A stretch of DNA of 64,000 nucleotides from Colwellia sp. C2M11 (GTDB taxonomy: Bacteria; Pseudomonadota; Gammaproteobacteria; Enterobacterales; Alteromonadaceae). Both the position numbers and the translations under genes were made by a program. The stretch covers positions 1 to 64,000 of the forward strand of contig NZ_JAHKQD010000038.1 of NCBI RefSeq assembly GCF_018860915.1. The letters run 5' to 3'. The notes beneath the pieces are model-generated. The model did no database searches. It was not told where the DNA came from and saw nothing but the letters and a program-made list of their open reading frames with translations. How positions within the stretch are numbered: the first letter of the stretch is position 1; every line of letters begins with the position of its first letter. Positions 1 to 64,000 of the stretch are shown piece after piece.

Positions 1-78
1 CCTGTTGACCCAACTGACCCAGTTGATCCTGTTGATCCAGTTGATCCAGTTGACCCAACTGACCCAACTGACCCTGAA
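1..78 (+). repeat. 9-bp-type tandem repeat encoding Pro-Val/Thr-Asp linker
   Basis: Units of the form CCNGTTGAY and CCAACTGAC alternate in the frame of the surface protein and encode PVD and PTD tripeptides. The array runs off the left edge of the window, so its full length is unknown. Such arrays can vary in length by slippage. Confidence 0.8.
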
Positions 79-1341
79 GGTCCAGCTAACCCAGGTAACC
101 CAAGCAATCCAAGTAACCCAAATACAGCAGATGCAGCTACGGCATCATCTGTTACAAGTAACTTCTTTGCTGCTGACGGATTATCTGTAGATGTAAATAA
201 ACAGATAATTAAAACAGCTGGTGATATTCGTTATGTTGTTCAAGATACATTAGCAAAAGCAAGTTTACACGGTGTAACAGATGGTGACTTCGTAGTTAAT
301 ATACCTGCTACAAGTGCATCAAGTGAAGTTGAATATGCTGTTATATACAATACAGTAACTGCTAACGATGCGAGTGATTTAGGTAACTTAGTTAGCGGTA
401 ATGGCGCAGGTGCATCAACTTACTTATCAGGTACAATTATAAGCTTAGATTCACTACCAGCACAGGCAGGACCTTTTAGTGTCTTTGATTGTTCAACGGG
501 TACAGACGGCTTCATTAACGAATGTTTTATGGAAAATAGTATAGATAGCACTATTACAGTTCTAGATACTGATACAACATTAGTTAAATTTAACGTTAGC
601 TATAACTACAACAATGGTGTTAACGACGATGCGAAAGTATTAACTGGTTTAACATTTAAAGGTCAAGTTGCAACAGCTGATGCACTAGTTACATTTGGTG
701 TTAACCCAACAACAAGTGAATATGCAAATGCATCAATTGCTTCTTATAACCCTAACGCAGCGCTTAATAACCTTGCTTTAACAATGGCTGATGCTGAAGT
801 GAAGTTTGATCTTCCACAAGTAGCTGTTTATACAGGCGAAATGAATAAGAAGCTAAGTGGTTCAGCGGAAATGACTTTCCAATATAGCGGTGACTATAAG
901 TCTTTTGCTAGTGCAAACGTACTGAAACAAGGTAATGTTACAATTAACCCTGACTTTATCTCTGGTACTTCTGTTTCAGACTACCAAATTGATGGCGAAG
1001 TTATCATTTACAAAGAAGGTAACAAGAAGAAAATCAGTAAAACAGCTAATGTTCGTCGCGCAAGTGAAAACTATGTGATGACATTGAAAAACCTTGCTGC
1101 AGACGTAAGTGATGAACTTACACAACCTGTATGGTGTGGTAGCTGGACTGGTGATATTTATGTAAACAATACTGACGTTGCTGACTTAATGAACACAACA
1201 AGTACTTGTAATTCATATGTATCAACTGGCGACTTCATCTTCAACATTAATGGTACTCCGATTGCTCCTGCAAACGTAGAAAAATTAATGGAAGGTTTAA
1301 GTGCATACTTTGACCAAGCTGATTTAGTAGCACAACCTTAA
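1..1341 (+). CDS. C-terminal part of a secreted/surface protein with Pro-Val-Asp repeat linker (5' truncated)
   Basis: The reading frame is open from the first base of the window to the TAA at 1339-1341, so the gene starts upstream; the first in-frame ATG (529) is internal. The visible 446 residues begin with about eight tripeptides of the type PVD/PTD, followed by a Pro/Asn/Gly/Ser stretch, a typical stalk or linker between exported domains. The rest is rich in Thr, Asn, Ala and Val with an even beta-strand pattern and few cysteines, one pair close together in the WCGSW and STCNS regions. I recognise no family. It is followed by a terminator and then by a barrel-like protein and a lipoprotein, so a cell-surface role is likely. 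Function unknown. Confidence 0.75.
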   Translation, partial: PVDPTDPVDPVDPVDPVDPTDPTDPEGPANPGNPSNPSNPNTADAATASSVTSNFFAADGLSVDVNKQIIKTAGDIRYVVQDTLAKASLHGVTDGDFVVNIPATSASSEVEYAVIYNTVTANDASDLGNLVSGNGAGASTYLSGTIISLDSLPAQAGPFSVFDCSTGTDGFINECFMENSIDSTITVLDTDTTLVKFNVSYNYNNGVNDDAKVLTGLTFKGQVATADALVTFGVNPTTSEYANASIASYNPNAALNNLALTMADAEVKFDLPQVAVYTGEMNKKLSGSAEMTFQYSGDYKSFASANVLKQGNVTINPDFISGTSVSDYQIDGEVIIYKEGNKKKISKTANVRRASENYVMTLKNLAADVSDELTQPVWCGSWTGDIYVNNTDVADLMNTTSTCNSYVSTGDFIFNINGTPIAPANVEKLMEGLSAYFDQADLVAQP

Positions 1342-1371
1342 TATTGTCATAATATTATCGTAAACTAAAAC

Positions 1372-1397
1372 AAGGTCGCTTTTAAAGCGGCCTTTTT
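1372..1397 (+). terminator. Rho-independent terminator after the surface protein
   Basis: The arms at 1372-1382 and 1384-1394 pair over about ten positions, with one G-T wobble, and are followed by a T run to 1397. It lies 31 bp after the stop codon of the first gene and separates it from the barrel-like gene. Confidence 0.8.
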
Positions 1398-1479
1398 AGG
1401 TATAATGGTCTTGGAAATTGAATATACTCAATTTCATGCAATATCAACTGTAATCATTCTAAATAAAGTAGTAATAATC

Positions 1480-2592
1480 GTGAGAAAAAAAACAGTTAAA
1501 ACAAGCATTATTGCTCTTACCCTATCTAACGTAACGTTAGCCTCGCTGCCAGTGAATGCCGAAAGTTATACATTGTTTGCTAATGGTTATAGTGATAACT
1601 ATACGCCTTCAGTACCTGTTGTTGACTTTTTTGGCTCATGGAAGGGCGCAAAAGAATATAACGAAGGCAGCAAAGCAATTGCTAATAACTTCTTTCAAAT
1701 AGGCGTTCAATACGAAGCATTGTCGTTTGCTATCTTTTATCGTTACGATTACTACTTAACCATGCACCCTGATGTAGCAGAATACCGATACACTTTTCAT
1801 AACGATCGTGACAACCTTCAAGATCGTGACTACATATATGACTTTAAAGAACAAAGATTAACCACACAAGGCATGCGTGTTGGTTATAACTATCAATACA
1901 ATAATAAATTAACCGTCACTAGCTACTTAAATGTATTGTACTCGTCTAAATTTCAAGATAGAGACATACAAAACGGCTATATTAACGGTAAAACTAGCTT
2001 AGGTGATGCTGACGCAGACTATCATTTTTCTGAAGACACACTTTACGGTTTTTTAACGGTAGATGATACTCCACAAGGCTATGGCGCAAGTTTAGACTTT
2101 GATATTAGTTACCAAGTTAATAGCACTACCAAAGTAGACTTAAACGTAAAAGATGCTTTTCATTTTGTTACCTGGGACGAATCACCTTACGCCCAAGGTA
2201 ATTTTCAAGTTGACGACTTCTATTACGACGACCAAGACGTATTACAACAAAATCCATTAACCAATTTATATACACACGAAGGTTCAGAGCAACACTCTTT
2301 CACTCAACACTTGCCAGTACGTATTGATCTTGGTGTAGAAAAAATCATCGCTGAAAAGTTTGATTTATCAGTACAGTACCAATACAACGAAGTGATGGAT
2401 TCAGTGAGTGTAAAAGGTGGCTACTCCCCTTTTGCTGATAGCAATGTTGCTATAAGTTATAACTTTCAAAGAAGCGCGTTAGGCTTACACAGCAAATATC
2501 GAACTTTCTATTTAGATATAATGTTCGACGATGTTGATTTTGGTTATGCTAATAGTCTCAGTCTTTTTCTTGGTTTTGAAGTGAGTTTATAA
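1480..2592 (+). CDS. Putative outer-membrane beta-barrel protein of unknown family
   Basis: I place the start at the GTG at 1480, giving 370 residues, because it puts a normal signal peptide at the N terminus: VRKKTVKT, a hydrophobic stretch, then cleavage after VNA. The frame is open further upstream to an ATG at 1405, but that adds a poor 25-residue extension. The mature protein is rich in Tyr, Asp and Asn with alternating aromatic residues (for example FAIFYRYDYYLTM, LTVTSYLNVLYSS) and ends on a hydrophobic strand finishing in Leu, as outer-membrane barrels do. No lipobox and no membrane helix besides the signal. The lipoprotein gene starts 3 bp after its stop, so the two are probably co-translated. 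No family recognised. Confidence 0.7.
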   Translation: MRKKTVKTSIIALTLSNVTLASLPVNAESYTLFANGYSDNYTPSVPVVDFFGSWKGAKEYNEGSKAIANNFFQIGVQYEALSFAIFYRYDYYLTMHPDVAEYRYTFHNDRDNLQDRDYIYDFKEQRLTTQGMRVGYNYQYNNKLTVTSYLNVLYSSKFQDRDIQNGYINGKTSLGDADADYHFSEDTLYGFLTVDDTPQGYGASLDFDISYQVNSTTKVDLNVKDAFHFVTWDESPYAQGNFQVDDFYYDDQDVLQQNPLTNLYTHEGSEQHSFTQHLPVRIDLGVEKIIAEKFDLSVQYQYNEVMDSVSVKGGYSPFADSNVAISYNFQRSALGLHSKYRTFYLDIMFDDVDFGYANSLSLFLGFEVSL

Positions 2593-2595
2593 CAC

Positions 2596-4683
2596 ATGAA
2601 AATTTTCATCGCTTTATTTACAGTAATTATTTTATCAAACCTAACGGCGTGTAATTCATCATCAACAGATAACGCCAGCACAGCCGATAATTTACCAGTA
2701 ACAGAGGCACAAGCAAACCCGTCAAACACGGCAGAATTAACCTTATCAATAATGCCTAATTACTTGATAAGTGATGAAGAAGTCTTTGTTTATGATCTAA
2801 CAGACAATAATGCGTTAGTTAAACAAACACGTGTATACCCCGACGAACAAGGGCTAACCACCGCCACATTAGCACTTGAACAAAACCACATTTATAAAAT
2901 AGTGTTTAACCCAAACAATAACCGAAGCGCAATTCGTTGTTCGCTCCCTAACGGTTGTATTGAAACACTCTTTAGCAACAATGAATATGAATCCATTGCC
3001 TTTGGCCAACCAATCAATACGCGACTGCAATTAGCCGCAATTGTTGAATTAACGGGTGATCAAGCATTAACGGTCGATGTTACTACAGACCTTGTTGCAC
3101 AACTTGTACAATCAAACTATGTTGACGAAGTAAACTCAAATACCCTAAAACAAACACAATCGGTATTAGCCAATACCTTAGGTTTTTTAGGATATAACCA
3201 AGCAGATCAACAATCAGACAAAAGCAGTTGGAATTATTGGAATATGCAAGCATTTAATGCTGCATTACTGTTTGAGAATAGGCTTATATATAACAATGTA
3301 AACGATCATCTAGGCAGCATTTTTAGACGCTTATATTTCACTTTAATCGATGAAGAAAATTTAATTGATGAATTCAATCAGTTTTATATAGCTGATGCAG
3401 ATTTATTTTTACAAGATATCATTTTAAATAATAGCAACGATAACTGTTTAACGAATACCAATACCTTAGCCGAAGCATTACTCGCAGCGCAAACAAGCAC
3501 AGCAACCAACTGTGTAGTAGTCACTGAAGAAGAGCAATACCAGATCTCAAGGTTACGCGCTTATCTTTTATCAAAAAATATTTACCCAGAAAAAGGTTAC
3601 TTACCCTCACCTTATGTTCAAGAAACCGACCTAGTTAAAAGCAAATCATTTTTAAATGATTTTCGCAGCATTTTATATACCTTTGAAAACAATGACGATG
3701 CTTACGATCAAGTCAACACCACATTAAGCGATGGCTATGAACTCATTGATGGCTTTACCAATACAATATTAGTAGATGTTTTTCCGTTATTTAATGATGT
3801 ACTCGATACAGTACCGTTAAACTCTAATGACGGCTCTTACCAATTGAATGACCTTAATATTGTTTATCAAGACAGTGAATTAGAATGGGTACTAACAGGG
3901 CAATACCAAGACCTAATACTTGATTTAACCATACGAATGAACACCATTCAGCTAAACGCCACCGAAGGTAATTTGTTTACCATTGCCGCGAATGGCACCA
4001 TAACGTCAAACGAACTACATTCAACGCTAACCGATGCTGAATTTGAAATAAAACTAGACCCTGCTGATGATATTTTCTCAGGAACACCTGACGGCAGCGG
4101 CTTTATTGCTATCAACGCACAAAATATGGCAATAACGAAACAGACGCAAGAGTTTACAGGGGCGATGACGGCACGAATTGAGCTGCACTTGGTTGAAAAT
4201 ATAGGTGTTATTGAAACGCTTGAATCGGCTTCTATTTTTGGAACGCTTTTTGATGACGACACTGAACATCAACTATCAGTAAGTATGGTTCATCCAAATG
4301 TAAATCAAGAAACCAGTGAAAACCTAATTCCAAACGGCATGACCGCGACAGTAACCTACTCTGCTGCTATTTTAGGGTTAGGCGAGCCATTATTAACGGT
4401 ATATATGGATCTAGACAATGCCCAAGAAGGATTATCAATAGATAACATTGATATGGCAGCCTATTTTGAAGGCCGACTCGCCCATTTTACCTTTGCTGGC
4501 AGAACCAATAACTTCACCTATCAAGGCCAAAACCAAGACGGTGTTGAATGGTTCATAACACTTGCAAGCAAAGAAACACAAGGATATGTGTCATTAGCGT
4601 CAAATGAATACGGTACACCACGCGTACTAAAAGATTTAGTTGGTATAATGTTTAATGACGGTAACTTTATTTCAATATTTTAA
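2596..4683 (+). CDS. Large lipoprotein of unknown function
   Basis: The protein (695 residues) opens with a lipoprotein signal peptide ending in the lipobox LTAC, with the acylated Cys at residue 19, followed by a Ser/Thr/Asn/Asp-rich tether. A +2 Asn is compatible with outer-membrane retention. The body is acidic and Asn/Leu/Thr-rich. The second half (about residues 420-600) has repeating beta-like segments such as LDLTIRMNTIQLNATEG and FTGAMTARIELHLVE that look like amphipathic strands. One Cys pair (RCSLPNGC) lies near residue 117. The gene follows the barrel-like gene by 3 bp and precedes kpsF by 19 bp, so it could share transcription with the capsule genes. No catalytic motif is visible; partner or structural role at the surface is inference. 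Confidence 0.75.
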   Translation: MKIFIALFTVIILSNLTACNSSSTDNASTADNLPVTEAQANPSNTAELTLSIMPNYLISDEEVFVYDLTDNNALVKQTRVYPDEQGLTTATLALEQNHIYKIVFNPNNNRSAIRCSLPNGCIETLFSNNEYESIAFGQPINTRLQLAAIVELTGDQALTVDVTTDLVAQLVQSNYVDEVNSNTLKQTQSVLANTLGFLGYNQADQQSDKSSWNYWNMQAFNAALLFENRLIYNNVNDHLGSIFRRLYFTLIDEENLIDEFNQFYIADADLFLQDIILNNSNDNCLTNTNTLAEALLAAQTSTATNCVVVTEEEQYQISRLRAYLLSKNIYPEKGYLPSPYVQETDLVKSKSFLNDFRSILYTFENNDDAYDQVNTTLSDGYELIDGFTNTILVDVFPLFNDVLDTVPLNSNDGSYQLNDLNIVYQDSELEWVLTGQYQDLILDLTIRMNTIQLNATEGNLFTIAANGTITSNELHSTLTDAEFEIKLDPADDIFSGTPDGSGFIAINAQNMAITKQTQEFTGAMTARIELHLVENIGVIETLESASIFGTLFDDDTEHQLSVSMVHPNVNQETSENLIPNGMTATVTYSAAILGLGEPLLTVYMDLDNAQEGLSIDNIDMAAYFEGRLAHFTFAGRTNNFTYQGQNQDGVEWFITLASKETQGYVSLASNEYGTPRVLKDLVGIMFNDGNFISIF

Positions 4684-4702
4684 TCCCGTTTAAGGAAATA
4701 AA

Positions 4703-5716
4703 TTGACACCAACAAAAGTAATAAATATTAACTCTGATCAACAAGTGAATGGTATTGATGAAGAACGCTTGCGCCAGTCTATTGGTAAAAGTAAACAATC
4801 AATTATCGATCAGAGTGAACATATTAAAAAAATGGCTGATTATGTTGATGATGGATTAGCCAAGGCATTAAAAATAATTTTTTCCTGTAAAGGAAAACTG
4901 ATTATTTTAGGCATGGGCAAGTCTGGTCACATAGGCCGAAAAATTGCCGCAACAATGGCTTCAACGGGTACACCTTCATTTTTTGTTCACCCGGCAGAAG
5001 CGTTCCATGGTGATTTAGGCATGATACAGCCGGAAGATACCGTCATTTTAATTTCAAACAGTGGTGAAACTGACGAAATACTAAAATTAATCCCGTCATT
5101 CAAAAATTTTGGCAACAAGATAATTGCCCTAACAGGCAACTCGACCAGCACGTTAGCAAAAAATTCAGATGCCATCTTGAATGTAAAAGTTGAACGCGAA
5201 ATCTGCCCTAATAACTTAGCACCAACCTCTTCCACAACCGCCACCTTAGTGATGGGAGATGCATTAGCTGTGGGGTTAATTGATCTTAAAGATTTTCAAC
5301 CACACCACTTCGCCCTTTATCATCCTGGCGGTAGCCTTGGCAAAAGGCTACTAACAAAAGTAAGCGATGTAATGCACACGAAAGGTTTACCTTTTGTGAA
5401 CGAAGCAAATACCATGCATGAAGTTATTTTAACCATGACTCAATCAACGTTAGGTGTGGCGATAGTACTTAAAAATGACGAATTAGCTGGTGTTATAACA
5501 GATGGTGACTTAAGAAGAGCCTTAGCACAAGATATTGATATTAATACCCGCACAGCGGCAGATATGATGACCATTGTACCCATCACTATTTCACAAGATG
5601 AAATGTTAGCCAGTGCAGAAGAATTAATGCGAATAAACCATATAAAACATGTACTTGTCACTACCAGTAAAAATGAAAATTGCGTTGTTGGTGTATTGGA
5701 ATACTTTCAGGCATGA
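4703..5716 (+). CDS. kpsF: Arabinose-5-phosphate isomerase of the capsule locus (KpsF/KdsD family)
   Basis: Interconverts ribulose-5-phosphate and arabinose-5-phosphate, the first step towards Kdo. The 337 residues show the family order: a SIS domain (about 40-180) with GMGKSGHIGRKIAATMASTGT and SNSGETDE, the conserved HPGGSLGKRLL segment, and two C-terminal CBS domains with VITDGDLRRAL in the first. Length matches KpsF/KdsD. The start is TTG at 4703, supported by AAGGA at 4692-4696. As the first gene of a kpsF-M-T-E-D run it is the capsule-dedicated paralogue rather than the lipopolysaccharide one. Its stop overlaps the start of kpsM in an ATGA arrangement. Confidence 0.92.
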   Translation: MTPTKVININSDQQVNGIDEERLRQSIGKSKQSIIDQSEHIKKMADYVDDGLAKALKIIFSCKGKLIILGMGKSGHIGRKIAATMASTGTPSFFVHPAEAFHGDLGMIQPEDTVILISNSGETDEILKLIPSFKNFGNKIIALTGNSTSTLAKNSDAILNVKVEREICPNNLAPTSSTTATLVMGDALAVGLIDLKDFQPHHFALYHPGGSLGKRLLTKVSDVMHTKGLPFVNEANTMHEVILTMTQSTLGVAIVLKNDELAGVITDGDLRRALAQDIDINTRTAADMMTIVPITISQDEMLASAEELMRINHIKHVLVTTSKNENCVVGVLEYFQA

Positions 5717-6498
5717 TAAAAGTACAAAAAAGAACAGCATTGCAAATTATGAGCGCCACTGTTCACGCACTGTTAATGCGAGAACTGAAAACCCGTTTTG
5801 GTGCAAACCGTTTAGGTTATTTTTGGGCTATTGCCGAGCCAGTAGCACAAGCATCGGTAATGGCACTAATATTCACCTTACTCGGACGAACTAGCGTATC
5901 TGGTATTCCTATTGCGTTATTTCTTTTTACCGGCATTTTACCGTTTAAATTTTTTAGTAAGCTAATACCTCAAATTGGCGCAGCCGTGAATGCCAACAAG
6001 GCGTTATTTACTTATCGACAAGTAACCGCCATCGATCCAATAATTACCCGAGTGTTAATTGAAACCGTTACCTTTATTGTTGTTTATGTATTAATACTTG
6101 GCACCATGGCTTGGCTAGGGTTTGAAGTATTGCCCGATGATTTATTAGCGCTCTTGGCTGCCTGTTTTATATTATTGACCATGGCTGTCGGTATTGGCTT
6201 ACTGCTATGTTGCGCCATTACTTATTGGCCTGATGCTACCAAACTATTTGCCATGATTATGTCACCGATGTTTTTTATCTCCGGCATTTTATATTGCGCC
6301 ACCATGATCCCTGAACAATATTGGTATTTATTTAGCTGGAACCCTATTTTTCATTTAATTGAACTAAGCCGAGATGCGTTTTTTGTTTCTTATACAACCC
6401 CTATTGGCGATTGGTACTTTGTTAGCTTCGTTGCCTTAACGAGCATTGCACTTGGCCTAATGGCGTTTAGAATTAACCGTCAACGATTTATTAATTAA
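5713..6498 (+). CDS. kpsM: Capsule polysaccharide ABC exporter, permease subunit
   Basis: Inner-membrane subunit of the ABC-2 type exporter that carries finished capsule chains across the inner membrane. The 261-residue protein has the family N terminus (LMRELKTRFGANRLGYFWAI), about six hydrophobic helices and the FFISGILY segment typical of KpsM/Wzm-like permeases. I use the ATG at 5713, which overlaps the kpsF stop codon; the in-frame ATG at 5680 lies within kpsF coding sequence and would add eleven unconserved residues. Works with KpsT, which starts 48 bp downstream. Confidence 0.92.
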   Translation: MIKVQKRTALQIMSATVHALLMRELKTRFGANRLGYFWAIAEPVAQASVMALIFTLLGRTSVSGIPIALFLFTGILPFKFFSKLIPQIGAAVNANKALFTYRQVTAIDPIITRVLIETVTFIVVYVLILGTMAWLGFEVLPDDLLALLAACFILLTMAVGIGLLLCCAITYWPDATKLFAMIMSPMFFISGILYCATMIPEQYWYLFSWNPIFHLIELSRDAFFVSYTTPIGDWYFVSFVALTSIALGLMAFRINRQRFIN

Positions 6499-6546
6499 AA
6501 TGAAATTTCTTATATTAGACTTTCTTATCATAGGTTTTACGAGCTC

Positions 6547-7218
6547 ATGATACATTTTGACAATGTCAGTAAATATTATGCAACAAAACAAGGACGGCAT
6601 TACGTTCTGAAAAATGTTAACTTAGCATTACCAACTGATCGTAATATTGCGGTACTAGGCCCGAACGGTGTTGGTAAATCAACATTAATAAGAATGCTAG
6701 GTGGTGCCGATTTTCCCAGTAAAGGGGAGATAACATCAGAGCAAAAAATATCTTGGCCATTAGGTTTGCAAGGTGGCTTACAAGGCACGATGAGTGCTCG
6801 TGAAAATGTCCGTTTTGTTGCTCGCATACACGGTTATAAAAATACCAAACCAATCGAGCAATTAGTAGCAGACTTTGCTGAAATTGGTAAGTTTTTTAAT
6901 GAGCCGGTAAAAACCTACTCTAGTGGCATGAAAGCCCGGGTGGCTTTTGGCTTAACCATGGCTTTTGATTTTGACTTTGACGTATTACTAATTGATGAGC
7001 TGGGCGCAGTGGGTGATGCTAATTTTCGCCATAAAAGTGAGGCGCTATTAAAAGAAAAATATGAAAAAACTAAGCTTATTATGGTGAGTCACTCTATGGG
7101 TGAGCTACGTAAAAACTGCCAAGCGGGGTTAGTTATTATTAACCAAAACCTAAAATATCATGCAGATATTGAGTCTGCAATAAAAGAATATAATGAACAC
7201 TATGTCACAACCAATTAA
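6547..7218 (+). CDS. kpsT: Capsule polysaccharide ABC exporter, ATPase subunit
   Basis: ATP-binding partner of KpsM. The 223 residues contain a Walker A motif GPNGVGKST at 38-46, the signature-type segment YSSGMKARVAFG near 121-132, Walker B VLLIDE followed by GAVGDANF, and a switch His in MVSHS. The signature is SSGMK rather than LSGGQ, which is normal for the KpsT/Wzt polysaccharide exporters. No C-terminal carbohydrate-binding extension is present, consistent with group 2 capsule rather than O-antigen export. The end of the gene overlaps the start of kpsE by up to 26 bp. Confidence 0.93.
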   Translation: MIHFDNVSKYYATKQGRHYVLKNVNLALPTDRNIAVLGPNGVGKSTLIRMLGGADFPSKGEITSEQKISWPLGLQGGLQGTMSARENVRFVARIHGYKNTKPIEQLVADFAEIGKFFNEPVKTYSSGMKARVAFGLTMAFDFDFDVLLIDELGAVGDANFRHKSEALLKEKYEKTKLIMVSHSMGELRKNCQAGLVIINQNLKYHADIESAIKEYNEHYVTTN

Positions 7219-8440
7219 ACCATCAGACAAACAACAAGTTAATAAAAATAGTAAGCAGGAACTGGGCTCTGTTGCACGTAAAGCACGCAAGCTTAAGCGT
7301 GAGCCATTACAATTTATTGCTGACTCTAAAGCTTATATCAAAGCAAAGAAAACCGCCTACTACACCGCAGCAAAGCTCGGCTCGTTTATTATTGTAGTTG
7401 CTGCAGTAATCGCCATTATCGCTTACTACACCCTAATAGCGTCACCGCGTTATGTTAGCGAAAGTCAATTTGTAGTAAAAGAAATTGGCTCAAACGACAT
7501 TCCACTGGCGGGTTTAATGTCTATTGCCAGTAGCTCACCAGGTGTGCGTGACGCTTTAATTTTGCAAAAATATATTCAGTCACGCTCGATGGCAGTCGCC
7601 CTTGAAGAAAGTGTCGGTTTAAAACAGCATTATCAAGCCACTGACTGGGACTGGTTTAGTCGGCTTACCGGCAATGGCAGTGTTGAGCAGTATCACGCCT
7701 ATTATCAAGATCATATTCTGGTCCATTACGATGAAATGTCAGAAGTACTGATGGTTGAAGTACAAACCTTTGATGCTGAATTTTCGTTAACAGTGGCCAA
7801 TGAAATTATCGCACTAAGTGAAACCTTAATTAACCAGCTTGGGCAAAAAATGGTAACTCAGCAATTAGATTATGCCCAGCAAGATGTTAACCGCGCTTAT
7901 AACGAGCTAAAAAAATATCAAAATGAACTGATTAACTTTCAAGATAAATTCAAACTATACAGCCCTGAAGAACAAGGCAGTGCCATAGTATCAGCAATGA
8001 ACGCCCTTGAAGGAAAAATAATAGAAGAAGAAACTAAACTTAAATCGTTATCGTCTTTTATGCGTGCCGATTCTGCCGATATAAAAGCCATAAATAGAAA
8101 TATAGACGCATTAAAGACACAATTAGCGCAAGAAAAAAACCGTTTAACTAATCAAGAACAGCAATCGTTAAATAAAATAAATTTAGATTATCAAGAAATT
8201 AAGTTAAATAGCCAGCTAGCCGCAGACCTTTATAAATCGACCTTAGCAAGCTTAGAGCTGATTCGTAGTGATGCTTTTAGAACGCTAAAACATTTACTGG
8301 TAATAGAGCAGCCCATTTTAGCGCAAGAAAATAAATACCCACGTCGTTTATACAGTATTTTTACCTGGTTTATCGCCATGCTTCTAGTCTATGGCGTATT
8401 AAAAATGGTAGTGGCCGTTATTAAGGAACACAAAGAGTGA
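7193..8440 (+). CDS. kpsE: Capsule export inner-membrane/periplasmic adaptor (KpsE, PCP family)
   Basis: Polysaccharide co-polymerase type protein linking the KpsMT transporter to the outer-membrane component. The 415-residue protein has a basic cytoplasmic N terminus, a first membrane helix around residues 60-87 ending in the family-typical IASPRYVSESQFVVKE, a long periplasmic coiled-coil region (about 210-360, rich in Gln, Lys, Glu) and a second helix near the C terminus (about 387-408) after PRRLYSIF. The start at 7193 overlaps kpsT; a second in-frame ATG at 7202 is equally possible. The stop codon overlaps the GTG start of kpsD. Confidence 0.9.
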   Translation: MNTMSQPIKPSDKQQVNKNSKQELGSVARKARKLKREPLQFIADSKAYIKAKKTAYYTAAKLGSFIIVVAAVIAIIAYYTLIASPRYVSESQFVVKEIGSNDIPLAGLMSIASSSPGVRDALILQKYIQSRSMAVALEESVGLKQHYQATDWDWFSRLTGNGSVEQYHAYYQDHILVHYDEMSEVLMVEVQTFDAEFSLTVANEIIALSETLINQLGQKMVTQQLDYAQQDVNRAYNELKKYQNELINFQDKFKLYSPEEQGSAIVSAMNALEGKIIEEETKLKSLSSFMRADSADIKAINRNIDALKTQLAQEKNRLTNQEQQSLNKINLDYQEIKLNSQLAADLYKSTLASLELIRSDAFRTLKHLLVIEQPILAQENKYPRRLYSIFTWFIAMLLVYGVLKMVVAVIKEHKE

Positions 8441-10152
8441 AAAATTTGTTTATAAAAAGCATCGCCAGCGCGCTAATGCTAGTGCTAACCAGTAATATTG
8501 CTTCCGCTGCAGTAACCATCACCAAAGATGAAAGCAATGAGGTTAAGCAAGCAATATCACTGACTAGTGATAACAGTAATGAAAATAACAATAACAAAAG
8601 CGAAAATGCTAACCACAATAGTAACAGTAACAACGCTAACCAAGCTTATGGCCAATGGTTATTTACCGGTGGCTTTAAAGAAAATTCATTTGTTGGCAGT
8701 AACCCAAATTATAAAATCACCCAAGGTGATAGTTTGCTTGTGCAATTATGGGGTGGCATCGATTATCAAGCAGAAGTAAAAGTTGACCCTCAAGGTAATA
8801 TCTTTATTCCTAAAGTTGGCCCAATTAAAGTATTAGGGGTTAGTAACGCAGAAATTAATAACGTGGTATTAAAAGGCATAAAGCGCGTTTATAAATCAAA
8901 TGTTGAAGCTTATGTTAATTTAATGTCTAGCCAAACAGTAAAGGTGTTCTTATCAGGGTTAGTAAATAAACCTGGCTTATATGAAGGACAAAGTGCTGAT
9001 AGCATTTTACGTTTTATTGATCTTGCTGGTGGTATAAAAGCTGAACTTGGCAGTATGCGCCATATTGAAGTAAAGCGAAATAACCAAACAAAATATACCA
9101 TCGACTTATACGACTTTATTCAACATGGCACTATGCCCGCTATTCAATTACAAGAAGGTGACGTAATTTTTGTTGCTGCTAAACATGGCGACGTCACCAT
9201 TGAAGGCGATGTTGGTTTTAGTGGCACATACCAGCTAAAAGAAGATACCGCTAAATTAAGTAATATCTTAAATGCGGTTATTACCAAGAAAAAAGCCACC
9301 CATATTACGGTGATTGCACCAGAAAATAGTGATGGTGAAAATGAATTATCAGTACAACAATATGCCATGGGTGAGGCGTTGACCAATAACACCATTGAAG
9401 TCAAAGCCGGCTCACTTATTAAAGTATCTTCACAGCTACGCGCCAAAAAAATTAGTGTTGAACTCATTGGCGAGCATAACTCTCAATTTGAAATTGTATT
9501 ACCTTGGGGAGCAAGCTTAGCGGACTTATTGGCTGATGTTGAATATACCAAGCTCTCTAATAAAGACGCTATTCAGTTATTTAGAGCCTCAGTAGCAACA
9601 CGCCAAAAAGATATGCTACTCGCCTCTTTATCAGCATTAGAACAAAGTGTATTAACCGCGCGTTCACAAACCAATGAAGCCGCACAATTACGCTCAGCTG
9701 AAGCAAGCACTATATTACAGTGGATTGAAAAGGCAAAATTGGTAGAGCCTAAAGGGCAAGTATTATTATCCGACGGCTACAATGCTTCGCAAATTATTTT
9801 ACAACAAGGTGACCGCATTGTGGTACCAACGAAACGTAACTTAGTCATGATCCATGGCGAAGTGCTCTTCCCTACTGCTATCGCTTACAACAACCAGATG
9901 AATATTAATGAGTATATCGCTAAGGCAGGCGGTGCTACTGATGATGTAGATAATATGAATATATTAATCATGAAGCCCAATGGCGACTTTGTTGATGTAA
10001 ACGAACACTTAAACAGTAAAAAACAGATTAACCCTGGGGATGAAATATTTGTGTTAGCGAAACCTGATGCTAAATCATTCCAGTTAACCAAAGATATAAC
10101 ACAAGTAATGTATCAAATAGCAGTAAGTGCAGCTGTGATATTAGCATTGTAA
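8437..10152 (+). CDS. kpsD: Polysaccharide export protein KpsD-like (outer-membrane export)
   Basis: Periplasmic/outer-membrane component of the capsule exporter. The 571 residues start with a signal peptide (MKNLFIKSIA to ASA, cleavage near residue 24) without a lipobox, as in KpsD and unlike lipoprotein Wza. A low-complexity Asn/Ser linker at about 45-70 follows, then the Poly_export domain (YKITQGDSLLVQLWGG, VDPQGNIFIPKVGPIKV) and SLBB-type beta-grasp repeats (VFLSGLVNKPGLYEG, VTIEGDVGFSGTYQL, LVMIHGEVLFPTAI). The GTG start overlaps the kpsE stop. The length matches E. coli KpsD (about 560). The Asn-rich linker is longer than I would expect for the family. Confidence 0.9.
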   Translation: MKNLFIKSIASALMLVLTSNIASAAVTITKDESNEVKQAISLTSDNSNENNNNKSENANHNSNSNNANQAYGQWLFTGGFKENSFVGSNPNYKITQGDSLLVQLWGGIDYQAEVKVDPQGNIFIPKVGPIKVLGVSNAEINNVVLKGIKRVYKSNVEAYVNLMSSQTVKVFLSGLVNKPGLYEGQSADSILRFIDLAGGIKAELGSMRHIEVKRNNQTKYTIDLYDFIQHGTMPAIQLQEGDVIFVAAKHGDVTIEGDVGFSGTYQLKEDTAKLSNILNAVITKKKATHITVIAPENSDGENELSVQQYAMGEALTNNTIEVKAGSLIKVSSQLRAKKISVELIGEHNSQFEIVLPWGASLADLLADVEYTKLSNKDAIQLFRASVATRQKDMLLASLSALEQSVLTARSQTNEAAQLRSAEASTILQWIEKAKLVEPKGQVLLSDGYNASQIILQQGDRIVVPTKRNLVMIHGEVLFPTAIAYNNQMNINEYIAKAGGATDDVDNMNILIMKPNGDFVDVNEHLNSKKQINPGDEIFVLAKPDAKSFQLTKDITQVMYQIAVSAAVILAL

Positions 10153-10232
10153 TTACAGCCCCATCATTGTTATTTTAATAAAACTTAACGTAAACCCAAT
10201 TAAAACGATGTTCAGTCGGTATAACGGGTGTA

Positions 10233-10261
10233 TTGACTAAACAATCTATAGTTAATATAGC
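10233..10261 (+). promoter_or_regulatory. Possible sigma-70 promoter before the capsule-specific genes
   Basis: TTGACT at 10233-10238 and TATAGC at 10256-10261 are separated by 17 bp, 24 bp before the UGM-like start codon. The 132-bp gap between kpsD and the next gene contrasts with the tight spacing before it, so a separate promoter for the central capsule genes is plausible. Confidence 0.45.
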
Positions 10262-10284
10262 CACATAAAATCTAAGGAGACAAA

Positions 10285-11583
10285 ATGATATTAATAGTTG
10301 GAGCAGGGATTACTGGTTTAACATGTGCAGCATGTTTAACTGGTGAAGTTGTTGTGGTTGAAGCTCAGGAAGCAGTAGGTGGTTACTGTAGAACAACTAA
10401 GAGAAATGGTTTTGTCTGGGATAGAGCAGGACATTTTTTTCATTTTCAGAACCCTGATATTAAAAAATTTTTCCAAAAAGAAATTCCTGAAGATAGATTT
10501 GTAAAGGTCAAGAAGAAATCTGCAATACATATGGAAGATATTGGTAGTATAGATTTCCCTTTCCAAAAAAATATTCATCAATTACCTAAAGATCTTTATG
10601 TTAATTGTCTTCTTGATTTGTACAAAGCTGAAAAAAATAATAGTGAATATAGTTCATTCAAAGAGTTCGCTTATGCCACAGCAGGAAAAAGCATTGCTGA
10701 GTTGTTTTTAATCCCTTATAACGAAAAACTATACGCTTGTGATTTAGATGAATTAGACAAAGATGCTATGGGTCGATTTTTTCCTAAAGCATCTTTTGAA
10801 GACGTGCTATTAAATGCCGATCAGAAAGATAATGACTCTTATAATGCTGATTTTTCATATCCACGTGAAGGAGCAGAAGAATTTGTTAATGTGTTACATA
10901 ATTATGCAAACAAAAGTGCAGATATTCGTTTAAATACGACGATTGAGTCTATTGATATCGAGAAGAAAGAAGCACGATTAAGTGATGGTACTTGCGTAAA
11001 ATATACAGCTCTCATAAACACATCTCCATTTAATAAGTTTTGTGAATTAGCGTCTATAGATAGTACTAAAGCAAAATTAAGTGCAAACAAGGTAGCGGTT
11101 TTCAATCTAGGCTTTGATAAAAAGAGCCAACACGATATGCATTGGGTCTATTTTCCTGGGGATGAAATTTTTTATCGAGTTGGCAGTTACCATAATATTC
11201 ATTCAACTGACCGAGCAAGTCTTTATGTAGAAATAGGCTTGAAATCAGGAGACATAATAGATGAAAAAAGTATGTTAGCTAATGTATTAAAAGATCTTGA
11301 ACGAACCAAACTAATTAATACCGATATGAATTTAATAGATTATGAGTTTATTGTTATGGATCCTGCTTATGTACATATAAATTCACAAGGTGAACAGTTT
11401 AAAGAAGAACAAAAAAAATCTCTAGAAAAACACAATGTATACACAGCTGGTCGCTATGGTAATTGGACCTACTGTAGTATTGAAGACAATATGGTAGAAG
11501 CTCGAGATTTATCAAAAGCTATCGCATTAAAACTTCAAAACTGTGCCAATGATGAAAATCATTTTGTCAATATATTCGAATAG
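10285..11583 (+). CDS. FAD-dependent oxidoreductase resembling UDP-galactopyranose mutase / protoporphyrinogen oxidase fold
   Basis: A 432-residue flavoprotein. The N terminus has the dinucleotide-binding fingerprint VGAGITGLTCAACL, an acidic residue after the second strand (VVVEAQEAVGGY), and the conserved WDRAGHFFH. The C-terminal part has GRYGNWTYCSIEDNMVEARDLSKAI, where FAD-dependent mutases and amine oxidases keep the flavin-contacting GRxxxW motif. In capsule and O-antigen loci this architecture usually belongs to UDP-galactopyranose mutase-like enzymes that make furanose sugars. It is longer than classical Glf (about 370 residues) and diverges from it, so the substrate is uncertain. 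AAGGAG lies ahead of the ATG. It is followed 9 bp later by a glycosyltransferase gene. Confidence 0.7.
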   Translation: MILIVGAGITGLTCAACLTGEVVVVEAQEAVGGYCRTTKRNGFVWDRAGHFFHFQNPDIKKFFQKEIPEDRFVKVKKKSAIHMEDIGSIDFPFQKNIHQLPKDLYVNCLLDLYKAEKNNSEYSSFKEFAYATAGKSIAELFLIPYNEKLYACDLDELDKDAMGRFFPKASFEDVLLNADQKDNDSYNADFSYPREGAEEFVNVLHNYANKSADIRLNTTIESIDIEKKEARLSDGTCVKYTALINTSPFNKFCELASIDSTKAKLSANKVAVFNLGFDKKSQHDMHWVYFPGDEIFYRVGSYHNIHSTDRASLYVEIGLKSGDIIDEKSMLANVLKDLERTKLINTDMNLIDYEFIVMDPAYVHINSQGEQFKEEQKKSLEKHNVYTAGRYGNWTYCSIEDNMVEARDLSKAIALKLQNCANDENHFVNIFE

Positions 11584-11592
11584 TAGAAATGT

Positions 11593-13638
11593 ATGTTTAA
11601 CAATTTAACCAATCAACCTAAACTTTCGGTCATACTCCCTTGCTATAATGTTGAGCAATATATTAAAGAAGCATTAGATAGTGTGTTAGCACAGACATTA
11701 TCTGATATTGAAATAATTCCTGTCGATGACGGTTCGCCTGACAATTGTGGCGAAATAATAAAGCAATATAGCGAAAAATATAAAAATATAAAACCTATTT
11801 TCAAAAAAAACGGGGGCTATGGCTCGGCAGTAAATGCTGGTTTATCAGTAGCTACAGGTGAATATATAGCTATTTTAGAGCCTGATGACTATATTATGGA
11901 AGATTACTATAATATTTTATATCTTGAAGCTATTTCTGATGGATTAGATGTCTGTGGTGTAAACTCTTATTGTGAAATTAGGGATGGTGCCCATCCAAAG
12001 TTAATTCAATCTCATTGGGTAGATAATCCAGATTACTTATCATTTGAAGGCGTTAATGACTATTTTGCTTCTGGTAATGTAGGTATAACTCTAAAGATTT
12101 ATAAAAGGTCATTTATTATTGAAAAGAATATAGCCTTACATGAAGACTTGAGGTCGTATCATGATGTCCCTTTTGTTGCTGAAGTTTTATCTAAATCGGA
12201 AAAGACTCGAATTATTATTGGCACAGGGTATTATTACCGTAAAGATGTTATTACCTCTACAACAAAGTCGAAGACTAATTTCATATCAATTGTTGAAGCA
12301 GTAGACAAAGTTAAAGACTTACTAAGTAATCCATTGTTACGAAATAAACGACGTGCTGCACTTGCGGGTTATTGTCTAAGACATTTAATACACTATTTCA
12401 AATTAGCTAATTCCCGTATTCACTCAAAAGCTACTGCAGAATATATTAAATCAAATATTATTGATATTCTTCAAGAAAATAAAGAAATATACATTCATAC
12501 TGCCTCTAAGAATGTAATTAATAATATTAGTCCTAATTATAATAATCTAAAATTATTGAAGGCTAACGTAATAAAGTTTAATCAAAGCCCATTATTTACT
12601 ATAGATACATACACGCAGGTTAAGTCTCTTTATTCTAATCTCAGTCAATTATACTTTTTTTCGTATTACGCTTATGCATTAGGTAAAGATGAATATCTGA
12701 AAGAGTTTAGAGAGCGTATAGCTGCTATAATTAATTATATTCCTGACTTGGTCAGTATGCCAATCACCCACTTTATCGAAAAGTATATTTCTGACGCTAC
12801 TTACGATTTTCCAAAAAATTATAACCAAAGATGGTATATATCTTTTACATTATATTTATTTAAACACGTGAATAAAGACCGAATTTCACTGGCCTTTGAT
12901 TCAATAAACGAAGCTAGAACAGATACAACTATTGCACGTTTTTTTCCTGAACTTACAAATAAATTTCCATGTGAATACTCATATTTAAGTGAGTCATTCA
13001 GAAAAACTCAAGTTATTCGCCAATCAGTTATTCATAAGCACGAAGAGTTCTTGGCATATATAAAAGGTAAGTCAATTGCTATTGTAGGAAATTCCCCATC
13101 TGAGCTGGGTAAAGGGCATGGTAAAGAAATTGATAGTTACGATGTGGTGATACGATTTAATAATTATTCAACTGAAGCTAAGTATGCAGATGATTATGGA
13201 AGAAAAGTGAATGTGTGGGCTATAACTCCTGGTATTGAATCTCTAAACTATCAAGAAGCATTCTACGAATATGATTTTGTGATGTCTCCAAAACTAGGGC
13301 TACAGCTTCATGAAGAACGATTATCTATTATTTATAATTATATTATTGCCGGTGGTAATTATTTTCAAATTGATACCATTGATTGTCGTCGATACTCTGA
13401 CTTAATTATACCTAGTGTGGGGTTATACGTACTCCACTTTTTAATGAAGAATAAAGCGAGTATAGGAAATGTAGGGGTTTATGGCTTTTCACCAAAAACT
13501 GCAACGAAAGACAATAGGCATTATTTTACAGGTGATCCAGTTCCAACTAGTAAAGTTCGTTTTCATGATTGGGATAGAGAAGAGCTTTGTATAAATCATT
13601 TGAAAAATACTTTTAAAGAACATAACAGGAAATTTTAA
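11593..13638 (+). CDS. Two-domain glycosyltransferase: GT2 fused to a GT29 sialyltransferase-type domain
   Basis: The 681 residues contain two catalytic units. Residues about 8-330 are a GT-A GT2 transferase (LSVILPCYNVEQYIKEALDS, PVDDGSPDNC, and EPDD as the DxD-type metal site). Residues about 490-665 match the animal/plant GT29 pattern: sialylmotif L (IAIVGNSPSELGKGHGKEID, then VVIRFNN), motif S (PSVGLYVLHF with GVYGF), motif III (HYFTGD) and motif VS (HDWDREE, H-x4-E). All four are in the correct order and spacing. GT29 enzymes use CMP-activated nine- or eight-carbon acids. No CMP-sialic acid genes are in the window, but a CMP-Kdo synthetase lies 4.5 kb downstream, so Kdo transfer is a reasonable inference. 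Probably a capsule chain-building enzyme. Confidence 0.8.
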   Translation: MFNNLTNQPKLSVILPCYNVEQYIKEALDSVLAQTLSDIEIIPVDDGSPDNCGEIIKQYSEKYKNIKPIFKKNGGYGSAVNAGLSVATGEYIAILEPDDYIMEDYYNILYLEAISDGLDVCGVNSYCEIRDGAHPKLIQSHWVDNPDYLSFEGVNDYFASGNVGITLKIYKRSFIIEKNIALHEDLRSYHDVPFVAEVLSKSEKTRIIIGTGYYYRKDVITSTTKSKTNFISIVEAVDKVKDLLSNPLLRNKRRAALAGYCLRHLIHYFKLANSRIHSKATAEYIKSNIIDILQENKEIYIHTASKNVINNISPNYNNLKLLKANVIKFNQSPLFTIDTYTQVKSLYSNLSQLYFFSYYAYALGKDEYLKEFRERIAAIINYIPDLVSMPITHFIEKYISDATYDFPKNYNQRWYISFTLYLFKHVNKDRISLAFDSINEARTDTTIARFFPELTNKFPCEYSYLSESFRKTQVIRQSVIHKHEEFLAYIKGKSIAIVGNSPSELGKGHGKEIDSYDVVIRFNNYSTEAKYADDYGRKVNVWAITPGIESLNYQEAFYEYDFVMSPKLGLQLHEERLSIIYNYIIAGGNYFQIDTIDCRRYSDLIIPSVGLYVLHFLMKNKASIGNVGVYGFSPKTATKDNRHYFTGDPVPTSKVRFHDWDREELCINHLKNTFKEHNRKF

Positions 13639-13642
13639 TATT

Positions 13643-15319
13643 ATGCATTATATACATTGCCACCAAGGCATCGATATGAATAAAGGCGGAACAGTTGGCT
13701 ATTTATCTAGTTTGCTTGATGGAATGGAGCGACTAGGTACATTTAAGAGTGCTGATGGCCTCCGCCATGCTTTTTTATTTCCTGATATTGGGCCTGATGA
13801 TCGTTTACCTAACGATTTAATTGAACATTTAAAGTTTAACACACCATTTACTTCGGCTTATGAAGATACTCACCACAAGAAATTCTTTGATAAAAGTGAG
13901 TGGTTTCATTCTTCAATACCATTATCTGAAGCACTTAAAGTTAACTTAAGAAAAATCACGTCTGTTCATATTCATGGAGCTTATAACTTCTTACCTGTTT
14001 ATAATTTTCTTAGGCTTTGCGGTATTGAAAATGATGTTGTGAAAATATTAACAACACATAATCCATGGAAACCAGAATTAGAAGATATTTTCCATTTTAA
14101 TAAAGCTAAAACCCCTGAGCAATTACAGCGAGATCTGCCACAAGAAGCAGCTTATCGTCACTATCTCCAAATGAGAGACGAATTCGCTTTTAAAATGGCC
14201 GATGTCTTATTTTTTCCATCAGAACATAGTATGGATGGCTACCATGAAAGTTGGCCTGAATTTACAGAAATAGTAAAAGATAAACCAGTATATTTTGCTA
14301 CTACAGGAACTGAAGCTAAAGAAGTTAATGTACCTAGAAATGCAATGCGAAAGTCCTTAGGAATTCCAGATGATGCAAGAGTATTCTTATATTTAGGACG
14401 CTTTATCCCTATGCGTGGCTTTGATTTATACACTGAAGTTGCTAACAAAATTTTAAAAACGCATAAAAATGCTTACTTTCTTGCTGTAGGTGAAACACGT
14501 AAAACCCCTGCAATTAATCACGAACGTTGGATTGAAGTGGGACATACTTCAAGCCCTGGTGATTTTATTAACATGGCTGATGCATGTGTGATGGCTAATC
14601 GTGGTTCATATTTTGACTTATCAATGGTTGAGGCTTTGGCGCAAGGTATTCATTTAATTGCAGCAAAAGTTGGTGGCTATAAGTACCTTGAAGGAAAAAC
14701 TAGTGGTGTAACATTCTTTGAACGTGAATCGATGGAAGGGTTATTCCAGGCTTGTGAAGCATTTTGCCAAATGAGCAATAAAGATATTAATCAAGGTAAA
14801 CAAGATAACTTAGCACTTTATACTAAAGAAATGACTCCTGAGAAATTTGCGCAAGGCTATCAAGCGACCATCGATAAAATGTATACTGACTTAGGAATTA
14901 AGTCTAAAGATCGAGATATTGTCCGTTCCAGTCAATTTTTTTCTCAACCATCAAATAGCAAACCGAATGCAGCTCCCTCTGCTCCTCTGGTTAAACAAAC
15001 GATCTCAGATAAAGTGGCAAGTAAAAACCTGAACCAGTATAAAACAAAAGAGCATCAAGCGATGAGTTTGTTTAAACAAGGTCAATATCAAGATTCAATT
15101 GATTTATTTTATAAAGCAATTAACGAAAAACCTAAGAACGCAAGGTTAAAAAGACTATTAGCCGAAGTCCTACTTTCGGCAGGGCGACGTAGTGAAGCAA
15201 TAAAGCAACTAGAAATAGCAAGAGAATTATTACCTAATAACAAAAATCTTCGTAAAAGATTTTATACAATGCGTTATGGTAAATTATTATTCGGACTAGC
15301 TGATAAACCATTCCAATAA
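13643..15319 (+). CDS. GT4-type glycosyltransferase with C-terminal TPR repeats
   Basis: The 558-residue protein has a GT-B fold. The N-terminal half contains glycine-rich NKGGTVGYLSSLLDGMERLG. The C-terminal half has RVFLYLGRFIPMRGFDLYTEVA and the nucleotide-sugar motif SMVEALAQGIHLIAAKVGG, where the conserved Glu binds the donor ribose. After a Ser/Pro/Lys linker (about 425-465), residues 470-545 form about two tetratricopeptide repeats (ALYxxGQYQDSIDLFYKAI-like units), perhaps holding the enzyme in a capsule assembly complex. No signal peptide or membrane helix, so cytoplasmic. Donor sugar unknown. The start is ATG at 13643, 4 bp after the preceding stop. Confidence 0.82.
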   Translation: MHYIHCHQGIDMNKGGTVGYLSSLLDGMERLGTFKSADGLRHAFLFPDIGPDDRLPNDLIEHLKFNTPFTSAYEDTHHKKFFDKSEWFHSSIPLSEALKVNLRKITSVHIHGAYNFLPVYNFLRLCGIENDVVKILTTHNPWKPELEDIFHFNKAKTPEQLQRDLPQEAAYRHYLQMRDEFAFKMADVLFFPSEHSMDGYHESWPEFTEIVKDKPVYFATTGTEAKEVNVPRNAMRKSLGIPDDARVFLYLGRFIPMRGFDLYTEVANKILKTHKNAYFLAVGETRKTPAINHERWIEVGHTSSPGDFINMADACVMANRGSYFDLSMVEALAQGIHLIAAKVGGYKYLEGKTSGVTFFERESMEGLFQACEAFCQMSNKDINQGKQDNLALYTKEMTPEKFAQGYQATIDKMYTDLGIKSKDRDIVRSSQFFSQPSNSKPNAAPSAPLVKQTISDKVASKNLNQYKTKEHQAMSLFKQGQYQDSIDLFYKAINEKPKNARLKRLLAEVLLSAGRRSEAIKQLEIARELLPNNKNLRKRFYTMRYGKLLFGLADKPFQ

Positions 15320-15340
15320 ACCCTATAGGATAAACAAATT

Positions 15341-17431
15341 TTGTTGGAAAAAAGCAAAGAAATAAGCGTTATTGTTCCTGTGCGAATACAAGATAGTCGT
15401 TCTGATATTATTGAACGGCTAGCTTTTTGCATTAGACCAGAAGCTAAGAATATTGAATACATTATTGTTGATGACGGCTCTTTGCCTGATGATGCGCTAA
15501 TGTTGAAAAAACGATGTAAAGCATTAGGTATGATCTATGTATGTACCCATGCTAGTAACGCATCTTTATTCAATTTAGCAAGAGCAAGAAATTTAGGGGC
15601 TCAATCAGCTAAGGGAACTTATGTTCTATTTTTAGATGTAGACTTAATTCCCTATCCTGGCTTTTACGATGATCTTAAAATAGAAATAGAGCTTATTGCT
15701 CTTAACAATAATACAGATTTATTTATCATGTGCCCCGTTGTATATCTCAATGACGCGGGTTATGCAGAATATCAAAAACACCCTAAACACCTTAAAAAAT
15801 ATTTTGCATCTGAGCTATTAATTCAAGGTGATGTTAACAGGGTAGAAAAATATTCACATGGTACCTCATGCATATTAGTCAACCGTTGTTATTACTTATC
15901 TATTGGTGGCCAAAATGAGAAATTTTCAGGCTGGGGCTATGAAGATTATGAATTTACAACCCGACTGATGAATTTAGCAAGATTATTCCCTAAACCAACA
16001 AAATATGAAAGTATGGTTGGTAACTTTATGAATATTAGAGAATATAAAGGTTGGAAAGCTGAATACCGTCTTTATGGCGCAAGATTAGCCCTTAAAAGTA
16101 TGTACCTAATCCATGTACCTCATAATGAAGATGGTGGCTTTAAAAGTAATGTAAAAAATAATCAAACACTACTAAACCAATCCTTAAAAATTGAATGGAA
16201 AAATCAAAAAATACAAGGAATTATACCTCAACAAGAATATTCGTTAGTTTTAAGTCGTAATCCTTTTTGTCTACATTACAAATTAAATACGATATTAGGT
16301 CAATGGGAGTATGTTGATTACACTGAAAGTAAAAGCCTCGATGACTTAATCTATATTTTTGAAAATAGCAACTTTACCCAAATCGTTTTTCCAAATCCAT
16401 ACGGAAATACCTTGCTACGTAGCCTTTATGAATACTGTAATCAAAAAGAAATTAAATATATAGTTTGTGAACGAGGCGCTTTACCTGGTTCAATATTCCA
16501 TGACTCAAATGGTTTTCTTTTTGATAGTTCTTCATACCATCCACTACACTGGGATCGACAACTATCTGAACAAAATAATAATGATGTAGATGAGTATTTA
16601 CAAACATTAAAACAAGGTGATTCTACCTTAGAACAGCAGCCTCAACGAATAACTAAAGATGATTTTTCAGTTAAATTAGATATTACTGAGAGCAGCTTTA
16701 AAGTAGGTTTAATCCTACAAACAGAAAATGATACTGTAATTAAATTTTTTGGTAGAAAATTCAAAAAATTAAACGATGTTAAGTTATTTATTGAAAAAAT
16801 CATAAATAAACACTGTAATAATATTAGCTTTATATATAAAAATCATCCGCTCGAAACGAATCCAATCAATATAACAGGAGCCACTTGCGCTGATGAATTT
16901 CATATACACGATATAATAGATCATTGTGATGCAATCCTAACGGTTAACTCTGGCGCAGGTCTAATTGCTGCACTGTTAGGGAAACCTGTATTTTTACTTG
17001 GTGATTGCTGGTATGCGCAACCAGGGATTGCTTGCCAAATAAACTCTGAAGATGAATTTCTGAGTAACTTAAAGCGCTTTTCACCATCTAAAGAAAAAAG
17101 GTATAGATTTACATATTACTTGCGCTATCAATTTTATTCCTTCGGTTATCAACATACCGTATTACATCAAAAGAAAGCATCTAAAATCAATGCGACTTAT
17201 CAGATTGATTATGAAGAAGTTCAAACTAAAAAATTTGGGCGATTAATGTTTTTAAAGAAAGATTACAGTATTGGCTTTAAGAGTATTTTATTTCAACAAT
17301 ATAGCCATAAATCTCTTTTACTTGCTTCTAAAAATAAAGATTTTAAAAAATCTCTTCGTAATAAAAAAATTAAAAAATTGAAAGAAACACCTATAAAGTT
17401 TTTCTTGGATGCAATTCGAAATATTTATTAA
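15341..17431 (+). CDS. Bifunctional glycosyltransferase: GT2 plus KpsS/KpsC-like capsule synthesis domain
   Basis: The 696-residue protein starts at TTG 15341 (AGGA at 15327-15330). Residues about 8-230 are a GT-A transferase: ISVIVPVRIQDS, IIVDDGS, FLDVDLIPYPGF (DxD), and GWGYEDYEFTTRL, the C-terminal motif shared with chondroitin/heparosan-type polymerases. Residues about 455-590 resemble the Capsule_synth region of KpsS and KpsC: FIYKNHPLE, then TVNSGAGLIAALLGKPVFLLG and a Tyr-containing segment before the end. The capsule locus has no separate kpsS, so this second domain might supply a Kdo-transferase-like or other acid-sugar activity; that is inference. The last 100 residues are very Lys-rich, suggesting a membrane-surface contact. 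Confidence 0.75.
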   Translation: MLEKSKEISVIVPVRIQDSRSDIIERLAFCIRPEAKNIEYIIVDDGSLPDDALMLKKRCKALGMIYVCTHASNASLFNLARARNLGAQSAKGTYVLFLDVDLIPYPGFYDDLKIEIELIALNNNTDLFIMCPVVYLNDAGYAEYQKHPKHLKKYFASELLIQGDVNRVEKYSHGTSCILVNRCYYLSIGGQNEKFSGWGYEDYEFTTRLMNLARLFPKPTKYESMVGNFMNIREYKGWKAEYRLYGARLALKSMYLIHVPHNEDGGFKSNVKNNQTLLNQSLKIEWKNQKIQGIIPQQEYSLVLSRNPFCLHYKLNTILGQWEYVDYTESKSLDDLIYIFENSNFTQIVFPNPYGNTLLRSLYEYCNQKEIKYIVCERGALPGSIFHDSNGFLFDSSSYHPLHWDRQLSEQNNNDVDEYLQTLKQGDSTLEQQPQRITKDDFSVKLDITESSFKVGLILQTENDTVIKFFGRKFKKLNDVKLFIEKIINKHCNNISFIYKNHPLETNPINITGATCADEFHIHDIIDHCDAILTVNSGAGLIAALLGKPVFLLGDCWYAQPGIACQINSEDEFLSNLKRFSPSKEKRYRFTYYLRYQFYSFGYQHTVLHQKKASKINATYQIDYEEVQTKKFGRLMFLKKDYSIGFKSILFQQYSHKSLLLASKNKDFKKSLRNKKIKKLKETPIKFFLDAIRNIY

Positions 17432-17449
17432 TTATACAAGGCATAAAAG

Positions 17450-18079
17450 ATGGCTATTATAGATAACGGTAATAATAATTCTGTTCATTTTAAATTTCAT
17501 GAATATAAGGAAACTAGAGCTAACATAACCATTAATGGTGATAACAATAAAATAGACTGTTTAGGCCAATTATATGGAAATGGCAAATTAAATATTACGA
17601 TAACTGCTTCTGGGTGCTCTATTATTTTAGAGTCTGGCATAATTATTAACCGAGGCCTAAATATATATATAGCTCCTTCAGGCGGAGGGACACCTTCAAA
17701 GGATTGTAATGTAACTATTGCAAAAGATGTGTTTTTTAATGGTGTCTCCACTCTAACTCTCAGCGAGTCAAATAACCGTATTGATATAGGTGAAGGGTGC
17801 TTGTTGGCAGGAGGAATAACTTTCTCTACATCAGATAGTCATCCTATTTATGATTTAGATAGTAACCTCCGAGTTAACCCAAGCGCTAGTATTTTTATAG
17901 ACGCTAATGTCTGGATTGGCTCTAACGTACATTTTCTAAAAAAAGCATATATTCCTTCGGGGTCTGTAGTTGCAGCTCATAGTATTGTAACTAGAAAATT
18001 TGACACCCCTAATATAGCTGTAGCAGGAAATCCAGCCAAGGTTGTTAAACATAATATTAGATGGCAGAAAAAAGTATAA
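17450..18079 (+). CDS. Left-handed beta-helix (hexapeptide) acyltransferase
   Basis: A 209-residue protein of the LbetaH acyltransferase class. Hexapeptide-type turns run through the middle (ITINGDNNKID, ITITASGCSII, VTIAKDVFFNG, RIDIGEGCLLAGG, IFIDANVWIGSN). The segment FSTSDSHPIYD contains the conserved catalytic-type His, and the C terminus ends with the diagnostic AGNPAKVVKHNIRW. These enzymes usually transfer acetyl groups from acetyl-CoA to sugar hydroxyls or amines, so O-acetylation of the capsule repeat unit is the likely job. The N-terminal third is unusually Asn-rich. It lies 18 bp after the bifunctional transferase and is the last gene of the AT-rich central block. Confidence 0.82.
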   Translation: MAIIDNGNNNSVHFKFHEYKETRANITINGDNNKIDCLGQLYGNGKLNITITASGCSIILESGIIINRGLNIYIAPSGGGTPSKDCNVTIAKDVFFNGVSTLTLSESNNRIDIGEGCLLAGGITFSTSDSHPIYDLDSNLRVNPSASIFIDANVWIGSNVHFLKKAYIPSGSVVAAHSIVTRKFDTPNIAVAGNPAKVVKHNIRWQKKV

Positions 18080-18160
18080 CTAATTAGCCGTATTGACTGA
18101 TAATAAAATCAACATCACCTTTAGCTTGGTTTTTCTTCTAAACAAATTGAAAGGACATAT

Positions 18161-18928
18161 GTGAAATTTAAAATAGTAATTCCTGCCCGTTACGGTTCAT
18201 CTCGTTTACCGGGCAAACCTTTATTAGATATTGCTGGTAAACCGATGATTTGGCATGTTTATAAGCAAGCGTGTAAAACAAATATTGATAATCAAGACAT
18301 TGTTATTGCCACTGACAACCAAGAAATTTTTGATTGTGCTAGCGGCTTTGGCGCGCGTGTCGTAATGACAAAAGAAAGTCATGAATCGGGAACCGACCGA
18401 TTAGCAGAAGTAGTCACTAAACTGGATTGGCATGATGATGATATTATCGTTAATTTACAAGGTGATGAACCATTAATTACACCTGATGTTATTAAGTTAA
18501 CGGCGGCGACGTTAGCAAACAACGCTCAAGCAGGTATGGCGACCTTAGCCTGTAATTTAGATAACGAAGCTCAATTACATGATCCAAACTGTGTAAAATT
18601 AGTTTGCGATCAAGCAAATCGAGCAATGTATTTTTCTCGTGCAGCCATTCCTTTTGCCCGTGATGGGGTAAATTCAGCATTATTTGATTCAGTAGAAAGC
18701 CCATGGTTACGTCATATTGGTATGTATGCTTATCGTGTTAAAACACTAAAACAGCTAAGCCAGTTGCCAGTAATACTGCTAGAAGAGCTTGAAAAACTAG
18801 AGCAATTGCGCGCGCTGTGGCATGGTATTAGTATTCAAGTGGCCTGCGTAGCTAAAGCACCTGGACACGGTGTTGATACAGCCGACGACTTAAATCGCGT
18901 AAGAGAAATATTACTTAATGCTCAGTAG
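18161..18928 (+). CDS. kpsU: CMP-Kdo synthetase (3-deoxy-manno-octulosonate cytidylyltransferase), capsule-linked
   Basis: Activates Kdo with CTP to CMP-Kdo. The 255 residues start with the nucleotide-binding signature IPARYGSSRLPGKPL and continue with the family segments RVVMTKESHESGTDRLAEV, IIVNLQGDEPLI and YFSRAAIPFARDG, ending HGVDTADDLNRV. Start is GTG at 18161, with AAGGA ten bases upstream. Sequence alone cannot distinguish KpsU from KdsB; its place between capsule transferases and kpsC favours the capsule paralogue. It supplies donor for KpsC and perhaps for the GT29-type domain upstream. kpsC starts 15 bp after its stop. Confidence 0.9.
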   Translation: MKFKIVIPARYGSSRLPGKPLLDIAGKPMIWHVYKQACKTNIDNQDIVIATDNQEIFDCASGFGARVVMTKESHESGTDRLAEVVTKLDWHDDDIIVNLQGDEPLITPDVIKLTAATLANNAQAGMATLACNLDNEAQLHDPNCVKLVCDQANRAMYFSRAAIPFARDGVNSALFDSVESPWLRHIGMYAYRVKTLKQLSQLPVILLEELEKLEQLRALWHGISIQVACVAKAPGHGVDTADDLNRVREILLNAQ

Positions 18929-18943
18929 GAAGCTTATTATTCA

Positions 18944-20962
18944 ATGACCATTTGGATCCAGTCAAAAGGGGTACTTGCCCGCAAACAGCAAATTGAAAGT
19001 TGTCTATCACAGTCATTGTCTTTATTTGTTAAAAATAAAATAGACTCAACTCACGATAGTTTTGCAGGCTGGGGACTTAAAGCGAATACCAATAAAATTA
19101 AGCAACAGGCTAGTGACTTTGGCGTGCCTTATTTACACCTAGAAGATGGTTTTATTGGTTATATTGGCCACCCTGCAAAGCAAGGTCATGCTGTTTCATT
19201 GATTTCAGACTCGCAAGGTATTTATTATGATGCCCGCCAGCCCTGTAATTTAGAATCACTAATAAAAGAACCGTTAAGTGAAGCACAGTTAGCCCGTACA
19301 AATGCCTTAATAAAGCTAATCACTAACAAAGGCATCACTAAATATAATGTTTATGATGCCGCTGAGTTGCCTGAGTTGCTAAAGGAAAAATTGTCGAACA
19401 TTAAGCAACCAAAAATATTAATTGTTGACCAAGTTTCAGGGGATTTATCTATTACCGGTGCGATGGCTGATGAAAGTAGTTTTGTTGCCATGGTCGCGCA
19501 AGCGAAAGCAAATTACCCTAATGCTACCTTGTTAATTCGTACGCACCCAGATACTCGCCTTGGCAAGAAGAAAGGGGTATTAGCTAAACTTATTGCTAAT
19601 GGGGAATTAACCAATGTTGAAATTATTAATGAGCATTGTCATCCTCATGCATTAATCAACGCTGTTGATGCGGTATATACGGTGTCGTCGCAAATGGGGT
19701 TTGAAGCATTATTACTTAATAAGCCAGTTTATTGTTTTGGGTTGCCATTTTATGCGGGTTGGGGATTAACGCACGACCAACTTCATTGTGAACGACGTGA
19801 AAAAATATCACTACAACAGCTGACGTATGCTGCTTTGGTTAAATACTGCCATTATTTTAACCCCGTATTGCAAGTAAAATGTGAACTTGAAGAGGTTATT
19901 AACCTTATTAGTTTGCAACAAAAAGGCAAACCGCCATACCGTCGCCTTTATTTAATTGGTTTTTCGTTATGGAAGCGCGCCTTTATGAAACATTTTTGTC
20001 GACATTTAGCCGATGAACTTGTCTTTACCAAGCAACCACCCGTGACAATTGCTGATAATGACATGCTGCTTGTTTGGGGCGCTAAATACCCTGAATTAAC
20101 TCACTGTTTTCGTGTTGAAGATGGCTTTATTCGCTCAAATGGTTTGGGCGCTAATTTGTGCCGCCCTTCTTCGCTTTCTATTGATAAAGCAGGTATTTAT
20201 TTTGATAATCGCACGCCAAGCGACCTTGAACACGCCTTAAATGAAAATGTATTAACGGTAAATGAGTTAAAACGAGGCCAAGCATTAATTAAGAAGATTA
20301 ACGACACTGGTGTTAGTAAATATAATGTCGGCGAGCACAACGCTATTACGATTAATAATGAGCATAAAAAAATATTACTGGTTATCGGCCAAGTTGATGG
20401 TGATGCATCAATTGTTACCGGTAGTTTAAACATAAAAAGTAATGAAGCGTTACTTTATGCTGTCAAAAAACAACACCCTGATTGTTATATTATTTATAAA
20501 CCGCATCCTGATGTAGTGTCGGGTAATCGAGAAGGTAATGTATCGTTAGAATGCCTATCACAGTGCGTTGATGAACAAATTACCCACCAGTCTTTAACGA
20601 GTTTGTATGCACATATTGATGAATTACATACCATGACCTCGTTAAGCGGTTTTGAAGCGTTATTAAACAATGTTGTGGTACATACTTGGGGACAACCGTT
20701 TTATGCTGGCTGGGGATTAACCACTGATTACTATCCGCCTAAAAGACGATTTAAAACCATCACCTTACCCGAGCTAGTATTCACCACCTTGGTGCAATAT
20801 CCGCTTTATATTGATTGGGACACGGGCTTATGGGTAACACCCGAGTTGTTAATTGATAAAATTGCTGATGGTAAAAATCAAGACATTAAAAAACAGTCGT
20901 TTTGGAATAGAAAATTATTAAAGCTGCAGTATATTTTTGAAATATTTCGTTCAGCGCATTAA
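18944..20962 (+). CDS. kpsC: Capsule beta-Kdo transferase KpsC with two tandem catalytic domains
   Basis: Extends the Kdo linker on lyso-phosphatidylglycerol that anchors group 2 capsules. The 672 residues contain two copies of the Capsule_synth unit. Copy one: LEDGFIGYIGHP, RTHPDTRLGKKKG, SSQMGFEALLLNKPVYCFG, PFYAGWGLT. Copy two: VEDGFIRSNGLGANL, KPHPDVVSGNREG, TSLSGFEALLNNVVVHTWG, PFYAGWGLT. Such duplication is diagnostic for full-length KpsC. Cytoplasmic, membrane-associated. It is the last capsule gene and is followed by a perfect hairpin. KpsC normally works with KpsS, which adds the first Kdo; no separate kpsS is found in the window. Confidence 0.92.
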   Translation: MTIWIQSKGVLARKQQIESCLSQSLSLFVKNKIDSTHDSFAGWGLKANTNKIKQQASDFGVPYLHLEDGFIGYIGHPAKQGHAVSLISDSQGIYYDARQPCNLESLIKEPLSEAQLARTNALIKLITNKGITKYNVYDAAELPELLKEKLSNIKQPKILIVDQVSGDLSITGAMADESSFVAMVAQAKANYPNATLLIRTHPDTRLGKKKGVLAKLIANGELTNVEIINEHCHPHALINAVDAVYTVSSQMGFEALLLNKPVYCFGLPFYAGWGLTHDQLHCERREKISLQQLTYAALVKYCHYFNPVLQVKCELEEVINLISLQQKGKPPYRRLYLIGFSLWKRAFMKHFCRHLADELVFTKQPPVTIADNDMLLVWGAKYPELTHCFRVEDGFIRSNGLGANLCRPSSLSIDKAGIYFDNRTPSDLEHALNENVLTVNELKRGQALIKKINDTGVSKYNVGEHNAITINNEHKKILLVIGQVDGDASIVTGSLNIKSNEALLYAVKKQHPDCYIIYKPHPDVVSGNREGNVSLECLSQCVDEQITHQSLTSLYAHIDELHTMTSLSGFEALLNNVVVHTWGQPFYAGWGLTTDYYPPKRRFKTITLPELVFTTLVQYPLYIDWDTGLWVTPELLIDKIADGKNQDIKKQSFWNRKLLKLQYIFEIFRSAH

Positions 20963-20965
20963 TAC

Positions 20966-20999
20966 TTGATTTGTAAATTATTAATAATTTACAAATCAA
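20966..20999. terminator. Perfect 15-bp inverted repeat between kpsC and the LysR gene
   Basis: Arms 20966-20980 and 20985-20999 are perfectly complementary with a 4-base loop. The stem is AT-rich. It lies between two convergent genes and can serve transcription ending in both directions. Confidence 0.65.
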
Positions 21000-21015
21000 A
21001 ATACTCCTAATTTTT

Positions 21016-21906
21016 TTAATGTGCCCAAATCTCGCTAAAATATGTTTTTAGTAACTCAGCCACTATCACTACTCTTTCAACGTGTTGATAGCGTTTATGG
21101 ATAACGATATGTAACTCACCCGCAGTCAATTTACTTAGGTCAATATTTAACGCTGTAAGCCCTTTAATTAATGGACTTTCTAAAAAAATATTAGGTAAAG
21201 CTAATGCACCTAATCCGGCACAACAAGCTGCGATTTGCACGTTATAATCATTCGCGCTAAATACCGGCTTAAAATTCGGTATTTCTCTCTTTAAAATTTG
21301 ATTAGTCAGTAAATGGTTATGATCTTCAGACCAACAGATCCAATTTAAGTCTTGCAGAGTCACCTCATCACTGAGCGTGTTAGCGACATCTTCCGCGACA
21401 TACACGTTTATGCCACAATAAAAAGACGCCAAACAAATTAAATCGTTATCTTTTGGTTTTTCTGTACGAAGTGATATATCAGCCTCACCACGCGTTAAAT
21501 TAAAGGTGTTGGTACCACTTAACACTTCGAGCTGAATACCGGGATAGCTTTCTTTTAGTTTTTGTCCCACTTGTGGGAGAAAAGCAAAACAAACGCCAGG
21601 AGGCGCAGTGATCCGAACTCTCCCTTCAACTTTATTGGGTGCTTGCGCTAACGTCATGGTTTCAACCGACCAAATAGCCATTTGTTTTGCAGCGGGTAAC
21701 AGTTTTTGACCTAATGCAGTCAGTTGACAGCCCTGACTAAAGCGAGAAAATAAAGGCTGACCAAGCGCTTGCTCTAGCTCTGCAATACGCCGGCTTAAGG
21801 TTGGTTGACCAAGCTTTAAATTTCGTGCGGCTGCACTAAAACTGCCAGTTTCTGCTACGGCTAAAAAGAGTCTAATATCTTGCCAATTCAATTCATCGCT
21901 ATTCAT
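21016..21906 (-). CDS. LysR-family transcriptional regulator
   Basis: A 296-residue regulator read from the ATG at 21906; a TTG five codons upstream is also in frame. The N-terminal winged helix-turn-helix is clear (WQDIRLFLAVAETGSFSAAA, then QPTLSRRIAELEQALGQPLF), and the rest is the substrate-binding-like effector domain with PPGVCFAFLPQVGQ. It is divergent from the metallo-beta-lactamase-fold gene at 22029, with about 120 bp between the starts. LysR regulators commonly control the divergent neighbour, so that hydrolase is the likely target. Effector unknown. Confidence 0.88.
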   Translation of the reverse strand: MNSDELNWQDIRLFLAVAETGSFSAAARNLKLGQPTLSRRIAELEQALGQPLFSRFSQGCQLTALGQKLLPAAKQMAIWSVETMTLAQAPNKVEGRVRITAPPGVCFAFLPQVGQKLKESYPGIQLEVLSGTNTFNLTRGEADISLRTEKPKDNDLICLASFYCGINVYVAEDVANTLSDEVTLQDLNWICWSEDHNHLLTNQILKREIPNFKPVFSANDYNVQIAACCAGLGALALPNIFLESPLIKGLTALNIDLSKLTAGELHIVIHKRYQHVERVVIVAELLKTYFSEIWAH

Positions 21907-22028
21907 TTTTGGATATGCCAATGGTTATTTAGTAGATTTACATCTTTTATGGAATAGCTAAACTATGCCACATCTTCTTTTACTACTAAAGGAGAATACT
22001 TACATCACCCAATAACGAGGTAAATAAC

Positions 22029-22967
22029 ATGCATAAAGGTAAGCGAACTATAAAGATGGTAATTGGCGTTCTTAGCTTATTATTCGTATTTTTCATTATA
22101 TGGATTAACCAAGCAACGCCAACTAATCACCCCGTTATTACCTCAGTATTAGGGCAAAAAAGTAATTACCAGTCTCTCGTTAATAGCCTGAGCACAGGTA
22201 AAAAAATATCGGTGAAAAAAATTAAATCTGCCAATTGGAAAGTGCCTCTTAGTGGCTTACTTAACCTTGATGCAGAAGCAGCACAACATGCAGGGTTGGA
22301 AGACCATGATGAAAACATTCAAATTTATACTTTCCATTTAACACATCCTATACATGGTGATTTTTTGATTGATACCGGTATTAGCCATCAGTTTTATAAT
22401 GATCCGCAGTCGTTAGGAATTCCTAGTTGGTTGGGATCGTTATATGGATTAGAAAAAATGACAGCACTTACTACAACGGAAGATTATATCAACGAACAAA
22501 ACGTGGCTTTAAAAGGTGTTTTTTTAACTCATTTACACCTTGATCATATCAGTGGTATGTCGGCAATAAATAAACAGGTGCCTTTGTATGTAGGGCAAGG
22601 TGAAACTCAAGAAAGGTATTTCTTATATGCGGCAACGCAAGGTATAACCGATATAATGCTTGAAGGTAGACCCGCATTACAAGAGTGGGCTGCAGACTAT
22701 ATTGATGTATTTGGTGACGGTAGTGTATTTGCCATTCATTCACCAGGCCACACCGCGGGCTCTACCGCCTATTTAGTCAATAGCATTGAAGGCCCGGTGC
22801 TTTTTACTGGTGATGCAAGTCATACGTCGTGGGGCTGGAATCATAGTGTTGAACCGGGCAGTTTTTCAACTGACCAAATTCGTAGTAGAGCAAGTTTAAA
22901 TAAACTCATTAAGTTAGTTAAAAGTTATCCTGAAATTAGCGTACAGCCTGGACATCAGAGTTTGTAA
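22029..22967 (+). CDS. Membrane-anchored metallo-beta-lactamase-fold hydrolase
   Basis: The 312 residues start with a basic stretch and a single hydrophobic helix (about 9-27), so the enzyme is exported or anchored facing the periplasm. The zinc site is complete: HLHLDH at 168-173, a later His in SPGHTAGS near 242, Asp in FTGDASH near 262 and a final His in QPGHQ. This is the lineage that includes N-acyl-homoserine lactonases and related lactone hydrolases, but the substrate cannot be read from sequence. GAGG sits ahead of the ATG. The divergent LysR gene is the probable regulator. Confidence 0.8.
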   Translation: MHKGKRTIKMVIGVLSLLFVFFIIWINQATPTNHPVITSVLGQKSNYQSLVNSLSTGKKISVKKIKSANWKVPLSGLLNLDAEAAQHAGLEDHDENIQIYTFHLTHPIHGDFLIDTGISHQFYNDPQSLGIPSWLGSLYGLEKMTALTTTEDYINEQNVALKGVFLTHLHLDHISGMSAINKQVPLYVGQGETQERYFLYAATQGITDIMLEGRPALQEWAADYIDVFGDGSVFAIHSPGHTAGSTAYLVNSIEGPVLFTGDASHTSWGWNHSVEPGSFSTDQIRSRASLNKLIKLVKSYPEISVQPGHQSL

Positions 22968-23029
22968 ATGATGTGCATTATTACGAATGAGAGATGCCAT
23001 TACATAGGTTTTTGAGTGAGTGTCTTACT

Positions 23030-23081
23030 TATCTTTCTCAATTATCTTTCCCAAGTACCTTTCCTAAGTATCTTTACCAAT
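23030..23081. repeat. Four tandem imperfect 13-bp repeats
   Basis: Units at 23030, 23043, 23056 and 23069 follow the pattern TATCTTTCCCAAG with one to three changes each. They lie in the 201-bp gap between the convergent hydrolase and MmcQ genes and are not in a recognisable coding frame. Confidence 0.75.
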
Positions 23082-23168
23082 AATCTTATCTCGTCAGACA
23101 ATACTATGGGTGATAGTTTCAGGGCTAATTCACCGTGGCCAACGAATATTATAAACGCTATATGTACG

Positions 23169-23573
23169 TCATAAATGAACCAAGATAGATGCCTGATCTT
23201 TCTTGGTCATTTTACTCACCACAAGGTTAAATGAATTATCGATCATGCGCTCAATTTCTCCTTGCGGTATTGAGCCATCAAGAATAATGGTATTCCAAAG
23301 TCTTTTATTCATATGATAACCGGGGATTACTGCAGGAAATATATCACGTAACATAATAGCTTCATCAGGATCACATTTTAAATTAATGCAAAAACTCCCC
23401 TTCATTTTATCATTCGTGTTTTTTTCAGTACCCTTGCCTAAAGAAAGTGTGGCAAACATTTTATCTTTCACACGAAATACTTTTATATCATCACCAAAAG
23501 GGTAATACACAGAGGTGTCAGGCTTTGAAAGCAAGTAACCTTCTACCTGTTGAGCAATTAAGCTAGCTGTCAT
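23169..23573 (-). CDS. MmcQ/YjbR family protein (DUF419-like)
   Basis: A 134-residue protein with the family pattern: an N-terminal helix, VYYPFGDDIKVFRVKDKMFATL, NLKCDPDEAIMLRD, VIPGYHMNKRLWNTIIL and the C-terminal helix LVVSKMTKKD. The fold is CyaY-like and proposed to bind DNA or nucleic acid, but the function is not established. It stands alone, with intergenic DNA on both sides. Confidence 0.82.
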   Translation of the reverse strand: MTASLIAQQVEGYLLSKPDTSVYYPFGDDIKVFRVKDKMFATLSLGKGTEKNTNDKMKGSFCINLKCDPDEAIMLRDIFPAVIPGYHMNKRLWNTIILDGSIPQGEIERMIDNSFNLVVSKMTKKDQASILVHL

Positions 23574-23650
23574 AATATTTTCCTGTTATCAAAACTGCCT
23601 GTTATCAAAGCTGTCTATATTAACCCATTAAAGTAGCTGAAAAAGCACCA

Positions 23651-23677
23651 TAAAAAAAGCCCTGACATCTCAGGGCT
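23651..23677 (-). terminator. Rho-independent terminator of the TonB receptor gene
   Basis: AGCCCTGA (23658-23665) pairs perfectly with TCAGGGCT (23670-23677) across a 4-base loop. On the minus strand the hairpin is followed by seven T residues, and it lies 57 bp after the receptor stop codon. Confidence 0.85.
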
Positions 23678-23733
23678 TCTATTGGCTTTTTTAAATACTA
23701 GCTAACCTGAACTACATTACTATTAAAAAGCTA

Positions 23734-25941
23734 TTAAAAACTATAGGTCGCTTCAGCCCATGCACTAACACCTTCTTGTGGTAGTCTCGACATTACAGCA
23801 ATATCGGTGCCTTTTACGCGATTATAACCACCTAAATGCTTTTGATAGCTTTTATCTAACAAGTTATCCACACCAAAACGTAAAGTAAGGTCGTTATTGA
23901 CATAATATTGAGCATCAACATTAAGTACGCCATAACCTGCAGTTTCTTGCTCATCGTTAGTTGATGAGACTTTCGTTTGTTTTGCTGCCATCACTAAACT
24001 TGTTTTTACCATCCAGTCTTGCCCTGTGTAGCTTAATTGAACTTGACCATTAAGCGGTGCAATACGATATAGGTTGTCATTAATGTCACGACGTTCACCT
24101 TGTACATAGTTAATAATGGTGAATAGCTGTACTTCGTTGGTAATGTTGTAATAACCGTTCAGATCAAAGCCGTAAAGCTTTGCATCAACATTAGAGAATT
24201 TCAGAGGATTCGTGTCGCCAGCCATCATAGTCGCCATTTGTTTAGCGGCCATATCATCCATGCCTATTGATGTACCTTGAATATAATCATCAATTGATTG
24301 ATAGAAAATATGAGGCGCGATCATCAACGTATCATCTTGGTAAGTTAAACCTAAATCGAATTGATACGCCGTTTCTGACTTCAAGTTAATGTCGCCAATA
24401 TAAGTATGGCCATCAGCTAAGCCGCCGGTTGATTCCATTGGCGTCCATAGGTACAGCTCTTGGTATGATGGCGCACGATTTTTTACACCAATGCCTGCAG
24501 AAATCGATAAATTATTAGAAAGGATTGTTTGTGTATTTAACGCAATATCAAGGTTGTTGTCGGATACTTGACGATTAGTCTCATTAAAACCATTTTGTAG
24601 CTCGCTTGCTAAACTTGCCATACTTGGCATTTCCATGTCTGAATCCATGCCATCGCTCATATCCATATCGTCACTCATGTCCATATCTGAGTCCATGTCC
24701 ATCATTGCCATTGAAGTACTTACGTTTCCGGCGTTAGACTCAGCTCGTTTTAACCTAGCACCCAACTGCACTGTGGTTTGGTTAAACTGCTTTTGCCATT
24801 CTACGAATAAGCCATAACGATTGTCTTCAACGTTATTAAAATTAACAATTTCAAACATCATATTATTTGGATTAGTGATCACTGAATCATGGGTTGCAAA
24901 ATATCCATCTATACCAAAAGATAGCTCACCAAAATCAAATTCTTTCGCTAATTCAAAGCTGAAGTCTGACGTTTCTGCTGTCGCGTTATTACGGCGGTAG
25001 GCGGAAGGATCATCGTTTGTACGCATTAAAAAGTTTGTCATGCCATGATCAGCATCGGTATAGCCTAGCTGCCATTCACCTTGCCATTCATGTAAACTAA
25101 AAACACCATCTAACGTCACTCGGTGACTTTCAATATATTCAATGTCCATCGGTAACGCTGGCGTACCTGAGTCATTAGTGTCGGTGTAATGGTAGCTTAG
25201 CCCGACTTCGTTATCGTTTTTGCTATAACGAATGTCACCACCGACTTGTACTTTGTCAAAATCGGTAGGTTGAATAACAACGTCGTTGCTGCTTTCCATA
25301 CTATCGCCTACTTGGCTATTACCGTAGAGTAAAACGGCAATATTATCTTTAGCAATATTGGTCACCGCTGATAAAGTTTTAGCGCTGTTGTTATTACGGT
25401 AGCCAACTTGAATATCGCCATTTACGTTTGTGGTTGTGTTATTCATTGTTTCAGCTTTACGCATTTTCACTTCAATCGCACCACCAAGGGTATTAATGCC
25501 TGCTGATACCGGTGCAATGCCACGATATACGGTCATTGAATCAACAATTAATGGTGTTGAATAACTCAGTGGCGTATCCATAGCATTAGGCCCGGCACCA
25601 ATAACAGGATGTCCATCAAGTGACGTGGCTAACCTGTCACCGTACAAGCCCCGATATTGTGCAATACCGGTAATTGGGCCATTGCTATTAATGTTTGCAC
25701 CTGGAACTGAAATGAGCCAGTCAGCTAGATCAGGAACACTGGTTTTTCCTTGTGCATATCCCATACTACTTTCTAAACTGTGATGGCGTTGGTTAGTAAT
25801 AGTAATGACTTCTAAATTGTCACTAATACCCTTTGCTTCATCGGCTAAAGCTGTATTTGACATGATAAGAGGCGAAGAAGTTATTGCTGATAGTAAAACA
25901 AGTTTTACGGCAAGAGATAAACGCGTAATAGAAGTGCGCAT
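23734..25941 (-). CDS. TonB-dependent outer-membrane receptor, possibly for copper or another metal
   Basis: A 735-residue receptor. It has a signal peptide (cleavage after ALA near residue 33) and a plug domain with SVPGANINSNGPITGIAQYRG, YGDRLATSLDGHPVIGAGPN and VYRGIAPVSAGINTLGGAIEV. The barrel ends with an aromatic residue (AEATYSF). The plug segment GPNAMDTPLSY resembles TonB-dependent copper receptors of the OprC type. An extracellular-loop insert at about residues 410-442 is almost only Met, Asp and Ser (repeats of MDMD/MDMSD), a potential metal-binding loop. Metal specificity is inference. No Fur-type box was recognised upstream, which argues mildly against a siderophore role. Confidence 0.85.
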   Translation of the reverse strand: MRTSITRLSLAVKLVLLSAITSSPLIMSNTALADEAKGISDNLEVITITNQRHHSLESSMGYAQGKTSVPDLADWLISVPGANINSNGPITGIAQYRGLYGDRLATSLDGHPVIGAGPNAMDTPLSYSTPLIVDSMTVYRGIAPVSAGINTLGGAIEVKMRKAETMNNTTTNVNGDIQVGYRNNNSAKTLSAVTNIAKDNIAVLLYGNSQVGDSMESSNDVVIQPTDFDKVQVGGDIRYSKNDNEVGLSYHYTDTNDSGTPALPMDIEYIESHRVTLDGVFSLHEWQGEWQLGYTDADHGMTNFLMRTNDDPSAYRRNNATAETSDFSFELAKEFDFGELSFGIDGYFATHDSVITNPNNMMFEIVNFNNVEDNRYGLFVEWQKQFNQTTVQLGARLKRAESNAGNVSTSMAMMDMDSDMDMSDDMDMSDGMDSDMEMPSMASLASELQNGFNETNRQVSDNNLDIALNTQTILSNNLSISAGIGVKNRAPSYQELYLWTPMESTGGLADGHTYIGDINLKSETAYQFDLGLTYQDDTLMIAPHIFYQSIDDYIQGTSIGMDDMAAKQMATMMAGDTNPLKFSNVDAKLYGFDLNGYYNITNEVQLFTIINYVQGERRDINDNLYRIAPLNGQVQLSYTGQDWMVKTSLVMAAKQTKVSSTNDEQETAGYGVLNVDAQYYVNNDLTLRFGVDNLLDKSYQKHLGGYNRVKGTDIAVMSRLPQEGVSAWAEATYSF

Positions 25942-26339
25942 AAAATTTCACTCAATGTTAAAAGGTTGGTTAAATTGGTTTTTAACTTTTATTCAATGGT
26001 GTGTATTCTTACGGGATAGTTAAGAGAGAACAAAGGGAAATAGCCAATGTGCGACAAAATGTCACAGGCAACAACCTGTTTACTTGTACTAGATCAATAA
26101 AGCGACCTTTTCGTGCTAGTTTCAAGCGATATATTTACTTATACCAATCTCACTAACTATGTAATCATTTCTACTTGTTAAAATTACCAACTACATCGTT
26201 ACTTAATTAATGAATCTGGTATTAGGTACTAGGGTGTTTTGTCAAAAAAAAACAAGTAGAATAATAATATAGAAAATACTAAGTGACTAATGCGCTGACA
26301 ATGGCACAATGGTACGACAATTTTTTAACAGGAATCTGA
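25942..26339. other. 398-bp intergenic region between TonB receptor and protease
   Basis: Divergent control region. It holds a small inverted repeat ACAGG/CCTGT around 26065-26080, the repeat copy at 26139-26205, and an inverted pair TTCTACTTGTT (26169-26179) / AACAAGTAGAA (26251-26261). AGGAA precedes the protease ATG. I see no coding region. Confidence 0.6.
26139..26205. repeat. Dispersed 67-bp repeat, copy A
   Basis: Matches 54006-54072 at 61 of 67 positions by hand alignment, same orientation. It starts TTATACCAATCTCAC. Both copies are intergenic, which suggests a genome-wide dispersed element. Confidence 0.8.
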
Positions 26340-27608
26340 ATGAAAGTTTTTTTTAGCTTAGCGCTTTTTTTACTCGGTACAGTACTAAGCAAGACTAGTT
26401 TTGCCGAAGAGCAAGCAGAACAATTATTTAACCAACTTAAACCTTCGCTTTTTCAAATAAAATTAATAGACAAAGCCAGTGGTGAGAAATCGTCTATTGG
26501 CTCTGGTTTTCAAATAAGTAACGACGGTATTATTGCTACTAACTATCATGTTATTTCCAGCTATGCTTTGCATCCTCAAAAATACCGAATAGAGTACCTT
26601 GATGGTCAGGGAAATACCGGTGACTTAATATTAAAAAGCGTAGATGTGATCAATGACCTAGCATTAGTTAGACGTGATGTTGTGCAAGAAACGCCTTATT
26701 TCCAACTATCAAAAGCATCGCCACATAAAGGCGAGCAACTATTCTCGCTAGGCAACCCTCATGACTTAGGTATGATTGTTGTGCCCGGTACTTATAATGG
26801 CCTGAAAAGAGAGTCGTTTAATGATCGCATTCATTTTACGGGTTCAATTAATTCAGGGATGAGCGGTGGCCCTGTGGTAAATAAGGAAGCGGAAGTTGTT
26901 GGTATTAATGTCGCAACGTCGGGTAACTCTATCGGTTTTCTTGTACCTCATGACAAGTTAGTCGCATTATATGATAGCTTTTTAAAGGCTCCACCTAATA
27001 GCATTGAACAACAGATGACAGCACAATTAATGGCGAGTCAAAATAAATTAATAGAGACTATTTTAAACAGTACATGGCAAGAAAAACAGCTTGGTGAAGC
27101 CGCGATTATTCCTATTATTGACGTACCTTTTATTCGTTGCTGGGGCAATTCAAATGCAGATAAAGCAGATGCGTTGATTTTAACCGCTGTCGCTAATTGT
27201 TCTTTGGATGAAAATACTTATATTTCATCTAACTTCTTTACCGGCACCATGGAAATTGAATTTAGAACGATGCAAGCGAAAGATATTAGCACTAATAAGT
27301 TTTATCACTTATATCAGCAACAAATTGCTCATGCCAATGCAGGCAATAGAGCTGATAAAGAAAATGTAACTGAATTTCAATGTCACGATGATTTAGTAAT
27401 GCCTGATAATCAAGCGATTAACAATAAAACAGTCTTTTGTACTCGTGCTTATAAAAAATTCCCTGATTTATACGATGTACTTTATTTAGCTGCTTCGGTA
27501 GATAAAGATCAGCAAGCTATTGTTAGCCACTTTACCATAGCAGGGGTTAGTCAGCCGAATGCGTTAGCCTTTACTCGTCAATTTATGGAGGCGGTATTAT
27601 GGAAGTAA
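26340..27608 (+). CDS. Secreted trypsin-like serine protease (Do/HtrA-like catalytic domain)
   Basis: A 422-residue protein with a signal peptide cleaved near FA-EE (residue 22). The catalytic triad is readable: His70 in TNYHV, Asp106 in NDLALV, Ser175 in GMSGGPVV. A second domain (about 215-422) has four cysteines, no recognisable PDZ repeat, and unknown fold; HtrA proteases normally carry PDZ here, so this is a different architecture. Its last codons overlap the start of the FHA-domain gene, and the ribosome site of that gene (GGAGG) lies within this coding region, so the two are translationally coupled. A joint periplasmic/inner-membrane function is likely. Confidence 0.82.
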   Translation: MKVFFSLALFLLGTVLSKTSFAEEQAEQLFNQLKPSLFQIKLIDKASGEKSSIGSGFQISNDGIIATNYHVISSYALHPQKYRIEYLDGQGNTGDLILKSVDVINDLALVRRDVVQETPYFQLSKASPHKGEQLFSLGNPHDLGMIVVPGTYNGLKRESFNDRIHFTGSINSGMSGGPVVNKEAEVVGINVATSGNSIGFLVPHDKLVALYDSFLKAPPNSIEQQMTAQLMASQNKLIETILNSTWQEKQLGEAAIIPIIDVPFIRCWGNSNADKADALILTAVANCSLDENTYISSNFFTGTMEIEFRTMQAKDISTNKFYHLYQQQIAHANAGNRADKENVTEFQCHDDLVMPDNQAINNKTVFCTRAYKKFPDLYDVLYLAASVDKDQQAIVSHFTIAGVSQPNALAFTRQFMEAVLWK

Positions 27609-28657
27609 CCACAACAGATATGCCTGAATCACTAATAGACAATGATGAAATAGCAGAAAATCAATCGCTGATAGAGAAAATAGCAGCAAGTGAAATCATC
27701 ATTGAAGAAATTAGTCGCAATCATAAATTACTACACAGACATAGGTTATCAAAACCGCAAATACATATTGGCCGTGATTATCATAACGACATTATTTTAG
27801 ATGATCCGCATATTTGCCCTAGCCATATCAGTATTGATGAAATAGATGGTCAATGGAAAATTACCGATAATCAAACATTGAATGGCTCTTATATTGAAAA
27901 TAAAGCGCAAAAAAAGCGTCCAGCAAATGAGCACATAATCAATGACGGCGATATTATTACCTTAGGGAAAAGTCAGTTAAGAATATTATTTAATCATCAC
28001 CCTGTTGAACCAACCTTGCCTTTTAGCCCTTTTGAAAGCTTTATTAATTTAATGCGCCACCCTGTTGTGCTGCTATCAAGTTTGATTTTATTTACCTTGA
28101 TTGCTGGTAACGTGTTTTATCTTAATACCTCAAAAGAAGTTAATTTTAGCCAGCTGTTAGTGCCAACCATTGGTATGACTCTCGGTTTTGCTTTATGGCC
28201 TGCTGGAGTCGCTTTAGTTTCTTACTTAAGTAAAAATGAAACGCGAATAATGGCGCAAATAGGGATAAGTTTCGCTTTTTTCAATCTTATGTGGTTTAGC
28301 GATTTCTTAGAAGGGGTTGTTAAATTTAACAGTACCAGTGATTCACTAGCCGCTTTACTGATTGTTCTTATTTCTATTGCCTTAGCGTTTAGTTTATTTT
28401 GGCTTAATAGCTATATTGGCTTCCATATGTCAGCAAGACGACGCCTAGTTGTTGCGGCAAGCATGACCTTATTATTGTTTGGTGGTAGTTATTTAGTGCA
28501 ATACAGCAATAAGCCTGATTTTGATCCAAGACCGCAATATAATGCGACGATTATGATGCCAAGCTTTCTCATTTCATCAAGCGCTAGTGTCGATGATTTT
28601 ATTGAAGATAGCAGTAAGCTATTTGATAAAACGAAGCAGGAAGCAGTTAAAGAGTAG
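27599..28657 (+). CDS. FHA-domain membrane protein coupled to the protease
   Basis: The 352-residue protein has an N-terminal cytoplasmic FHA domain (about 55-135: IHIGRDYHNDIILDDPHICPSHI, NGSYIENK, DGDIITLGKSQLRIL), with the phosphothreonine-binding Arg, Ser and Asn positions in place. About five to six membrane helices follow between residues 155 and 300, then a short tail. The start codon at 27599 overlaps the protease gene by 10 bp and has GGAGG at 27587-27591. No Ser/Thr kinase is in the window. FHA recognition of a phosphorylated partner that informs the secreted protease is an inference from the pairing. Confidence 0.8.
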   Translation: MEVTTTDMPESLIDNDEIAENQSLIEKIAASEIIIEEISRNHKLLHRHRLSKPQIHIGRDYHNDIILDDPHICPSHISIDEIDGQWKITDNQTLNGSYIENKAQKKRPANEHIINDGDIITLGKSQLRILFNHHPVEPTLPFSPFESFINLMRHPVVLLSSLILFTLIAGNVFYLNTSKEVNFSQLLVPTIGMTLGFALWPAGVALVSYLSKNETRIMAQIGISFAFFNLMWFSDFLEGVVKFNSTSDSLAALLIVLISIALAFSLFWLNSYIGFHMSARRRLVVAASMTLLLFGGSYLVQYSNKPDFDPRPQYNATIMMPSFLISSSASVDDFIEDSSKLFDKTKQEAVKE

Positions 28658-28750
28658 TACTGTTAAGATTTTTCAGTTAACTCTACAAAGTACAAGCCTA
28701 AAATTATAAGCCTACAATTACAGGCTTAAGCAGTAAAAGCTTTAGAATAG

Positions 28751-28797
28751 ACTAGCCACTTTTTATATTACTAAAAGTGGCTAGTAAAAGTGGCTAG
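28751..28797. terminator. Convergent hairpin with duplicated right arm
   Basis: ACTAGCCACTTTT (28751-28763) pairs perfectly with 28773-28785. A second copy of the right arm follows directly at 28786-28797. It lies between the convergent FHA and trpS genes, with runs of T or A in each arm, and probably ends transcription from both sides. Confidence 0.7.
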
Positions 28798-28829
28798 CGT
28801 TAACAATTAACGCCATATTATATCCCACA

Positions 28830-29834
28830 TTATGGGCGAGGAATAAAACCTACCGCATCATACACTGACGTTAATATTTTATCAGCGCGAAGCGATGCTT
28901 TTTCAGCGCCACTTTTCATTACTTGATCTAGAAAAGCTTGGTCTGCACGATATTGATGAAATTTAGTTTGAATTGGCTCTAACATAGCAACAACAGCATC
29001 AGCCACATCACCTTTTAAATGGCCATACATTTTATCTTCATAGTCAGGTACTAAGCTATCAATCGACTTACCTGTAGCACATGAAAGTAAAGATAATAAG
29101 TTTGAAACACCTGGTTTCTCTTCTAAATTGTAGTAAATATTGGCTTGCTCGTCAGAGTCTGTTACCGCACGTTTAATTTTCTTAGCAATTTTTTTCGGGT
29201 CTTCTAATAAACCAATAAAGTTGCCTGGGTTGTCATCAGACTTAGACATTTTCTTAGTTGGTTCAAGCAAACTCATCACGCGTGCACCATGTTGAGGAAT
29301 GAACGGATCTGGTACAGTGAATATATCACCATAAATATTGTTAAAACGTGTCGCAATATCACGCGCTAATTCTAAATGTTGTTTTTGATCATCACCAACA
29401 GGTACGCTATCAGCGCCATATAATAAAATGTCTGCTGCCATTAATACCGGATAAGTAAATAAACCTGAGTTCATATTTGCTTCAGATTTTTGTGACTTAT
29501 CTTTGTACTGCGTCATACGGTTTAATTCACCCATTTGGGTATAACAATTTAACACCCAGCTTAATTGCGCATGTGCAGGTACATGTGACTGGATAAAAAT
29601 AGTGCTTTGCTCTGGGTCTACTCCACAAGCTAAGTACAACGCTAGGCCGTCTAAGGTCGCTTTACGTAAGTCTTCCGCCTTAGGTCGAACAGTAATTGCG
29701 TGTTGGTTGACCAACATATAATAACATTCGTTGCTAGATTGCATATCGACCCATTGTTTTAATGCGCCTAAATAATTACCAATAGTTAATTCGCCAGATG
29801 GCTGACAGCCACTTAGTACAATAGGTTTACTCAT
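28830..29834 (-). CDS. trpS: Tryptophanyl-tRNA synthetase
   Basis: Charges tRNA-Trp. The 334-residue class I synthetase shows the HIGH-equivalent [14 protein letters not shown] near the start and the KMSKS loop as [13 protein letters not shown] near residue 195. Other TrpS segments are [39 protein letters not shown] and the C-terminal helix with LRADKIL. Length matches the bacterial enzyme (334 in E. coli). It follows rpe by about 70 bp, as at the end of the classical dam-rpe-gph-trpS cluster, but no gph lies between. Confidence 0.97.
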
Positions 29835-29903
29835 GATGTTCCTTAAATAAAGCCAGAGTTGCGCCCCTAGCCATTTTGTTATGTATGATTTTTTGTTTTC
29901 GAT

Positions 29904-30572
29904 CTACACTTTTGCTAGTTCAGCACGCATAGCATCAATAGCTACTTTGTAATCGGGTTGTGAGAATATGGCACTGCCCGCAACAAACATATCTGCACCA
30001 GCTTTAGCAATATCAGCGATATTATCAGCTTTCACGCCACCGTCGACTTGTAAACGAATATCTCTACCGCTTGCGTTAATTTTTTCTTTCACTAAACGTA
30101 ATTTGTCTAATGTTGTTGGGATAAAAGATTGTCCACCAAACCCTGGATTAACTGACATCAATAAAATTACATCAAGTTTATCCATAACAAAATCTAAACA
30201 TTGTAAAGGCGTTGCCGGATTCAACACTAAACCCGCTTTACAACCGTTATCTTTTATCAGCTGTAAGGTACGATCAATATGATCACTTCCTTCAGGGTGG
30301 AAAGTAATGATATCAGCACCCGCTTTGGCAAACTGAGGAACTAATGCATCAACTGGCTTTACCATTAAATGTACATCAATTGGCGCGGTGATACCGTAAT
30401 CACGCAATGACTGACAAATCATTGGCCCGAACGTTAAATTAGGCACAAAGTGATTATCCATAACATCAAAGTGCACTACATCAGCACCCGCAGATAAAAC
30501 TTTAGCAACATCATCACCCAAGCGAGCAAAATCAGCAGATAAAATAGAAGGTGCAATTAGAAAAGAAGACAT
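29904..30572 (-). CDS. rpe: Ribulose-phosphate 3-epimerase
   Basis: Interconverts ribulose-5-phosphate and xylulose-5-phosphate in the pentose phosphate pathway. The 222-residue TIM barrel shows [13 protein letters not shown], the metal-site segment [44 protein letters not shown] and LQVDGGVK, with the phosphate-binding loop near VAGSAIF. Complete and of normal length. It is upstream of trpS on the same strand and separated from dam by two plus-strand genes. Confidence 0.97.
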
Positions 30573-30662
30573 AATATATGCTCAATCAGAAAAATTATCA
30601 GTATTATACCCAAGCCACTTAAAAATACGAGTCTCAACCATAACGTGAGCCAAATGAAATGA

Positions 30663-30709
30663 TGCACATCATTAGTACAAACGAACTTATAGCGCACCAT
30701 TATAGTGCA
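30663..30709 (+). promoter_or_regulatory. Pair of NtrC-type enhancer sites
   Basis: Site 30693-30709 (CGCACCATTATAGTGCA) matches the NtrC consensus TGCACCANNNTGGTGCA at 12 of 14 defined positions. A weaker site at 30663-30679 matches at about 10 of 14. The centres are 30 bp apart, about three helical turns, as in the classic glnA enhancer pair. They lie about 100-145 bp upstream of a sigma-54-like promoter. Confidence 0.65.
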
Positions 30710-30806
30710 ATTATTGAAAGTTAATATCGAGAGTAAAATAAAAGACTAAAATGTAACCAACGGATAAATAAGAATTTTAATAATAAAAACGTACTATTTT
30801 CCATAC

Positions 30807-30822
30807 GGGCATCATCTTTGCA
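30807..30822 (+). promoter_or_regulatory. Sigma-54 (RpoN) promoter for the TorF porin
   Basis: GGGCATCATCTTTGCA fits the -24/-12 consensus TGGCACG-N4-TTGCA, with GGCA and TTGC at the exact required spacing. It lies 53 bp before the porin ATG and downstream of the NtrC-like sites. Confidence 0.65.
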
Positions 30823-30874
30823 AAATCATTAGCAGTTTAAACTTAATAATAATATAAAATATAAAGGGATAAAT

Positions 30875-31546
30875 ATGAAAAAATCAATTTTAAATATCGC
30901 ACTCACAACAATTTTAGCTACATCAGCTATGGTTTCTACTTCAGCTTCAGCGGTTGAAGGCTTAAGCGCTAATGTTGCTGCAACCTCGAATTATTTATGG
31001 CGTGGTTTAGAGCAAACAAATGGTGACTCAGCTATTTCAGGTGGTATTGATTATGCTGCTGATTCAGGTTTCTATGTTGGTACATGGGCTTCAAATGCTA
31101 GCTGGGCTGAAGGCATGACTTATGAACTAGATTTCTACGCTGGTTTTGGCGGCGCAATTTCTGAAGATGTTTCATACGATGTTGGCTTTATCTATTACGC
31201 TTACCCTGATGAAACTTCTGGTGATGCTGATTTTTCTGAAGTATACGGTAGCATTTCATTTCAAGCATTAACCCTTGGTGTATCTGTATTAACGTCTGGT
31301 GAAGGTGCAGATGCTGGCGATACTATTTATGCTAGTGCCGATTATGCAATTGCACTACAAAATGACGCTGAAGTTAATTTACACATTGGTTCATATAGCG
31401 GTGATTGGTTAGCTGAAGATTCAATTGACTATGGTGTAAGTATCTCAAAATCAGGTTTCACTTTTGGTGCATCTGCAACTGATTTAGACGGTGCTGCAGG
31501 CGATGTAAAAGTATACGTTGCTTACGCGATTGATATTGATTTATAA
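30875..31546 (+). CDS. TorF-family putative porin, likely nitrogen-regulated
   Basis: A 223-residue outer-membrane protein with a signal peptide cleaved after SASA (about residue 26). The mature N terminus has the family signature LSANVAATSNYLWRGLEQTNG, followed by GGIDYAADSGFYVGTWASN and alternating strands rich in Gly, Tyr, Asp and Ser, closing with a strand ending in DIDL. The family (TIGR02001-like) is widespread in proteobacteria with poorly known substrates. A sigma-54 promoter and NtrC-type sites upstream suggest induction under nitrogen limitation. A strong terminator follows, so it is a single-gene unit. GGGATAAAT precedes the ATG. Confidence 0.88.
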   Translation: MKKSILNIALTTILATSAMVSTSASAVEGLSANVAATSNYLWRGLEQTNGDSAISGGIDYAADSGFYVGTWASNASWAEGMTYELDFYAGFGGAISEDVSYDVGFIYYAYPDETSGDADFSEVYGSISFQALTLGVSVLTSGEGADAGDTIYASADYAIALQNDAEVNLHIGSYSGDWLAEDSIDYGVSISKSGFTFGASATDLDGAAGDVKVYVAYAIDIDL

Positions 31547-31596
31547 GCCTAAAGCTTAAAAAACATTAATAAAAACAAAAAACACTAAGAAACAAG

Positions 31597-31634
31597 AAAG
31601 CGCTAATTGCCGATATAAGCAATTAGCGCTTTTT
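31597..31634 (+). terminator. Rho-independent terminator of the porin gene
   Basis: Perfect 14-bp stem: 31597-31610 pairs with 31619-31632, 8-base loop, then T residues. It lies 50 bp after the stop codon. Confidence 0.9.
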
Positions 31635-31751
31635 AGTTATAGCATTGTTAGTTATCAAGCTGAGCATTGTCGCATTTACGGAATTTGCTAGATTTTGTTG
31701 ATTTATTGCACTATAGTTTTCATTACTCATTCATTTAACTTCGAGTAATCG

Positions 31752-31952
31752 ATGTCAGATAAAACATCATCAATGAAAAACACCTTTAAAAGTGTAGCGG
31801 CTGCGTTCTTTGGGGTGCAAAGTAATAAAAATAGAGAAAATGATTTTTCTCAGGGAAAAATAAGCCATTTTATTATTGTCGGTATTATTAGTGTTGCTAT
31901 TTTCATTACCGCTTTACTGATAATTGTAAATTTGGTTATGCCTGCTAACTAA
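31752..31952 (+). CDS. Small membrane protein, DUF2970 family
   Basis: A 66-residue protein with the family pattern FKSVAAAFFGVQSNKNRENDF, a short His-containing junction (GKISHF) and one membrane helix (about 40-62). DUF2970 proteins are small single-pass inner-membrane proteins of unknown role in beta- and gammaproteobacteria. It stands alone between the porin terminator and the end of dam. Confidence 0.85.
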   Translation: MSDKTSSMKNTFKSVAAAFFGVQSNKNRENDFSQGKISHFIIVGIISVAIFITALLIIVNLVMPAN

Positions 31953-32035
31953 CTTTTCTGATCTAATACCATTATAATTAACCTTGTATCTTGATGTGAT
32001 GCGTAGCTTTGTTAGCAATAGATCACCACACTCAG

Positions 32036-32872
32036 TTATTTATATAACGCTAAAATCTCTTGTACCTTAACTCTACTTTTACCCTTTTGACTTATTGAAC
32101 GCTGTACTTGAAACAACTTCTTTTTGGTTGCTCCTTTATAAAGTTCACGCGTAAAGTCAACATAATGATTTGATATCAATGTAGGGATATTTCTTTTCTT
32201 GGCTATTTCAGCATAGTCTACTAATCGCTTTTGATCTTCATCGGTAAACGAATTACCAGCATAGGCAGTAAAGTTCGACGTTGGGTTAATTGGTGAATAA
32301 GGTGGATCACAATACACCACGTCACTCACATTTAACTGAGTGAATGCCGTTTCAAAGTCGCCTTGAATAAATGTTGCTCTTTGGGCTTTTTCAGAAAAGT
32401 ACTCTAGCTCGGCATTTGGAAAATATGGATGCTTATATCTACCAAAAGGAACATTATAGCCGCCGCTTTTATTATAACGACATAGTCCGTTATACCCGTG
32501 TCTATTTAGGTATAAGAACAAGAGTGAACGTTCGTATGGATCAGTCGATTGATTAAACTGGGTTCGTAATTGGTAATATTTTTCTGAATCATTATTACCG
32601 CCTGTAAAGAAGCGCTGTGCATCAGCGATAAATGCTGTCGGCTGATTTTTAATGATATTAAACAGGTTGATCAGATCTTTATTCATATCTATTAAAAGAT
32701 ATTCATCAAAATCTAAATTAAGGAATACAGAACCACCGCCCACGAAAGGTTCAACTAGTCTTGTTTTACCTCTTTTAGGTAATAAGCTAGCAATTTCATG
32801 TACAACTTTTTTTTTCCCACCAGCCCATTTTAAGGCAGATCGCATTCCAGCTAGTGATTGAGCTTTAGTCAC
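32036..32872 (-). CDS. dam: DNA adenine methyltransferase (GATC)
   Basis: Methylates adenine in GATC, acting in mismatch repair and replication timing. The 278-residue class alpha methylase shows the AdoMet motif ALKWAGGKKKVV near the N terminus, VEPFVGGGSVF at 40-50 and the catalytic DPPY at 189-192 (YCDPPYSPI). The end has the conserved LISNHYVDFTRELY. Length matches E. coli Dam (278). It follows damX by 256 bp. The usual rpe neighbour is displaced by the porin and DUF2970 genes. Confidence 0.96.
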   Translation of the reverse strand: MTKAQSLAGMRSALKWAGGKKKVVHEIASLLPKRGKTRLVEPFVGGGSVFLNLDFDEYLLIDMNKDLINLFNIIKNQPTAFIADAQRFFTGGNNDSEKYYQLRTQFNQSTDPYERSLLFLYLNRHGYNGLCRYNKSGGYNVPFGRYKHPYFPNAELEYFSEKAQRATFIQGDFETAFTQLNVSDVVYCDPPYSPINPTSNFTAYAGNSFTDEDQKRLVDYAEIAKKRNIPTLISNHYVDFTRELYKGATKKKLFQVQRSISQKGKSRVKVQEILALYK

Positions 32873-33128
32873 AAAAGAGACCTATAAGTTAATAGTAGCT
32901 AGAGCTAACATAGATATTTACCGAGAAGTAGATTGTATATCAGTTTTCAAAGTTTTTTTAAAATAGAACTATCGAGGCTACTTTAAAAATGCACAATGTT
33001 TGTTGCTCATGCTCGCCTGAATCATATTATTTTGAATAGGCAACCAATAAAAATGAAAGGTAATTGTATCTTGATTTACCCTTTAGCGATATTCATTTTT
33101 ATTTATAATATTGTGATTAAAGTAAAGC

Positions 33129-34532
33129 CTAACGATTATTAATTTCTGCTTTAACAAGTGCGAGATCTTTAATCCATACCCCTCTATCAATAATTTCTTT
33201 AGGTAAAGCACTGATAGCCTCATTAGCTTGGGCTTTATTTTCGAATATCTTTGTTGTTAATACAATAAACGTTTGATCATTTAATTTTTTCTGATAACTA
33301 AAGTATTGCAAATTAGCATTGGCTTTCATAAACCTTTTTAACAAGGTTAAGTCGGTGAATCCTACAATTTGGACAACATAACCTTTAGGCGCATTTAAAT
33401 AGTAATTCGGCGTTAATGCCAAAGGCAGAGTAACTTCTGTAGGCTTACTTACAGCTTCTTTTGTTGCTAATTCGGGTTTTGCTTTAGCCGCAGCCTTTGG
33501 TGCGGTAACCGGTATCAATTTTTCTGTGGTTACGGCTGGCTCTTTAACTTCAGCTAAGTCTAATGCTTGTAAAATGTCCTCAGTTTGAGCTGAACGATTC
33601 TCAGTGCTAGCAACCGTTTGTTGCTCGCCCATTAAAGCTGCCTGAATATCTACTGTGGTCGCGAATTCATCGGCTTCAGGTAGCGCAATAGCATTATTAC
33701 CTTGTGCTAATGGCTGTTCATTTGACTGCTGCGCGTTTGCAATTATAACGCTGTCGTTAATATTTGATTCTGGTAATTGAGATAAACTAAAGTTGTTGTA
33801 ATTAATAAGTACAAACCAAGATAGGCCAATAAGTCCAAAAATTACTAATGCGGCCGTTGCTACCTTCAACCACAGTTTATTGCTAAACATTACCTTGTCA
33901 CTAGTAAACTTGGCGTGATCTAGCGGGAATAATTGTCCTGATTTTGCATCAATTATCGCCAATTTATTTTTAAAAATACTTTTATTCTTTGCAACATTTT
34001 GTGCCGCTTGCTCATTACCAAACAATGCAACGTTGATTTTACTTTGGGTTTTATTTGCTACGTCAACTAACTGACAAAGTTCGTATTTCATTTGTAATGA
34101 TAAAGCGTGTGCATGCTCAACAACAATGGTGATACTTTCTTTGCTTTTTTTACTTAGGGTTAAAAGGCTAACGGCGAGTGATTTTTCTGGATCAAATAAG
34201 GTATTAGCAAAAAGCTGTTCAATAAAACGACAGCGCATTTGAATATCATTTAATTTTGATGAAGCAGAAACAAAAGCGACATTGGTTTCTTGTGCTGAAT
34301 TGTTTGCTTTTGATGGTTTATCTTTGGCAAGGCTAATTAAAAATTGACGCGCAGCTTGCGTGTAAACACCGCTATCGTTATCAACAATCAAAACAGCTTG
34401 TTTCGAAAAACGTTGAATATATTCAATACGTGCACTAACACTTATTGATGTGACTGCTGGCTCAGTATTTAATGGCATGGAGGCTATACTAGCTTCATCT
34501 ATGTTAGTGTGTGCTGCTGCCGACATATTCAA
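33129..34532 (-). CDS. damX: DamX-like cell-division protein with SPOR domain
   Basis: A 467-residue bitopic protein. Residues about 30-215 are an AAA-like domain without a readable Walker A, then a membrane helix at about 222-244, a long Glu/Ala/Thr/Lys-rich periplasmic linker, and a C-terminal SPOR domain (about 383-460: YVVQIVGFTDLTLLKRFMKA, FIVLTTKIFENKAQANEAI), which binds denuded septal peptidoglycan. Placement between dam and aroB is the conserved damX locus. The last 17 residues of the SPOR domain contain the usual GVWIKDLALV ending. Confidence 0.92.
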   Translation of the reverse strand: MNMSAAAHTNIDEASIASMPLNTEPAVTSISVSARIEYIQRFSKQAVLIVDNDSGVYTQAARQFLISLAKDKPSKANNSAQETNVAFVSASSKLNDIQMRCRFIEQLFANTLFDPEKSLAVSLLTLSKKSKESITIVVEHAHALSLQMKYELCQLVDVANKTQSKINVALFGNEQAAQNVAKNKSIFKNKLAIIDAKSGQLFPLDHAKFTSDKVMFSNKLWLKVATAALVIFGLIGLSWFVLINYNNFSLSQLPESNINDSVIIANAQQSNEQPLAQGNNAIALPEADEFATTVDIQAALMGEQQTVASTENRSAQTEDILQALDLAEVKEPAVTTEKLIPVTAPKAAAKAKPELATKEAVSKPTEVTLPLALTPNYYLNAPKGYVVQIVGFTDLTLLKRFMKANANLQYFSYQKKLNDQTFIVLTTKIFENKAQANEAISALPKEIIDRGVWIKDLALVKAEINNR

Positions 34533-34585
34533 CCCTTGCTACAATTACTATGCCTAAAACTATACGGCTTTAGGCATAACTAAAA

Positions 34586-35650
34586 TTATAGAATTTGTTG
34601 AAGTGTCTCTTGCGTTATGTCATCACGAATTTCTGACTTTCCTATCGCAGTAGGAACAATAAAACGTAATTTACCGCCAATATTTTTTTTATCTCGGCGC
34701 ATATGACGAGTAAAGTCATCACAGCCCATTGTTTCTGGCGCTTGTAACGGTAAATCAAACGCTTCAATAAGCGATTCGATTCGACAAAGTTCTGACACTT
34801 CAAGCAAATTCATTGCTACTGCTAACTTACCAGCAAGTACCATGCCAGTAGCAACTGCTTCACCGTGAAGCCAGTTACCATAACCTTGTTCTGCTTCTAT
34901 AGCATGACCAAAAGTATGACCTAAGTTGAGTAAAGCACGAACACCTGCTTCCGTTTCATCATTAGCGACAATGTCTGCTTTACACTGACAACATCTTTCG
35001 ATCATTTCAGCTAACAATGTTTTATCACCAGCTTTGATTGACGAAATATTGTTTTCTAGCCAAACAAAGAAATCATAATCACCTAATATACCGTATTTAA
35101 TCACTTCTGCCATGCCAGCATTAAACTCGCGCACAGGTAAGGTAACTAAACTGTCGATATCAATAATAACGGCTTTAGGTTGATAAAAAGCGCCAATCAT
35201 ATTTTTACCCAACGGGTGATTAACCGCGGTTTTGCCACCAACAGATGAATCTACTTGAGATAATACCGTTGTTGGTACTTGGATAAAATCGACACCACGT
35301 TGATAAGATGCTGCTGCAAACCCGGTAATATCACCGATAACACCTCCACCTAAAGCGATCAAGGTAGTATCACGACCATGTTCATTTTTTAATAGGTGAG
35401 ACATGATACGTTCGAAATTTGCTAAACTTTTTTCAGCTTCACCATCAGGTAAAATAATTTCGTCAACATCAAAGTTAGTCAGTTTACTTTTGATTTTTTC
35501 AAGATATAAAGGGGCAACAATCGTATTGGTAACAATACAAACTCGTTTTCCTCTAATATGATCTGAAAATAACTTTTCATTTTCAAATAAACCAGAGTCA
35601 ATATAGATAGGATAGCTTCGGGCACCTAGATCAAGATTAAGAGTGGGCAT
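34586..35650 (-). CDS. aroB: 3-Dehydroquinate synthase
   Basis: Second step of the shikimate pathway, converting DAHP to 3-dehydroquinate with NAD and zinc. The 354 residues include the NAD/metal segments [51 protein letters not shown] and the zinc-binding [12 protein letters not shown] and [11 protein letters not shown]. Length is typical. It lies downstream of aroK on the same strand, in the aroK-aroB-damX-dam order common in gammaproteobacteria. Confidence 0.97.
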
Positions 35651-35726
35651 ATTAGAGTTACCTGGTGTTTGGCTGGGATAAAGCCACTTATGTATTAGTG
35701 GCTTTGAAACAAAAAAGTAGTATTAA

Positions 35727-36245
35727 CTAAAAGTCTAAACGCTCAATAATTTTATGAGCAACAACTTTAGCACTTTGATCATCGGTTTTAATGACAACAT
35801 CAGCTATTTCTTCATATAACGGATTACGCTCAATAGCCAAGTTTTCTAGCACTGTACGTGGCTCTTCCGATGTTTGTAATAAAGGACGACGACGATCTCT
35901 TTGTGTTCGAGCAACTTGTTTATCAATAGTAGTCTCTAGATATACAACAATACCACGAGCCGAAAGACGGTTTCGTACTTGCATACTGATAACTGAACCA
36001 CCACCTGTCGCTAAAACAATACCTTGTTTTTCGCTTAAGTCCTCAATAACACCTTCTTCTCTTTTGCGAAACCCTTCTTCGCCTTCGAGATCAAAGACCC
36101 AAGCAATATCTGCCCCGGTACGACGTTCAATCTCTTGATCAGAGTCGAAAAATTCAAGATGTAGCCTGTCTGCAAGCTCTCTTCCTATAGTGCTTTTACC
36201 TGCACCCATAGGGCCAATAAGGAAAATGTTACGTTTTTCTGCCAT
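35727..36245 (-). CDS. aroK: Shikimate kinase I
   Basis: Phosphorylates shikimate at the 3-hydroxyl with ATP. The 172-residue P-loop kinase begins with Walker [19 protein letters not shown], continues with the shikimate-binding [19 protein letters not shown] and FRKREEGVI, the Walker B-like LATGGGSV and the lid [11 protein letters not shown]. Length and motifs match AroK rather than AroL. A hairpin after pilQ separates it from the pilus operon, but read-through is possible. Confidence 0.97.
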
Positions 36246-36392
36246 TAGATTTACTTAATACTCGTTTGTTACAGGTATACCAAAAGGACAATATAGCAAC
36301 AGCTATATACCTTTCGATGTCATAGAGGTCTCCCTCGGAAATTTCAAGGGCGTAATTATCGCAATTGTTCGGGTAGGATTGCAAGTAACATT

Positions 36393-36427
36393 ATTAGTAA
36401 GTCAGACAAAAAGTCTAACTTACTAAT
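36393..36427 (-). terminator. Hairpin after pilQ
   Basis: Arms 36393-36402 and 36418-36427 pair perfectly over 10 bp, and AGAC/GTCT extends the stem after one mismatch. It starts 11 bp after the pilQ stop on the minus strand. No strong T run follows, so it may only attenuate transcription into aroK. Confidence 0.6.
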
Positions 36428-36437
36428 ATTAATATAC

Positions 36438-38546
36438 CTAAAAGTGTTCTGTCACAATGCGTGGCGTCACAAAAATGAGTAATTCTTTTTTCTCATTAAA
36501 TTGACTAGTATTTCGAAATAACCAGCCAAAATAAGGAATATCACCTAATACAGGTACCTTAGAGACTGAACTTATAATCGATTGTTGGTATATTCCGCCT
36601 AATACAATAGTTTCACCGTTATTAACTAATACTTGCGTACCAATACGCTGTGTATCAATTGCAGGTGCGGTACCACTTTGTACCGTAGAGATTGTGTCTT
36701 GCGTAACAACTAAATCTAGAATAATTTTATTGTCTGGTGTGATATGTGGCGTAACGGTTAAACTTAACACCGCTTTTTTAAATTGTGTTGATGTAGCACC
36801 ACTTGAGGCCGCTTCTTGGTAAGGTATTTCAACACCTTGTTCAATATACGCTTCTTTTTGATTAGCCGTTGTTATACGTGGACTAGCAATAATTTCACCT
36901 TTGCTTTCTTGCTCCATAGCACTAAGCTCAAGATCGAGTATTGTGCCGTCAGCTAAACGCGCTACTTGAAACGCTAAAGCACCTGCTGGGCTCGCTACAG
37001 GTAGGTTTACATTTAACCTATCGGTTAAATTAGGTACATTGCCAACCCCTGTATTAGTGGCGATATTATTAGAGACTGATGTGCCTTCTAATGAGCCTGA
37101 TGTACCAAACTCACCATCGGTATTCGTTACACCCCAACGTATGCCTAGCTCTTCATTGATATTATCTTTAACGGTAACCATACGTGCTTCGATGATAACT
37201 TGACGTACTGGTATATCTAAAATGTTTACCATACGTTTAATATCTTCAATGCTTTTGGTGGTATCTCGAATAAGTAAGGTATTCGTTCGTTCATCAACTG
37301 ACACACTACCTCGTTCTGATAATATGCTGGTATCTTCATTTTTAATTAGCTCTGCAAACTCTACTGCTTTTGCATAATTAATTTGTACATACTCAGAATA
37401 CAGTGGTGCCAACTCTTCTACTTGTTGCTGCGCGAGTAGGTTTTTAGCTTCTCGTTCTGCTAATTCATCATTAGGCGCTACCATTAAGATATTACCTTGC
37501 ATACGTTTGTCTAAGCCTTTCACTTTTAAGATGATATCTAAAGCTTGATCCCAAGGTACTCCATCTAAACGTAGGGTAATATTTCCTGCGACTGTATCAC
37601 TGGTAATCAAGTTGAAATCATTATAATCAGCAATAATTTGTAATACGGTTCTTACCGGAATATCTTGAAAGTTAAGGGAAATAGAGCGTCCGGTAAATTC
37701 ATCTTCATCAGATAAATAACCTAATGGCTTCTTTTCTTTTTCTTTAATCGATAAAACAAACAAGTTACCTTGTTGTTTATGGGTAAAGGTAAAGTGCGTG
37801 TCTACATCGATAACTAAACGGGCATTACGACCGTCTTTAAAGGTTTCTATATTGGAAACAATTGTGCCAAAGTCGGTCACGTCCAGCTTGTAAAGTAAGT
37901 CTTCAATGATACGAGTATTATGGAACTCTACATGTACTTTGCCTAACTTATCATGAACATCAACAGCGACAATGCTGTCTTTTAGGTAAATTAATACTTC
38001 AGCGGTTTTGTCTTCACCTAAACGAAAATCAAGTGATTCAATTTGATTAATAAATTGTTCACCAGCAGGGTTAAGGGTTTCAACAATATTTGCTGACTGA
38101 CCGTAATTAAGTGTTATAGAAAACTCGTTACCATTTAAAGCAACATCAAATACTGCGAGTTTTTCAAGGTTGATAGTTGCAACAATATTTTCAGCGGTTT
38201 TATCTAGGGTAATATTTGTTACACCAGCATGATTAACCAGTGTTTCTTGCAAGCTAGGGTCAAAATTATCAGCCGAAAATTTAACTTTTACAAAAGCCGG
38301 TGTCATTGATGTGTCAACAACAGGTAGTGCCGATATTGCGGTTGTAAATTCAAAAACTAACTCAATTTGATCACTTTGAATAGTATTGTAAGAAATACCT
38401 TTTAATTGACTGCTCTTAGTTTCTTCAGCACTGGTATTGAAGGAGATAATGACCAATGTTACTAAGGTTAACAAGGACAACCAGCTACGACTTAAGTTAA
38501 CTAATTCTGAGAAGATTTTATAATTTTTCATTTTATTCGATAGCAT
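36438..38546 (-). CDS. pilQ: Type IV pilus secretin PilQ
   Basis: Outer-membrane channel through which the type IV pilus emerges. The 702 residues show a hydrophobic signal segment (about 18-40), AMIN-type peptidoglycan-binding repeats in the first 270 residues, an N0 domain (GRSISLNFQDIPVRTVLQIIADY), an N1 domain (VQINYAKAVEFAELI, TNTLLIRDT) and the secretin core with VPVLGDIPYFGWLF and the C-terminal LLIFVTPRIV. Last gene of the pilMNOPQ operon, 12 bp after pilP. The start at 38546 has GGGAA just upstream; an internal Met four codons later is an alternative. Confidence 0.96.
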   Translation of the reverse strand: MLSNKMKNYKIFSELVNLSRSWLSLLTLVTLVIISFNTSAEETKSSQLKGISYNTIQSDQIELVFEFTTAISALPVVDTSMTPAFVKVKFSADNFDPSLQETLVNHAGVTNITLDKTAENIVATINLEKLAVFDVALNGNEFSITLNYGQSANIVETLNPAGEQFINQIESLDFRLGEDKTAEVLIYLKDSIVAVDVHDKLGKVHVEFHNTRIIEDLLYKLDVTDFGTIVSNIETFKDGRNARLVIDVDTHFTFTHKQQGNLFVLSIKEKEKKPLGYLSDEDEFTGRSISLNFQDIPVRTVLQIIADYNDFNLITSDTVAGNITLRLDGVPWDQALDIILKVKGLDKRMQGNILMVAPNDELAEREAKNLLAQQQVEELAPLYSEYVQINYAKAVEFAELIKNEDTSILSERGSVSVDERTNTLLIRDTTKSIEDIKRMVNILDIPVRQVIIEARMVTVKDNINEELGIRWGVTNTDGEFGTSGSLEGTSVSNNIATNTGVGNVPNLTDRLNVNLPVASPAGALAFQVARLADGTILDLELSAMEQESKGEIIASPRITTANQKEAYIEQGVEIPYQEAASSGATSTQFKKAVLSLTVTPHITPDNKIILDLVVTQDTISTVQSGTAPAIDTQRIGTQVLVNNGETIVLGGIYQQSIISSVSKVPVLGDIPYFGWLFRNTSQFNEKKELLIFVTPRIVTEHF

Positions 38547-38558
38547 TATTATTCCCTA

Positions 38559-39080
38559 CTATTTCGATTCAGGTTGAGCAATCTTAATTATTGTTTCGCG
38601 CTCGACCCAACAACCAGCACCGTCTGGTGTTAATTCTAATAATTTTACACTGTGCGGAGTCACTTCTGTAATACGGCCGTCATACAAGCCTAAATAATTA
38701 CCTACAGAGACTCTATGTAAAGTAAGGTCGGAAGCTTCCATCAAGGCCCAAGTTACCCCGTTATCACCCAAGGTACCGCGCATTTTAAGTACACCTAGTG
38801 CAAAATTTTCTAACGGCTGTTTACGACGTCTAGGATCAGGACTTAAACAACCTGTCATTTGTTGAACTTTCTGTTGAAGTGCTTCAGGTTCAGGTAATGA
38901 AAATGGGCTTCTTAACTCATATGCCGAATAGTCATAATGATTAAATGGCTTAACTTCTGGCATTGGTTCTATATGACTGGTTGTCGCCGCCCTAACCTCT
39001 GCCATGTGAGCACTAAGATCACTCGTGTCATCATAACAACCAGCAAGAGTGACTAAAACAATTAAAATTAATATTTTCAT
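38559..39080 (-). CDS. pilP: Type IV pilus assembly lipoprotein PilP
   Basis: Inner-membrane lipoprotein linking the PilMNO platform to the PilQ secretin. The 173-residue protein has a short lipoprotein signal with lipobox LAGC (Cys15) and the PilP core in the second half: PLENFALGVLKMRGTLGDN, ALMEASDLTLHRVSVGNYLGL, YDGRITEVT. The ATG overlaps the stop of pilO by 4 bp. Complete and of usual length. Confidence 0.95.
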   Translation of the reverse strand: MKILILIVLVTLAGCYDDTSDLSAHMAEVRAATTSHIEPMPEVKPFNHYDYSAYELRSPFSLPEPEALQQKVQQMTGCLSPDPRRRKQPLENFALGVLKMRGTLGDNGVTWALMEASDLTLHRVSVGNYLGLYDGRITEVTPHSVKLLELTPDGAGCWVERETIIKIAQPESK

Positions 39081-39685
39081 TGTTCGTTAACCTCTTGTTC
39101 TTGATAACGATAGGTTTTAGCTTCCATGGTTAAATTCAGCATATCCGCATTCTTACTATCTTTAATAATTTCAATTTTAAAATTATGTAGAGTCACAATT
39201 CTAGGTAATCCTGCTATCTTACTAACAAAGCTCCCCAGTGAGTGGTACGGACCATTAACTTCTATATCAATTGGCAATTCGATATAAATCTCTTTACTGA
39301 TTTCTGGTTGCCATTCTAATTTAACAAATTCTAAACCGCTGGTTGTTCCTATAAAGGTAATATCGTCCAATAGCCCTGGTATTTCATAACTATTAGGCAA
39401 GCTTCTTAATTGATTAGCAAAAATACCTTCTGCTTCAATCATTTGTGCTCTGAATAATTCTAAGTTTGCGGCAACATGATATTTAGCTTGATATGACTCT
39501 TTTAACGTCATTTCTTCGGCTTCAACCCGTTTAAGTTGATCTATTTTACCACTTACTAAACCAATATAGCCTAAAAAAATCACCATGGCGGCTAAAAATA
39601 TAACCAACACAAGTTTTGGTGCAAAAGGCCATTGACCAATATTTTCTAGATCAAGGTTTTCAAATTGTTCTCTATCAAAATTCAC
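39077..39685 (-). CDS. pilO: Type IV pilus inner-membrane protein PilO
   Basis: Bitopic protein that pairs with PilN to align the pilus machine. The 202 residues have a short cytoplasmic N terminus (with the family NLDLENIGQWP), one membrane helix (about 24-46), a coiled-coil stretch and a C-terminal ferredoxin-like domain (LPIDIEVNGPYHSLGSFVSKIAGLPRIV in outline). Overlaps pilN and pilP by 4 bp each, showing coupled translation. Confidence 0.95.
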   Translation of the reverse strand: MNFDREQFENLDLENIGQWPFAPKLVLVIFLAAMVIFLGYIGLVSGKIDQLKRVEAEEMTLKESYQAKYHVAANLELFRAQMIEAEGIFANQLRSLPNSYEIPGLLDDITFIGTTSGLEFVKLEWQPEISKEIYIELPIDIEVNGPYHSLGSFVSKIAGLPRIVTLHNFKIEIIKDSKNADMLNLTMEAKTYRYQEQEVNEQ

Positions 39686-40266
39686 TGATTACCTCCCGCC
39701 TGATTAGCAAGAGTAGCATCATTAACTAAACCTTGAATTTTTACCCTCATTTTAAAACTACTTAAGAGTTTTGATGAGTCATCATCTGAGGTAATAGATT
39801 CTGGTGTTGCATCCGTAAATAAATCCGATAATTCGATCGCTCTAATCATATTGGCCAAGTGATTATTCGACTCACTTTTCCCTATAATTTCTATACTATT
39901 ACCTTGTTTGTCTAACTGAGTAATATAAATACCATTAGGGATTATTTTAGCTATTTCATCAAGAATTTGCGTACCGACATTTCTGCTGCGCTGTAACTGT
40001 TCAATCACTTCAATACGTTTTTTTAATGCAGCTTTTTTATCGTTTAGTGTTCTAATTTCGGCAATTTGTATCTCAAGTTGTTGGATCTCATTCTTTAAAA
40101 ACTGATTACGCGTTAATTGTCCATCAACACGGGCTTGAAAATATAAATTAACGACAAAAATTAATGCGAATGCCAATAAAGCGACGGCAATTAACAAGGT
40201 GAAGAATTCTTTTTGTTTTACTTTAAGTGCTTCCTCTCGCCAAGGAAGGAGGTTTATATATGCCAT
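39682..40266 (-). CDS. pilN: Type IV pilus inner-membrane protein PilN
   Basis: PilO partner that also contacts PilM through its cytoplasmic tail. The 194-residue protein opens with the conserved PilM-binding motif INLLPWREE, then a membrane helix (about 22-44), a coiled-coil segment and a C-terminal ferredoxin-like domain. Its start overlaps pilM by 13 bp. Confidence 0.95.
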   Translation of the reverse strand: MAYINLLPWREEALKVKQKEFFTLLIAVALLAFALIFVVNLYFQARVDGQLTRNQFLKNEIQQLEIQIAEIRTLNDKKAALKKRIEVIEQLQRSRNVGTQILDEIAKIIPNGIYITQLDKQGNSIEIIGKSESNNHLANMIRAIELSDLFTDATPESITSDDDSSKLLSSFKMRVKIQGLVNDATLANQAGGNQ

Positions 40267-41333
40267 GGTGTAAAACTCCTTAGCGCTAAGCCAGTAGCTA
40301 CCGTTAATTGTGGTGCTACTTTAGCAAGTTTTTCTTTATCTATCGATTGCCCTAATGCCATTTCATGGAAAGGATTTGCGATGATAGTATGCACCCCAAG
40401 CTCTTCAGTTAGCAGGCTTTCTATGCCCTCAATAGATGCTGTTCCACCAGAAACAAGTAGATAATCCACTTTTTTGATGCCACTAGACGTTAAAAACATT
40501 TGAATTGCCCGACGTATTTGTTGCATAAGTATAGTCTGAAAAGGCGCTAGTACTTCAAAAGTGTAACTTGTAGGTAAATTATTGGTTATTTTTGCTTCTT
40601 CGGCTTCTTCAAAGGTTTTGTTGTAATAAGAAACAATTGAACGAGTGTATTGTTCACCGCCAAATTTTTGATCGCGACTGTATAAATGCTTGCCCGCTTT
40701 AGTCACTGAAAATAGCGTCATGGTAGCGCCTATATCAACGATGGCAACTGTTTTTTCCATGGCATCTTCTGGTAACTGTGATAAACATAAGTCTTGTGAA
40801 CGGCTTATTGCGTATGACTCTACATCAATCACTTTAGCAGTAAAGCCGCCAGCTTCTAATGCTTCGACTCTTGCTTCAATAGACTCAGTACGTGCAGCAC
40901 TAAGTAGTACATTTACTTTACTTGGATCGGATTCATTTACTTCTAACGTTTCAAAATCTAAACTAACTTCATCTAAAGGATAAGGGATCAAGCTATCTGC
41001 TTCTATTTCAATTTGGCTAGCAAGCTCTTCTTCATTAAGTGATACGTCCATATAAATAATTTTAGTAATCACTGTTTGACCTGAAACAGCAGCAGCGGCT
41101 TCTTTGGCTTTCATTGGTATGTTTTGTCGTATTTTCGCAATAACATTACCAACGGCTTCAATATCTTGTATTTCACGATCAACTACTGAGCCACGCGACA
41201 TTGGCTCTATCGCAAAATCTTCTAAAACGTAACCGTCACTAGCTTGGCTGAGTAAAACAGCTTTAACAGCATGAGATCCAATATCGATCCCTACCAGCAT
41301 CGTTGTTTTCTTTTTCCACAAATTATCTAGCAT
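40254..41333 (-). CDS. pilM: Type IV pilus assembly ATPase-like protein PilM
   Basis: Cytoplasmic actin/FtsA-fold protein of the pilus alignment complex. The 359 residues show the nucleotide-binding phosphate loops VGIDIGSHAVKAVLL and AIVDIGATMTLFSV, the adenosine motif LLVSGGTASIEGI and the family ending NPFHEM. First gene of pilMNOPQ and divergent from mrcA, the usual gammaproteobacterial order. Complete. Confidence 0.96.
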   Translation of the reverse strand: MLDNLWKKKTTMLVGIDIGSHAVKAVLLSQASDGYVLEDFAIEPMSRGSVVDREIQDIEAVGNVIAKIRQNIPMKAKEAAAAVSGQTVITKIIYMDVSLNEEELASQIEIEADSLIPYPLDEVSLDFETLEVNESDPSKVNVLLSAARTESIEARVEALEAGGFTAKVIDVESYAISRSQDLCLSQLPEDAMEKTVAIVDIGATMTLFSVTKAGKHLYSRDQKFGGEQYTRSIVSYYNKTFEEAEEAKITNNLPTSYTFEVLAPFQTILMQQIRRAIQMFLTSSGIKKVDYLLVSGGTASIEGIESLLTEELGVHTIIANPFHEMALGQSIDKEKLAKVAPQLTVATGLALRSFTPWHI

Positions 41334-41450
41334 AACAACCCGTTAAATTGTTTATTGAAATTATTTTAGACATATTTTCACATAAATACATTTATTACAT
41401 GGTTTTACAAGATATACTAGTATTATCTGACAATTTTTCCCATAAATAGA

Positions 41451-44096
41451 GTGATTGTAGTGTTTTCAATATCTAAAATTATTAAATCAGTTCTAGCTTT
41501 GTTATTTATCGGTATTTTAAGTATCGTTATATTGTATTTAACTTTACGCAGTGAGTTGCCTGAAATCAATTCTTTAGAAGATGTGCAATGGCAAACTCCA
41601 ATGCAGATTTATAGTAGTGAGGGATTATTGATTTCACAATTTGGTGAAAAGAAACGCATACCTTTAACATTCGATGAAATTCCTCAACAACTAATAGATG
41701 CACTACTCGCCACCGAAGATGATAGATTTTACTTTCATTTTGGTGTTGATCCCATTGGTATGGGCCGTGCGGTATTAGGAAAGCTAACTGGTAATGATAA
41801 AGGCGGCGCGAGCACAATAACAATGCAAGTAGCTCGTAACTTTTTCCTTACCAGAGAAGTCACTTACACACGTAAAATTAGAGAAATATTTTTATCTTTC
41901 CATATTGAACACCTGTTAACCAAAAATGAGATATTAACCTTATACGTTAACAAGATACCTTTAGGTCATCGTTCTTTTGGCTTTGGTGCCGCTGCTCAGG
42001 TTTATTATGGTAAAGCGTTAAATCAACTTACCTTAGCACAAATAGCTGTGCTAGCTGGTTTACCTAAAGCTCCTTCGACATATAACCCTATCAGCCGACC
42101 AGATCGTGCCAAAATTCGTCGTACAACAGTTTTACAGCGGATGTTAGTAAGTGGCTATATAACAGATGAGGAATATCAACAAGCCAAGTCTGCGCCAATA
42201 ACAGGTAAACCTCATGGTGCAGAAATAGAACTAAATGCGCCTTATATTGCTGAAATGGCACATCAAGAAATGATAGAGCGTTATGGTAAAGAACAAGCAT
42301 ATACCAGTGGCTTTAAAGTTTTCACTACAGTAACTAATAAATTACAAACAGCCGCTCATAAGGCAGTAACAGGTAATTTATTACGTTATGACCAACGTCA
42401 TGGTTACCGTGGTGCTATTAGCTCACTTAGACCTGAGCTAGCTAACAATAAAGCGAATGATAAGTTTGATGCAACGCCAGCACTAAACCCACTAACTGAT
42501 GAAGAAATTTCAACAGCACTTGCCAGTGTCCATTCTTATCAAGCACTTGTTCCTGCTGTGGTCACCAAGGTGGATGAACTAGAAGTTAGTATTACTTTAC
42601 GTAATAACAAGAAAGCGACTATTCCTTGGCGTGGTATGGCTTGGGCACGTCCGTTTATTAATGATCAAAAACAAGGCATTCCTCCTAAAAATGCCCATGA
42701 AATATTTCACTATGGTGATGTGATCTTAGTAAGTGCGCTTGCAGACAACGAATACAGATTAAGTCAATTACCTGTCGCAAGTGCTGCTATGATTTCAATA
42801 TCTCCAGATGACGGGGCAATAAAAGCAGCAGTAGGTGGTTTCAGTTATAAACAAAGCCAATTCAACCGTGTAACTCAAGCGAAACGCCAAGTTGGTTCGA
42901 ATATTAAACCTTTTATATATTCTGCCGCTTTAGAACAAGGTTTTACCCTTGCTTCACTTATTAACGATGCCCCAATTAATCAGTGGGATAGAAGCACAGG
43001 TGTTGTTTGGCGTCCGAAAAACTCACCTGAAACTTATGTTGGTCCAATAAGAATGCGTTTGGCTTTAGCGCAATCTAAAAACGTGATTGCGGTAAGGTTA
43101 TTAAAAAGTATTGGCTTAGATGATGCTATCAATCATCTGTCTTCTTTCGGTTTTGCCCCTGATGATTTACCTCGCAATGAGTCATTAGCGTTAGGCTCGG
43201 CTTCATTAACTCCGATAGAAGTGGTTACTGGTTTTGCGGCCTTTGCCAATGGCGGCTATTTAGTTGAACCTTATTTAATTGACCGTATTGAAACCGCTGA
43301 AGGCGAAGTTATTTTTCAAGCTAACCCTGCTTTAGCCTGTGACCCTTGCGAGTTAGACAATCCCCTTGCTGAATTGAATCAAAATAATTTAGAAAATGCT
43401 GAGCTAGTAGAGGAAACCATCGAGAATACTGCTGAGTTGATGTCTTTAAATTCAAGCGATACTTTTGCAGAAGATGCTATAGAGAACAGTACGATAGCAC
43501 CACAATTAATATCAGCACCTCGCGCTATTTCAGAACAAAATGCCTTTTTGATTACTGAAGCACTTAATAGCGGGATTTGGGGAGCAGATTGGTCAGCAGA
43601 GAATCCTTGGCAAGGAACTGGTTGGCGCGCAAGAGCACTGAAACGTAAAGATATTGCCGGTAAAACGGGTACCACTAACGAAGGCAAAGATGCTTGGTTT
43701 TCTGGTTTTTCTCGACGCTTAGTAACAACCTCTTGGATAGGTTTTGATGACCCAAGCCGTAATTTAGGTAAATCAGTATACAATAGCAACTTAGGGAAGA
43801 ATCAAATAACCGGTACTGAAGCAGGTGCTAAATCAGCACAACCGGCATGGATAGACTTTATGAAAGTAGCGTTAGAAGATATTGAGTTTGAACCTTTTGA
43901 ACCACCTGCTGGTATTGTTTCTGTACGCATAGATAAAGCAACAGGTAAGCTGAGCACTAAAACGAATAAAAGCAGTTTATTTGAATACTTTCAGGTAGGT
44001 ACTGTACCAACTGAATATGTTAGTGAAGACAATAGTATTGATATTTTTCAGCATAACGACGTCATAAAACAAGAAGAAGCTGAAGAATTATTTTAA
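41451..44096 (+). CDS. mrcA: Penicillin-binding protein 1A (bifunctional transglycosylase/transpeptidase)
   Basis: Builds peptidoglycan. The 881 residues have an N-terminal membrane anchor (about 9-33) and a GT51 domain with ATEDDRFYFHFGVD, KGGASTITMQVARNFF, NKIPLGHRSFGFGAAAQVYY. An OB-like insert follows, then the transpeptidase with the SxxK motif VGSNIKPF, SxN in AQSKNVIAV and KTG in AGKTGTTNEGKDAWFSGF. A Glu/Asn/Leu-rich insert of about 60 residues (near 635-695) sits between SxN and KTG and looks poorly conserved. Start is GTG 41451; a GTG three codons on is also possible. Divergent from pilM. Confidence 0.95.
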   Translation: MIVVFSISKIIKSVLALLFIGILSIVILYLTLRSELPEINSLEDVQWQTPMQIYSSEGLLISQFGEKKRIPLTFDEIPQQLIDALLATEDDRFYFHFGVDPIGMGRAVLGKLTGNDKGGASTITMQVARNFFLTREVTYTRKIREIFLSFHIEHLLTKNEILTLYVNKIPLGHRSFGFGAAAQVYYGKALNQLTLAQIAVLAGLPKAPSTYNPISRPDRAKIRRTTVLQRMLVSGYITDEEYQQAKSAPITGKPHGAEIELNAPYIAEMAHQEMIERYGKEQAYTSGFKVFTTVTNKLQTAAHKAVTGNLLRYDQRHGYRGAISSLRPELANNKANDKFDATPALNPLTDEEISTALASVHSYQALVPAVVTKVDELEVSITLRNNKKATIPWRGMAWARPFINDQKQGIPPKNAHEIFHYGDVILVSALADNEYRLSQLPVASAAMISISPDDGAIKAAVGGFSYKQSQFNRVTQAKRQVGSNIKPFIYSAALEQGFTLASLINDAPINQWDRSTGVVWRPKNSPETYVGPIRMRLALAQSKNVIAVRLLKSIGLDDAINHLSSFGFAPDDLPRNESLALGSASLTPIEVVTGFAAFANGGYLVEPYLIDRIETAEGEVIFQANPALACDPCELDNPLAELNQNNLENAELVEETIENTAELMSLNSSDTFAEDAIENSTIAPQLISAPRAISEQNAFLITEALNSGIWGADWSAENPWQGTGWRARALKRKDIAGKTGTTNEGKDAWFSGFSRRLVTTSWIGFDDPSRNLGKSVYNSNLGKNQITGTEAGAKSAQPAWIDFMKVALEDIEFEPFEPPAGIVSVRIDKATGKLSTKTNKSSLFEYFQVGTVPTEYVSEDNSIDIFQHNDVIKQEEAEELF

Positions 44097-44100
44097 ATAG

Positions 44101-44179
44101 TGATTAACAACAAGGTACAGCTTGTTGTTAATCTATTGCAGCTGAACTAAGCCGCTGGCCAATAGCCTCTGCGGCTTAG
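44101..44179. terminator. Two hairpins between mrcA and the next convergent gene
   Basis: First stem 44104-44114 with 44121-44131 (11 bp, 6-base loop), 8 bp after the mrcA stop. Second stem 44147-44155 with 44171-44179 (9 bp). They lie between convergent genes; neither has a strong T run. Confidence 0.55.
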
Positions 44180-44193
44180 CTTAGAAAGAGTAC

Positions 44194-44514
44194 TTATCTT
44201 CGCTTACCAGTATTTTTAGTATTAATTAACGTTCGTGCAATACTCAATAACTCAGGTGAAATATCGTCAGCTCCCTCTTTTATCAGCTTGGTTACATCCC
44301 CAGATGAAAACAAAGAGCCTCGCTCTGATTTTACTCCTAACGATCGAACAAAGTCTTTTGTTTTACCAGTACTTCCCGTTTCAATATATTTAAAAATCAC
44401 TTGTTCATTAAAGTTTTCAGGCTCTTTTTTTAGGGTCGCTACTTGTTCCGTTAATGATGCTATTTCCATCTCTAAGGTATTTATTAATTCAGATAGGTTT
44501 GAATGAGGTGTCAT
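44194..44514 (-). CDS. Hypothetical protein with coiled-coil N terminus
   Basis: A 106-residue protein I do not recognise. The N-terminal third (LSELINTLEMEIASLTEQVATLKKE) has a heptad pattern that suggests a coiled coil. The middle has TGSTGKTKDFVRSLGVKSERG and the tail is basic (NTKNTGKRR), which could fit a small nucleic-acid-binding or adaptor protein. No signal peptide or membrane segment. It stands alone between mrcA (convergent) and argA, with its own spacing on both sides. Codon use looks like its neighbours, so it is probably real. Confidence 0.65.
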   Translation of the reverse strand: MTPHSNLSELINTLEMEIASLTEQVATLKKEPENFNEQVIFKYIETGSTGKTKDFVRSLGVKSERGSLFSSGDVTKLIKEGADDISPELLSIARTLINTKNTGKRR

Positions 44515-44637
44515 TGGTTATTTAACTCTTATAAGGGTTAGCTGAGTAACCTGAGGTCAGGTTCAGTAGATAGCAGTATTGTACAATGAATAGAAGTAGG
44601 TATATAGCTTATACCTACTTTTCAGGACGAGGTGAAA

Positions 44638-45948
44638 TTAAATTTCTTTAATGAAGACTTTAGACTTACGCTGAAAGTTATACAATTTTTGTTTACCTTC
44701 GGGTAGTTTATCCATAGGTTGCTCAATAAAACCTTGTTCTTGAAACCAATGACCACTTACCGTTGTTAACACAAAAATTGCAGAAAGTTCCTGTTGTTTA
44801 GCTTCTTCTTCTAAAGCCGAGATTAAACGCCCGCCACGATTACCCTTGCGATAATCTGGATGTATCGCAACACAAGCCACCTCACCCATTTTTGCATCAG
44901 GATATGGGTATAGTGCTGCACAAGCAATAATCATGTCTTCTTTTTTAAGTACAATAAATTGGTCTATTTCAACTTCAAGTAATTCACGAGAGCGTTTAAC
45001 CAAAACGCCTTCAGCTTCAAGTGGAGCCAATAAATCTAAAATTCCAGCAACATCATCAATAGTCGCTGTAGATAATTCTTCTTTGTGATCTTTCGCAATA
45101 AGGGTTCCGGCACCATCACGCGTAAATAACTCTTGTAATAATGCGGTATCGCTTTGGTAACTTACGCAATGACAACGTTCAACGCCATTTTCTCCACTTT
45201 GAATAATGGCACGAAGTAATAACTGACGTACATGGCAGTCTTTGTCATCAAGTAAGGTTTTAACACGACGTACACTACAACTTTTGATCAAGCTACCAAA
45301 TTCATCGAGCAAGCCTTCATCTTCGGTTAATGTGATCAGTTTATCAGCATTTAAGTTAATTGCCGTTTGTGCAGCGACATCTTCTAAGGCTAAATTAAAG
45401 ACTTCACCTGTGGGTGAATAACCGATAGGAGATAACAGTACAATAGACCCATAATTTAACTGCATATTTATGCCGTCAGAATCTATTCTACGAACCGAAC
45501 CAGTGTATTTATAGTCAACACCATCACGAACACCCATAGGCTTAGCAATAACAAAATTACCGGTACTTACTCTAATTTGTGAGCCATGCATTGGTGAATT
45601 CGCAAGCCCTGTGGTGAGTAAGGCTTCAATATGTAAACGTAACGAGCCTGTAGCATCTTTTACTGCGCTAAGTGTATCAGCATCAGTAACACGAATATTA
45701 TTTTCCATAATTCGTTCGATATTACGTTGAGCCATGCGCTCTTCAATTTGTGGCCGCGCTCCATGCACAACAACAAGTTTGACACCTAAGCTTCTTAATA
45801 GTGAAATATCATGAATAATATTTGCGAAGTTAGGATGTAAAACAGCTTCACCACCAAACATTAATACAACAGTTTTACCACGATGAGCATTTATATAAGG
45901 TGCCGCATTTCTAAACCATTTAACGTAATTTTGATCGCTATTATTCAT
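44638..45948 (-). CDS. argA: N-acetylglutamate synthase (classical ArgA)
   Basis: First step of arginine synthesis, acetylating glutamate. I take the ATG at 45948, giving 436 residues, close to E. coli ArgA (443); the frame is open to 46002, but those 18 residues are unlike ArgA and run into a palindromic intergenic element. The N-terminal amino-acid-kinase-like domain has VVLMFGGEAVLHP and VVVHGARPQIEERM, which binds the arginine feedback inhibitor in the family. The C-terminal GNAT domain (about 290-436) has CVAIHPDYRKGNRGGRLI. It lies 155 bp after argH and is probably separately regulated. Confidence 0.92.
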   Translation of the reverse strand: MNNSDQNYVKWFRNAAPYINAHRGKTVVLMFGGEAVLHPNFANIIHDISLLRSLGVKLVVVHGARPQIEERMAQRNIERIMENNIRVTDADTLSAVKDATGSLRLHIEALLTTGLANSPMHGSQIRVSTGNFVIAKPMGVRDGVDYKYTGSVRRIDSDGINMQLNYGSIVLLSPIGYSPTGEVFNLALEDVAAQTAINLNADKLITLTEDEGLLDEFGSLIKSCSVRRVKTLLDDKDCHVRQLLLRAIIQSGENGVERCHCVSYQSDTALLQELFTRDGAGTLIAKDHKEELSTATIDDVAGILDLLAPLEAEGVLVKRSRELLEVEIDQFIVLKKEDMIIACAALYPYPDAKMGEVACVAIHPDYRKGNRGGRLISALEEEAKQQELSAIFVLTTVSGHWFQEQGFIEQPMDKLPEGKQKLYNFQRKSKVFIKEI

Positions 45949-45974
45949 GTTTTCATTCTTTAAGTTTATATGTA

Positions 45975-46102
45975 ATACCAATTCCAATAAGTTTCTTCTC
46001 ACTCAGTGAGAGTTAAAAGGTTTAGAGGCACAAGTTATACGTTCCAAACATAACTTAAGTACCGACATCCATGTCGGTAAGGCATTGATTGAAGAGAATC
46101 AG
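45975..46102. repeat. Palindrome-rich argH-argA intergenic element
   Basis: Begins with an ATACCAATTCC-type sequence like the ends of the other dispersed repeat, and contains a 13-nt palindrome CTCACTCAGTGAG (45998-46010) and a perfect hairpin ACCGACAT-CC-ATGTCGGT (46061-46078). It looks like an interspersed repetitive element, but only this copy is in the window. Confidence 0.45.
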
Positions 46103-48031
46103 CTATTTTCCCTGACCAACAATATATTCCATAGCGATCTCATCAGCAGGATCTTTATCTGGTGTTGGTTCACTATCTTCAATAATATTCTCAGCTAACG
46201 AGCTTTTATCAATGGCACTAAAACCTAATTTCGCAAAATAGTCAGGAATATAAGTTAAAACAATAATTTGTTTTAACTCCATTTGATAAGCAAACTCAAG
46301 TAAGTATTGAACTAATGCGCCACCTTGTCCTTGATTTTTAGCTGATTCATCAACCACAACAGAGCGAATTTCAGCAAGCCCTGTTTGATAGATATAAAGA
46401 GAAGCACAGCCAACAACAACGCCATCAAGCTCTGCTACGACAAAGTTTTGAACATCATGAATGATATTATCAAGCGTTCGTGGCAATATTTCACCTTTAT
46501 CCGCTTGTACATTCACTAATTGATGTATTTTATCTACATCTGACATTCGTGCTCTACGCACAGACATAGCAGCAGCTCGTTGAGCATTTAAACGCTGTTT
46601 TACTTGTTTAAGTGCTACTTTAATTTGCTGTTTACCTGGCGCGCCAACCACTTGCTCATTCAAGATTTTTTCGTTACCTGTCGCTAACGCTTTTTCCACT
46701 TGTGAGCGTGAGGTACCACCAAGGGCTTCACGTTTATCTAATGTTGATTCTATTGATAAGTGTTGATAAACATCTTGTTCAATTTTATCACTGAATTCTT
46801 GTAATCGTGAGATAGTTAAGTCTTCTAGTGGACAACCTTGTTCAATTGCAGCTAAGACAACTTCACCAACAATATGATGCGCTTCACGGAATGGAATGTC
46901 TTTACCCACTAAATAATCAGCAAGTTCAGTGGCATTAGCGTAACCTTGTTGAGCAGCAGCTAACGTACGACTTCTGTTTACTTTTAAGCCATCAGCAACT
47001 AATACAGCCATTTCCATACATTCTTGCCAAGTATCAAGTGCGTCAAAAAGACCTTCTTTGTCTTCTTGCATATCTTTATTGTATGCAAGAGCCAACGCTT
47101 TCATGGTCGTTAACATACCTGTTAATGAACCAAACACACGTCCGGCTTTACCACGAATTAATTCACATGCATCAGGGTTTTTCTTTTGCGGCATTAATGA
47201 TGAGCCAGAGCTAACTAAATCGCTCATTTCTACAAAGCCCGCTTCGCCTGAGTTATAGAAAACTAAATCTTCAGCAAAACGCGATAAGTGCATCATTGAA
47301 ATACTAGCAGTAGCTAACAGCTCAATAACATGATCACGATCTGAAACAGCATCTAAGCTATTCATGGTTGCTGTTCTAAAGCCTAAACGGCTAGCCAATG
47401 CATTACGATCAATTGGATAAGCAGTGCCCGCTAATGCGCCTGAGCCTAGTGGTGAAACATCTAAACGATATAACGCGTCTTTTAAACGGCCGATATCACG
47501 ATTAAACATTTCAACGTAAGCTAAACACCAATGACCAAAAGTTACCGGCTGAGCGCGCTGTAAGTGGGTATAACCAGGTAATACCGTATCTTTTTCACGT
47601 TCAGCTAAATTCATCATTGCTTGTTGTAAATTAACGAGTGCAAATAATAATTCGCCGCCAGTTTCTTTACACCACAGTTTTAAATCGGTAGCAACTTGGT
47701 CATTACGACTACGACCTGTATGGAGCTTTTTACCTAAATCACCTGTTTTTTCAATTAACTGAATTTCAACCCAGCTATGAATATCTTCAGCATCTGAAAG
47801 TAGAATCTGCTTCGGATTTTCTTCCACAGATTCTTTTAGTTCATTTAACGCCGCCACTAAACGGGTTAACTCACCATCATTTAACACGCCTACTTCATGA
47901 ATAGCCTGTGCCCAAGCAATTGAACCGACAATATCTTGTATTGCCATACGGTAATCAACAGGTAACGAGTCATTAAACTTTTTAAATTGTACACTCGCTT
48001 TTTCTTTAAAGCGTCCACCCCATAAGGCCAT
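46103..48031 (-). CDS. argH: Argininosuccinate lyase fused to an N-acetyltransferase domain, ArgH(A)
   Basis: The 642-residue protein is about 180 longer than normal ArgH. Residues about 1-460 are the lyase: [21 protein letters not shown], the catalytic-loop signature [12 protein letters not shown] and [10 protein letters not shown]. It cleaves argininosuccinate to arginine and fumarate. Residues about 485-642 are a GNAT acetyltransferase ([38 protein letters not shown]). This fusion is known from Moritella, Vibrio and relatives, where the tail supplies acetylglutamate synthase activity. Here a full argA also exists. It starts 2 bp after argG. Confidence 0.95.
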
Positions 48032-48033
48032 TA

Positions 48034-49278
48034 CTACTTCTCCTGATTTTTTTTGCTTAACGCAGTAATTCTGCTTGATAAACTAAATAAACGAATAAAA
48101 CCTTCTGCATGTTTTTGGTCATAAACGTCATCAGCACCAAATGTTGCAAATTCTTCAGAATATAAAGAGTTAGGAGAACGACGTTGCGTAACTTGCGCCA
48201 TCCCTTTATACATTTTAACAACAACATCACCTGTTACTTGCTCAGCAAAAGAAGCTGCTGACGCTAATTGCGCTTTAGCAAGTGGTGTAAACCAACGGCC
48301 ATCATAAATTACATGAGAGAATTCAAGACCAACCGATTCACGATATTTTAGAGATTCTTTATCTAAAATAAGTGTTTCTAAGCCTTTGTAAGCTGCCATT
48401 AATACTGTACCGCCCGGAGTTTCATAACAACCACGAGACTTCATACCCACTAAACGGTTTTCTACGATATCAATACGACCAACACCATGTGCCGCTGCTT
48501 TCTCATTTAAGTAAACTAATGCTTCATAAGCACCAGCGCCTGTTGGCGAGAAATCTTTACCGTCTACAGCAACTAATTCACCTTTATCAAAACTTAAGGT
48601 TACACGGCCTGGTTCATCTGGTGCATCCATAGGATCAACAGTCATGGTCCAAACTTCTTTTGATGGCTCACACCATGGGTCTTCTAATTCTCCACCTTCG
48701 TGAGAAATGTGCCATGCGTTGGCATCTCGACTATAAATTTTAGTTAATGATGCAGCACAAGGAATATTACGTTCTGCTAAGTAATCAAGTAAGTCTTCAC
48801 GAGAAACCATGTCCCACTCACGCCATGGCGCAATAACAGTAAGTTCTGGTGCTAAGGCAGCAAAACAAGCTTCAAAACGTACTTGGTCATTACCTTTACC
48901 AGTACAACCGTGACATACCGCATCAGCACCTACTTTTAAAGCGACTTCAATATGCGCTTTAGCAATAATAGGACGTGCCATTGACGTTCCTAATAGGTAT
49001 TGACCTTCGTATACCGCACCTGTTTTAAGAATTGGGTAGATATAGTCTTTAACATATTCTTCTTTAAGATCGGCGACATAACATTCTGAAGCACCTGAAG
49101 CGATTGCTTTTTCTTTAATACCTTCTAATTCTTCTGCACCTTGGCCAACATCAGCACAAAAAGCAACAACTTCACAGTTATCATAGTTTTCTTTTAACCA
49201 TGGAATGATTGCTGATGTGTCTAAGCCGCCTGAATAAGCTAATACTACTTTTTTGATTTTTTTCTTTTGAATACTCAT
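48034..49278 (-). CDS. argG: Argininosuccinate synthase
   Basis: Joins citrulline and aspartate with ATP. The 414-residue protein shows the N-type ATP pyrophosphatase P-loop [16 protein letters not shown], then [44 protein letters not shown] and [10 protein letters not shown]. Length and motifs fit type-1 ArgG. It lies between argF (105 bp) and argH (2 bp) on the minus strand, as part of argCBFGH. Confidence 0.97.
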
Positions 49279-49382
49279 TTAATTTTCTCTAAATTTGGTT
49301 AAATAGTTCATAAATTATTGTTAAGCGTAATATCTCACACTTAAATTATCGGGTTTCAGCCCAACACAAACAGTGTTACTAA

Positions 49383-50339
49383 TTACTTAGTAAATAGGTT
49401 TACTAAAACAGCATTTTGCGCCCACATTCTATTTTCAGCTTGCTGAAAAACTACCGACATTTCGCTATCGAATAACGCTGTCGTAATCTCTTCTTCTAAA
49501 TGTGCTGGCTGGCAATGCATCACAATGTTTGCATCGCAATTTTTCATTAACGCATGATTGACTTGATAAGGAGCAAAATGCGCTAATAATTGCGCTTTTT
49601 TACTGTCATCTTCATCGCCCATAGAAATCCATGTATCGGTATAAATAACGTCTTGTGGACCCACTTTAGTAATGTCTGTCGTGATAGTAACTTTCGCGCC
49701 AGATTCATTTGCTAGCACTCGCGTTTTTTCAATCATATCCGCTTCGGCTTCATAGCCAACAGGCGTAACTAAAGTAAAATCTACACCTAATATAGCAGCC
49801 ATAATCATTAATGAATTAGAAACATTATTACCATCACCCACATAGGCTAATTTAACCTTGCTCAAATCAGCAGCGTTCCCTTCGGTAAAAAGCTCTGTTA
49901 GGGTAACAAAATCAGCTAACGCTTGGCATGGATGATATAAATCACACAACGCATTAATAACAGGCACAGTTGCATGTTCAGCCAAGCCTTGAATAGAGTC
50001 ATGACTAAAAACTCGCGCCACAATGGCATCGGCAAAACAAGATAAGTTTTTCGCGTAATCACTTACTCGCTCACGTTCACCTAATTTACCATTTTGTTGA
50101 CCTAAATAAAGGGCATGACCACCTAATTTGTTAATGCCCATATCAAAACTTACATGGGTTCTTAATGACGGTTTTTCAAAAATCATCGCAACAGATTTAC
50201 CCGCCAATACTTGACTATAATCAGCAGGATTATTTTTGATATGAATTGCTAGCTCAATTAAGGCTAACAATTGCTTCTTATTTAGCTGATCGTCAGCTAA
50301 AAAATTAGAAATTTGTAGTGACTTGCTTTGTTGTAACAT
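49383..50339 (-). CDS. argF: Ornithine carbamoyltransferase
   Basis: Makes citrulline from ornithine and carbamoyl phosphate. Start taken at ATG 50339 with GAGA seven bases upstream (318 residues); the TTG at 50357 is also in frame. The carbamoyl-phosphate motif reads EKPSLRTHVSFDMGINKLGG (S-x-R-T), followed by LYHPCQALADFVTL and YVGDGNNVSNSLM. The ornithine-side segments are DTWISMGDEDD and MHCQPAHLEEEI. The last differs from the usual HCLPA by Gln for Leu. The context of argB, argG and argH fits the ordinary ornithine enzyme. Confidence 0.93.
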   Translation of the reverse strand: MLQQSKSLQISNFLADDQLNKKQLLALIELAIHIKNNPADYSQVLAGKSVAMIFEKPSLRTHVSFDMGINKLGGHALYLGQQNGKLGERERVSDYAKNLSCFADAIVARVFSHDSIQGLAEHATVPVINALCDLYHPCQALADFVTLTELFTEGNAADLSKVKLAYVGDGNNVSNSLMIMAAILGVDFTLVTPVGYEAEADMIEKTRVLANESGAKVTITTDITKVGPQDVIYTDTWISMGDEDDSKKAQLLAHFAPYQVNHALMKNCDANIVMHCQPAHLEEEITTALFDSEMSVVFQQAENRMWAQNAVLVNLFTK

Positions 50340-50399
50340 AAGTTTTTCTCGATTCAATTAATCTAACACTTTCTCTAATAAAGAGTTAATACGACTGCA

Positions 50400-51179
50400 C
50401 TAATCTGACAATATTTGTGTACCCATACCTTGCCCATTTAGCAGGCTAGGAATTTTCTCTGGCGATTGCCAACTAGCAACCGTAATACTTCGTCGTAATT
50501 GATTAGCGGCTTGTAGTGCGGCATTCACTTTTGCTGTCATACCACCAGCAATAACACCTTGTTCAATAAGATCTTTGGCTTGCGTACTATTAAGTGATGA
50601 TAAATATTCACCATCAGCACCTTTTACGCCATTTACATCTGTTAATAACAGCAGTTCAGCATTCAGTAGCTGACAAATAGCAACAGCAGCATCATCGGCA
50701 TTTACGTTGACTAGATCACCATTAGCTAAACACCCAATTGATGATACAACAGGTAAAAAATGACTATTAAGCAGCGCATCTAGTAATAAACTAGATTTAG
50801 GCAGTGGTAAACCAACCTCGCCTAGATCTAATTCAGATTTTGTACAAGCAATCATATCGCCATCTGCTAACGATAACCCTACTGCCGATAAGTTCATGCT
50901 ACTTGCTGTGGCAACAATTGATTTATTTACCGTACCCGCTAAAGCACCACTAATTAATCCAATTTGCTCTTTCGGAGTAACACGTAAGCCATGTTTTTTA
51001 ACTGTGGTAAAACCTGCTTGCGCTAACATGTCATCAACGACACAACCACCACCGTGAACTAATACCACTTTAGCCTCAGTTTTAAGGTTAACAATCACCG
51101 CTAACAATGCATCTAACGCACCGGATTTCTCCAGAATAGCTCCGCCAATTTTTATAACTAAAGGGTTGTGGTTGCTCAT
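50400..51179 (-). CDS. argB: N-acetylglutamate kinase
   Basis: Phosphorylates N-acetylglutamate. The 259-residue amino-acid kinase shows the lysine/phosphate loop VIKIGGAILEKSGALDAL, VLVHGGGCVVDDM, the conserved NVNADDAAVAICQLL, LLTDVNGVKGADGEYL and the ATP-site loop GVIAGGMTAKVNAAL. It lacks the N-terminal helix found in arginine-inhibited hexameric kinases, so it is probably the dimeric, arginine-insensitive type. Between argC and argF. Confidence 0.96.
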   Translation of the reverse strand: MSNHNPLVIKIGGAILEKSGALDALLAVIVNLKTEAKVVLVHGGGCVVDDMLAQAGFTTVKKHGLRVTPKEQIGLISGALAGTVNKSIVATASSMNLSAVGLSLADGDMIACTKSELDLGEVGLPLPKSSLLLDALLNSHFLPVVSSIGCLANGDLVNVNADDAAVAICQLLNAELLLLTDVNGVKGADGEYLSSLNSTQAKDLIEQGVIAGGMTAKVNAALQAANQLRRSITVASWQSPEKIPSLLNGQGMGTQILSD

Positions 51180-51290
51180 TTATCTTTTCTCTTATCTTTT
51201 TACTTATTGGATGCTAGGTTCAATACTAAAACATTCAAAATCAACAATTTCAATATGTTGGCTGGGTTATTATTAACAAGTGATTATGAC

Positions 51291-52337
51291 CTAGCAATTA
51301 CGAGCTAGCAAACTATATTCGCTTGGTAATCCAAGCTGAATATTAAAGCATTGAACAGCCTGTGAAGAAGCACCTTTAAGTAAGTTATCAATAGCACAAC
51401 TCACCACAACTACGTGCTTTTCTTGATCAACTTGCCAATGAATATCTGCAAAAGGAGTGTGCGCTACATTATCTATTTGAGGCCAAGCATCAACGATTCT
51501 AACCAATGGCTTGTCGTTATAAGCTTGCTTAAATGCTATATCAACTTGTTCTGCGGTAACATCCGCTTTTAGCTGCATAGTCACAGTAGCTAGCAAGCCT
51601 CTTTTATAAGGCGCTAAATGTGGATTAAAAATAACATCAGCATGTGCTTCTTGAGAGATTTCTGGCTGATGTCTATGCTGTAAAATATTATAAGGTTTTA
51701 AACTGACTTCATTAAAGTTGGTCGCTAATGACGCATTTCTTCCTGCCCCACTCACACCACTGATACCATTGACGACAATTAATGAATTTTCTACATGAAA
51801 ATTATTACTCGTAATAGGTTTTAAAGAAAGTAAACTTGCCGTTGGATAACAGCCCGGTACAGCAACTAAGTCGGTATTAACAATAGCTTCATGTTCCCAT
51901 TCAGCTAAACCGTATTTGGCTTGTGCTAATGCATCAATATTAGCATGCTCAAAGCCGTAGAATTTTGGATAGTCTTCAGCATTTTTTAATCTAAAGCCAC
52001 CAGAAAGATCAAACACCTTAACACCTGCATCAACAAATGCTTGGGCCCAATCGGCACTAAACTCATGTGGAGTGGCAAAGAAAACCGCATCTAAATCTGT
52101 AGCAGCATTTACGATATTATCGTCAAACCATTGCTGAGAAAAAGATTCCAGGGGTACATCACATATCCCCTGCCAGCGACCATGTAATTCGCTGAAAAGT
52201 TTTCCACAGGAAGAAGAGTTTTCTGATACAACAAGATGTTGTATTGAAACTTTATCGTGTTGGCCTAATAAACCAACTAATTCAGCACCGGCATAACCAC
52301 TAGCGCCAATTACAGCAACCTTTTGAACTTCTGACAC
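51291..52337 (-). CDS. argC: N-acetyl-gamma-glutamyl-phosphate reductase
   Basis: NADPH-dependent third step of arginine synthesis. The 348 residues start with the dinucleotide fold IGASGYAGAELVGLL and contain the catalytic Cys163 in VAVPGCYPTASLLSL, then NGISGVSGAGRNAS and HRHQPEISQE. First gene of the minus-strand arg operon, divergent from argE. Gap to argB is 111 bp. Confidence 0.97.
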   Translation of the reverse strand: MSEVQKVAVIGASGYAGAELVGLLGQHDKVSIQHLVVSENSSSCGKLFSELHGRWQGICDVPLESFSQQWFDDNIVNAATDLDAVFFATPHEFSADWAQAFVDAGVKVFDLSGGFRLKNAEDYPKFYGFEHANIDALAQAKYGLAEWEHEAIVNTDLVAVPGCYPTASLLSLKPITSNNFHVENSLIVVNGISGVSGAGRNASLATNFNEVSLKPYNILQHRHQPEISQEAHADVIFNPHLAPYKRGLLATVTMQLKADVTAEQVDIAFKQAYNDKPLVRIVDAWPQIDNVAHTPFADIHWQVDQEKHVVVVSCAIDNLLKGASSQAVQCFNIQLGLPSEYSLLARNC

Positions 52338-52606
52338 AATCTAAACCTTTTTATTCAGAAAACTATTAACGATACGGATTTAATAAAATAACCATTCTCT
52401 TATAACTAAAGTATCCAAGAGATATTAAAAAAATTCTCTATCGTCGTCGTATTTCTTGAACAATTAGCATTTTAAGTGGCCTTATTACAGCAGGTTATTT
52501 ACACTATAAAAAGCAATTTAACAGCTCATGGGTAGTTATGCAACTATTAAGCATAACTATTTGGGCTTTTATTCAAATTATTCTTTTATAGTGCGGATCT
52601 TTTTAT
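52338..52606. other. argC-argE divergent control region
   Basis: A 269-bp shared region expected to hold both promoters and ArgR sites. A perfect inverted repeat is listed separately. TATAGT at 52587-52592 could be a -10 element for argE, but no good -35 is spaced with it. The T/A-rich TTATTCAAATTATTC around 52569-52583 resembles half an ARG box only. Confidence 0.45.
52534..52558. promoter_or_regulatory. Inverted repeat AGTTATGC-N9-GCATAACT upstream of argE
   Basis: Perfect 8-bp arms at 52534-52541 and 52551-52558, 48 bp before the argE ATG. It could be an operator for a dimeric regulator. It does not match the enterobacterial ARG box, so the binding protein is unknown. Confidence 0.4.
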
Positions 52607-53770
52607 ATGTCACAATTACCTAACTTCACCCAATCTTTGACTCAATTGATTGCTTGCTCTTCAATTAGTTCAACTCAACCAAGTTGGGACCAAGGAAATA
52701 TAGAGGTAATTCAATTACTTGCGACATGGTTCGAACAGTTAGGTTTTGATATAAATATTCAAAAAGTTCCTAACACAACAAATAAATATAATTTACTGGC
52801 TAAACTTGGCAGCGGTGAAGGTGGCTTATTATTAGCAGGTCACAGTGATACAGTTCCGTTTGATGAAAGTCGTTGGCAGAGCGATCCTATGAATGTTATA
52901 GACAAAGATGAAAAGTTCTATGGTTTAGGCACCTGTGACATGAAAGGTTTCTTTGCTTTTATTTTACAAGTTTGTAAAAGCATTGATGTTAAAAAATTAA
53001 AAAAACCACTATACGTGTTAGCAACTGCAGATGAAGAAACTACCATGGCCGGTGCGCGCTTTTTTGGACAAACCCAAGACATAAAACCTGATGTTGCCAT
53101 TATAGGTGAGCCGACTAATTTAGTGCCTGTAATTATGCACAAAGGTCATATGTCACATCGTATTAGTGTTCAAGGCCAGTCAGGTCATTCAAGTAAACCA
53201 GCACTTGGGGTTAACGCCATTGAGATCATGTATGAAGTGATCGGTGCATTAATTGATTTAAAAGAAAAGTTTAACCTTAACTTTAAAAATGAAGCATTTG
53301 ATGTACCAGCCCCAACGTTAAACATGGGAGCAATTAGAGGAGGTGATAATTCAAACCGTATTTGTGGGCACTGTGATTTAGATATTGATTTACGCTCTTT
53401 ACCGGGTATGAGTGATGATGAATTACTGCAATGGTTAAGCGACGCGTTAAAACCGTTAGCTGAAAAATACCCTGCGCGTATCACTTTTGATGAATTACAT
53501 CCTAGCTCACCAAGCTTTGAACAGAATAAATCACCAACTGATGACAATTGTATTGTATCTATTGCTGAGGAAATCAGTGGTCACACGTGCTGTGCGGTAA
53601 ATTACGCTACTGAAGCGCCTTATATACAACAACTTGGCTGTCAAACCATTGTCTTAGGCCCAGGCTCGATAAATCAAGCACATCAACCTAATGAGTTTTT
53701 AGCCCATAGTGAAATAGACAAAACAGATAAATTATTAATGTCAATGATCCAGCATTACTGCCTGCGTTAG
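52607..53770 (+). CDS. argE: Acetylornithine deacetylase
   Basis: Releases ornithine from N-acetylornithine in the linear arginine pathway. The 387-residue M20 metallopeptidase-family enzyme shows the first metal His in LLAGHSDTVPFD, metal Asp in GLGTCDMKGFF, the catalytic/metal Glu pair in ADEETTMAGARFF and GEPTNLVPV, and the dimerisation-domain GQSGHSSKP. The final metal His is in GSINQAHQPNEF. Divergent from argCBFGH, as in many gammaproteobacteria. Confidence 0.95.
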   Translation: MSQLPNFTQSLTQLIACSSISSTQPSWDQGNIEVIQLLATWFEQLGFDINIQKVPNTTNKYNLLAKLGSGEGGLLLAGHSDTVPFDESRWQSDPMNVIDKDEKFYGLGTCDMKGFFAFILQVCKSIDVKKLKKPLYVLATADEETTMAGARFFGQTQDIKPDVAIIGEPTNLVPVIMHKGHMSHRISVQGQSGHSSKPALGVNAIEIMYEVIGALIDLKEKFNLNFKNEAFDVPAPTLNMGAIRGGDNSNRICGHCDLDIDLRSLPGMSDDELLQWLSDALKPLAEKYPARITFDELHPSSPSFEQNKSPTDDNCIVSIAEEISGHTCCAVNYATEAPYIQQLGCQTIVLGPGSINQAHQPNEFLAHSEIDKTDKLLMSMIQHYCLR

Positions 53771-53823
53771 ACTTTTATTTAACGATAATTTCCGTTCACA
53801 AATAACAACCGGTATACCACTAT

Positions 53824-53858
53824 TGATGATTAAGCGTTAACAATAAGCTTAATCATCA
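53824..53858 (+). terminator. Hairpin after argE
   Basis: 12-bp perfect stem 53824-53835 with 53847-53858, 11-base loop, 54 bp after the argE stop. Only a weak T run follows. Confidence 0.55.
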
Positions 53859-54005
53859 CCTTGTATTCATTAGCTTACTTATTTTTCACAGCACTTAATC
53901 ACGGCTTAACACTCGAGATATTAAGGTATAAATAAGCTCACACCTAAATAGCTCTGTTCTTACTATCCCTATTTCATTTTACCAGCCTGCTAGCTAGTGA
54001 AATAG

Positions 54006-54072
54006 TTATACCAATCTCACTAACTAGGTGATCATTTCTACTTGCTAAAATAACCAACTACACCGTTATTTA
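54006..54072. repeat. Dispersed 67-bp repeat, copy B
   Basis: 61 of 67 positions match 26139-26205 in the same orientation. The second arm of the inverted pair found beside copy A is not seen here. Confidence 0.8.
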
Positions 54073-54163
54073 TTTAGTAATTAGAACAACTCGTTATTAG
54101 AATAAGTGCTTTGTATTTGGCTATTTTTTCTATGTATAAAATTGTTATCTTAATTAATAAAAC

Positions 54164-54196
54164 TTGCAAACACAAACGAGAATGATTATTATTTGA
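54164..54196 (+). promoter_or_regulatory. Sigma-70 promoter overlapped by a Fur-type box
   Basis: TTGCAA (54164-54169), 17-bp spacer, TATTAT (54187-54192). GAGAATGATTATTATTTGA (54178-54196) resembles the Fur consensus GATAATGATAATCATTATC at about 13 of 19 positions, strongest in the left half, and covers the -10 element. Repression by Fur or a relative (Nur, Zur) with metal is the natural inference. Confidence 0.6.
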
Positions 54197-54239
54197 TTGA
54201 TTCAATTTTACTATTACCCATATGTTCAGAGGAGTAGCT

Positions 54240-54668
54240 ATGCCTCAATGGCAAGACCTATTACACCAAGGTAACGATAATTTTCATAATAAACAATGGA
54301 AGCAAGCTGAGTACTGTTATAAAGAAGCAGCTTTCCATCTAGACTCTTTATGGTCTGCTAATCGAAAAAATGTTGAATTATTAATGGCATGGATTTGTGC
54401 TATTCATAATTTATCGAGTTTATTTGAAGTACAAGATAAAGCTGAATTATCACTGCAATATTTAAAAATTCCTCACGAGAGGATGCTATCTATTTATCAG
54501 TGTAATGAATATTGTGAAGACACTAAACTTATCGCACAAAACGCCCTTAAAATAACGTTTATGCCTATTTTAATGTTTTCTAAAAGACACCCTGTTTGCA
54601 ATACCTGCACCCAATCGTTAGCGGCATTCCAATCAGAAATGGCATTAAATCAGCAAATTATTCATTAA
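54240..54668 (+). CDS. TPR-like protein with a CxxC motif, first gene of the SodX operon
   Basis: Start placed at ATG 54240 because AGAGGAG lies five bases ahead (54228-54234); an earlier ATG at 54222 lies before this ribosome site. The 142-residue protein begins LLHQGNDNFHNKQWKQAEYC, a tetratricopeptide-like helix pair, with more helical segments after it. Near the C terminus is KRHPVCNTCTQSL, a His plus CxxC that might hold a metal. No signal peptide, so cytoplasmic. No family name recognised. Being the first gene behind a Fur-type promoter, and upstream of a nickel SOD-type peptidase, it may assist metal handling; that is inference from context. Confidence 0.65.
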   Translation: MPQWQDLLHQGNDNFHNKQWKQAEYCYKEAAFHLDSLWSANRKNVELLMAWICAIHNLSSLFEVQDKAELSLQYLKIPHERMLSIYQCNEYCEDTKLIAQNALKITFMPILMFSKRHPVCNTCTQSLAAFQSEMALNQQIIH

Positions 54669-54714
54669 CTAGCTGATCACAATTAAATTTAACAATAACG
54701 TAAAGGACCATTGA

Positions 54715-54930
54715 ATGACAGCACACGCTTTAGGGATATTTTGTATTAGCTTATTCATATCTGTTCCTGTTTTTGCTCATGTTGGTCATGATCATTCATC
54801 CATATTTGCCAATATTATTCATTTACTATGGTTAGCACCAATTTTTGTGACGTTAGCGATTTTATACACTAAATTTTTAACCAAAAATTACCAAATGAAG
54901 CCATCGAAGAAACAATTAAAGGAGGAATAA
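54715..54930 (+). CDS. Small His-rich exported membrane protein
   Basis: A 71-residue protein with a signal peptide ending VFA (residue 21), after which the mature N terminus would be HVGHDHSS, a cluster of three His and one Asp able to bind Ni, Cu or Zn. A membrane helix (about 32-54) and a basic tail (KPSKKQLKEE) follow, so the His cluster would face the periplasm. AAAGGA precedes the ATG. The next ORF starts 4 bp after its stop. Similar His motifs begin HupE/UreJ-type nickel transporters, but this protein is far too short to be one. Role as a metal-binding accessory is inference. Confidence 0.65.
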   Translation: MTAHALGIFCISLFISVPVFAHVGHDHSSIFANIIHLLWLAPIFVTLAILYTKFLTKNYQMKPSKKQLKEE

Positions 54931-54934
54931 AAAT

Positions 54935-55114
54935 ATGTATTACCAACTACTTAATAAGCTAGACAAAAGATTTAATTTTGCCAGAGTTTCAGCCCTATGC
55001 GCTATTCCTTTGAAAAATGATGCACCTATCAACGGTAAGCAAAGGTCGCATTTAAAAGTGAACCATGTGCCGCTAACAGCTGAAGTGAACAGTTATGTGT
55101 TTAGTGCTAAGTAG
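54935..55114 (+). CDS. 59-residue ORF resembling a truncated nickel superoxide dismutase without the Ni hook
   Basis: Has a strong ribosome site (GGAGG at 54921-54925) and directly abuts the sodX-type gene. The N terminus MYYQLLNKLDKRFNFARVSA looks like the propeptide of nickel SOD precursors. The next residues, LCAIPLKNDAP, align with the nickel hook HCDxPCGxYDP of NiSOD but keep only the first Cys and the Pro residues. His1, Asp3, Cys6 and Tyr9 are lost, so it cannot form the normal nickel site. The remaining 26 residues do not resemble the NiSOD helical bundle (mature enzyme about 117 residues or more). Either a decayed sodN or a short peptide kept for another use. Confidence 0.55.
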   Translation: MYYQLLNKLDKRFNFARVSALCAIPLKNDAPINGKQRSHLKVNHVPLTAEVNSYVFSAK

Positions 55115-55432
55115 ATGACTTTCTTTGGCTTAAAATTTTGGAAAGTAACGGGGCACAGTATGTTCCCTCGTATCCCACAAAACAGTTATGTGCTTGTCGG
55201 TGAATGGCGTATTTTTAAAAGAATAAAGCACAATCAAGCTATTCTTATTAACCATCCTAAATATGGCTTAATAATAAAAACTGTCGCAGTTATTGATAAA
55301 AACAATTTAATTTGGTGTAAAGGCGAGAATGCCACTAGTATGACAATTGAAAAGCTAGGTCCTGTCAGTCAACAACAGATAATTGGTCGAGTTATTAAGG
55401 TTTTTACTAAGCCGCATACTGATATGAACTAG
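55115..55432 (+). CDS. sodX: S26-type signal peptidase, nickel SOD maturation protease-like (SodX)
   Basis: A 105-residue peptidase of the S26 type. It has the catalytic Ser15 in VTGHSMFPRI and the general-base Lys55 in YGLIIKTVAVI, with the short single-domain layout of NiSOD maturation proteases and no membrane anchor. SodX removes the NiSOD propeptide so that His1 becomes the free N terminus that binds nickel. Its start is immediately after the stop of the 59-residue NiSOD-like ORF. No functional sodN is visible in the window, so its substrate here is uncertain. A general small S26 peptidase is the alternative. Confidence 0.75.
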   Translation: MTFFGLKFWKVTGHSMFPRIPQNSYVLVGEWRIFKRIKHNQAILINHPKYGLIIKTVAVIDKNNLIWCKGENATSMTIEKLGPVSQQQIIGRVIKVFTKPHTDMN

Positions 55433-55471
55433 TATGTCACGCTAACAAACAAATGATGTACCAAAGCAGAA

Positions 55472-56860
55472 TTAAGACAAACTGAACGATCGACTATCTT
55501 CTTTATTCCATAGTTTTTGATTGGTTTTAACAGAAAAATATTCATTCGCATGCCAGCATCGTGGTAATAGATCGAGCTGTTGCCTTTCATGGTAATTTGA
55601 AGCTAATAATTCAAGAATTTCATTAAGGCGTTCTTTGCTCAACGTCGCTATTTTTTTAGCTATCTGTGGAAAATATAAATTATTACTTTTTTTAACCGTT
55701 ATATTGTGCCCATAACCAATAAACGTTAAATGTCGTGTTGCAATACGGCATAGAGGGTTTTCGGGGGTTTCAGGATAAAGTCGATTAACAATAGCATACT
55801 CATAGCAATCTCCTAAATGACCCATTTCATCTTCTGGCATATAAACAATACCATAGCCTTGAGGGAACATACCGGTGATTTTATAAAGCGCATCAACCGC
55901 TTTTTGGGAGCAACTACCTAATTCAGCATTTTTATTTAATACCTGAAAAACTTGAGGTAATACCTTATAGTTGTAGGCTTCTTTCGTGGATAAAACAATA
56001 GAGACATAAATTTGAGGTACTTTTAGTAAGTTGCCAATCCCCTGCTCAGGCTTAAAACTGCTTTTAATTAACTTTTTGATAAATTGATGCTTAAGTTGTT
56101 CCTCAATCACAAATTGATCGCGTAGTTCTTTCGAATTTCCCGTATATTTCAAAACACCAATAGCATTAGATATATAAGAAAGTGTTTCTTTGTAGTTAAT
56201 TTTTAGCAGCTTTTTTCTATCAGTAATATCTAAAATACGAAAACGATCTTTTTTACCATCTTCTCCACTAAAAATGACGCGCGCCTCAGGATGATGATGA
56301 CCAATATTTTGTAATAACGCGGCCATCAAAAGAGGTATTCTAACAAGCTCAGTAAAACGCTCCCGCTCAGCTTCATCCAACTCAACAAAAGACTTTCCGT
56401 TAAATTCAGTTAAAACTTTCACAATATAAGGATCGTTTAATTCATTATCGAGTAGTAATCTATCAAGTAATCGTAGAGATAAAATGGCTTTATAAAGCAC
56501 TTTATTTTGTTCGTTACAAACAGCAACTTTACTGCCTTCTGTTGGGCTAATCAATTGAATAGTCCCCAATAGTCGTGCTGTTTTTCGGTTACTTTCTTGT
56601 AGCGTATCACCTTCTGCCAACTCAATAATTTCACAACAAATGGATTGCAAATGATTATGACGTTCTATTTTTTCTAGCTTATGTAACGTGTCACTTTCAG
56701 TGCTAGTTGTCGAATGTGATTCTACAAATTCATTGTTATCAAAGTAATGTATTGCTCGTTCAAGCAAAGAATCATTTAATATACTGCGCCCATAAATCTT
56801 CCCAACTAAGAGCTGCACTTGATTAGTATAATGTGTTTGATTATTAGGAGCTTTAGGCAT
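55472..56860 (-). CDS. Hypothetical protein, possibly with a degenerate HD-type domain
   Basis: A 462-residue cytoplasmic protein, with no signal or membrane helix. The N-terminal part has an all-helical region rich in Glu and Leu. Residues about 180-260 contain PLLMAALLQNIGHHHPEA and a following helix pair, which faintly recall HD/HDOD-type metal phosphohydrolases, but the classical H...HD pattern is not met. A later segment, TGMFPQGYGIVYMPEDEMG and DCYEYAIVNRLYPETPENPLCR, looks well conserved and like a distinct domain. No family assigned. It stands alone between the SodX operon (convergent) and metL, over 230 bp away. Confidence 0.7.
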   Translation of the reverse strand: MPKAPNNQTHYTNQVQLLVGKIYGRSILNDSLLERAIHYFDNNEFVESHSTTSTESDTLHKLEKIERHNHLQSICCEIIELAEGDTLQESNRKTARLLGTIQLISPTEGSKVAVCNEQNKVLYKAILSLRLLDRLLLDNELNDPYIVKVLTEFNGKSFVELDEAERERFTELVRIPLLMAALLQNIGHHHPEARVIFSGEDGKKDRFRILDITDRKKLLKINYKETLSYISNAIGVLKYTGNSKELRDQFVIEEQLKHQFIKKLIKSSFKPEQGIGNLLKVPQIYVSIVLSTKEAYNYKVLPQVFQVLNKNAELGSCSQKAVDALYKITGMFPQGYGIVYMPEDEMGHLGDCYEYAIVNRLYPETPENPLCRIATRHLTFIGYGHNITVKKSNNLYFPQIAKKIATLSKERLNEILELLASNYHERQQLDLLPRCWHANEYFSVKTNQKLWNKEDSRSFSLS

Positions 56861-57096
56861 TACTTTATTATTTAATTATTGAATCAATAAATGATAGTTA
56901 ATAATGCTAGAAAATACATAACTAAGCAACCAGAACAAAAGCAAAGAAACAAGTTCAAAGACTAACTCTTATAACGATTATTACATACCACTTAGCTTGT
57001 TTTTTTAAGCAATATTTAACATATAACTTAAACAGTATAGCATAGTTAATTTTACTTGATTTAGAGGGTAAACCTGTCTTAGCGCACGATAAGCTA

Positions 57097-59571
57097 TTAG
57101 TTTAGCCCTTTTATTTTTACTTGATGTTGCTTATGCGCTAATTGCTGACAAATATTCACAAGATCTGAATGTAAACCACCTGCAGTAACATCTCGCCCTG
57201 CACCTGGCCCACGGATAATTAATGGATTTTCTTGATACCAATGACTACTAATTTGAAAAATATTGTCGCACGGTGTCAAATTAGCAAAAGCATCTGTTTG
57301 TGGTAATACTTCTAAGCTTACTTTCGCTTGAATATTGCCAGACTCATCTACATTTAAGCGCGCCACATAACGAATACAGCTTGCTTTTTTGTTAGCATCA
57401 GCTAACGCATCAGCAAAATAATCATCTAACTCATTCGCCCTTGCTAAAAATTCTTCTCGACCGATACGTTGTAAATTTTCAGGGACTAGGTTGGTACAAT
57501 CAATATCATCAAGTGACAGCTCAAAACCAGCCATACGAGCTAGAATTAATAACTTACGTTGTACATCACGGCCTGATAAATCTTCACGTGGGTCGGGCTC
57601 TGTTATCCCTTGCTCAAGTGCATTAATAAGTAACGTTGAAAATGCGGTAGAACCGTCATAGGTTTCAAACAACCATGAAAGTGTACCCGAGAAAATCCCC
57701 GCAATGGCCGTAATGGTATCGCCACTATTATTCAAATCAGCAATAGCATAATTAATGGGTAATCCAGCACCAACGGTAGTATTACCTAACCATAAACTGT
57801 TGTTTCTATCTGCGGTATTAACCAAGTTATTGTAGTGCGCAGTATCTGATGAAGCAGCCCACTTGTTCGCACCAATAACGTGAATACCGCGCGTGAAAAA
57901 GTCTTGATAAAGTAAACTAAAATCTTCACTTGGCGTAATATCTACCACAATTAATTCATCATAAGGATGATTACTTAACCAAGATAATAATTCGTCGTTG
58001 TTATACGGTTTAGCAGCTTGCTTGAATAATGACAGTGCTTGATTCACGTCAATGCCATCATTATTTATCAAGGCTTTTTTCGACGATAATAATCCAACAA
58101 GGTGAGTATTTTCTAAAGCATATATTCTATTTAGCTGTGCGGGTAATAACTCAAGGAAACGTTCACCAATATTACCTAACCCTGCAATAAGCAAACCTAT
58201 GTGGCGAGAGTCTTTAGTCATATCATGATGAACTTTATTCAATAACTCTGTACTACATGGCTCAGCTAGTACAGCAATAACACTATGATTATTTTTACTG
58301 TTTACTAAAAATAGAGGTTGAGCACTCTTTAAAGATCGCTTAAAGCGCGCTTTAATATCGCCGCGTTGTGCAACGTTATGTCCAACCGTTGCAATAATAG
58401 CCGTTGGGATAAAAGTGACTTCAATATCGTGACTAGCTAACCATTGACTTAACGCTTTTTGCTGAGATTGATTGATAACAATAAAGCCTTGTTTAGCATC
58501 AGCACAAATAGGCGTAAATTCAACTAACGCTTTTCTGAATAAATTAGCGCCTAAGTTCTCTGTTAAGTCTTCGACCGAATCCCCAATAAAGCTTGTTGAT
58601 TTCGCTAAGATAAGATCATTTAAATAAGTTACTGAGAGTTCTTGTTTTGCAATATGGCCAAAAGTGCCGATTTCTGTACCGGCAACTTGTGAATCAAAGC
58701 TACTTGCTACGTGTAAGTGACAATGATGCGATAAGTTTTCATTAACCAATGGCATTAACGTTTTGGCATGCAAGACAGGATTACCTAAACGTCCTAGCTC
58801 TTTTGCTACACCATTAGGTAAGCGATGTAATTTTCTCGCATTAGGAACAACGCGCGGATCAGCGCTATAAATACCGTCAACATCGGTCCATAAAGTGACA
58901 TTATGAGCACCCACTAACGACGCGATAATAGTTGCCGAATAATCACTACCATTACGGCCTAGCGTACAAGTTTTACCGCGACTATCACGACTAATATACC
59001 CTGTAATTACGGCTAACTTGCCAAACTGTAGTCGCGTTTTAAATTGTGCACTACTCAAGGCATGATCAACTGCACAATTTTGTTCGTTGTCTATCACGAG
59101 AAAATCACGGGCATCAACCGAGTTACTTGGGCAAATTTTTTCATTTAATAACGCTGATAATAAACGTGCAGACCACAATTCACCGTAAGCTAAAATATCA
59201 TTTCTGTGCTGAATGATATCATTCGACAGCCAAGTTCTTAACTGAGCTATATCGGTAGATAATAGTTGGGTAAGCTGCTTGGAACTTTTTTCATTTAATA
59301 AGGCATTGATAAGTAACAGTTGTTGTTGCTCTAACTCGCTCAACGCTGCTGTCAGGTCAGCACTGTCTGTGTGCGCTAATATGGCAAACAAACTATCGGT
59401 GGTTTTACCGTTAGCAGACACAACAACGATGTCATTGAGTTGGCAATTTTGTCGGATAATATCAACAACGCGCTCTATGCACTGCGCATTAGCTAAAGAG
59501 CTACCACCAAACTTATGAACGTTAACAGCATGTTTAGCTAATTTATTTTGAGGTCTTTGTGATTCTGTCAT
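57097..59571 (-). CDS. metL: Bifunctional aspartokinase II / homoserine dehydrogenase II
   Basis: Catalyses two steps from aspartate towards methionine and threonine. The 824 residues comprise an N-terminal aspartokinase (VHKFGGSSLANAQCIERV, TLGRNGSDYSATIIASLV, LWTDVDGIYSADPR), a central ACT-like linker and a C-terminal homoserine dehydrogenase (LLIAGLGNIGERFLELL, GANKWA, GNTTVGAGLPIN, EPDPREDLSGRDVQRKLLIL). It follows metB by 26 bp on the minus strand, so it is the methionine-branch MetL and not ThrA. Expected to be MetJ-repressed through the operator upstream of metB. Confidence 0.95.
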   Translation of the reverse strand: MTESQRPQNKLAKHAVNVHKFGGSSLANAQCIERVVDIIRQNCQLNDIVVVSANGKTTDSLFAILAHTDSADLTAALSELEQQQLLLINALLNEKSSKQLTQLLSTDIAQLRTWLSNDIIQHRNDILAYGELWSARLLSALLNEKICPSNSVDARDFLVIDNEQNCAVDHALSSAQFKTRLQFGKLAVITGYISRDSRGKTCTLGRNGSDYSATIIASLVGAHNVTLWTDVDGIYSADPRVVPNARKLHRLPNGVAKELGRLGNPVLHAKTLMPLVNENLSHHCHLHVASSFDSQVAGTEIGTFGHIAKQELSVTYLNDLILAKSTSFIGDSVEDLTENLGANLFRKALVEFTPICADAKQGFIVINQSQQKALSQWLASHDIEVTFIPTAIIATVGHNVAQRGDIKARFKRSLKSAQPLFLVNSKNNHSVIAVLAEPCSTELLNKVHHDMTKDSRHIGLLIAGLGNIGERFLELLPAQLNRIYALENTHLVGLLSSKKALINNDGIDVNQALSLFKQAAKPYNNDELLSWLSNHPYDELIVVDITPSEDFSLLYQDFFTRGIHVIGANKWAASSDTAHYNNLVNTADRNNSLWLGNTTVGAGLPINYAIADLNNSGDTITAIAGIFSGTLSWLFETYDGSTAFSTLLINALEQGITEPDPREDLSGRDVQRKLLILARMAGFELSLDDIDCTNLVPENLQRIGREEFLARANELDDYFADALADANKKASCIRYVARLNVDESGNIQAKVSLEVLPQTDAFANLTPCDNIFQISSHWYQENPLIIRGPGAGRDVTAGGLHSDLVNICQQLAHKQHQVKIKGLN

Positions 59572-59597
59572 TTATTCTTCTACAAAATTATTATTTA

Positions 59598-60767
59598 TTA
59601 ACGCGTTTGGCTTTGTGCTAAGCCATGCGCTAAATCGCCCAAAATGTCATTAATATCTTCGATACCAACGGAAATTCTTACTAAAGAGTCGGTAATGCCA
59701 GCAGCTAGTCTTGCGCTTTCGGCCATACCGGCATGAGTCATTGTTGGCGGATGACAAATTAAACTTTCAACACCACCTAATGATTGCGCTAAAGTGAACA
59801 ATTTGAGATTAGCGAATAATTTTTTCACCGACTCAACACCACCTTTAACATCAAAACTTAGCATAGCGCCAAAGCCTGCTTGCTGTTTCTTAGCAATTTC
59901 GTGTCCTGGATGATCTGTAAAGCCTGGATAATAAACTGACTCTATCGCAGGATGATTTTTTAGAAATTCAGCAACTTGCTCAGCATTTTCTTGATGCTGC
60001 TTTATGCGAATTGGCAAAGTTTTTAGGCCACGTACAGCAAGAAAACTATCAAATGCACTGCCAGTAATACCAATACAATTTGCCCACCAAGCTAACTCAT
60101 CACCTAAAGCCTGTTCTTTAGCCACTAAAACACCACCAACAACATCACTGTGCCCGTTGATATACTTAGTAGTAGAGTGAAAAACAATATCTGCACCCAA
60201 TGTTAATGGTTGTTGTAAAGCAGGAGATAAAAAAGTGTTGTCGACAGCAACTAAAGCACCTACTTCGTGACTAGCCTTAGCTACTTCTTCAATATCAACT
60301 AAACGTAATAGTGGATTACTTGGGCTTTCAATTAGTACTAATTTAGGTTTTTGTGCTAATGCTTCTGCTAACGCCTGTTGGTTATTTTGATCAACAACAA
60401 TTAACTTAAATTGACCACGTTTTGCTAAATGGGTAAATAGTCGAAAGCTTCCTCCGTAACAGTCATGAGGAATAACAACAAGATCATCAACAGATAGCAG
60501 CTGACAAATTAATAATACTGACGACATGCCAGTACTTGTCGCAATACCCACTTTACCTTGCTCTAATGTAGCGATAGCTCGAGCGAAGGTTGCTCGGGTT
60601 GGGTTACCAGTGCGAGAATAATCAAATTCACGTTTTTCATTAAAGCTTTTTAATGAATAAGTGCTAGATAAGTGAATAGGGGCAACAACAGCACCATGTT
60701 GTTTATCGGTATTAATACCCGCCTGCACTGCCGAAGTAGTAATGTTTTTAATTTTAGTATTCGACAT
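59598..60767 (-). CDS. metB: Cystathionine gamma-synthase
   Basis: PLP enzyme joining acylhomoserine and cysteine to cystathionine. The 389 residues show TSAVQAGINTDKQHGAVV, YSRTGNPTRATFARAIATLE, HDCYGGSFRLF, AVDNTFLSPALQQPL and the PLP lysine K201 in FHSTTKYINGHSDVVGG. The ending SVGIEDINDILGDL is typical. First gene of metBL, directly behind an array of met boxes and divergent from metJ, as in E. coli. Confidence 0.95.
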   Translation of the reverse strand: MSNTKIKNITTSAVQAGINTDKQHGAVVAPIHLSSTYSLKSFNEKREFDYSRTGNPTRATFARAIATLEQGKVGIATSTGMSSVLLICQLLSVDDLVVIPHDCYGGSFRLFTHLAKRGQFKLIVVDQNNQQALAEALAQKPKLVLIESPSNPLLRLVDIEEVAKASHEVGALVAVDNTFLSPALQQPLTLGADIVFHSTTKYINGHSDVVGGVLVAKEQALGDELAWWANCIGITGSAFDSFLAVRGLKTLPIRIKQHQENAEQVAEFLKNHPAIESVYYPGFTDHPGHEIAKKQQAGFGAMLSFDVKGGVESVKKLFANLKLFTLAQSLGGVESLICHPPTMTHAGMAESARLAAGITDSLVRISVGIEDINDILGDLAHGLAQSQTR

Positions 60768-61081
60768 TTTTATTCCTTATTTTCATTAACTAACACCATA
60801 AACTTATATACTCAATGTTTTGGATGTTTGGACGTCTATAACTCTAAACGTTTTGACTATTTAGGTCAAGAATTTTTAGACATCTAAACTTCTACTTGAC
60901 TGGATTTCTGCAACCAGTAGAATTGCATGATTAAGAAGAAATAAGTATATGCTTCTATCTTTCAATTAAGCTTAATCAAGTTTTCATTAAGTGTTAATTA
61001 AATAATACCGTTAAATGCGTTTTTATAGTCATATAAAAATAATAATTAACCATTTACATTAATAGCTACAGAGGAATTTAC
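60768..61081. other. metB-metJ divergent control region
   Basis: A 314-bp gap holding the met-box array near its metB end. AGAGGAA lies ahead of metJ. The 170 bp between the array and metJ is AT-rich with no further signal that I can support. Confidence 0.7.
60822..60893. promoter_or_regulatory. MetJ operator: contiguous met-box array
   Basis: Read in one 8-bp register, the stretch gives nine consecutive boxes related to AGACGTCT. The best are GGACGTCT (60830), AAACGTTT (60846), AGACATCT (60878), AAACTTCT (60886) and GGATGTTT (60822); the central ones are degenerate. MetJ dimers bind such tandem boxes cooperatively with S-adenosylmethionine. Position between metB and metJ supports control of both. 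Confidence 0.88.
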
Positions 61082-61420
61082 ATGGCTGAGTGGAATGACG
61101 AATATATTAATCCCTATGCCGAACATGGTAAAAAGAGTGAGCAAGTAAAAAAAATTACAGTCTCAATTCCTTTGCGTGTCTTAAAAGTATTAACTGATGA
61201 GCGAACTAGACGCCAAGTAAATAATTTACGCCATGCGACTAATAGCGAATTATTGTGCGAAGCATTCTTACATGCTTTTACTGGGCAGCCTCTACCTGAT
61301 GATGAAGATCTCGCTAAAGATAATGAGGAAAAGTTACCCGCTAGTGTTCGTCGTATTTTAGAAGAAAAAGGAATTACCGACTTTAGTGCTTACGAAATAG
61401 ATGATGACGAATCAATCTAA
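61082..61420 (+). CDS. metJ: Methionine repressor MetJ
   Basis: Represses methionine genes with S-adenosylmethionine as co-repressor. The 112-residue ribbon-helix-helix protein keeps the E. coli-like sequence: [20 protein letters not shown], the DNA-contacting strand [35 protein letters not shown] and [18 protein letters not shown]. It is slightly longer at the acidic C terminus than the E. coli protein (105). Divergent from metBL. Confidence 0.96.
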
Positions 61421-61450
61421 GTTCGATTGAGTAAATAACTAATCTAAAAT

Positions 61451-61490
61451 AAAAAAAGTAGCAACCTCGATAGAGTTTGCTACTTTTTTT
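61451..61490. terminator. Bidirectional terminator between metJ and hemE
   Basis: AAAAAAAGTAGCAA (61451-61464) pairs with 61477-61490 over 14 bp, with a 12-base loop. The stem carries a T run on either strand, suited to convergent metJ and hemE. Confidence 0.85.
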
Positions 61491-61527
61491 TGTGCTTCAT
61501 TTTTTGTGCTTCATTTTTTGTGCTTCA
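61486..61527. repeat. Three perfect 14-bp tandem repeats
   Basis: TTTTTTGTGCTTCA is repeated exactly at 61486, 61500 and 61514, starting in the T run of the terminator. Probably a slippage product. Confidence 0.9.
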
Positions 61528-61571
61528 TATAAGAGTAGCCAATATAGCTACAAAATTCGCAACAAGATAAG

Positions 61572-62639
61572 TTACCCGTGGTATGGCTTACTTAAACGAT
61601 GCACCGACTCAATAAAGTGTCCTGCATGATCTGGATTCACATCAGGGTGAATACCATGGCCTAAGTTAAATACATGACCGGTACCGCCTTCACCAAAGCC
61701 TGCTAATATTTTAGATACTTCCTGTTCAATACGCGGTAATGGTGCATACAACATAGAAGGGTCCATATTGCCTTGTAAAGCAACTTTATCACCAACACGT
61801 GCTTTTGCTTTTTCTATATCAATAGTCCAATCAAGTCCTACCGCATCACAACCTGTCGCAGCGATATCTTCTAACCACATACCACCATTTTTAGTAAACA
61901 AAGTTACCGGCACTTGACGGCCATCATTATAACGCGTTAAACCGTCAACGATTTTATGCATATATTGTAATGAAAATTCTTTGTAATCACGTGGTGACAA
62001 TACGCCACCCCATGTATCAAACACCATTACTGATTGTGCGCCAGCAGCAATTTGTGCATTCAAATATGAAATAACAGAGTCGGCTAACTTATCAAGCAAT
62101 AAATGCAGTGTTTGTGGTTCAGAAAACATCATTTTTTTGATTTTAGTAAAAGCTTTTGAGCTACCACCTTCAATCATGTAAGTTGCCAACGTCCAAGGGC
62201 TGCCAGAAAAACCAATTAACGGCACGCTACCATTTAGTTCTTTTTTAATAGTACGAACGGCATTCATTACGTATTGTAATTCACCTTCAGGATCAGGTAC
62301 GCCGATTTTTTCAACATCAGCTTTACAAGTAATAGGACGTTCAAACTTAGGTCCTTCGCCTGTTTCGAAATATAGGCCTAAACCCATGGCGTCAGGAATT
62401 GTTAATATGTCGCTGAATAAAATAGCTGCATCAAGTGGAAAACGACGCAACGGCTGAATAGTAACTTCACAAGCTAAGTCAGCATCGCGACAAACTGACA
62501 TAAAATCGCCAGCATCTTTACGTACTGCTCGGTATTCAGGTAAATAACGTCCTGCTTGTCTCATCATCCAAACAGGTGTGTAATCTACTGGCTGCTTTAA
62601 AAGCGCACGTAAATAATTATCATTTTTTAATTCAGTCAC
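61572..62639 (-). CDS. hemE: Uroporphyrinogen decarboxylase
   Basis: Heme pathway enzyme that decarboxylates uroporphyrinogen III to coproporphyrinogen III. Start chosen at GTG 62639, which gives 355 residues (E. coli 354) and the usual MTELKND beginning, with GAGG just upstream; an ATG at 62663 would add eight extra residues. Family signatures are clear: [60 protein letters not shown] and [10 protein letters not shown]. Complete, single gene. Confidence 0.96.
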
Positions 62640-62918
62640 CAATAAACCCTCTAATTTATTCATTATTTACTTACTTGAACTCCCAAAAATAGGAATAACA
62701 AGTAAATTATGCGCGTATTCTAGCACTCGTGGTATTTTGAATCTATGCGACAAATCAATTCATTTACGCTTAACATTCATCCCATGAAAAATATTTCAAT
62801 TTAGTTACATTTCGCTAGACATTATTAATATGAATAACAATCAATCACTTAATCACTAAAAAGCATTAGTTATGCTTTATACGAAATTTATCGTCGAGTT
62901 TATGCTCTATTAAAGTTG

Positions 62919-62947
62919 TTGCAGTGATGAAAATGCTTTGCTATAAA
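62919..62947 (+). promoter_or_regulatory. Strong sigma-70 promoter of the candidate sRNA
   Basis: TTGCAG at 62919-62924 and TATAAA at 62942-62947, spacer exactly 17 bp. Points toward the terminator at 63046 with no ORF of note in between. Confidence 0.6.
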
Positions 62948-62953
62948 ATACCT

Positions 62954-63079
62954 GCGCAAACAAAGAAGCACTGATTAATAATAAAAATACTTCTGAGCAT
63001 AATTAATAAGAAGCTTGATTAACAAGACCATAATGCGAGCATTTCAAGCCTTTCTCTTCGAGAAAGGCTTTTTTATTTG
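62954..63079 (+). ncRNA. Candidate small RNA between hemE and the thioesterase gene
   Basis: Predicted from a consensus-like promoter (62919-62947) and a strong intrinsic terminator (63046-63079) about 125 nt apart, with no convincing reading frame. The transcript contains an imperfect direct repeat, about AAGAAGCNCTGATTAATAA at 62963-62981 and a close copy at 63008-63025, which could be two equivalent pairing sites. I do not recognise it as RyhB, Spot 42 or another named sRNA. The start point is estimated from the -10 element. Confidence 0.5.
63046..63079 (+). terminator. Rho-independent terminator of the candidate sRNA
   Basis: AAGCCTTTCTC (63046-63056) pairs perfectly with GAGAAAGGCTT (63060-63070), a TTC loop, then a T run. 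No plus-strand coding gene ends just before it. Confidence 0.88.
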
Positions 63080-63196
63080 TGCTATAAAATGTATAGCTGA
63101 AAATTTATAGTTCAAATAATTATTCATTATTCCTTTCAATAGTATAAAATCGCCTTCATAGCACTTTCCTTTAATTTACGAAACTAGAGAAGAATA

Positions 63197-63673
63197 ATGA
63201 ATAGCCCACAACGTGATATAACTTTAAGATTTTTAGCTGAACCACAAGATGTAAATTTTGGTGGTAAAGTCCATGGTGGTGCGGTAATGAAGTGGATAGA
63301 TTTAGCGGCTTATGCTTGTGCAGCAGGTTGGAGTGGTCGTTATTGTGTTACTGCTTATGCCGGTGGCATCCGTTTTATTTCACCAATTCATGTGGGTAGC
63401 TTGGTAGAAGTAGAAGCTAAAGTTATATACACAGGTAATTCATCTATGCATATTGCCTTAGAGGTAAATGCCTGTGATCCTAAATCGTTAAACCGACACT
63501 TAACGACCAATTGTATTGTTATTATGGTTGCCGTTGATCAAAATGGACAATCTGAAACTGTACCACAGTGGATTCCGAAAACAGAAGAAGATAAAAAACA
63601 GCATAGTACTGCAATAAAATTAATGGATATGCGCAAACAGATTGGCAGTGAAATGCAAATTTTCGCTCAGTAA
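63197..63673 (+). CDS. Acyl-CoA thioesterase, hotdog fold (YciA/BACH type)
   Basis: A 158-residue cytoplasmic thioesterase that hydrolyses acyl-CoA. It has the hotdog signature NFGGKVHGGAVMKWIDLAAYACA, with the catalytic-type Asp in the long helix (KWIDLA), followed by GGIRFISPIHVGSLVEVEAKVIYTGNSSM and a variable C-terminal helix. Single-domain, unlike the double-hotdog eukaryotic forms. AGAAG precedes the ATG. Chain-length specificity cannot be read from the sequence. The partial nuclease gene starts 24 bp downstream. Confidence 0.88.
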   Translation: MNSPQRDITLRFLAEPQDVNFGGKVHGGAVMKWIDLAAYACAAGWSGRYCVTAYAGGIRFISPIHVGSLVEVEAKVIYTGNSSMHIALEVNACDPKSLNRHLTTNCIVIMVAVDQNGQSETVPQWIPKTEEDKKQHSTAIKLMDMRKQIGSEMQIFAQ

Positions 63674-63697
63674 CTAGCTCAGTAATAAGCAAATTTA

Positions 63698-64000
63698 ATG
63701 ATGGCCAAATATATTGCGTTCACTATAGTTATTCTCGCTATTTTATTTAGCAAGCCAAGCTTTGCTTTAGGTAAACTTGGCCATCAACTTGTTTGCCAAT
63801 TAGCATTTGAACATTTGCCAAAAACACAACAAAACAAAATAGCCGGCTTACTCAAGACTATTCCTGCTAAACATAAAAAACTTATTAATAATTTTAATCA
63901 GCAAAAAGCGAATAGCGCCATAACTTTTGCTAATGCTTGTACTTGGGCTGATACAATTAGACATTTAAAAAAGTTTAAAGCTTATAGTTCCTGGCATTAT
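63698..64000 (+). CDS. S1/P1-type nuclease, N-terminal part (runs off the window)
   Basis: An open frame from ATG 63698 (or 63701) to the last base, 101 codons, no stop. The N terminus is a signal peptide (cleavage near SFA, about residue 22). The mature region shows the S1/P1 pattern: LGKLGHQLVCQLAFEHLP, where the Gly-His gives a zinc ligand, and ANACTWADTIRH followed by SSWHY, matching the conserved Trp-Ala-Asp zinc ligand and the downstream His-Tyr. In the family the mature N-terminal residue is Trp; here the predicted N terminus is LGKLGH, a variation. Secreted zinc nuclease cutting single-stranded nucleic acid is the expected activity. Confidence 0.75.
   Translation, partial: MMAKYIAFTIVILAILFSKPSFALGKLGHQLVCQLAFEHLPKTQQNKIAGLLKTIPAKHKKLINNFNQQKANSAITFANACTWADTIRHLKKFKAYSSWHY

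Follow-up and report, generated by a model that had tools for sequence, protein, structure and literature searches.

The window, a 64,000-nucleotide stretch of Colwellia sp. C2M11 DNA, holds a capsule locus in which one gene joins a GT2 glycosyltransferase domain to a GT29 domain of the sialyltransferase fold. On balance we regard the 681-amino-acid product as a dual capsule transferase that would add Kdo in alpha linkage together with a hexose, which may be Galf; donor, linkage, hexose, and polymerase role are predictions. Bacterial GT29 proteins are already known: examples with all four sialylmotifs were described in 2018 (PMC5811610), and in 2026 a GT29-GT107 open reading frame (ORF) of Escherichia coli K6 was tied to a Kdo homopolymer, with which mass spectra are consistent (PMC13171606). 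The initial annotation, which called the family mainly eukaryotic, thus overstated its rarity. The GT2-GT29 form and the cassette around it are without description in the literature searched.

The Capsule Locus

Homologues of KpsM, KpsT, KpsE, and KpsD occur together with KpsC and KpsF/KpsU, as expected of a group 2 ABC-dependent locus; full-length KpsS is encoded elsewhere in the genome, on separate contigs. The genes are as follows.

4703..10152, plus strand: KpsF, KpsM, KpsT, KpsE, and KpsD homologues (arabinose-5-phosphate isomerase type and ABC capsule export)
10285..11583, plus strand: UDP-galactopyranose mutase homologue, predicted source of UDP-Galf (3ute, 4.7e-21; 4dsg, 1e-34 with a profile)
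11593..13638, plus strand: putative GT2-GT29 dual-domain capsule glycosyltransferase (681 aa, single ORF, Pfam)
13643..15319, plus strand: GT4-type glycosyltransferase with C-terminal TPR repeats
15341..17431, plus strand: second fusion, GT2 plus a capsule_synth domain weakly matching the Kdo transferases WbbB (GT99) and KpsC (GT107)
17450..18079, plus strand: hexapeptide acyltransferase-like protein, perhaps for polysaccharide O-acetylation (Pfam score below cut-off)
18161..18928, plus strand: KpsU, CMP-Kdo synthetase (TIGR00466, 278.7 bits, cut-off 155.2)
18944..20962, plus strand: KpsC-type poly-Kdo linker transferase (PF05159, 7.9e-71, two stretches)

The mutase homologue scores under the NCBIfam TIGR00031 cut-off (35.2 bits versus 303.75) and is closest to the Aspergillus/trypanosome type. 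Its R298 aligns with Aspergillus R327, and its R164 falls one column off R182 by hand count; R327 and R182 are substrate residues of the Aspergillus enzyme, and homology and residues together agree with the assignment. An apparent loss of the diphosphate-binding Arg had raised the idea of a CMP-Kdo mutase, which was dropped because the conserved R164 sits one column from that Arg in the hand-counted alignment.

A GT2 Domain Joined to a GT29 Domain

The following parts of the 681-amino-acid protein were recognized.

11617..12252, plus strand: GT2 domain, residues ~9-220 (Pfam PF00535, 7e-33 at residues 12-144)
12253..12984, plus strand: helical linker, residues ~221-464 (conservation poor, model confidence mostly low)
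12985..13638, plus strand: GT29 (sialyltransferase-fold) domain, residues 465-681 (Pfam PF00777, profile alignment, model)
13072..13227, plus strand: sialylmotif L, residues ~494-545, VGNSP...ID..DVVIRFN (alignment to ST8SiaIII and ST3Gal1)
13408..13488, plus strand: sialylmotif S, residues ~606-632, PSVG...GF (alignment including ST3Gal1)
13519..13527, plus strand: sialylmotif III, H643-Y644-F645 (alignment including ST3Gal1)
13564..13581, plus strand: sialylmotif VS, H658-D-W660-D-R-E663 (carries the HxW signature; its His is a candidate for catalysis)

Membership of the C-terminal domain in GT29 is significant by profile, PF00777 matching the whole protein at 3.5e-14 (53.3 bits versus a gathering score of 23) and residues 465-681 alone at 2.2e-15. 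The Colwellia genome has this one match only, and none of 14 control genomes has any. When 37 GT29 domains from bacteria, the Colwellia domain first, were combined into a profile, ST3Gal1 (2wml/2wnb) aligned with it through all four motifs at 1.7e-19. Sialylmotifs L, S, III, and VS, whose names and boundaries are those of the initial annotation and PMC5811610, follow in order with the conserved His residues of III and VS kept, and conserved motif residues comprise V498-N500, R521, N523, S608, G610, H643, H658, and E663. One feature of the animal enzymes is missing: the disulfide cysteine of their motif L is replaced by I495 in the alignment, and according to PMC5811610 bacterial GT29 proteins lack this cysteine. 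An AlphaFold2 model of residues 465-681 is confident (pLDDT 89.8, pTM 0.89), and all 30 of its PDB matches at E<=0.001 are animal GT29 sialyltransferase chains, the next match standing at E 0.016; prediction of the full-length protein was poor (pLDDT 52). Phage matches to the GT29 domain were weak.

The GT2 domain has its acidic DD motif, P97-D98-D99, identical across six aligned sequences. D191 is also identical in the six, its column being unsure for the Roseibium copy, in which much of the second half of GT2 is missing. The closest PDB sequences to this part are 3bcv (9.6e-34) and chondroitin synthase (4.3e-26). Neither PF05159 nor the KpsS models, which represent the GT99/GT107 Kdo transferase families, match the 681-amino-acid protein, whereas the neighbouring ORF at 15341-17431 does match. 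Searched at the DNA level against E. coli genomes, the GT2-GT29 gene gave no hit.

The initial annotation's reading of a GT2 transferase fused to a complete GT29 domain with four ordered sialylmotifs is therefore borne out. At the domain level the single chain has the two transferase domains of a dual-domain polymerase, and its assignment as a dual transferase, also proposed there, is supported by conserved motif residues in both domains and by five further fusion copies.

Related Loci

A single scan of species genomes gave 38 loci, of which the best six (L035-L040) carry a homologue, and related GT2-GT29 genes occur in Roseibium, Neisseria, and Helicobacter. Five loci (L036-L040) carry the fusion, the Roseibium copy with an incomplete GT2 part; the L035 contig begins inside the homologous gene. 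Directly adjacent in four loci (L035-L038) is a GT4 homologue, cut by the contig end in L037; in L039 and L040 one 231-amino-acid ORF comes between. TPR repeats in the GT4 partner were found only in Colwellia and Roseibium among these loci, and were dropped as a general feature of the partner.

A mutase homologue (62% and 46% identity) accompanies Kps export genes in two of the six loci, L036 and L038; capsule-export genes and a UDP-galactopyranose mutase homologue are present in the Roseibium and Neisseria loci. No mutase was seen in the other four; in three of these the sequence upstream is short or absent. The available Helicobacter stretches show no Kps gene and were dropped as capsule loci. 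In one E. coli capsule region 2, GT29 and GT2 are encoded by separate genes alongside an acyltransferase, and this region was matched in 7 of 5426 genomes; three of the seven were inspected, and no neu genes appear in the region 2 stretch shown.

A Proposed Route to the Capsule

We propose that the 681-amino-acid enzyme makes the serotype-specific portion of a capsule of group 2, the ABC-exported type. In this scheme CMP-beta-Kdo would occupy the sialylmotif pocket of the GT29 domain, and Kdo would be transferred with inversion and so end up alpha-linked; H658 is the likely catalytic base, as in the animal enzymes. The GT2 domain would attach a hexose in beta linkage to that Kdo; the hexose is plausibly Galf, with the neighbouring mutase homologue supplying UDP-Galf. 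The GT4 partner may add a third sugar or, via its TPR, provide a tether to the linker. Alternation of GT2 and GT29, with the GT4 partner, would extend the chain on the phosphatidylglycerol-poly-beta-Kdo primer that KpsS and KpsC produce. O-acetylation of the chain would fall to the hexapeptide protein and its export to KpsMTED. The fusion at 15341-17431 could add the capsule's Kdo instead.

That second fusion also bears on an unlikely alternative, in which Kdo is the donor and the enzyme is no polymerase: it would place one hexose-Kdo unit, whether at the linker-capsule junction (a transition transferase), on a side branch, or at the chain end as a cap, leaving the repeat to the GT4 and GT2-GT99/107-like proteins. 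Such a division of labour fits the presence of two further transferases in the locus, one with TPR; ABC-dependent capsules offer known examples of transition transferases, and in App serotypes 3 and 7 the polymerase needed a TPR domain to elongate the linker (PMC11666461). Against it, the constant pair in the related loci is GT2-GT29 plus GT4, the GT2-GT99/107-like gene not being seen there, and in E. coli region 2 a GT29 and a GT2 are the only transferases annotated.

The Probable Donor

No NeuB was found in the Colwellia genome (100% complete) by a search that matched 9 of 14 controls, and the three cytidylyltransferase places in that genome are all KdsB-type, each above a curated NCBIfam Kdo-cytidylyltransferase cut-off. 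The initial annotation's statement that CMP-sialic acid genes are absent holds genome-wide for NeuB. Because the genome shows no sialic acid synthase, the GT29 domain probably attaches Kdo rather than sialic acid. The Neisseria genome (L038), as assembled, likewise gave no NeuB and has one cytidylyltransferase place; the 100% completeness applies to the Colwellia genome only.

KpsU, the CMP-Kdo synthetase, supplies the poly-Kdo lipid linker of group 2 capsules, and KpsC, KpsS, KpsU, and KpsF all serve that linker. Since KpsU belongs to the linker pathway, its presence in the operon says little about the donor, and we rejected it as evidence. The initial annotation had argued for a Kdo-type acid from this gene; that argument is weak, whereas the acid itself is favoured on better grounds, the absence of NeuB in Colwellia and Neisseria and the exclusively KdsB-type cytidylyltransferases of Colwellia. 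A KdsA gene adjoining the Neisseria cassette was rejected as a capsule-dedicated Kdo gene, being uninformative because it is the sole KdsA of that genome.

NeuB was rejected as a discriminator across bacterial GT29 genomes, since 40 of the 59 searched have a NeuB-family match somewhere and its absence does not track the HxW signature (10/31 genomes with HxW-type GT29 versus 7/24 with other GT29). Genomes of the Helicobacter, Roseibium, and L035 members have such a match, so a nonulosonate donor is possible there.

Phylogeny was examined in a GT29 tree of 64 rows from 58 loci. L041, L044, and L045, among the 38 scanned loci, are missing where an overlapping ORF frame was taken, and L114 (contig shared with L060), L131 (a near-copy of L130), and the short domains L121 and L123 were left out. 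All seven module rows fall into a single supported clade (98/94) and have HxW in motif VS. HxW occurs in 18 of 20 Kdo-context rows versus 1 of 15 NulO-context rows, in columns chosen as the most different among all alignment columns, so that the Fisher p for the contrast is nominal with respect to that choice, and under label thresholds fixed after the gene table was known and before the tree; L129 was labelled NulO on a near-tied score (Kdo 123, NeuA 145). Four independent pairs on supported branches yielded one agreement between HxW and context, no disagreement, and three without difference: the correlation follows phylogeny. "Kdo context" is also partly "group 2 capsule," because KpsC/S/U/F serve the linker.

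It is improbable that the donor is instead derived from Kdo (8-amino-Kdo, for example) or is a nucleotide sugar outside the ulosonates. The KdsB homologue on contig C9 scores 153.8 against the TIGR00466 cut-off of 155.2, yet exceeds two KdsB subfamily cut-offs, and being just under the former it makes a relative of Kdo possible; GT29 also includes the Arabidopsis member named GALT29A, reportedly active with a non-ulosonate nucleotide sugar. With KpsU in the operon, however, CMP-Kdo itself should be at hand. Still less probable is a sialyltransferase-like enzyme acting on a CMP-nonulosonate (Neu5Ac, Leg, or Pse) obtained by scavenging or through a pathway not recognised here. In its favour, the sialyltransferases of animals belong to GT29, some bacterial GT29 genes adjoin NeuB and/or NeuA-type genes (e.g., L049, L050, L059), and NeuB-family matches are widespread in GT29 genomes, as counted above, but the lack of NeuB in Colwellia and Neisseria, the KdsB-type cytidylyltransferases of Colwellia, and a motif VS signature unlike that of NulO-context rows speak against it.

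Comparison with Known Enzymes

The animal enzymes ST3Gal1 and ST8SiaIII have the same fold and the same four sialylmotifs (L, S, III, and VS), including the motif His residues, at 16-21% identity to the Colwellia domain in structural alignments; animal GT29 enzymes differ in being membrane-bound, with disulfides, and in using CMP-Neu5Ac. The W/Y capsule polymerases of Neisseria meningitidis likewise combine a hexosyltransferase with a CMP-ulosonate transferase in two domains, the sialyltransferase domain using CMP-Neu5Ac. That domain, unlike ours, belongs to GT97 (PMC5811610).

In the E. coli K6 protein, likewise from an ABC-dependent capsule locus, a bacterial GT29 is fused to another transferase, with Kdo as proposed donor (PMC13171606). 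The partner there is GT107, a second ulosonate transferase, whereas the Colwellia partner is GT2, and the K6 protein is proposed to make a homopolymer of Kdo, not the hexose-Kdo predicted here; a term search of the main text of that paper gives no mention of a mutase or TPR. E. coli K13 KrkA (GT140 plus a ribosyltransferase) unites a Kdo transferase and a second glycosyltransferase in one protein for a Kdo-containing group 2 repeat, but its Kdo domain has another fold and is retaining, giving beta-Kdo, whereas the inverting GT29 would give alpha-Kdo (PMC12887879). Arabidopsis RCKT1/MGP2 is a GT29 member required for Kdo in RG-II, its loss stripping Kdo from that polysaccharide; it is a plant protein with a transmembrane helix, outside any capsule system, and its activity was not shown in vitro (PMC11288761).

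Implications

The alpha-Kdo transferases of K6, K15, and K16 were left to further work (PMC7387560), and alpha-Kdo in K16 and K74 would require an inverting Kdo transferase (PMC13171606). CMP-Kdo use is hard to test with RCKT1, according to its authors, for reasons of expression, donor, and acceptor (PMC11288761); a bacterial GT29 from a NeuB-less genome offers a tractable test of CMP-Kdo use by GT29 enzymes, and a possible tool for making Kdo glycans, and it bears on the origin of animal sialyltransferases. Tentatively, and with more doubt than confidence, we suggest that there may be a large Kdo-using branch of bacterial GT29 marked by HxW, supplying inverting alpha-Kdo capsule transferases and paired here with a mutase and GT2 for a capsule of Galf and alpha-Kdo. 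Sialic acid use might in that case be the later development in the family, preceded by the Kdo use shared with plant RCKT1, and the animal sialyltransferases would have arisen from a Kdo-type enzyme.

The Capsule Locus and Its Fusion Protein

Gene content identifies the region around the GT2-GT29 fusion as a group 2 ABC capsule locus, with the following features.

4703-10152: KpsF, KpsM, KpsT, KpsE and KpsD
10285-18079: variable region of the capsule locus
11593-13638, forward strand: ORF encoding the GT2-GT29 protein, 681 residues
15341-17431: second dual enzyme, GT2 joined to a domain with weak matches to the WbbB (GT99) and KpsC (GT107) Kdo transferases
18161-20962: KpsU and KpsC

The variable region encodes a UDP-galactopyranose mutase homologue, the GT2-GT29 protein, a GT4-type protein with TPR repeats, the second GT2 fusion and a hexapeptide-type protein; its G+C content (31-36%) is below that of KpsFMTED, KpsU and KpsC (38-40%). 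The KpsC-type gene (18944-20962) occurs only on the window contig of the C2M11 genome, and two copies of KpsS lie outside the window, on contigs C23 and C42, so that the genes for the capsule linker in C2M11 are either split or duplicated. On C23, KpsS is accompanied by KpsF and a second KpsU-type gene. Upstream of kpsF (529-4683) are three ORFs of 270, 395 and 695 amino acids with no Pfam or NCBIfam match at E<=0.001; by eye, the 695-residue product has a lipoprotein-like start and the 395-residue product resembles an outer membrane protein.

The initial annotation, which read a complete GT29 domain behind a GT2 domain and proposed a Pfam search and a structural comparison with animal sialyltransferases, is borne out on both counts. 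In Pfam, residues 12-144 match GT2 (PF00535, 7e-33), and the C-terminal domain matches PF00777 at 3.5e-14 (53.3 bits, cut-off 23). A 37-member profile of bacterial GT29 domains, led by this one and with every member matching PF00777, hit ST3Gal1 (1.7e-19) with all four motifs, L, S, III and VS, aligned. For residues 465-681, AlphaFold2 gave a confident model (pLDDT 89.8, pTM 0.89), and all 30 PDB chains that Foldseek matched to it at E<=0.001 are GT29 sialyltransferases (ST8SiaIII, ST6Gal1, ST6GalNAc2 and mammalian ST3Gal1, the last as 2wml/2wnb), the next match having an E value of 0.016. In the GT2 domain, PDD at 97-99 is kept in five aligned relatives. The whole-protein model of the 681-residue fusion is poor, with no resolved structure in mid-chain.

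PF00777 was found at this one place in the 4.17-Mb genome. Its distribution among kin is patchy: matches occur in 6 of 369 class genomes and 18 of 395 family genomes, C2M11 counted in both, and in the family search the C2M11 reading frame was the longest (683 residues; others 222-457). No match was found in the 20 genomes of the same genus that were listed; for 357 further nonmatching genomes the kinship is not given.

Related Loci in Other Bacteria

One scan of a species-genome collection returned 38 loci, the best six of which carry homologues of the fusion gene: Roseibium (L036), Neisseria sp. (L038), three Helicobacter (L037, L039 and L040) and L035. The last is a small contig, labelled Erysipelotrichaceae, that starts inside the gene and has a GT29 domain nearly identical to that of L037; the contig may have been binned wrongly. 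Next to the fusion gene stands a GT4 homologue in L035-L038; in L039 and L040 one 231-amino-acid ORF separates the two. TPR repeats were found in this partner only in the window and Roseibium. Hexapeptide proteins are encoded in L035, L038, L039 and L040. Kps genes are present in L036 (KpsMTE) and L038 (KpsMTE and KpsC), and none was seen in the Helicobacter stretches examined. In the Roseibium fusion copy (L036:8892-10514), the GT2 domain is missing much of its second half; two genes beyond this copy is a 1172-amino-acid protein matching Bcs3-type ribosyltransferases (L036:13575-17093).

For the mutase homologue (10285-11583), all 14 PDB sequences matched at E<=1e-5 are UDP-galactopyranose mutases, of the fungal and trypanosome type; the ORF scores under the NCBIfam cut-off for these enzymes. 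Homologues occur in L036 (62% identity) and L038 (46% identity). The subtype seems to go with the cassette, since in a phylum sample in which 66 of 398 genomes, C2M11 included, had some mutase match, the best non-self match reached only 9.9e-22 and 24% identity; close relatives were seen only beside GT2-GT29.

Fusion of GT29 to further transferases is not unique, as GT29 is joined to GT4 in L049, with NeuB and NeuA, and L058 encodes a DUF4422-GT4-GT29 protein alongside KdsB-type and KpsF genes. Of 5426 complete E. coli genomes, 7 carry an acyltransferase gene together with GT29 and GT2, these two as separate genes; in one case the group is on a pig plasmid. In three of the seven (L130, L131 and L132) the trio lies in capsule region 2, adjoining a KdsB-type gene and homologues of KpsC, KpsS, KpsM and KpsT, and the stretch examined contains no neu genes. 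In actinobacteria (L043, L044, L052, L054, L069; Microbacterium), GT29 lies in ORFs of about 800-900 amino acids, some beside a NeuB or NeuA-type gene. GT29-like stretches were also seen in Stenotrophomonas phage vB_SmaS-DLP_6 (KU682439.2, 116942-117133) and an uncultured 462-kb phage (LR756500.1, 138849-139307).

The Donor Sugar

The initial annotation favored a Kdo-type donor on the strength of the CMP-Kdo synthetase in the locus. That argument is weak, because the poly-Kdo linker of a group 2 capsule needs KpsU anyway. The reading itself is still favored, on other grounds. NeuB was not found at E<=0.001 in the C2M11 genome (completeness 100%), which extends the reported lack of CMP-sialic acid genes to the whole genome for this enzyme, and all three cytidylyltransferase places score above the curated cut-off of NCBIfam Kdo cytidylyltransferase models. 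Thus the only CMP-ulosonate recognized is CMP-Kdo (or a close Kdo derivative). The Neisseria genome (a metagenome-assembled genome, completeness not given) likewise yielded no NeuB and one cytidylyltransferase place. Counting against a Kdo donor, NeuB-family matches are present in the genomes of Roseibium, the three Helicobacter and L035. In other bacteria, GT29 genes adjoin NeuB and/or NeuA-type genes (e.g., L049, L050, L054 and L059).

We compared 64 GT29 domains from 58 loci, labelled by the genes lying within, at most, some 10 kb on each side, a 'Kdo' label partly meaning only 'group 2 capsule'. A Trp two residues after the motif VS His (HxW) is found in 18 of 20 Kdo-context rows, 1 of 15 NulO-context rows and 16 of 29 with neither context (Fisher p 7e-7 for HxW against context, leaving kinship and choice of column out of account). 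All seven module rows have it (two labelled Kdo, five unlabelled), as does the E. coli plasmid copy. The correlation is not independent evidence, because the Kdo-context label clusters on the tree (8 changes against a shuffled mean of 17.2; none of 500 shuffles as low). Four independent pairs on supported branches gave one agreeing, none against and three uninformative, and NeuB absence does not follow HxW (10 of 31 HxW genomes versus 7 of 24 others, counted by hand).

A Proposed Role in Capsule Synthesis

Transfer by GT29 enzymes is inverting, and CMP-Kdo has the beta configuration (PMC11288761). An alpha-Kdo product is therefore expected. GT2 enzymes are likewise inverting, and the GT2 domain would form a beta-hexoside, the hexose perhaps being Galf, given the neighboring mutase homologue. 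Most likely, the fusion would add hexose and alpha-Kdo alternately to a growing chain, while the GT4 partner would add a further sugar or, via its TPR here, tether the chain. In Actinobacillus pleuropneumoniae serotypes 3 and 7, a polymerase is reported to need its TPR domain to elongate the linker (PMC11666461).

Alternatively, the fusion may make a junction or branch only. The Kdo of the repeat could instead be supplied by the fusion at 15341-17431, which weakly matches WbbB (5fa0, 1.3e-4); no such fusion was seen in the related loci.

Published work covers Kdo in several other systems: a plant GT29 mutant loses RG-II Kdo (PMC11288761), KrkA is a retaining Kdo transferase and K6, K16 and K24 are alpha-Kdo capsules (PMC12887879), and for alpha-Kdo in K15 a Maf/CstII-like protein is predicted (PMC7387560). 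In Petit et al. (2018; PMC5811610), 23 bacterial GT29 sequences carry the full set of four motifs and branch basally in the family, and the authors reported that bacterial function could not be predicted from their trees; 'glycosyltransferase family 29 protein' is already used for bacteria in public records. A dual-domain capsule transferase containing a bacterial GT29 is already known: E. coli K6 has a dual GT29-GT107 ORF, and the mass spectra reported fit a Kdo homopolymer (PMC13171606, 2026). Among the open-licence papers that the literature searches listed, no title or abstract opening describes a GT2-GT29 capsule fusion or this cassette. The variant described here pairs GT2-GT29 with a GT4 partner and, in three loci, a mutase homologue. 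Across the GT29 family, more than one donor is probably in use.
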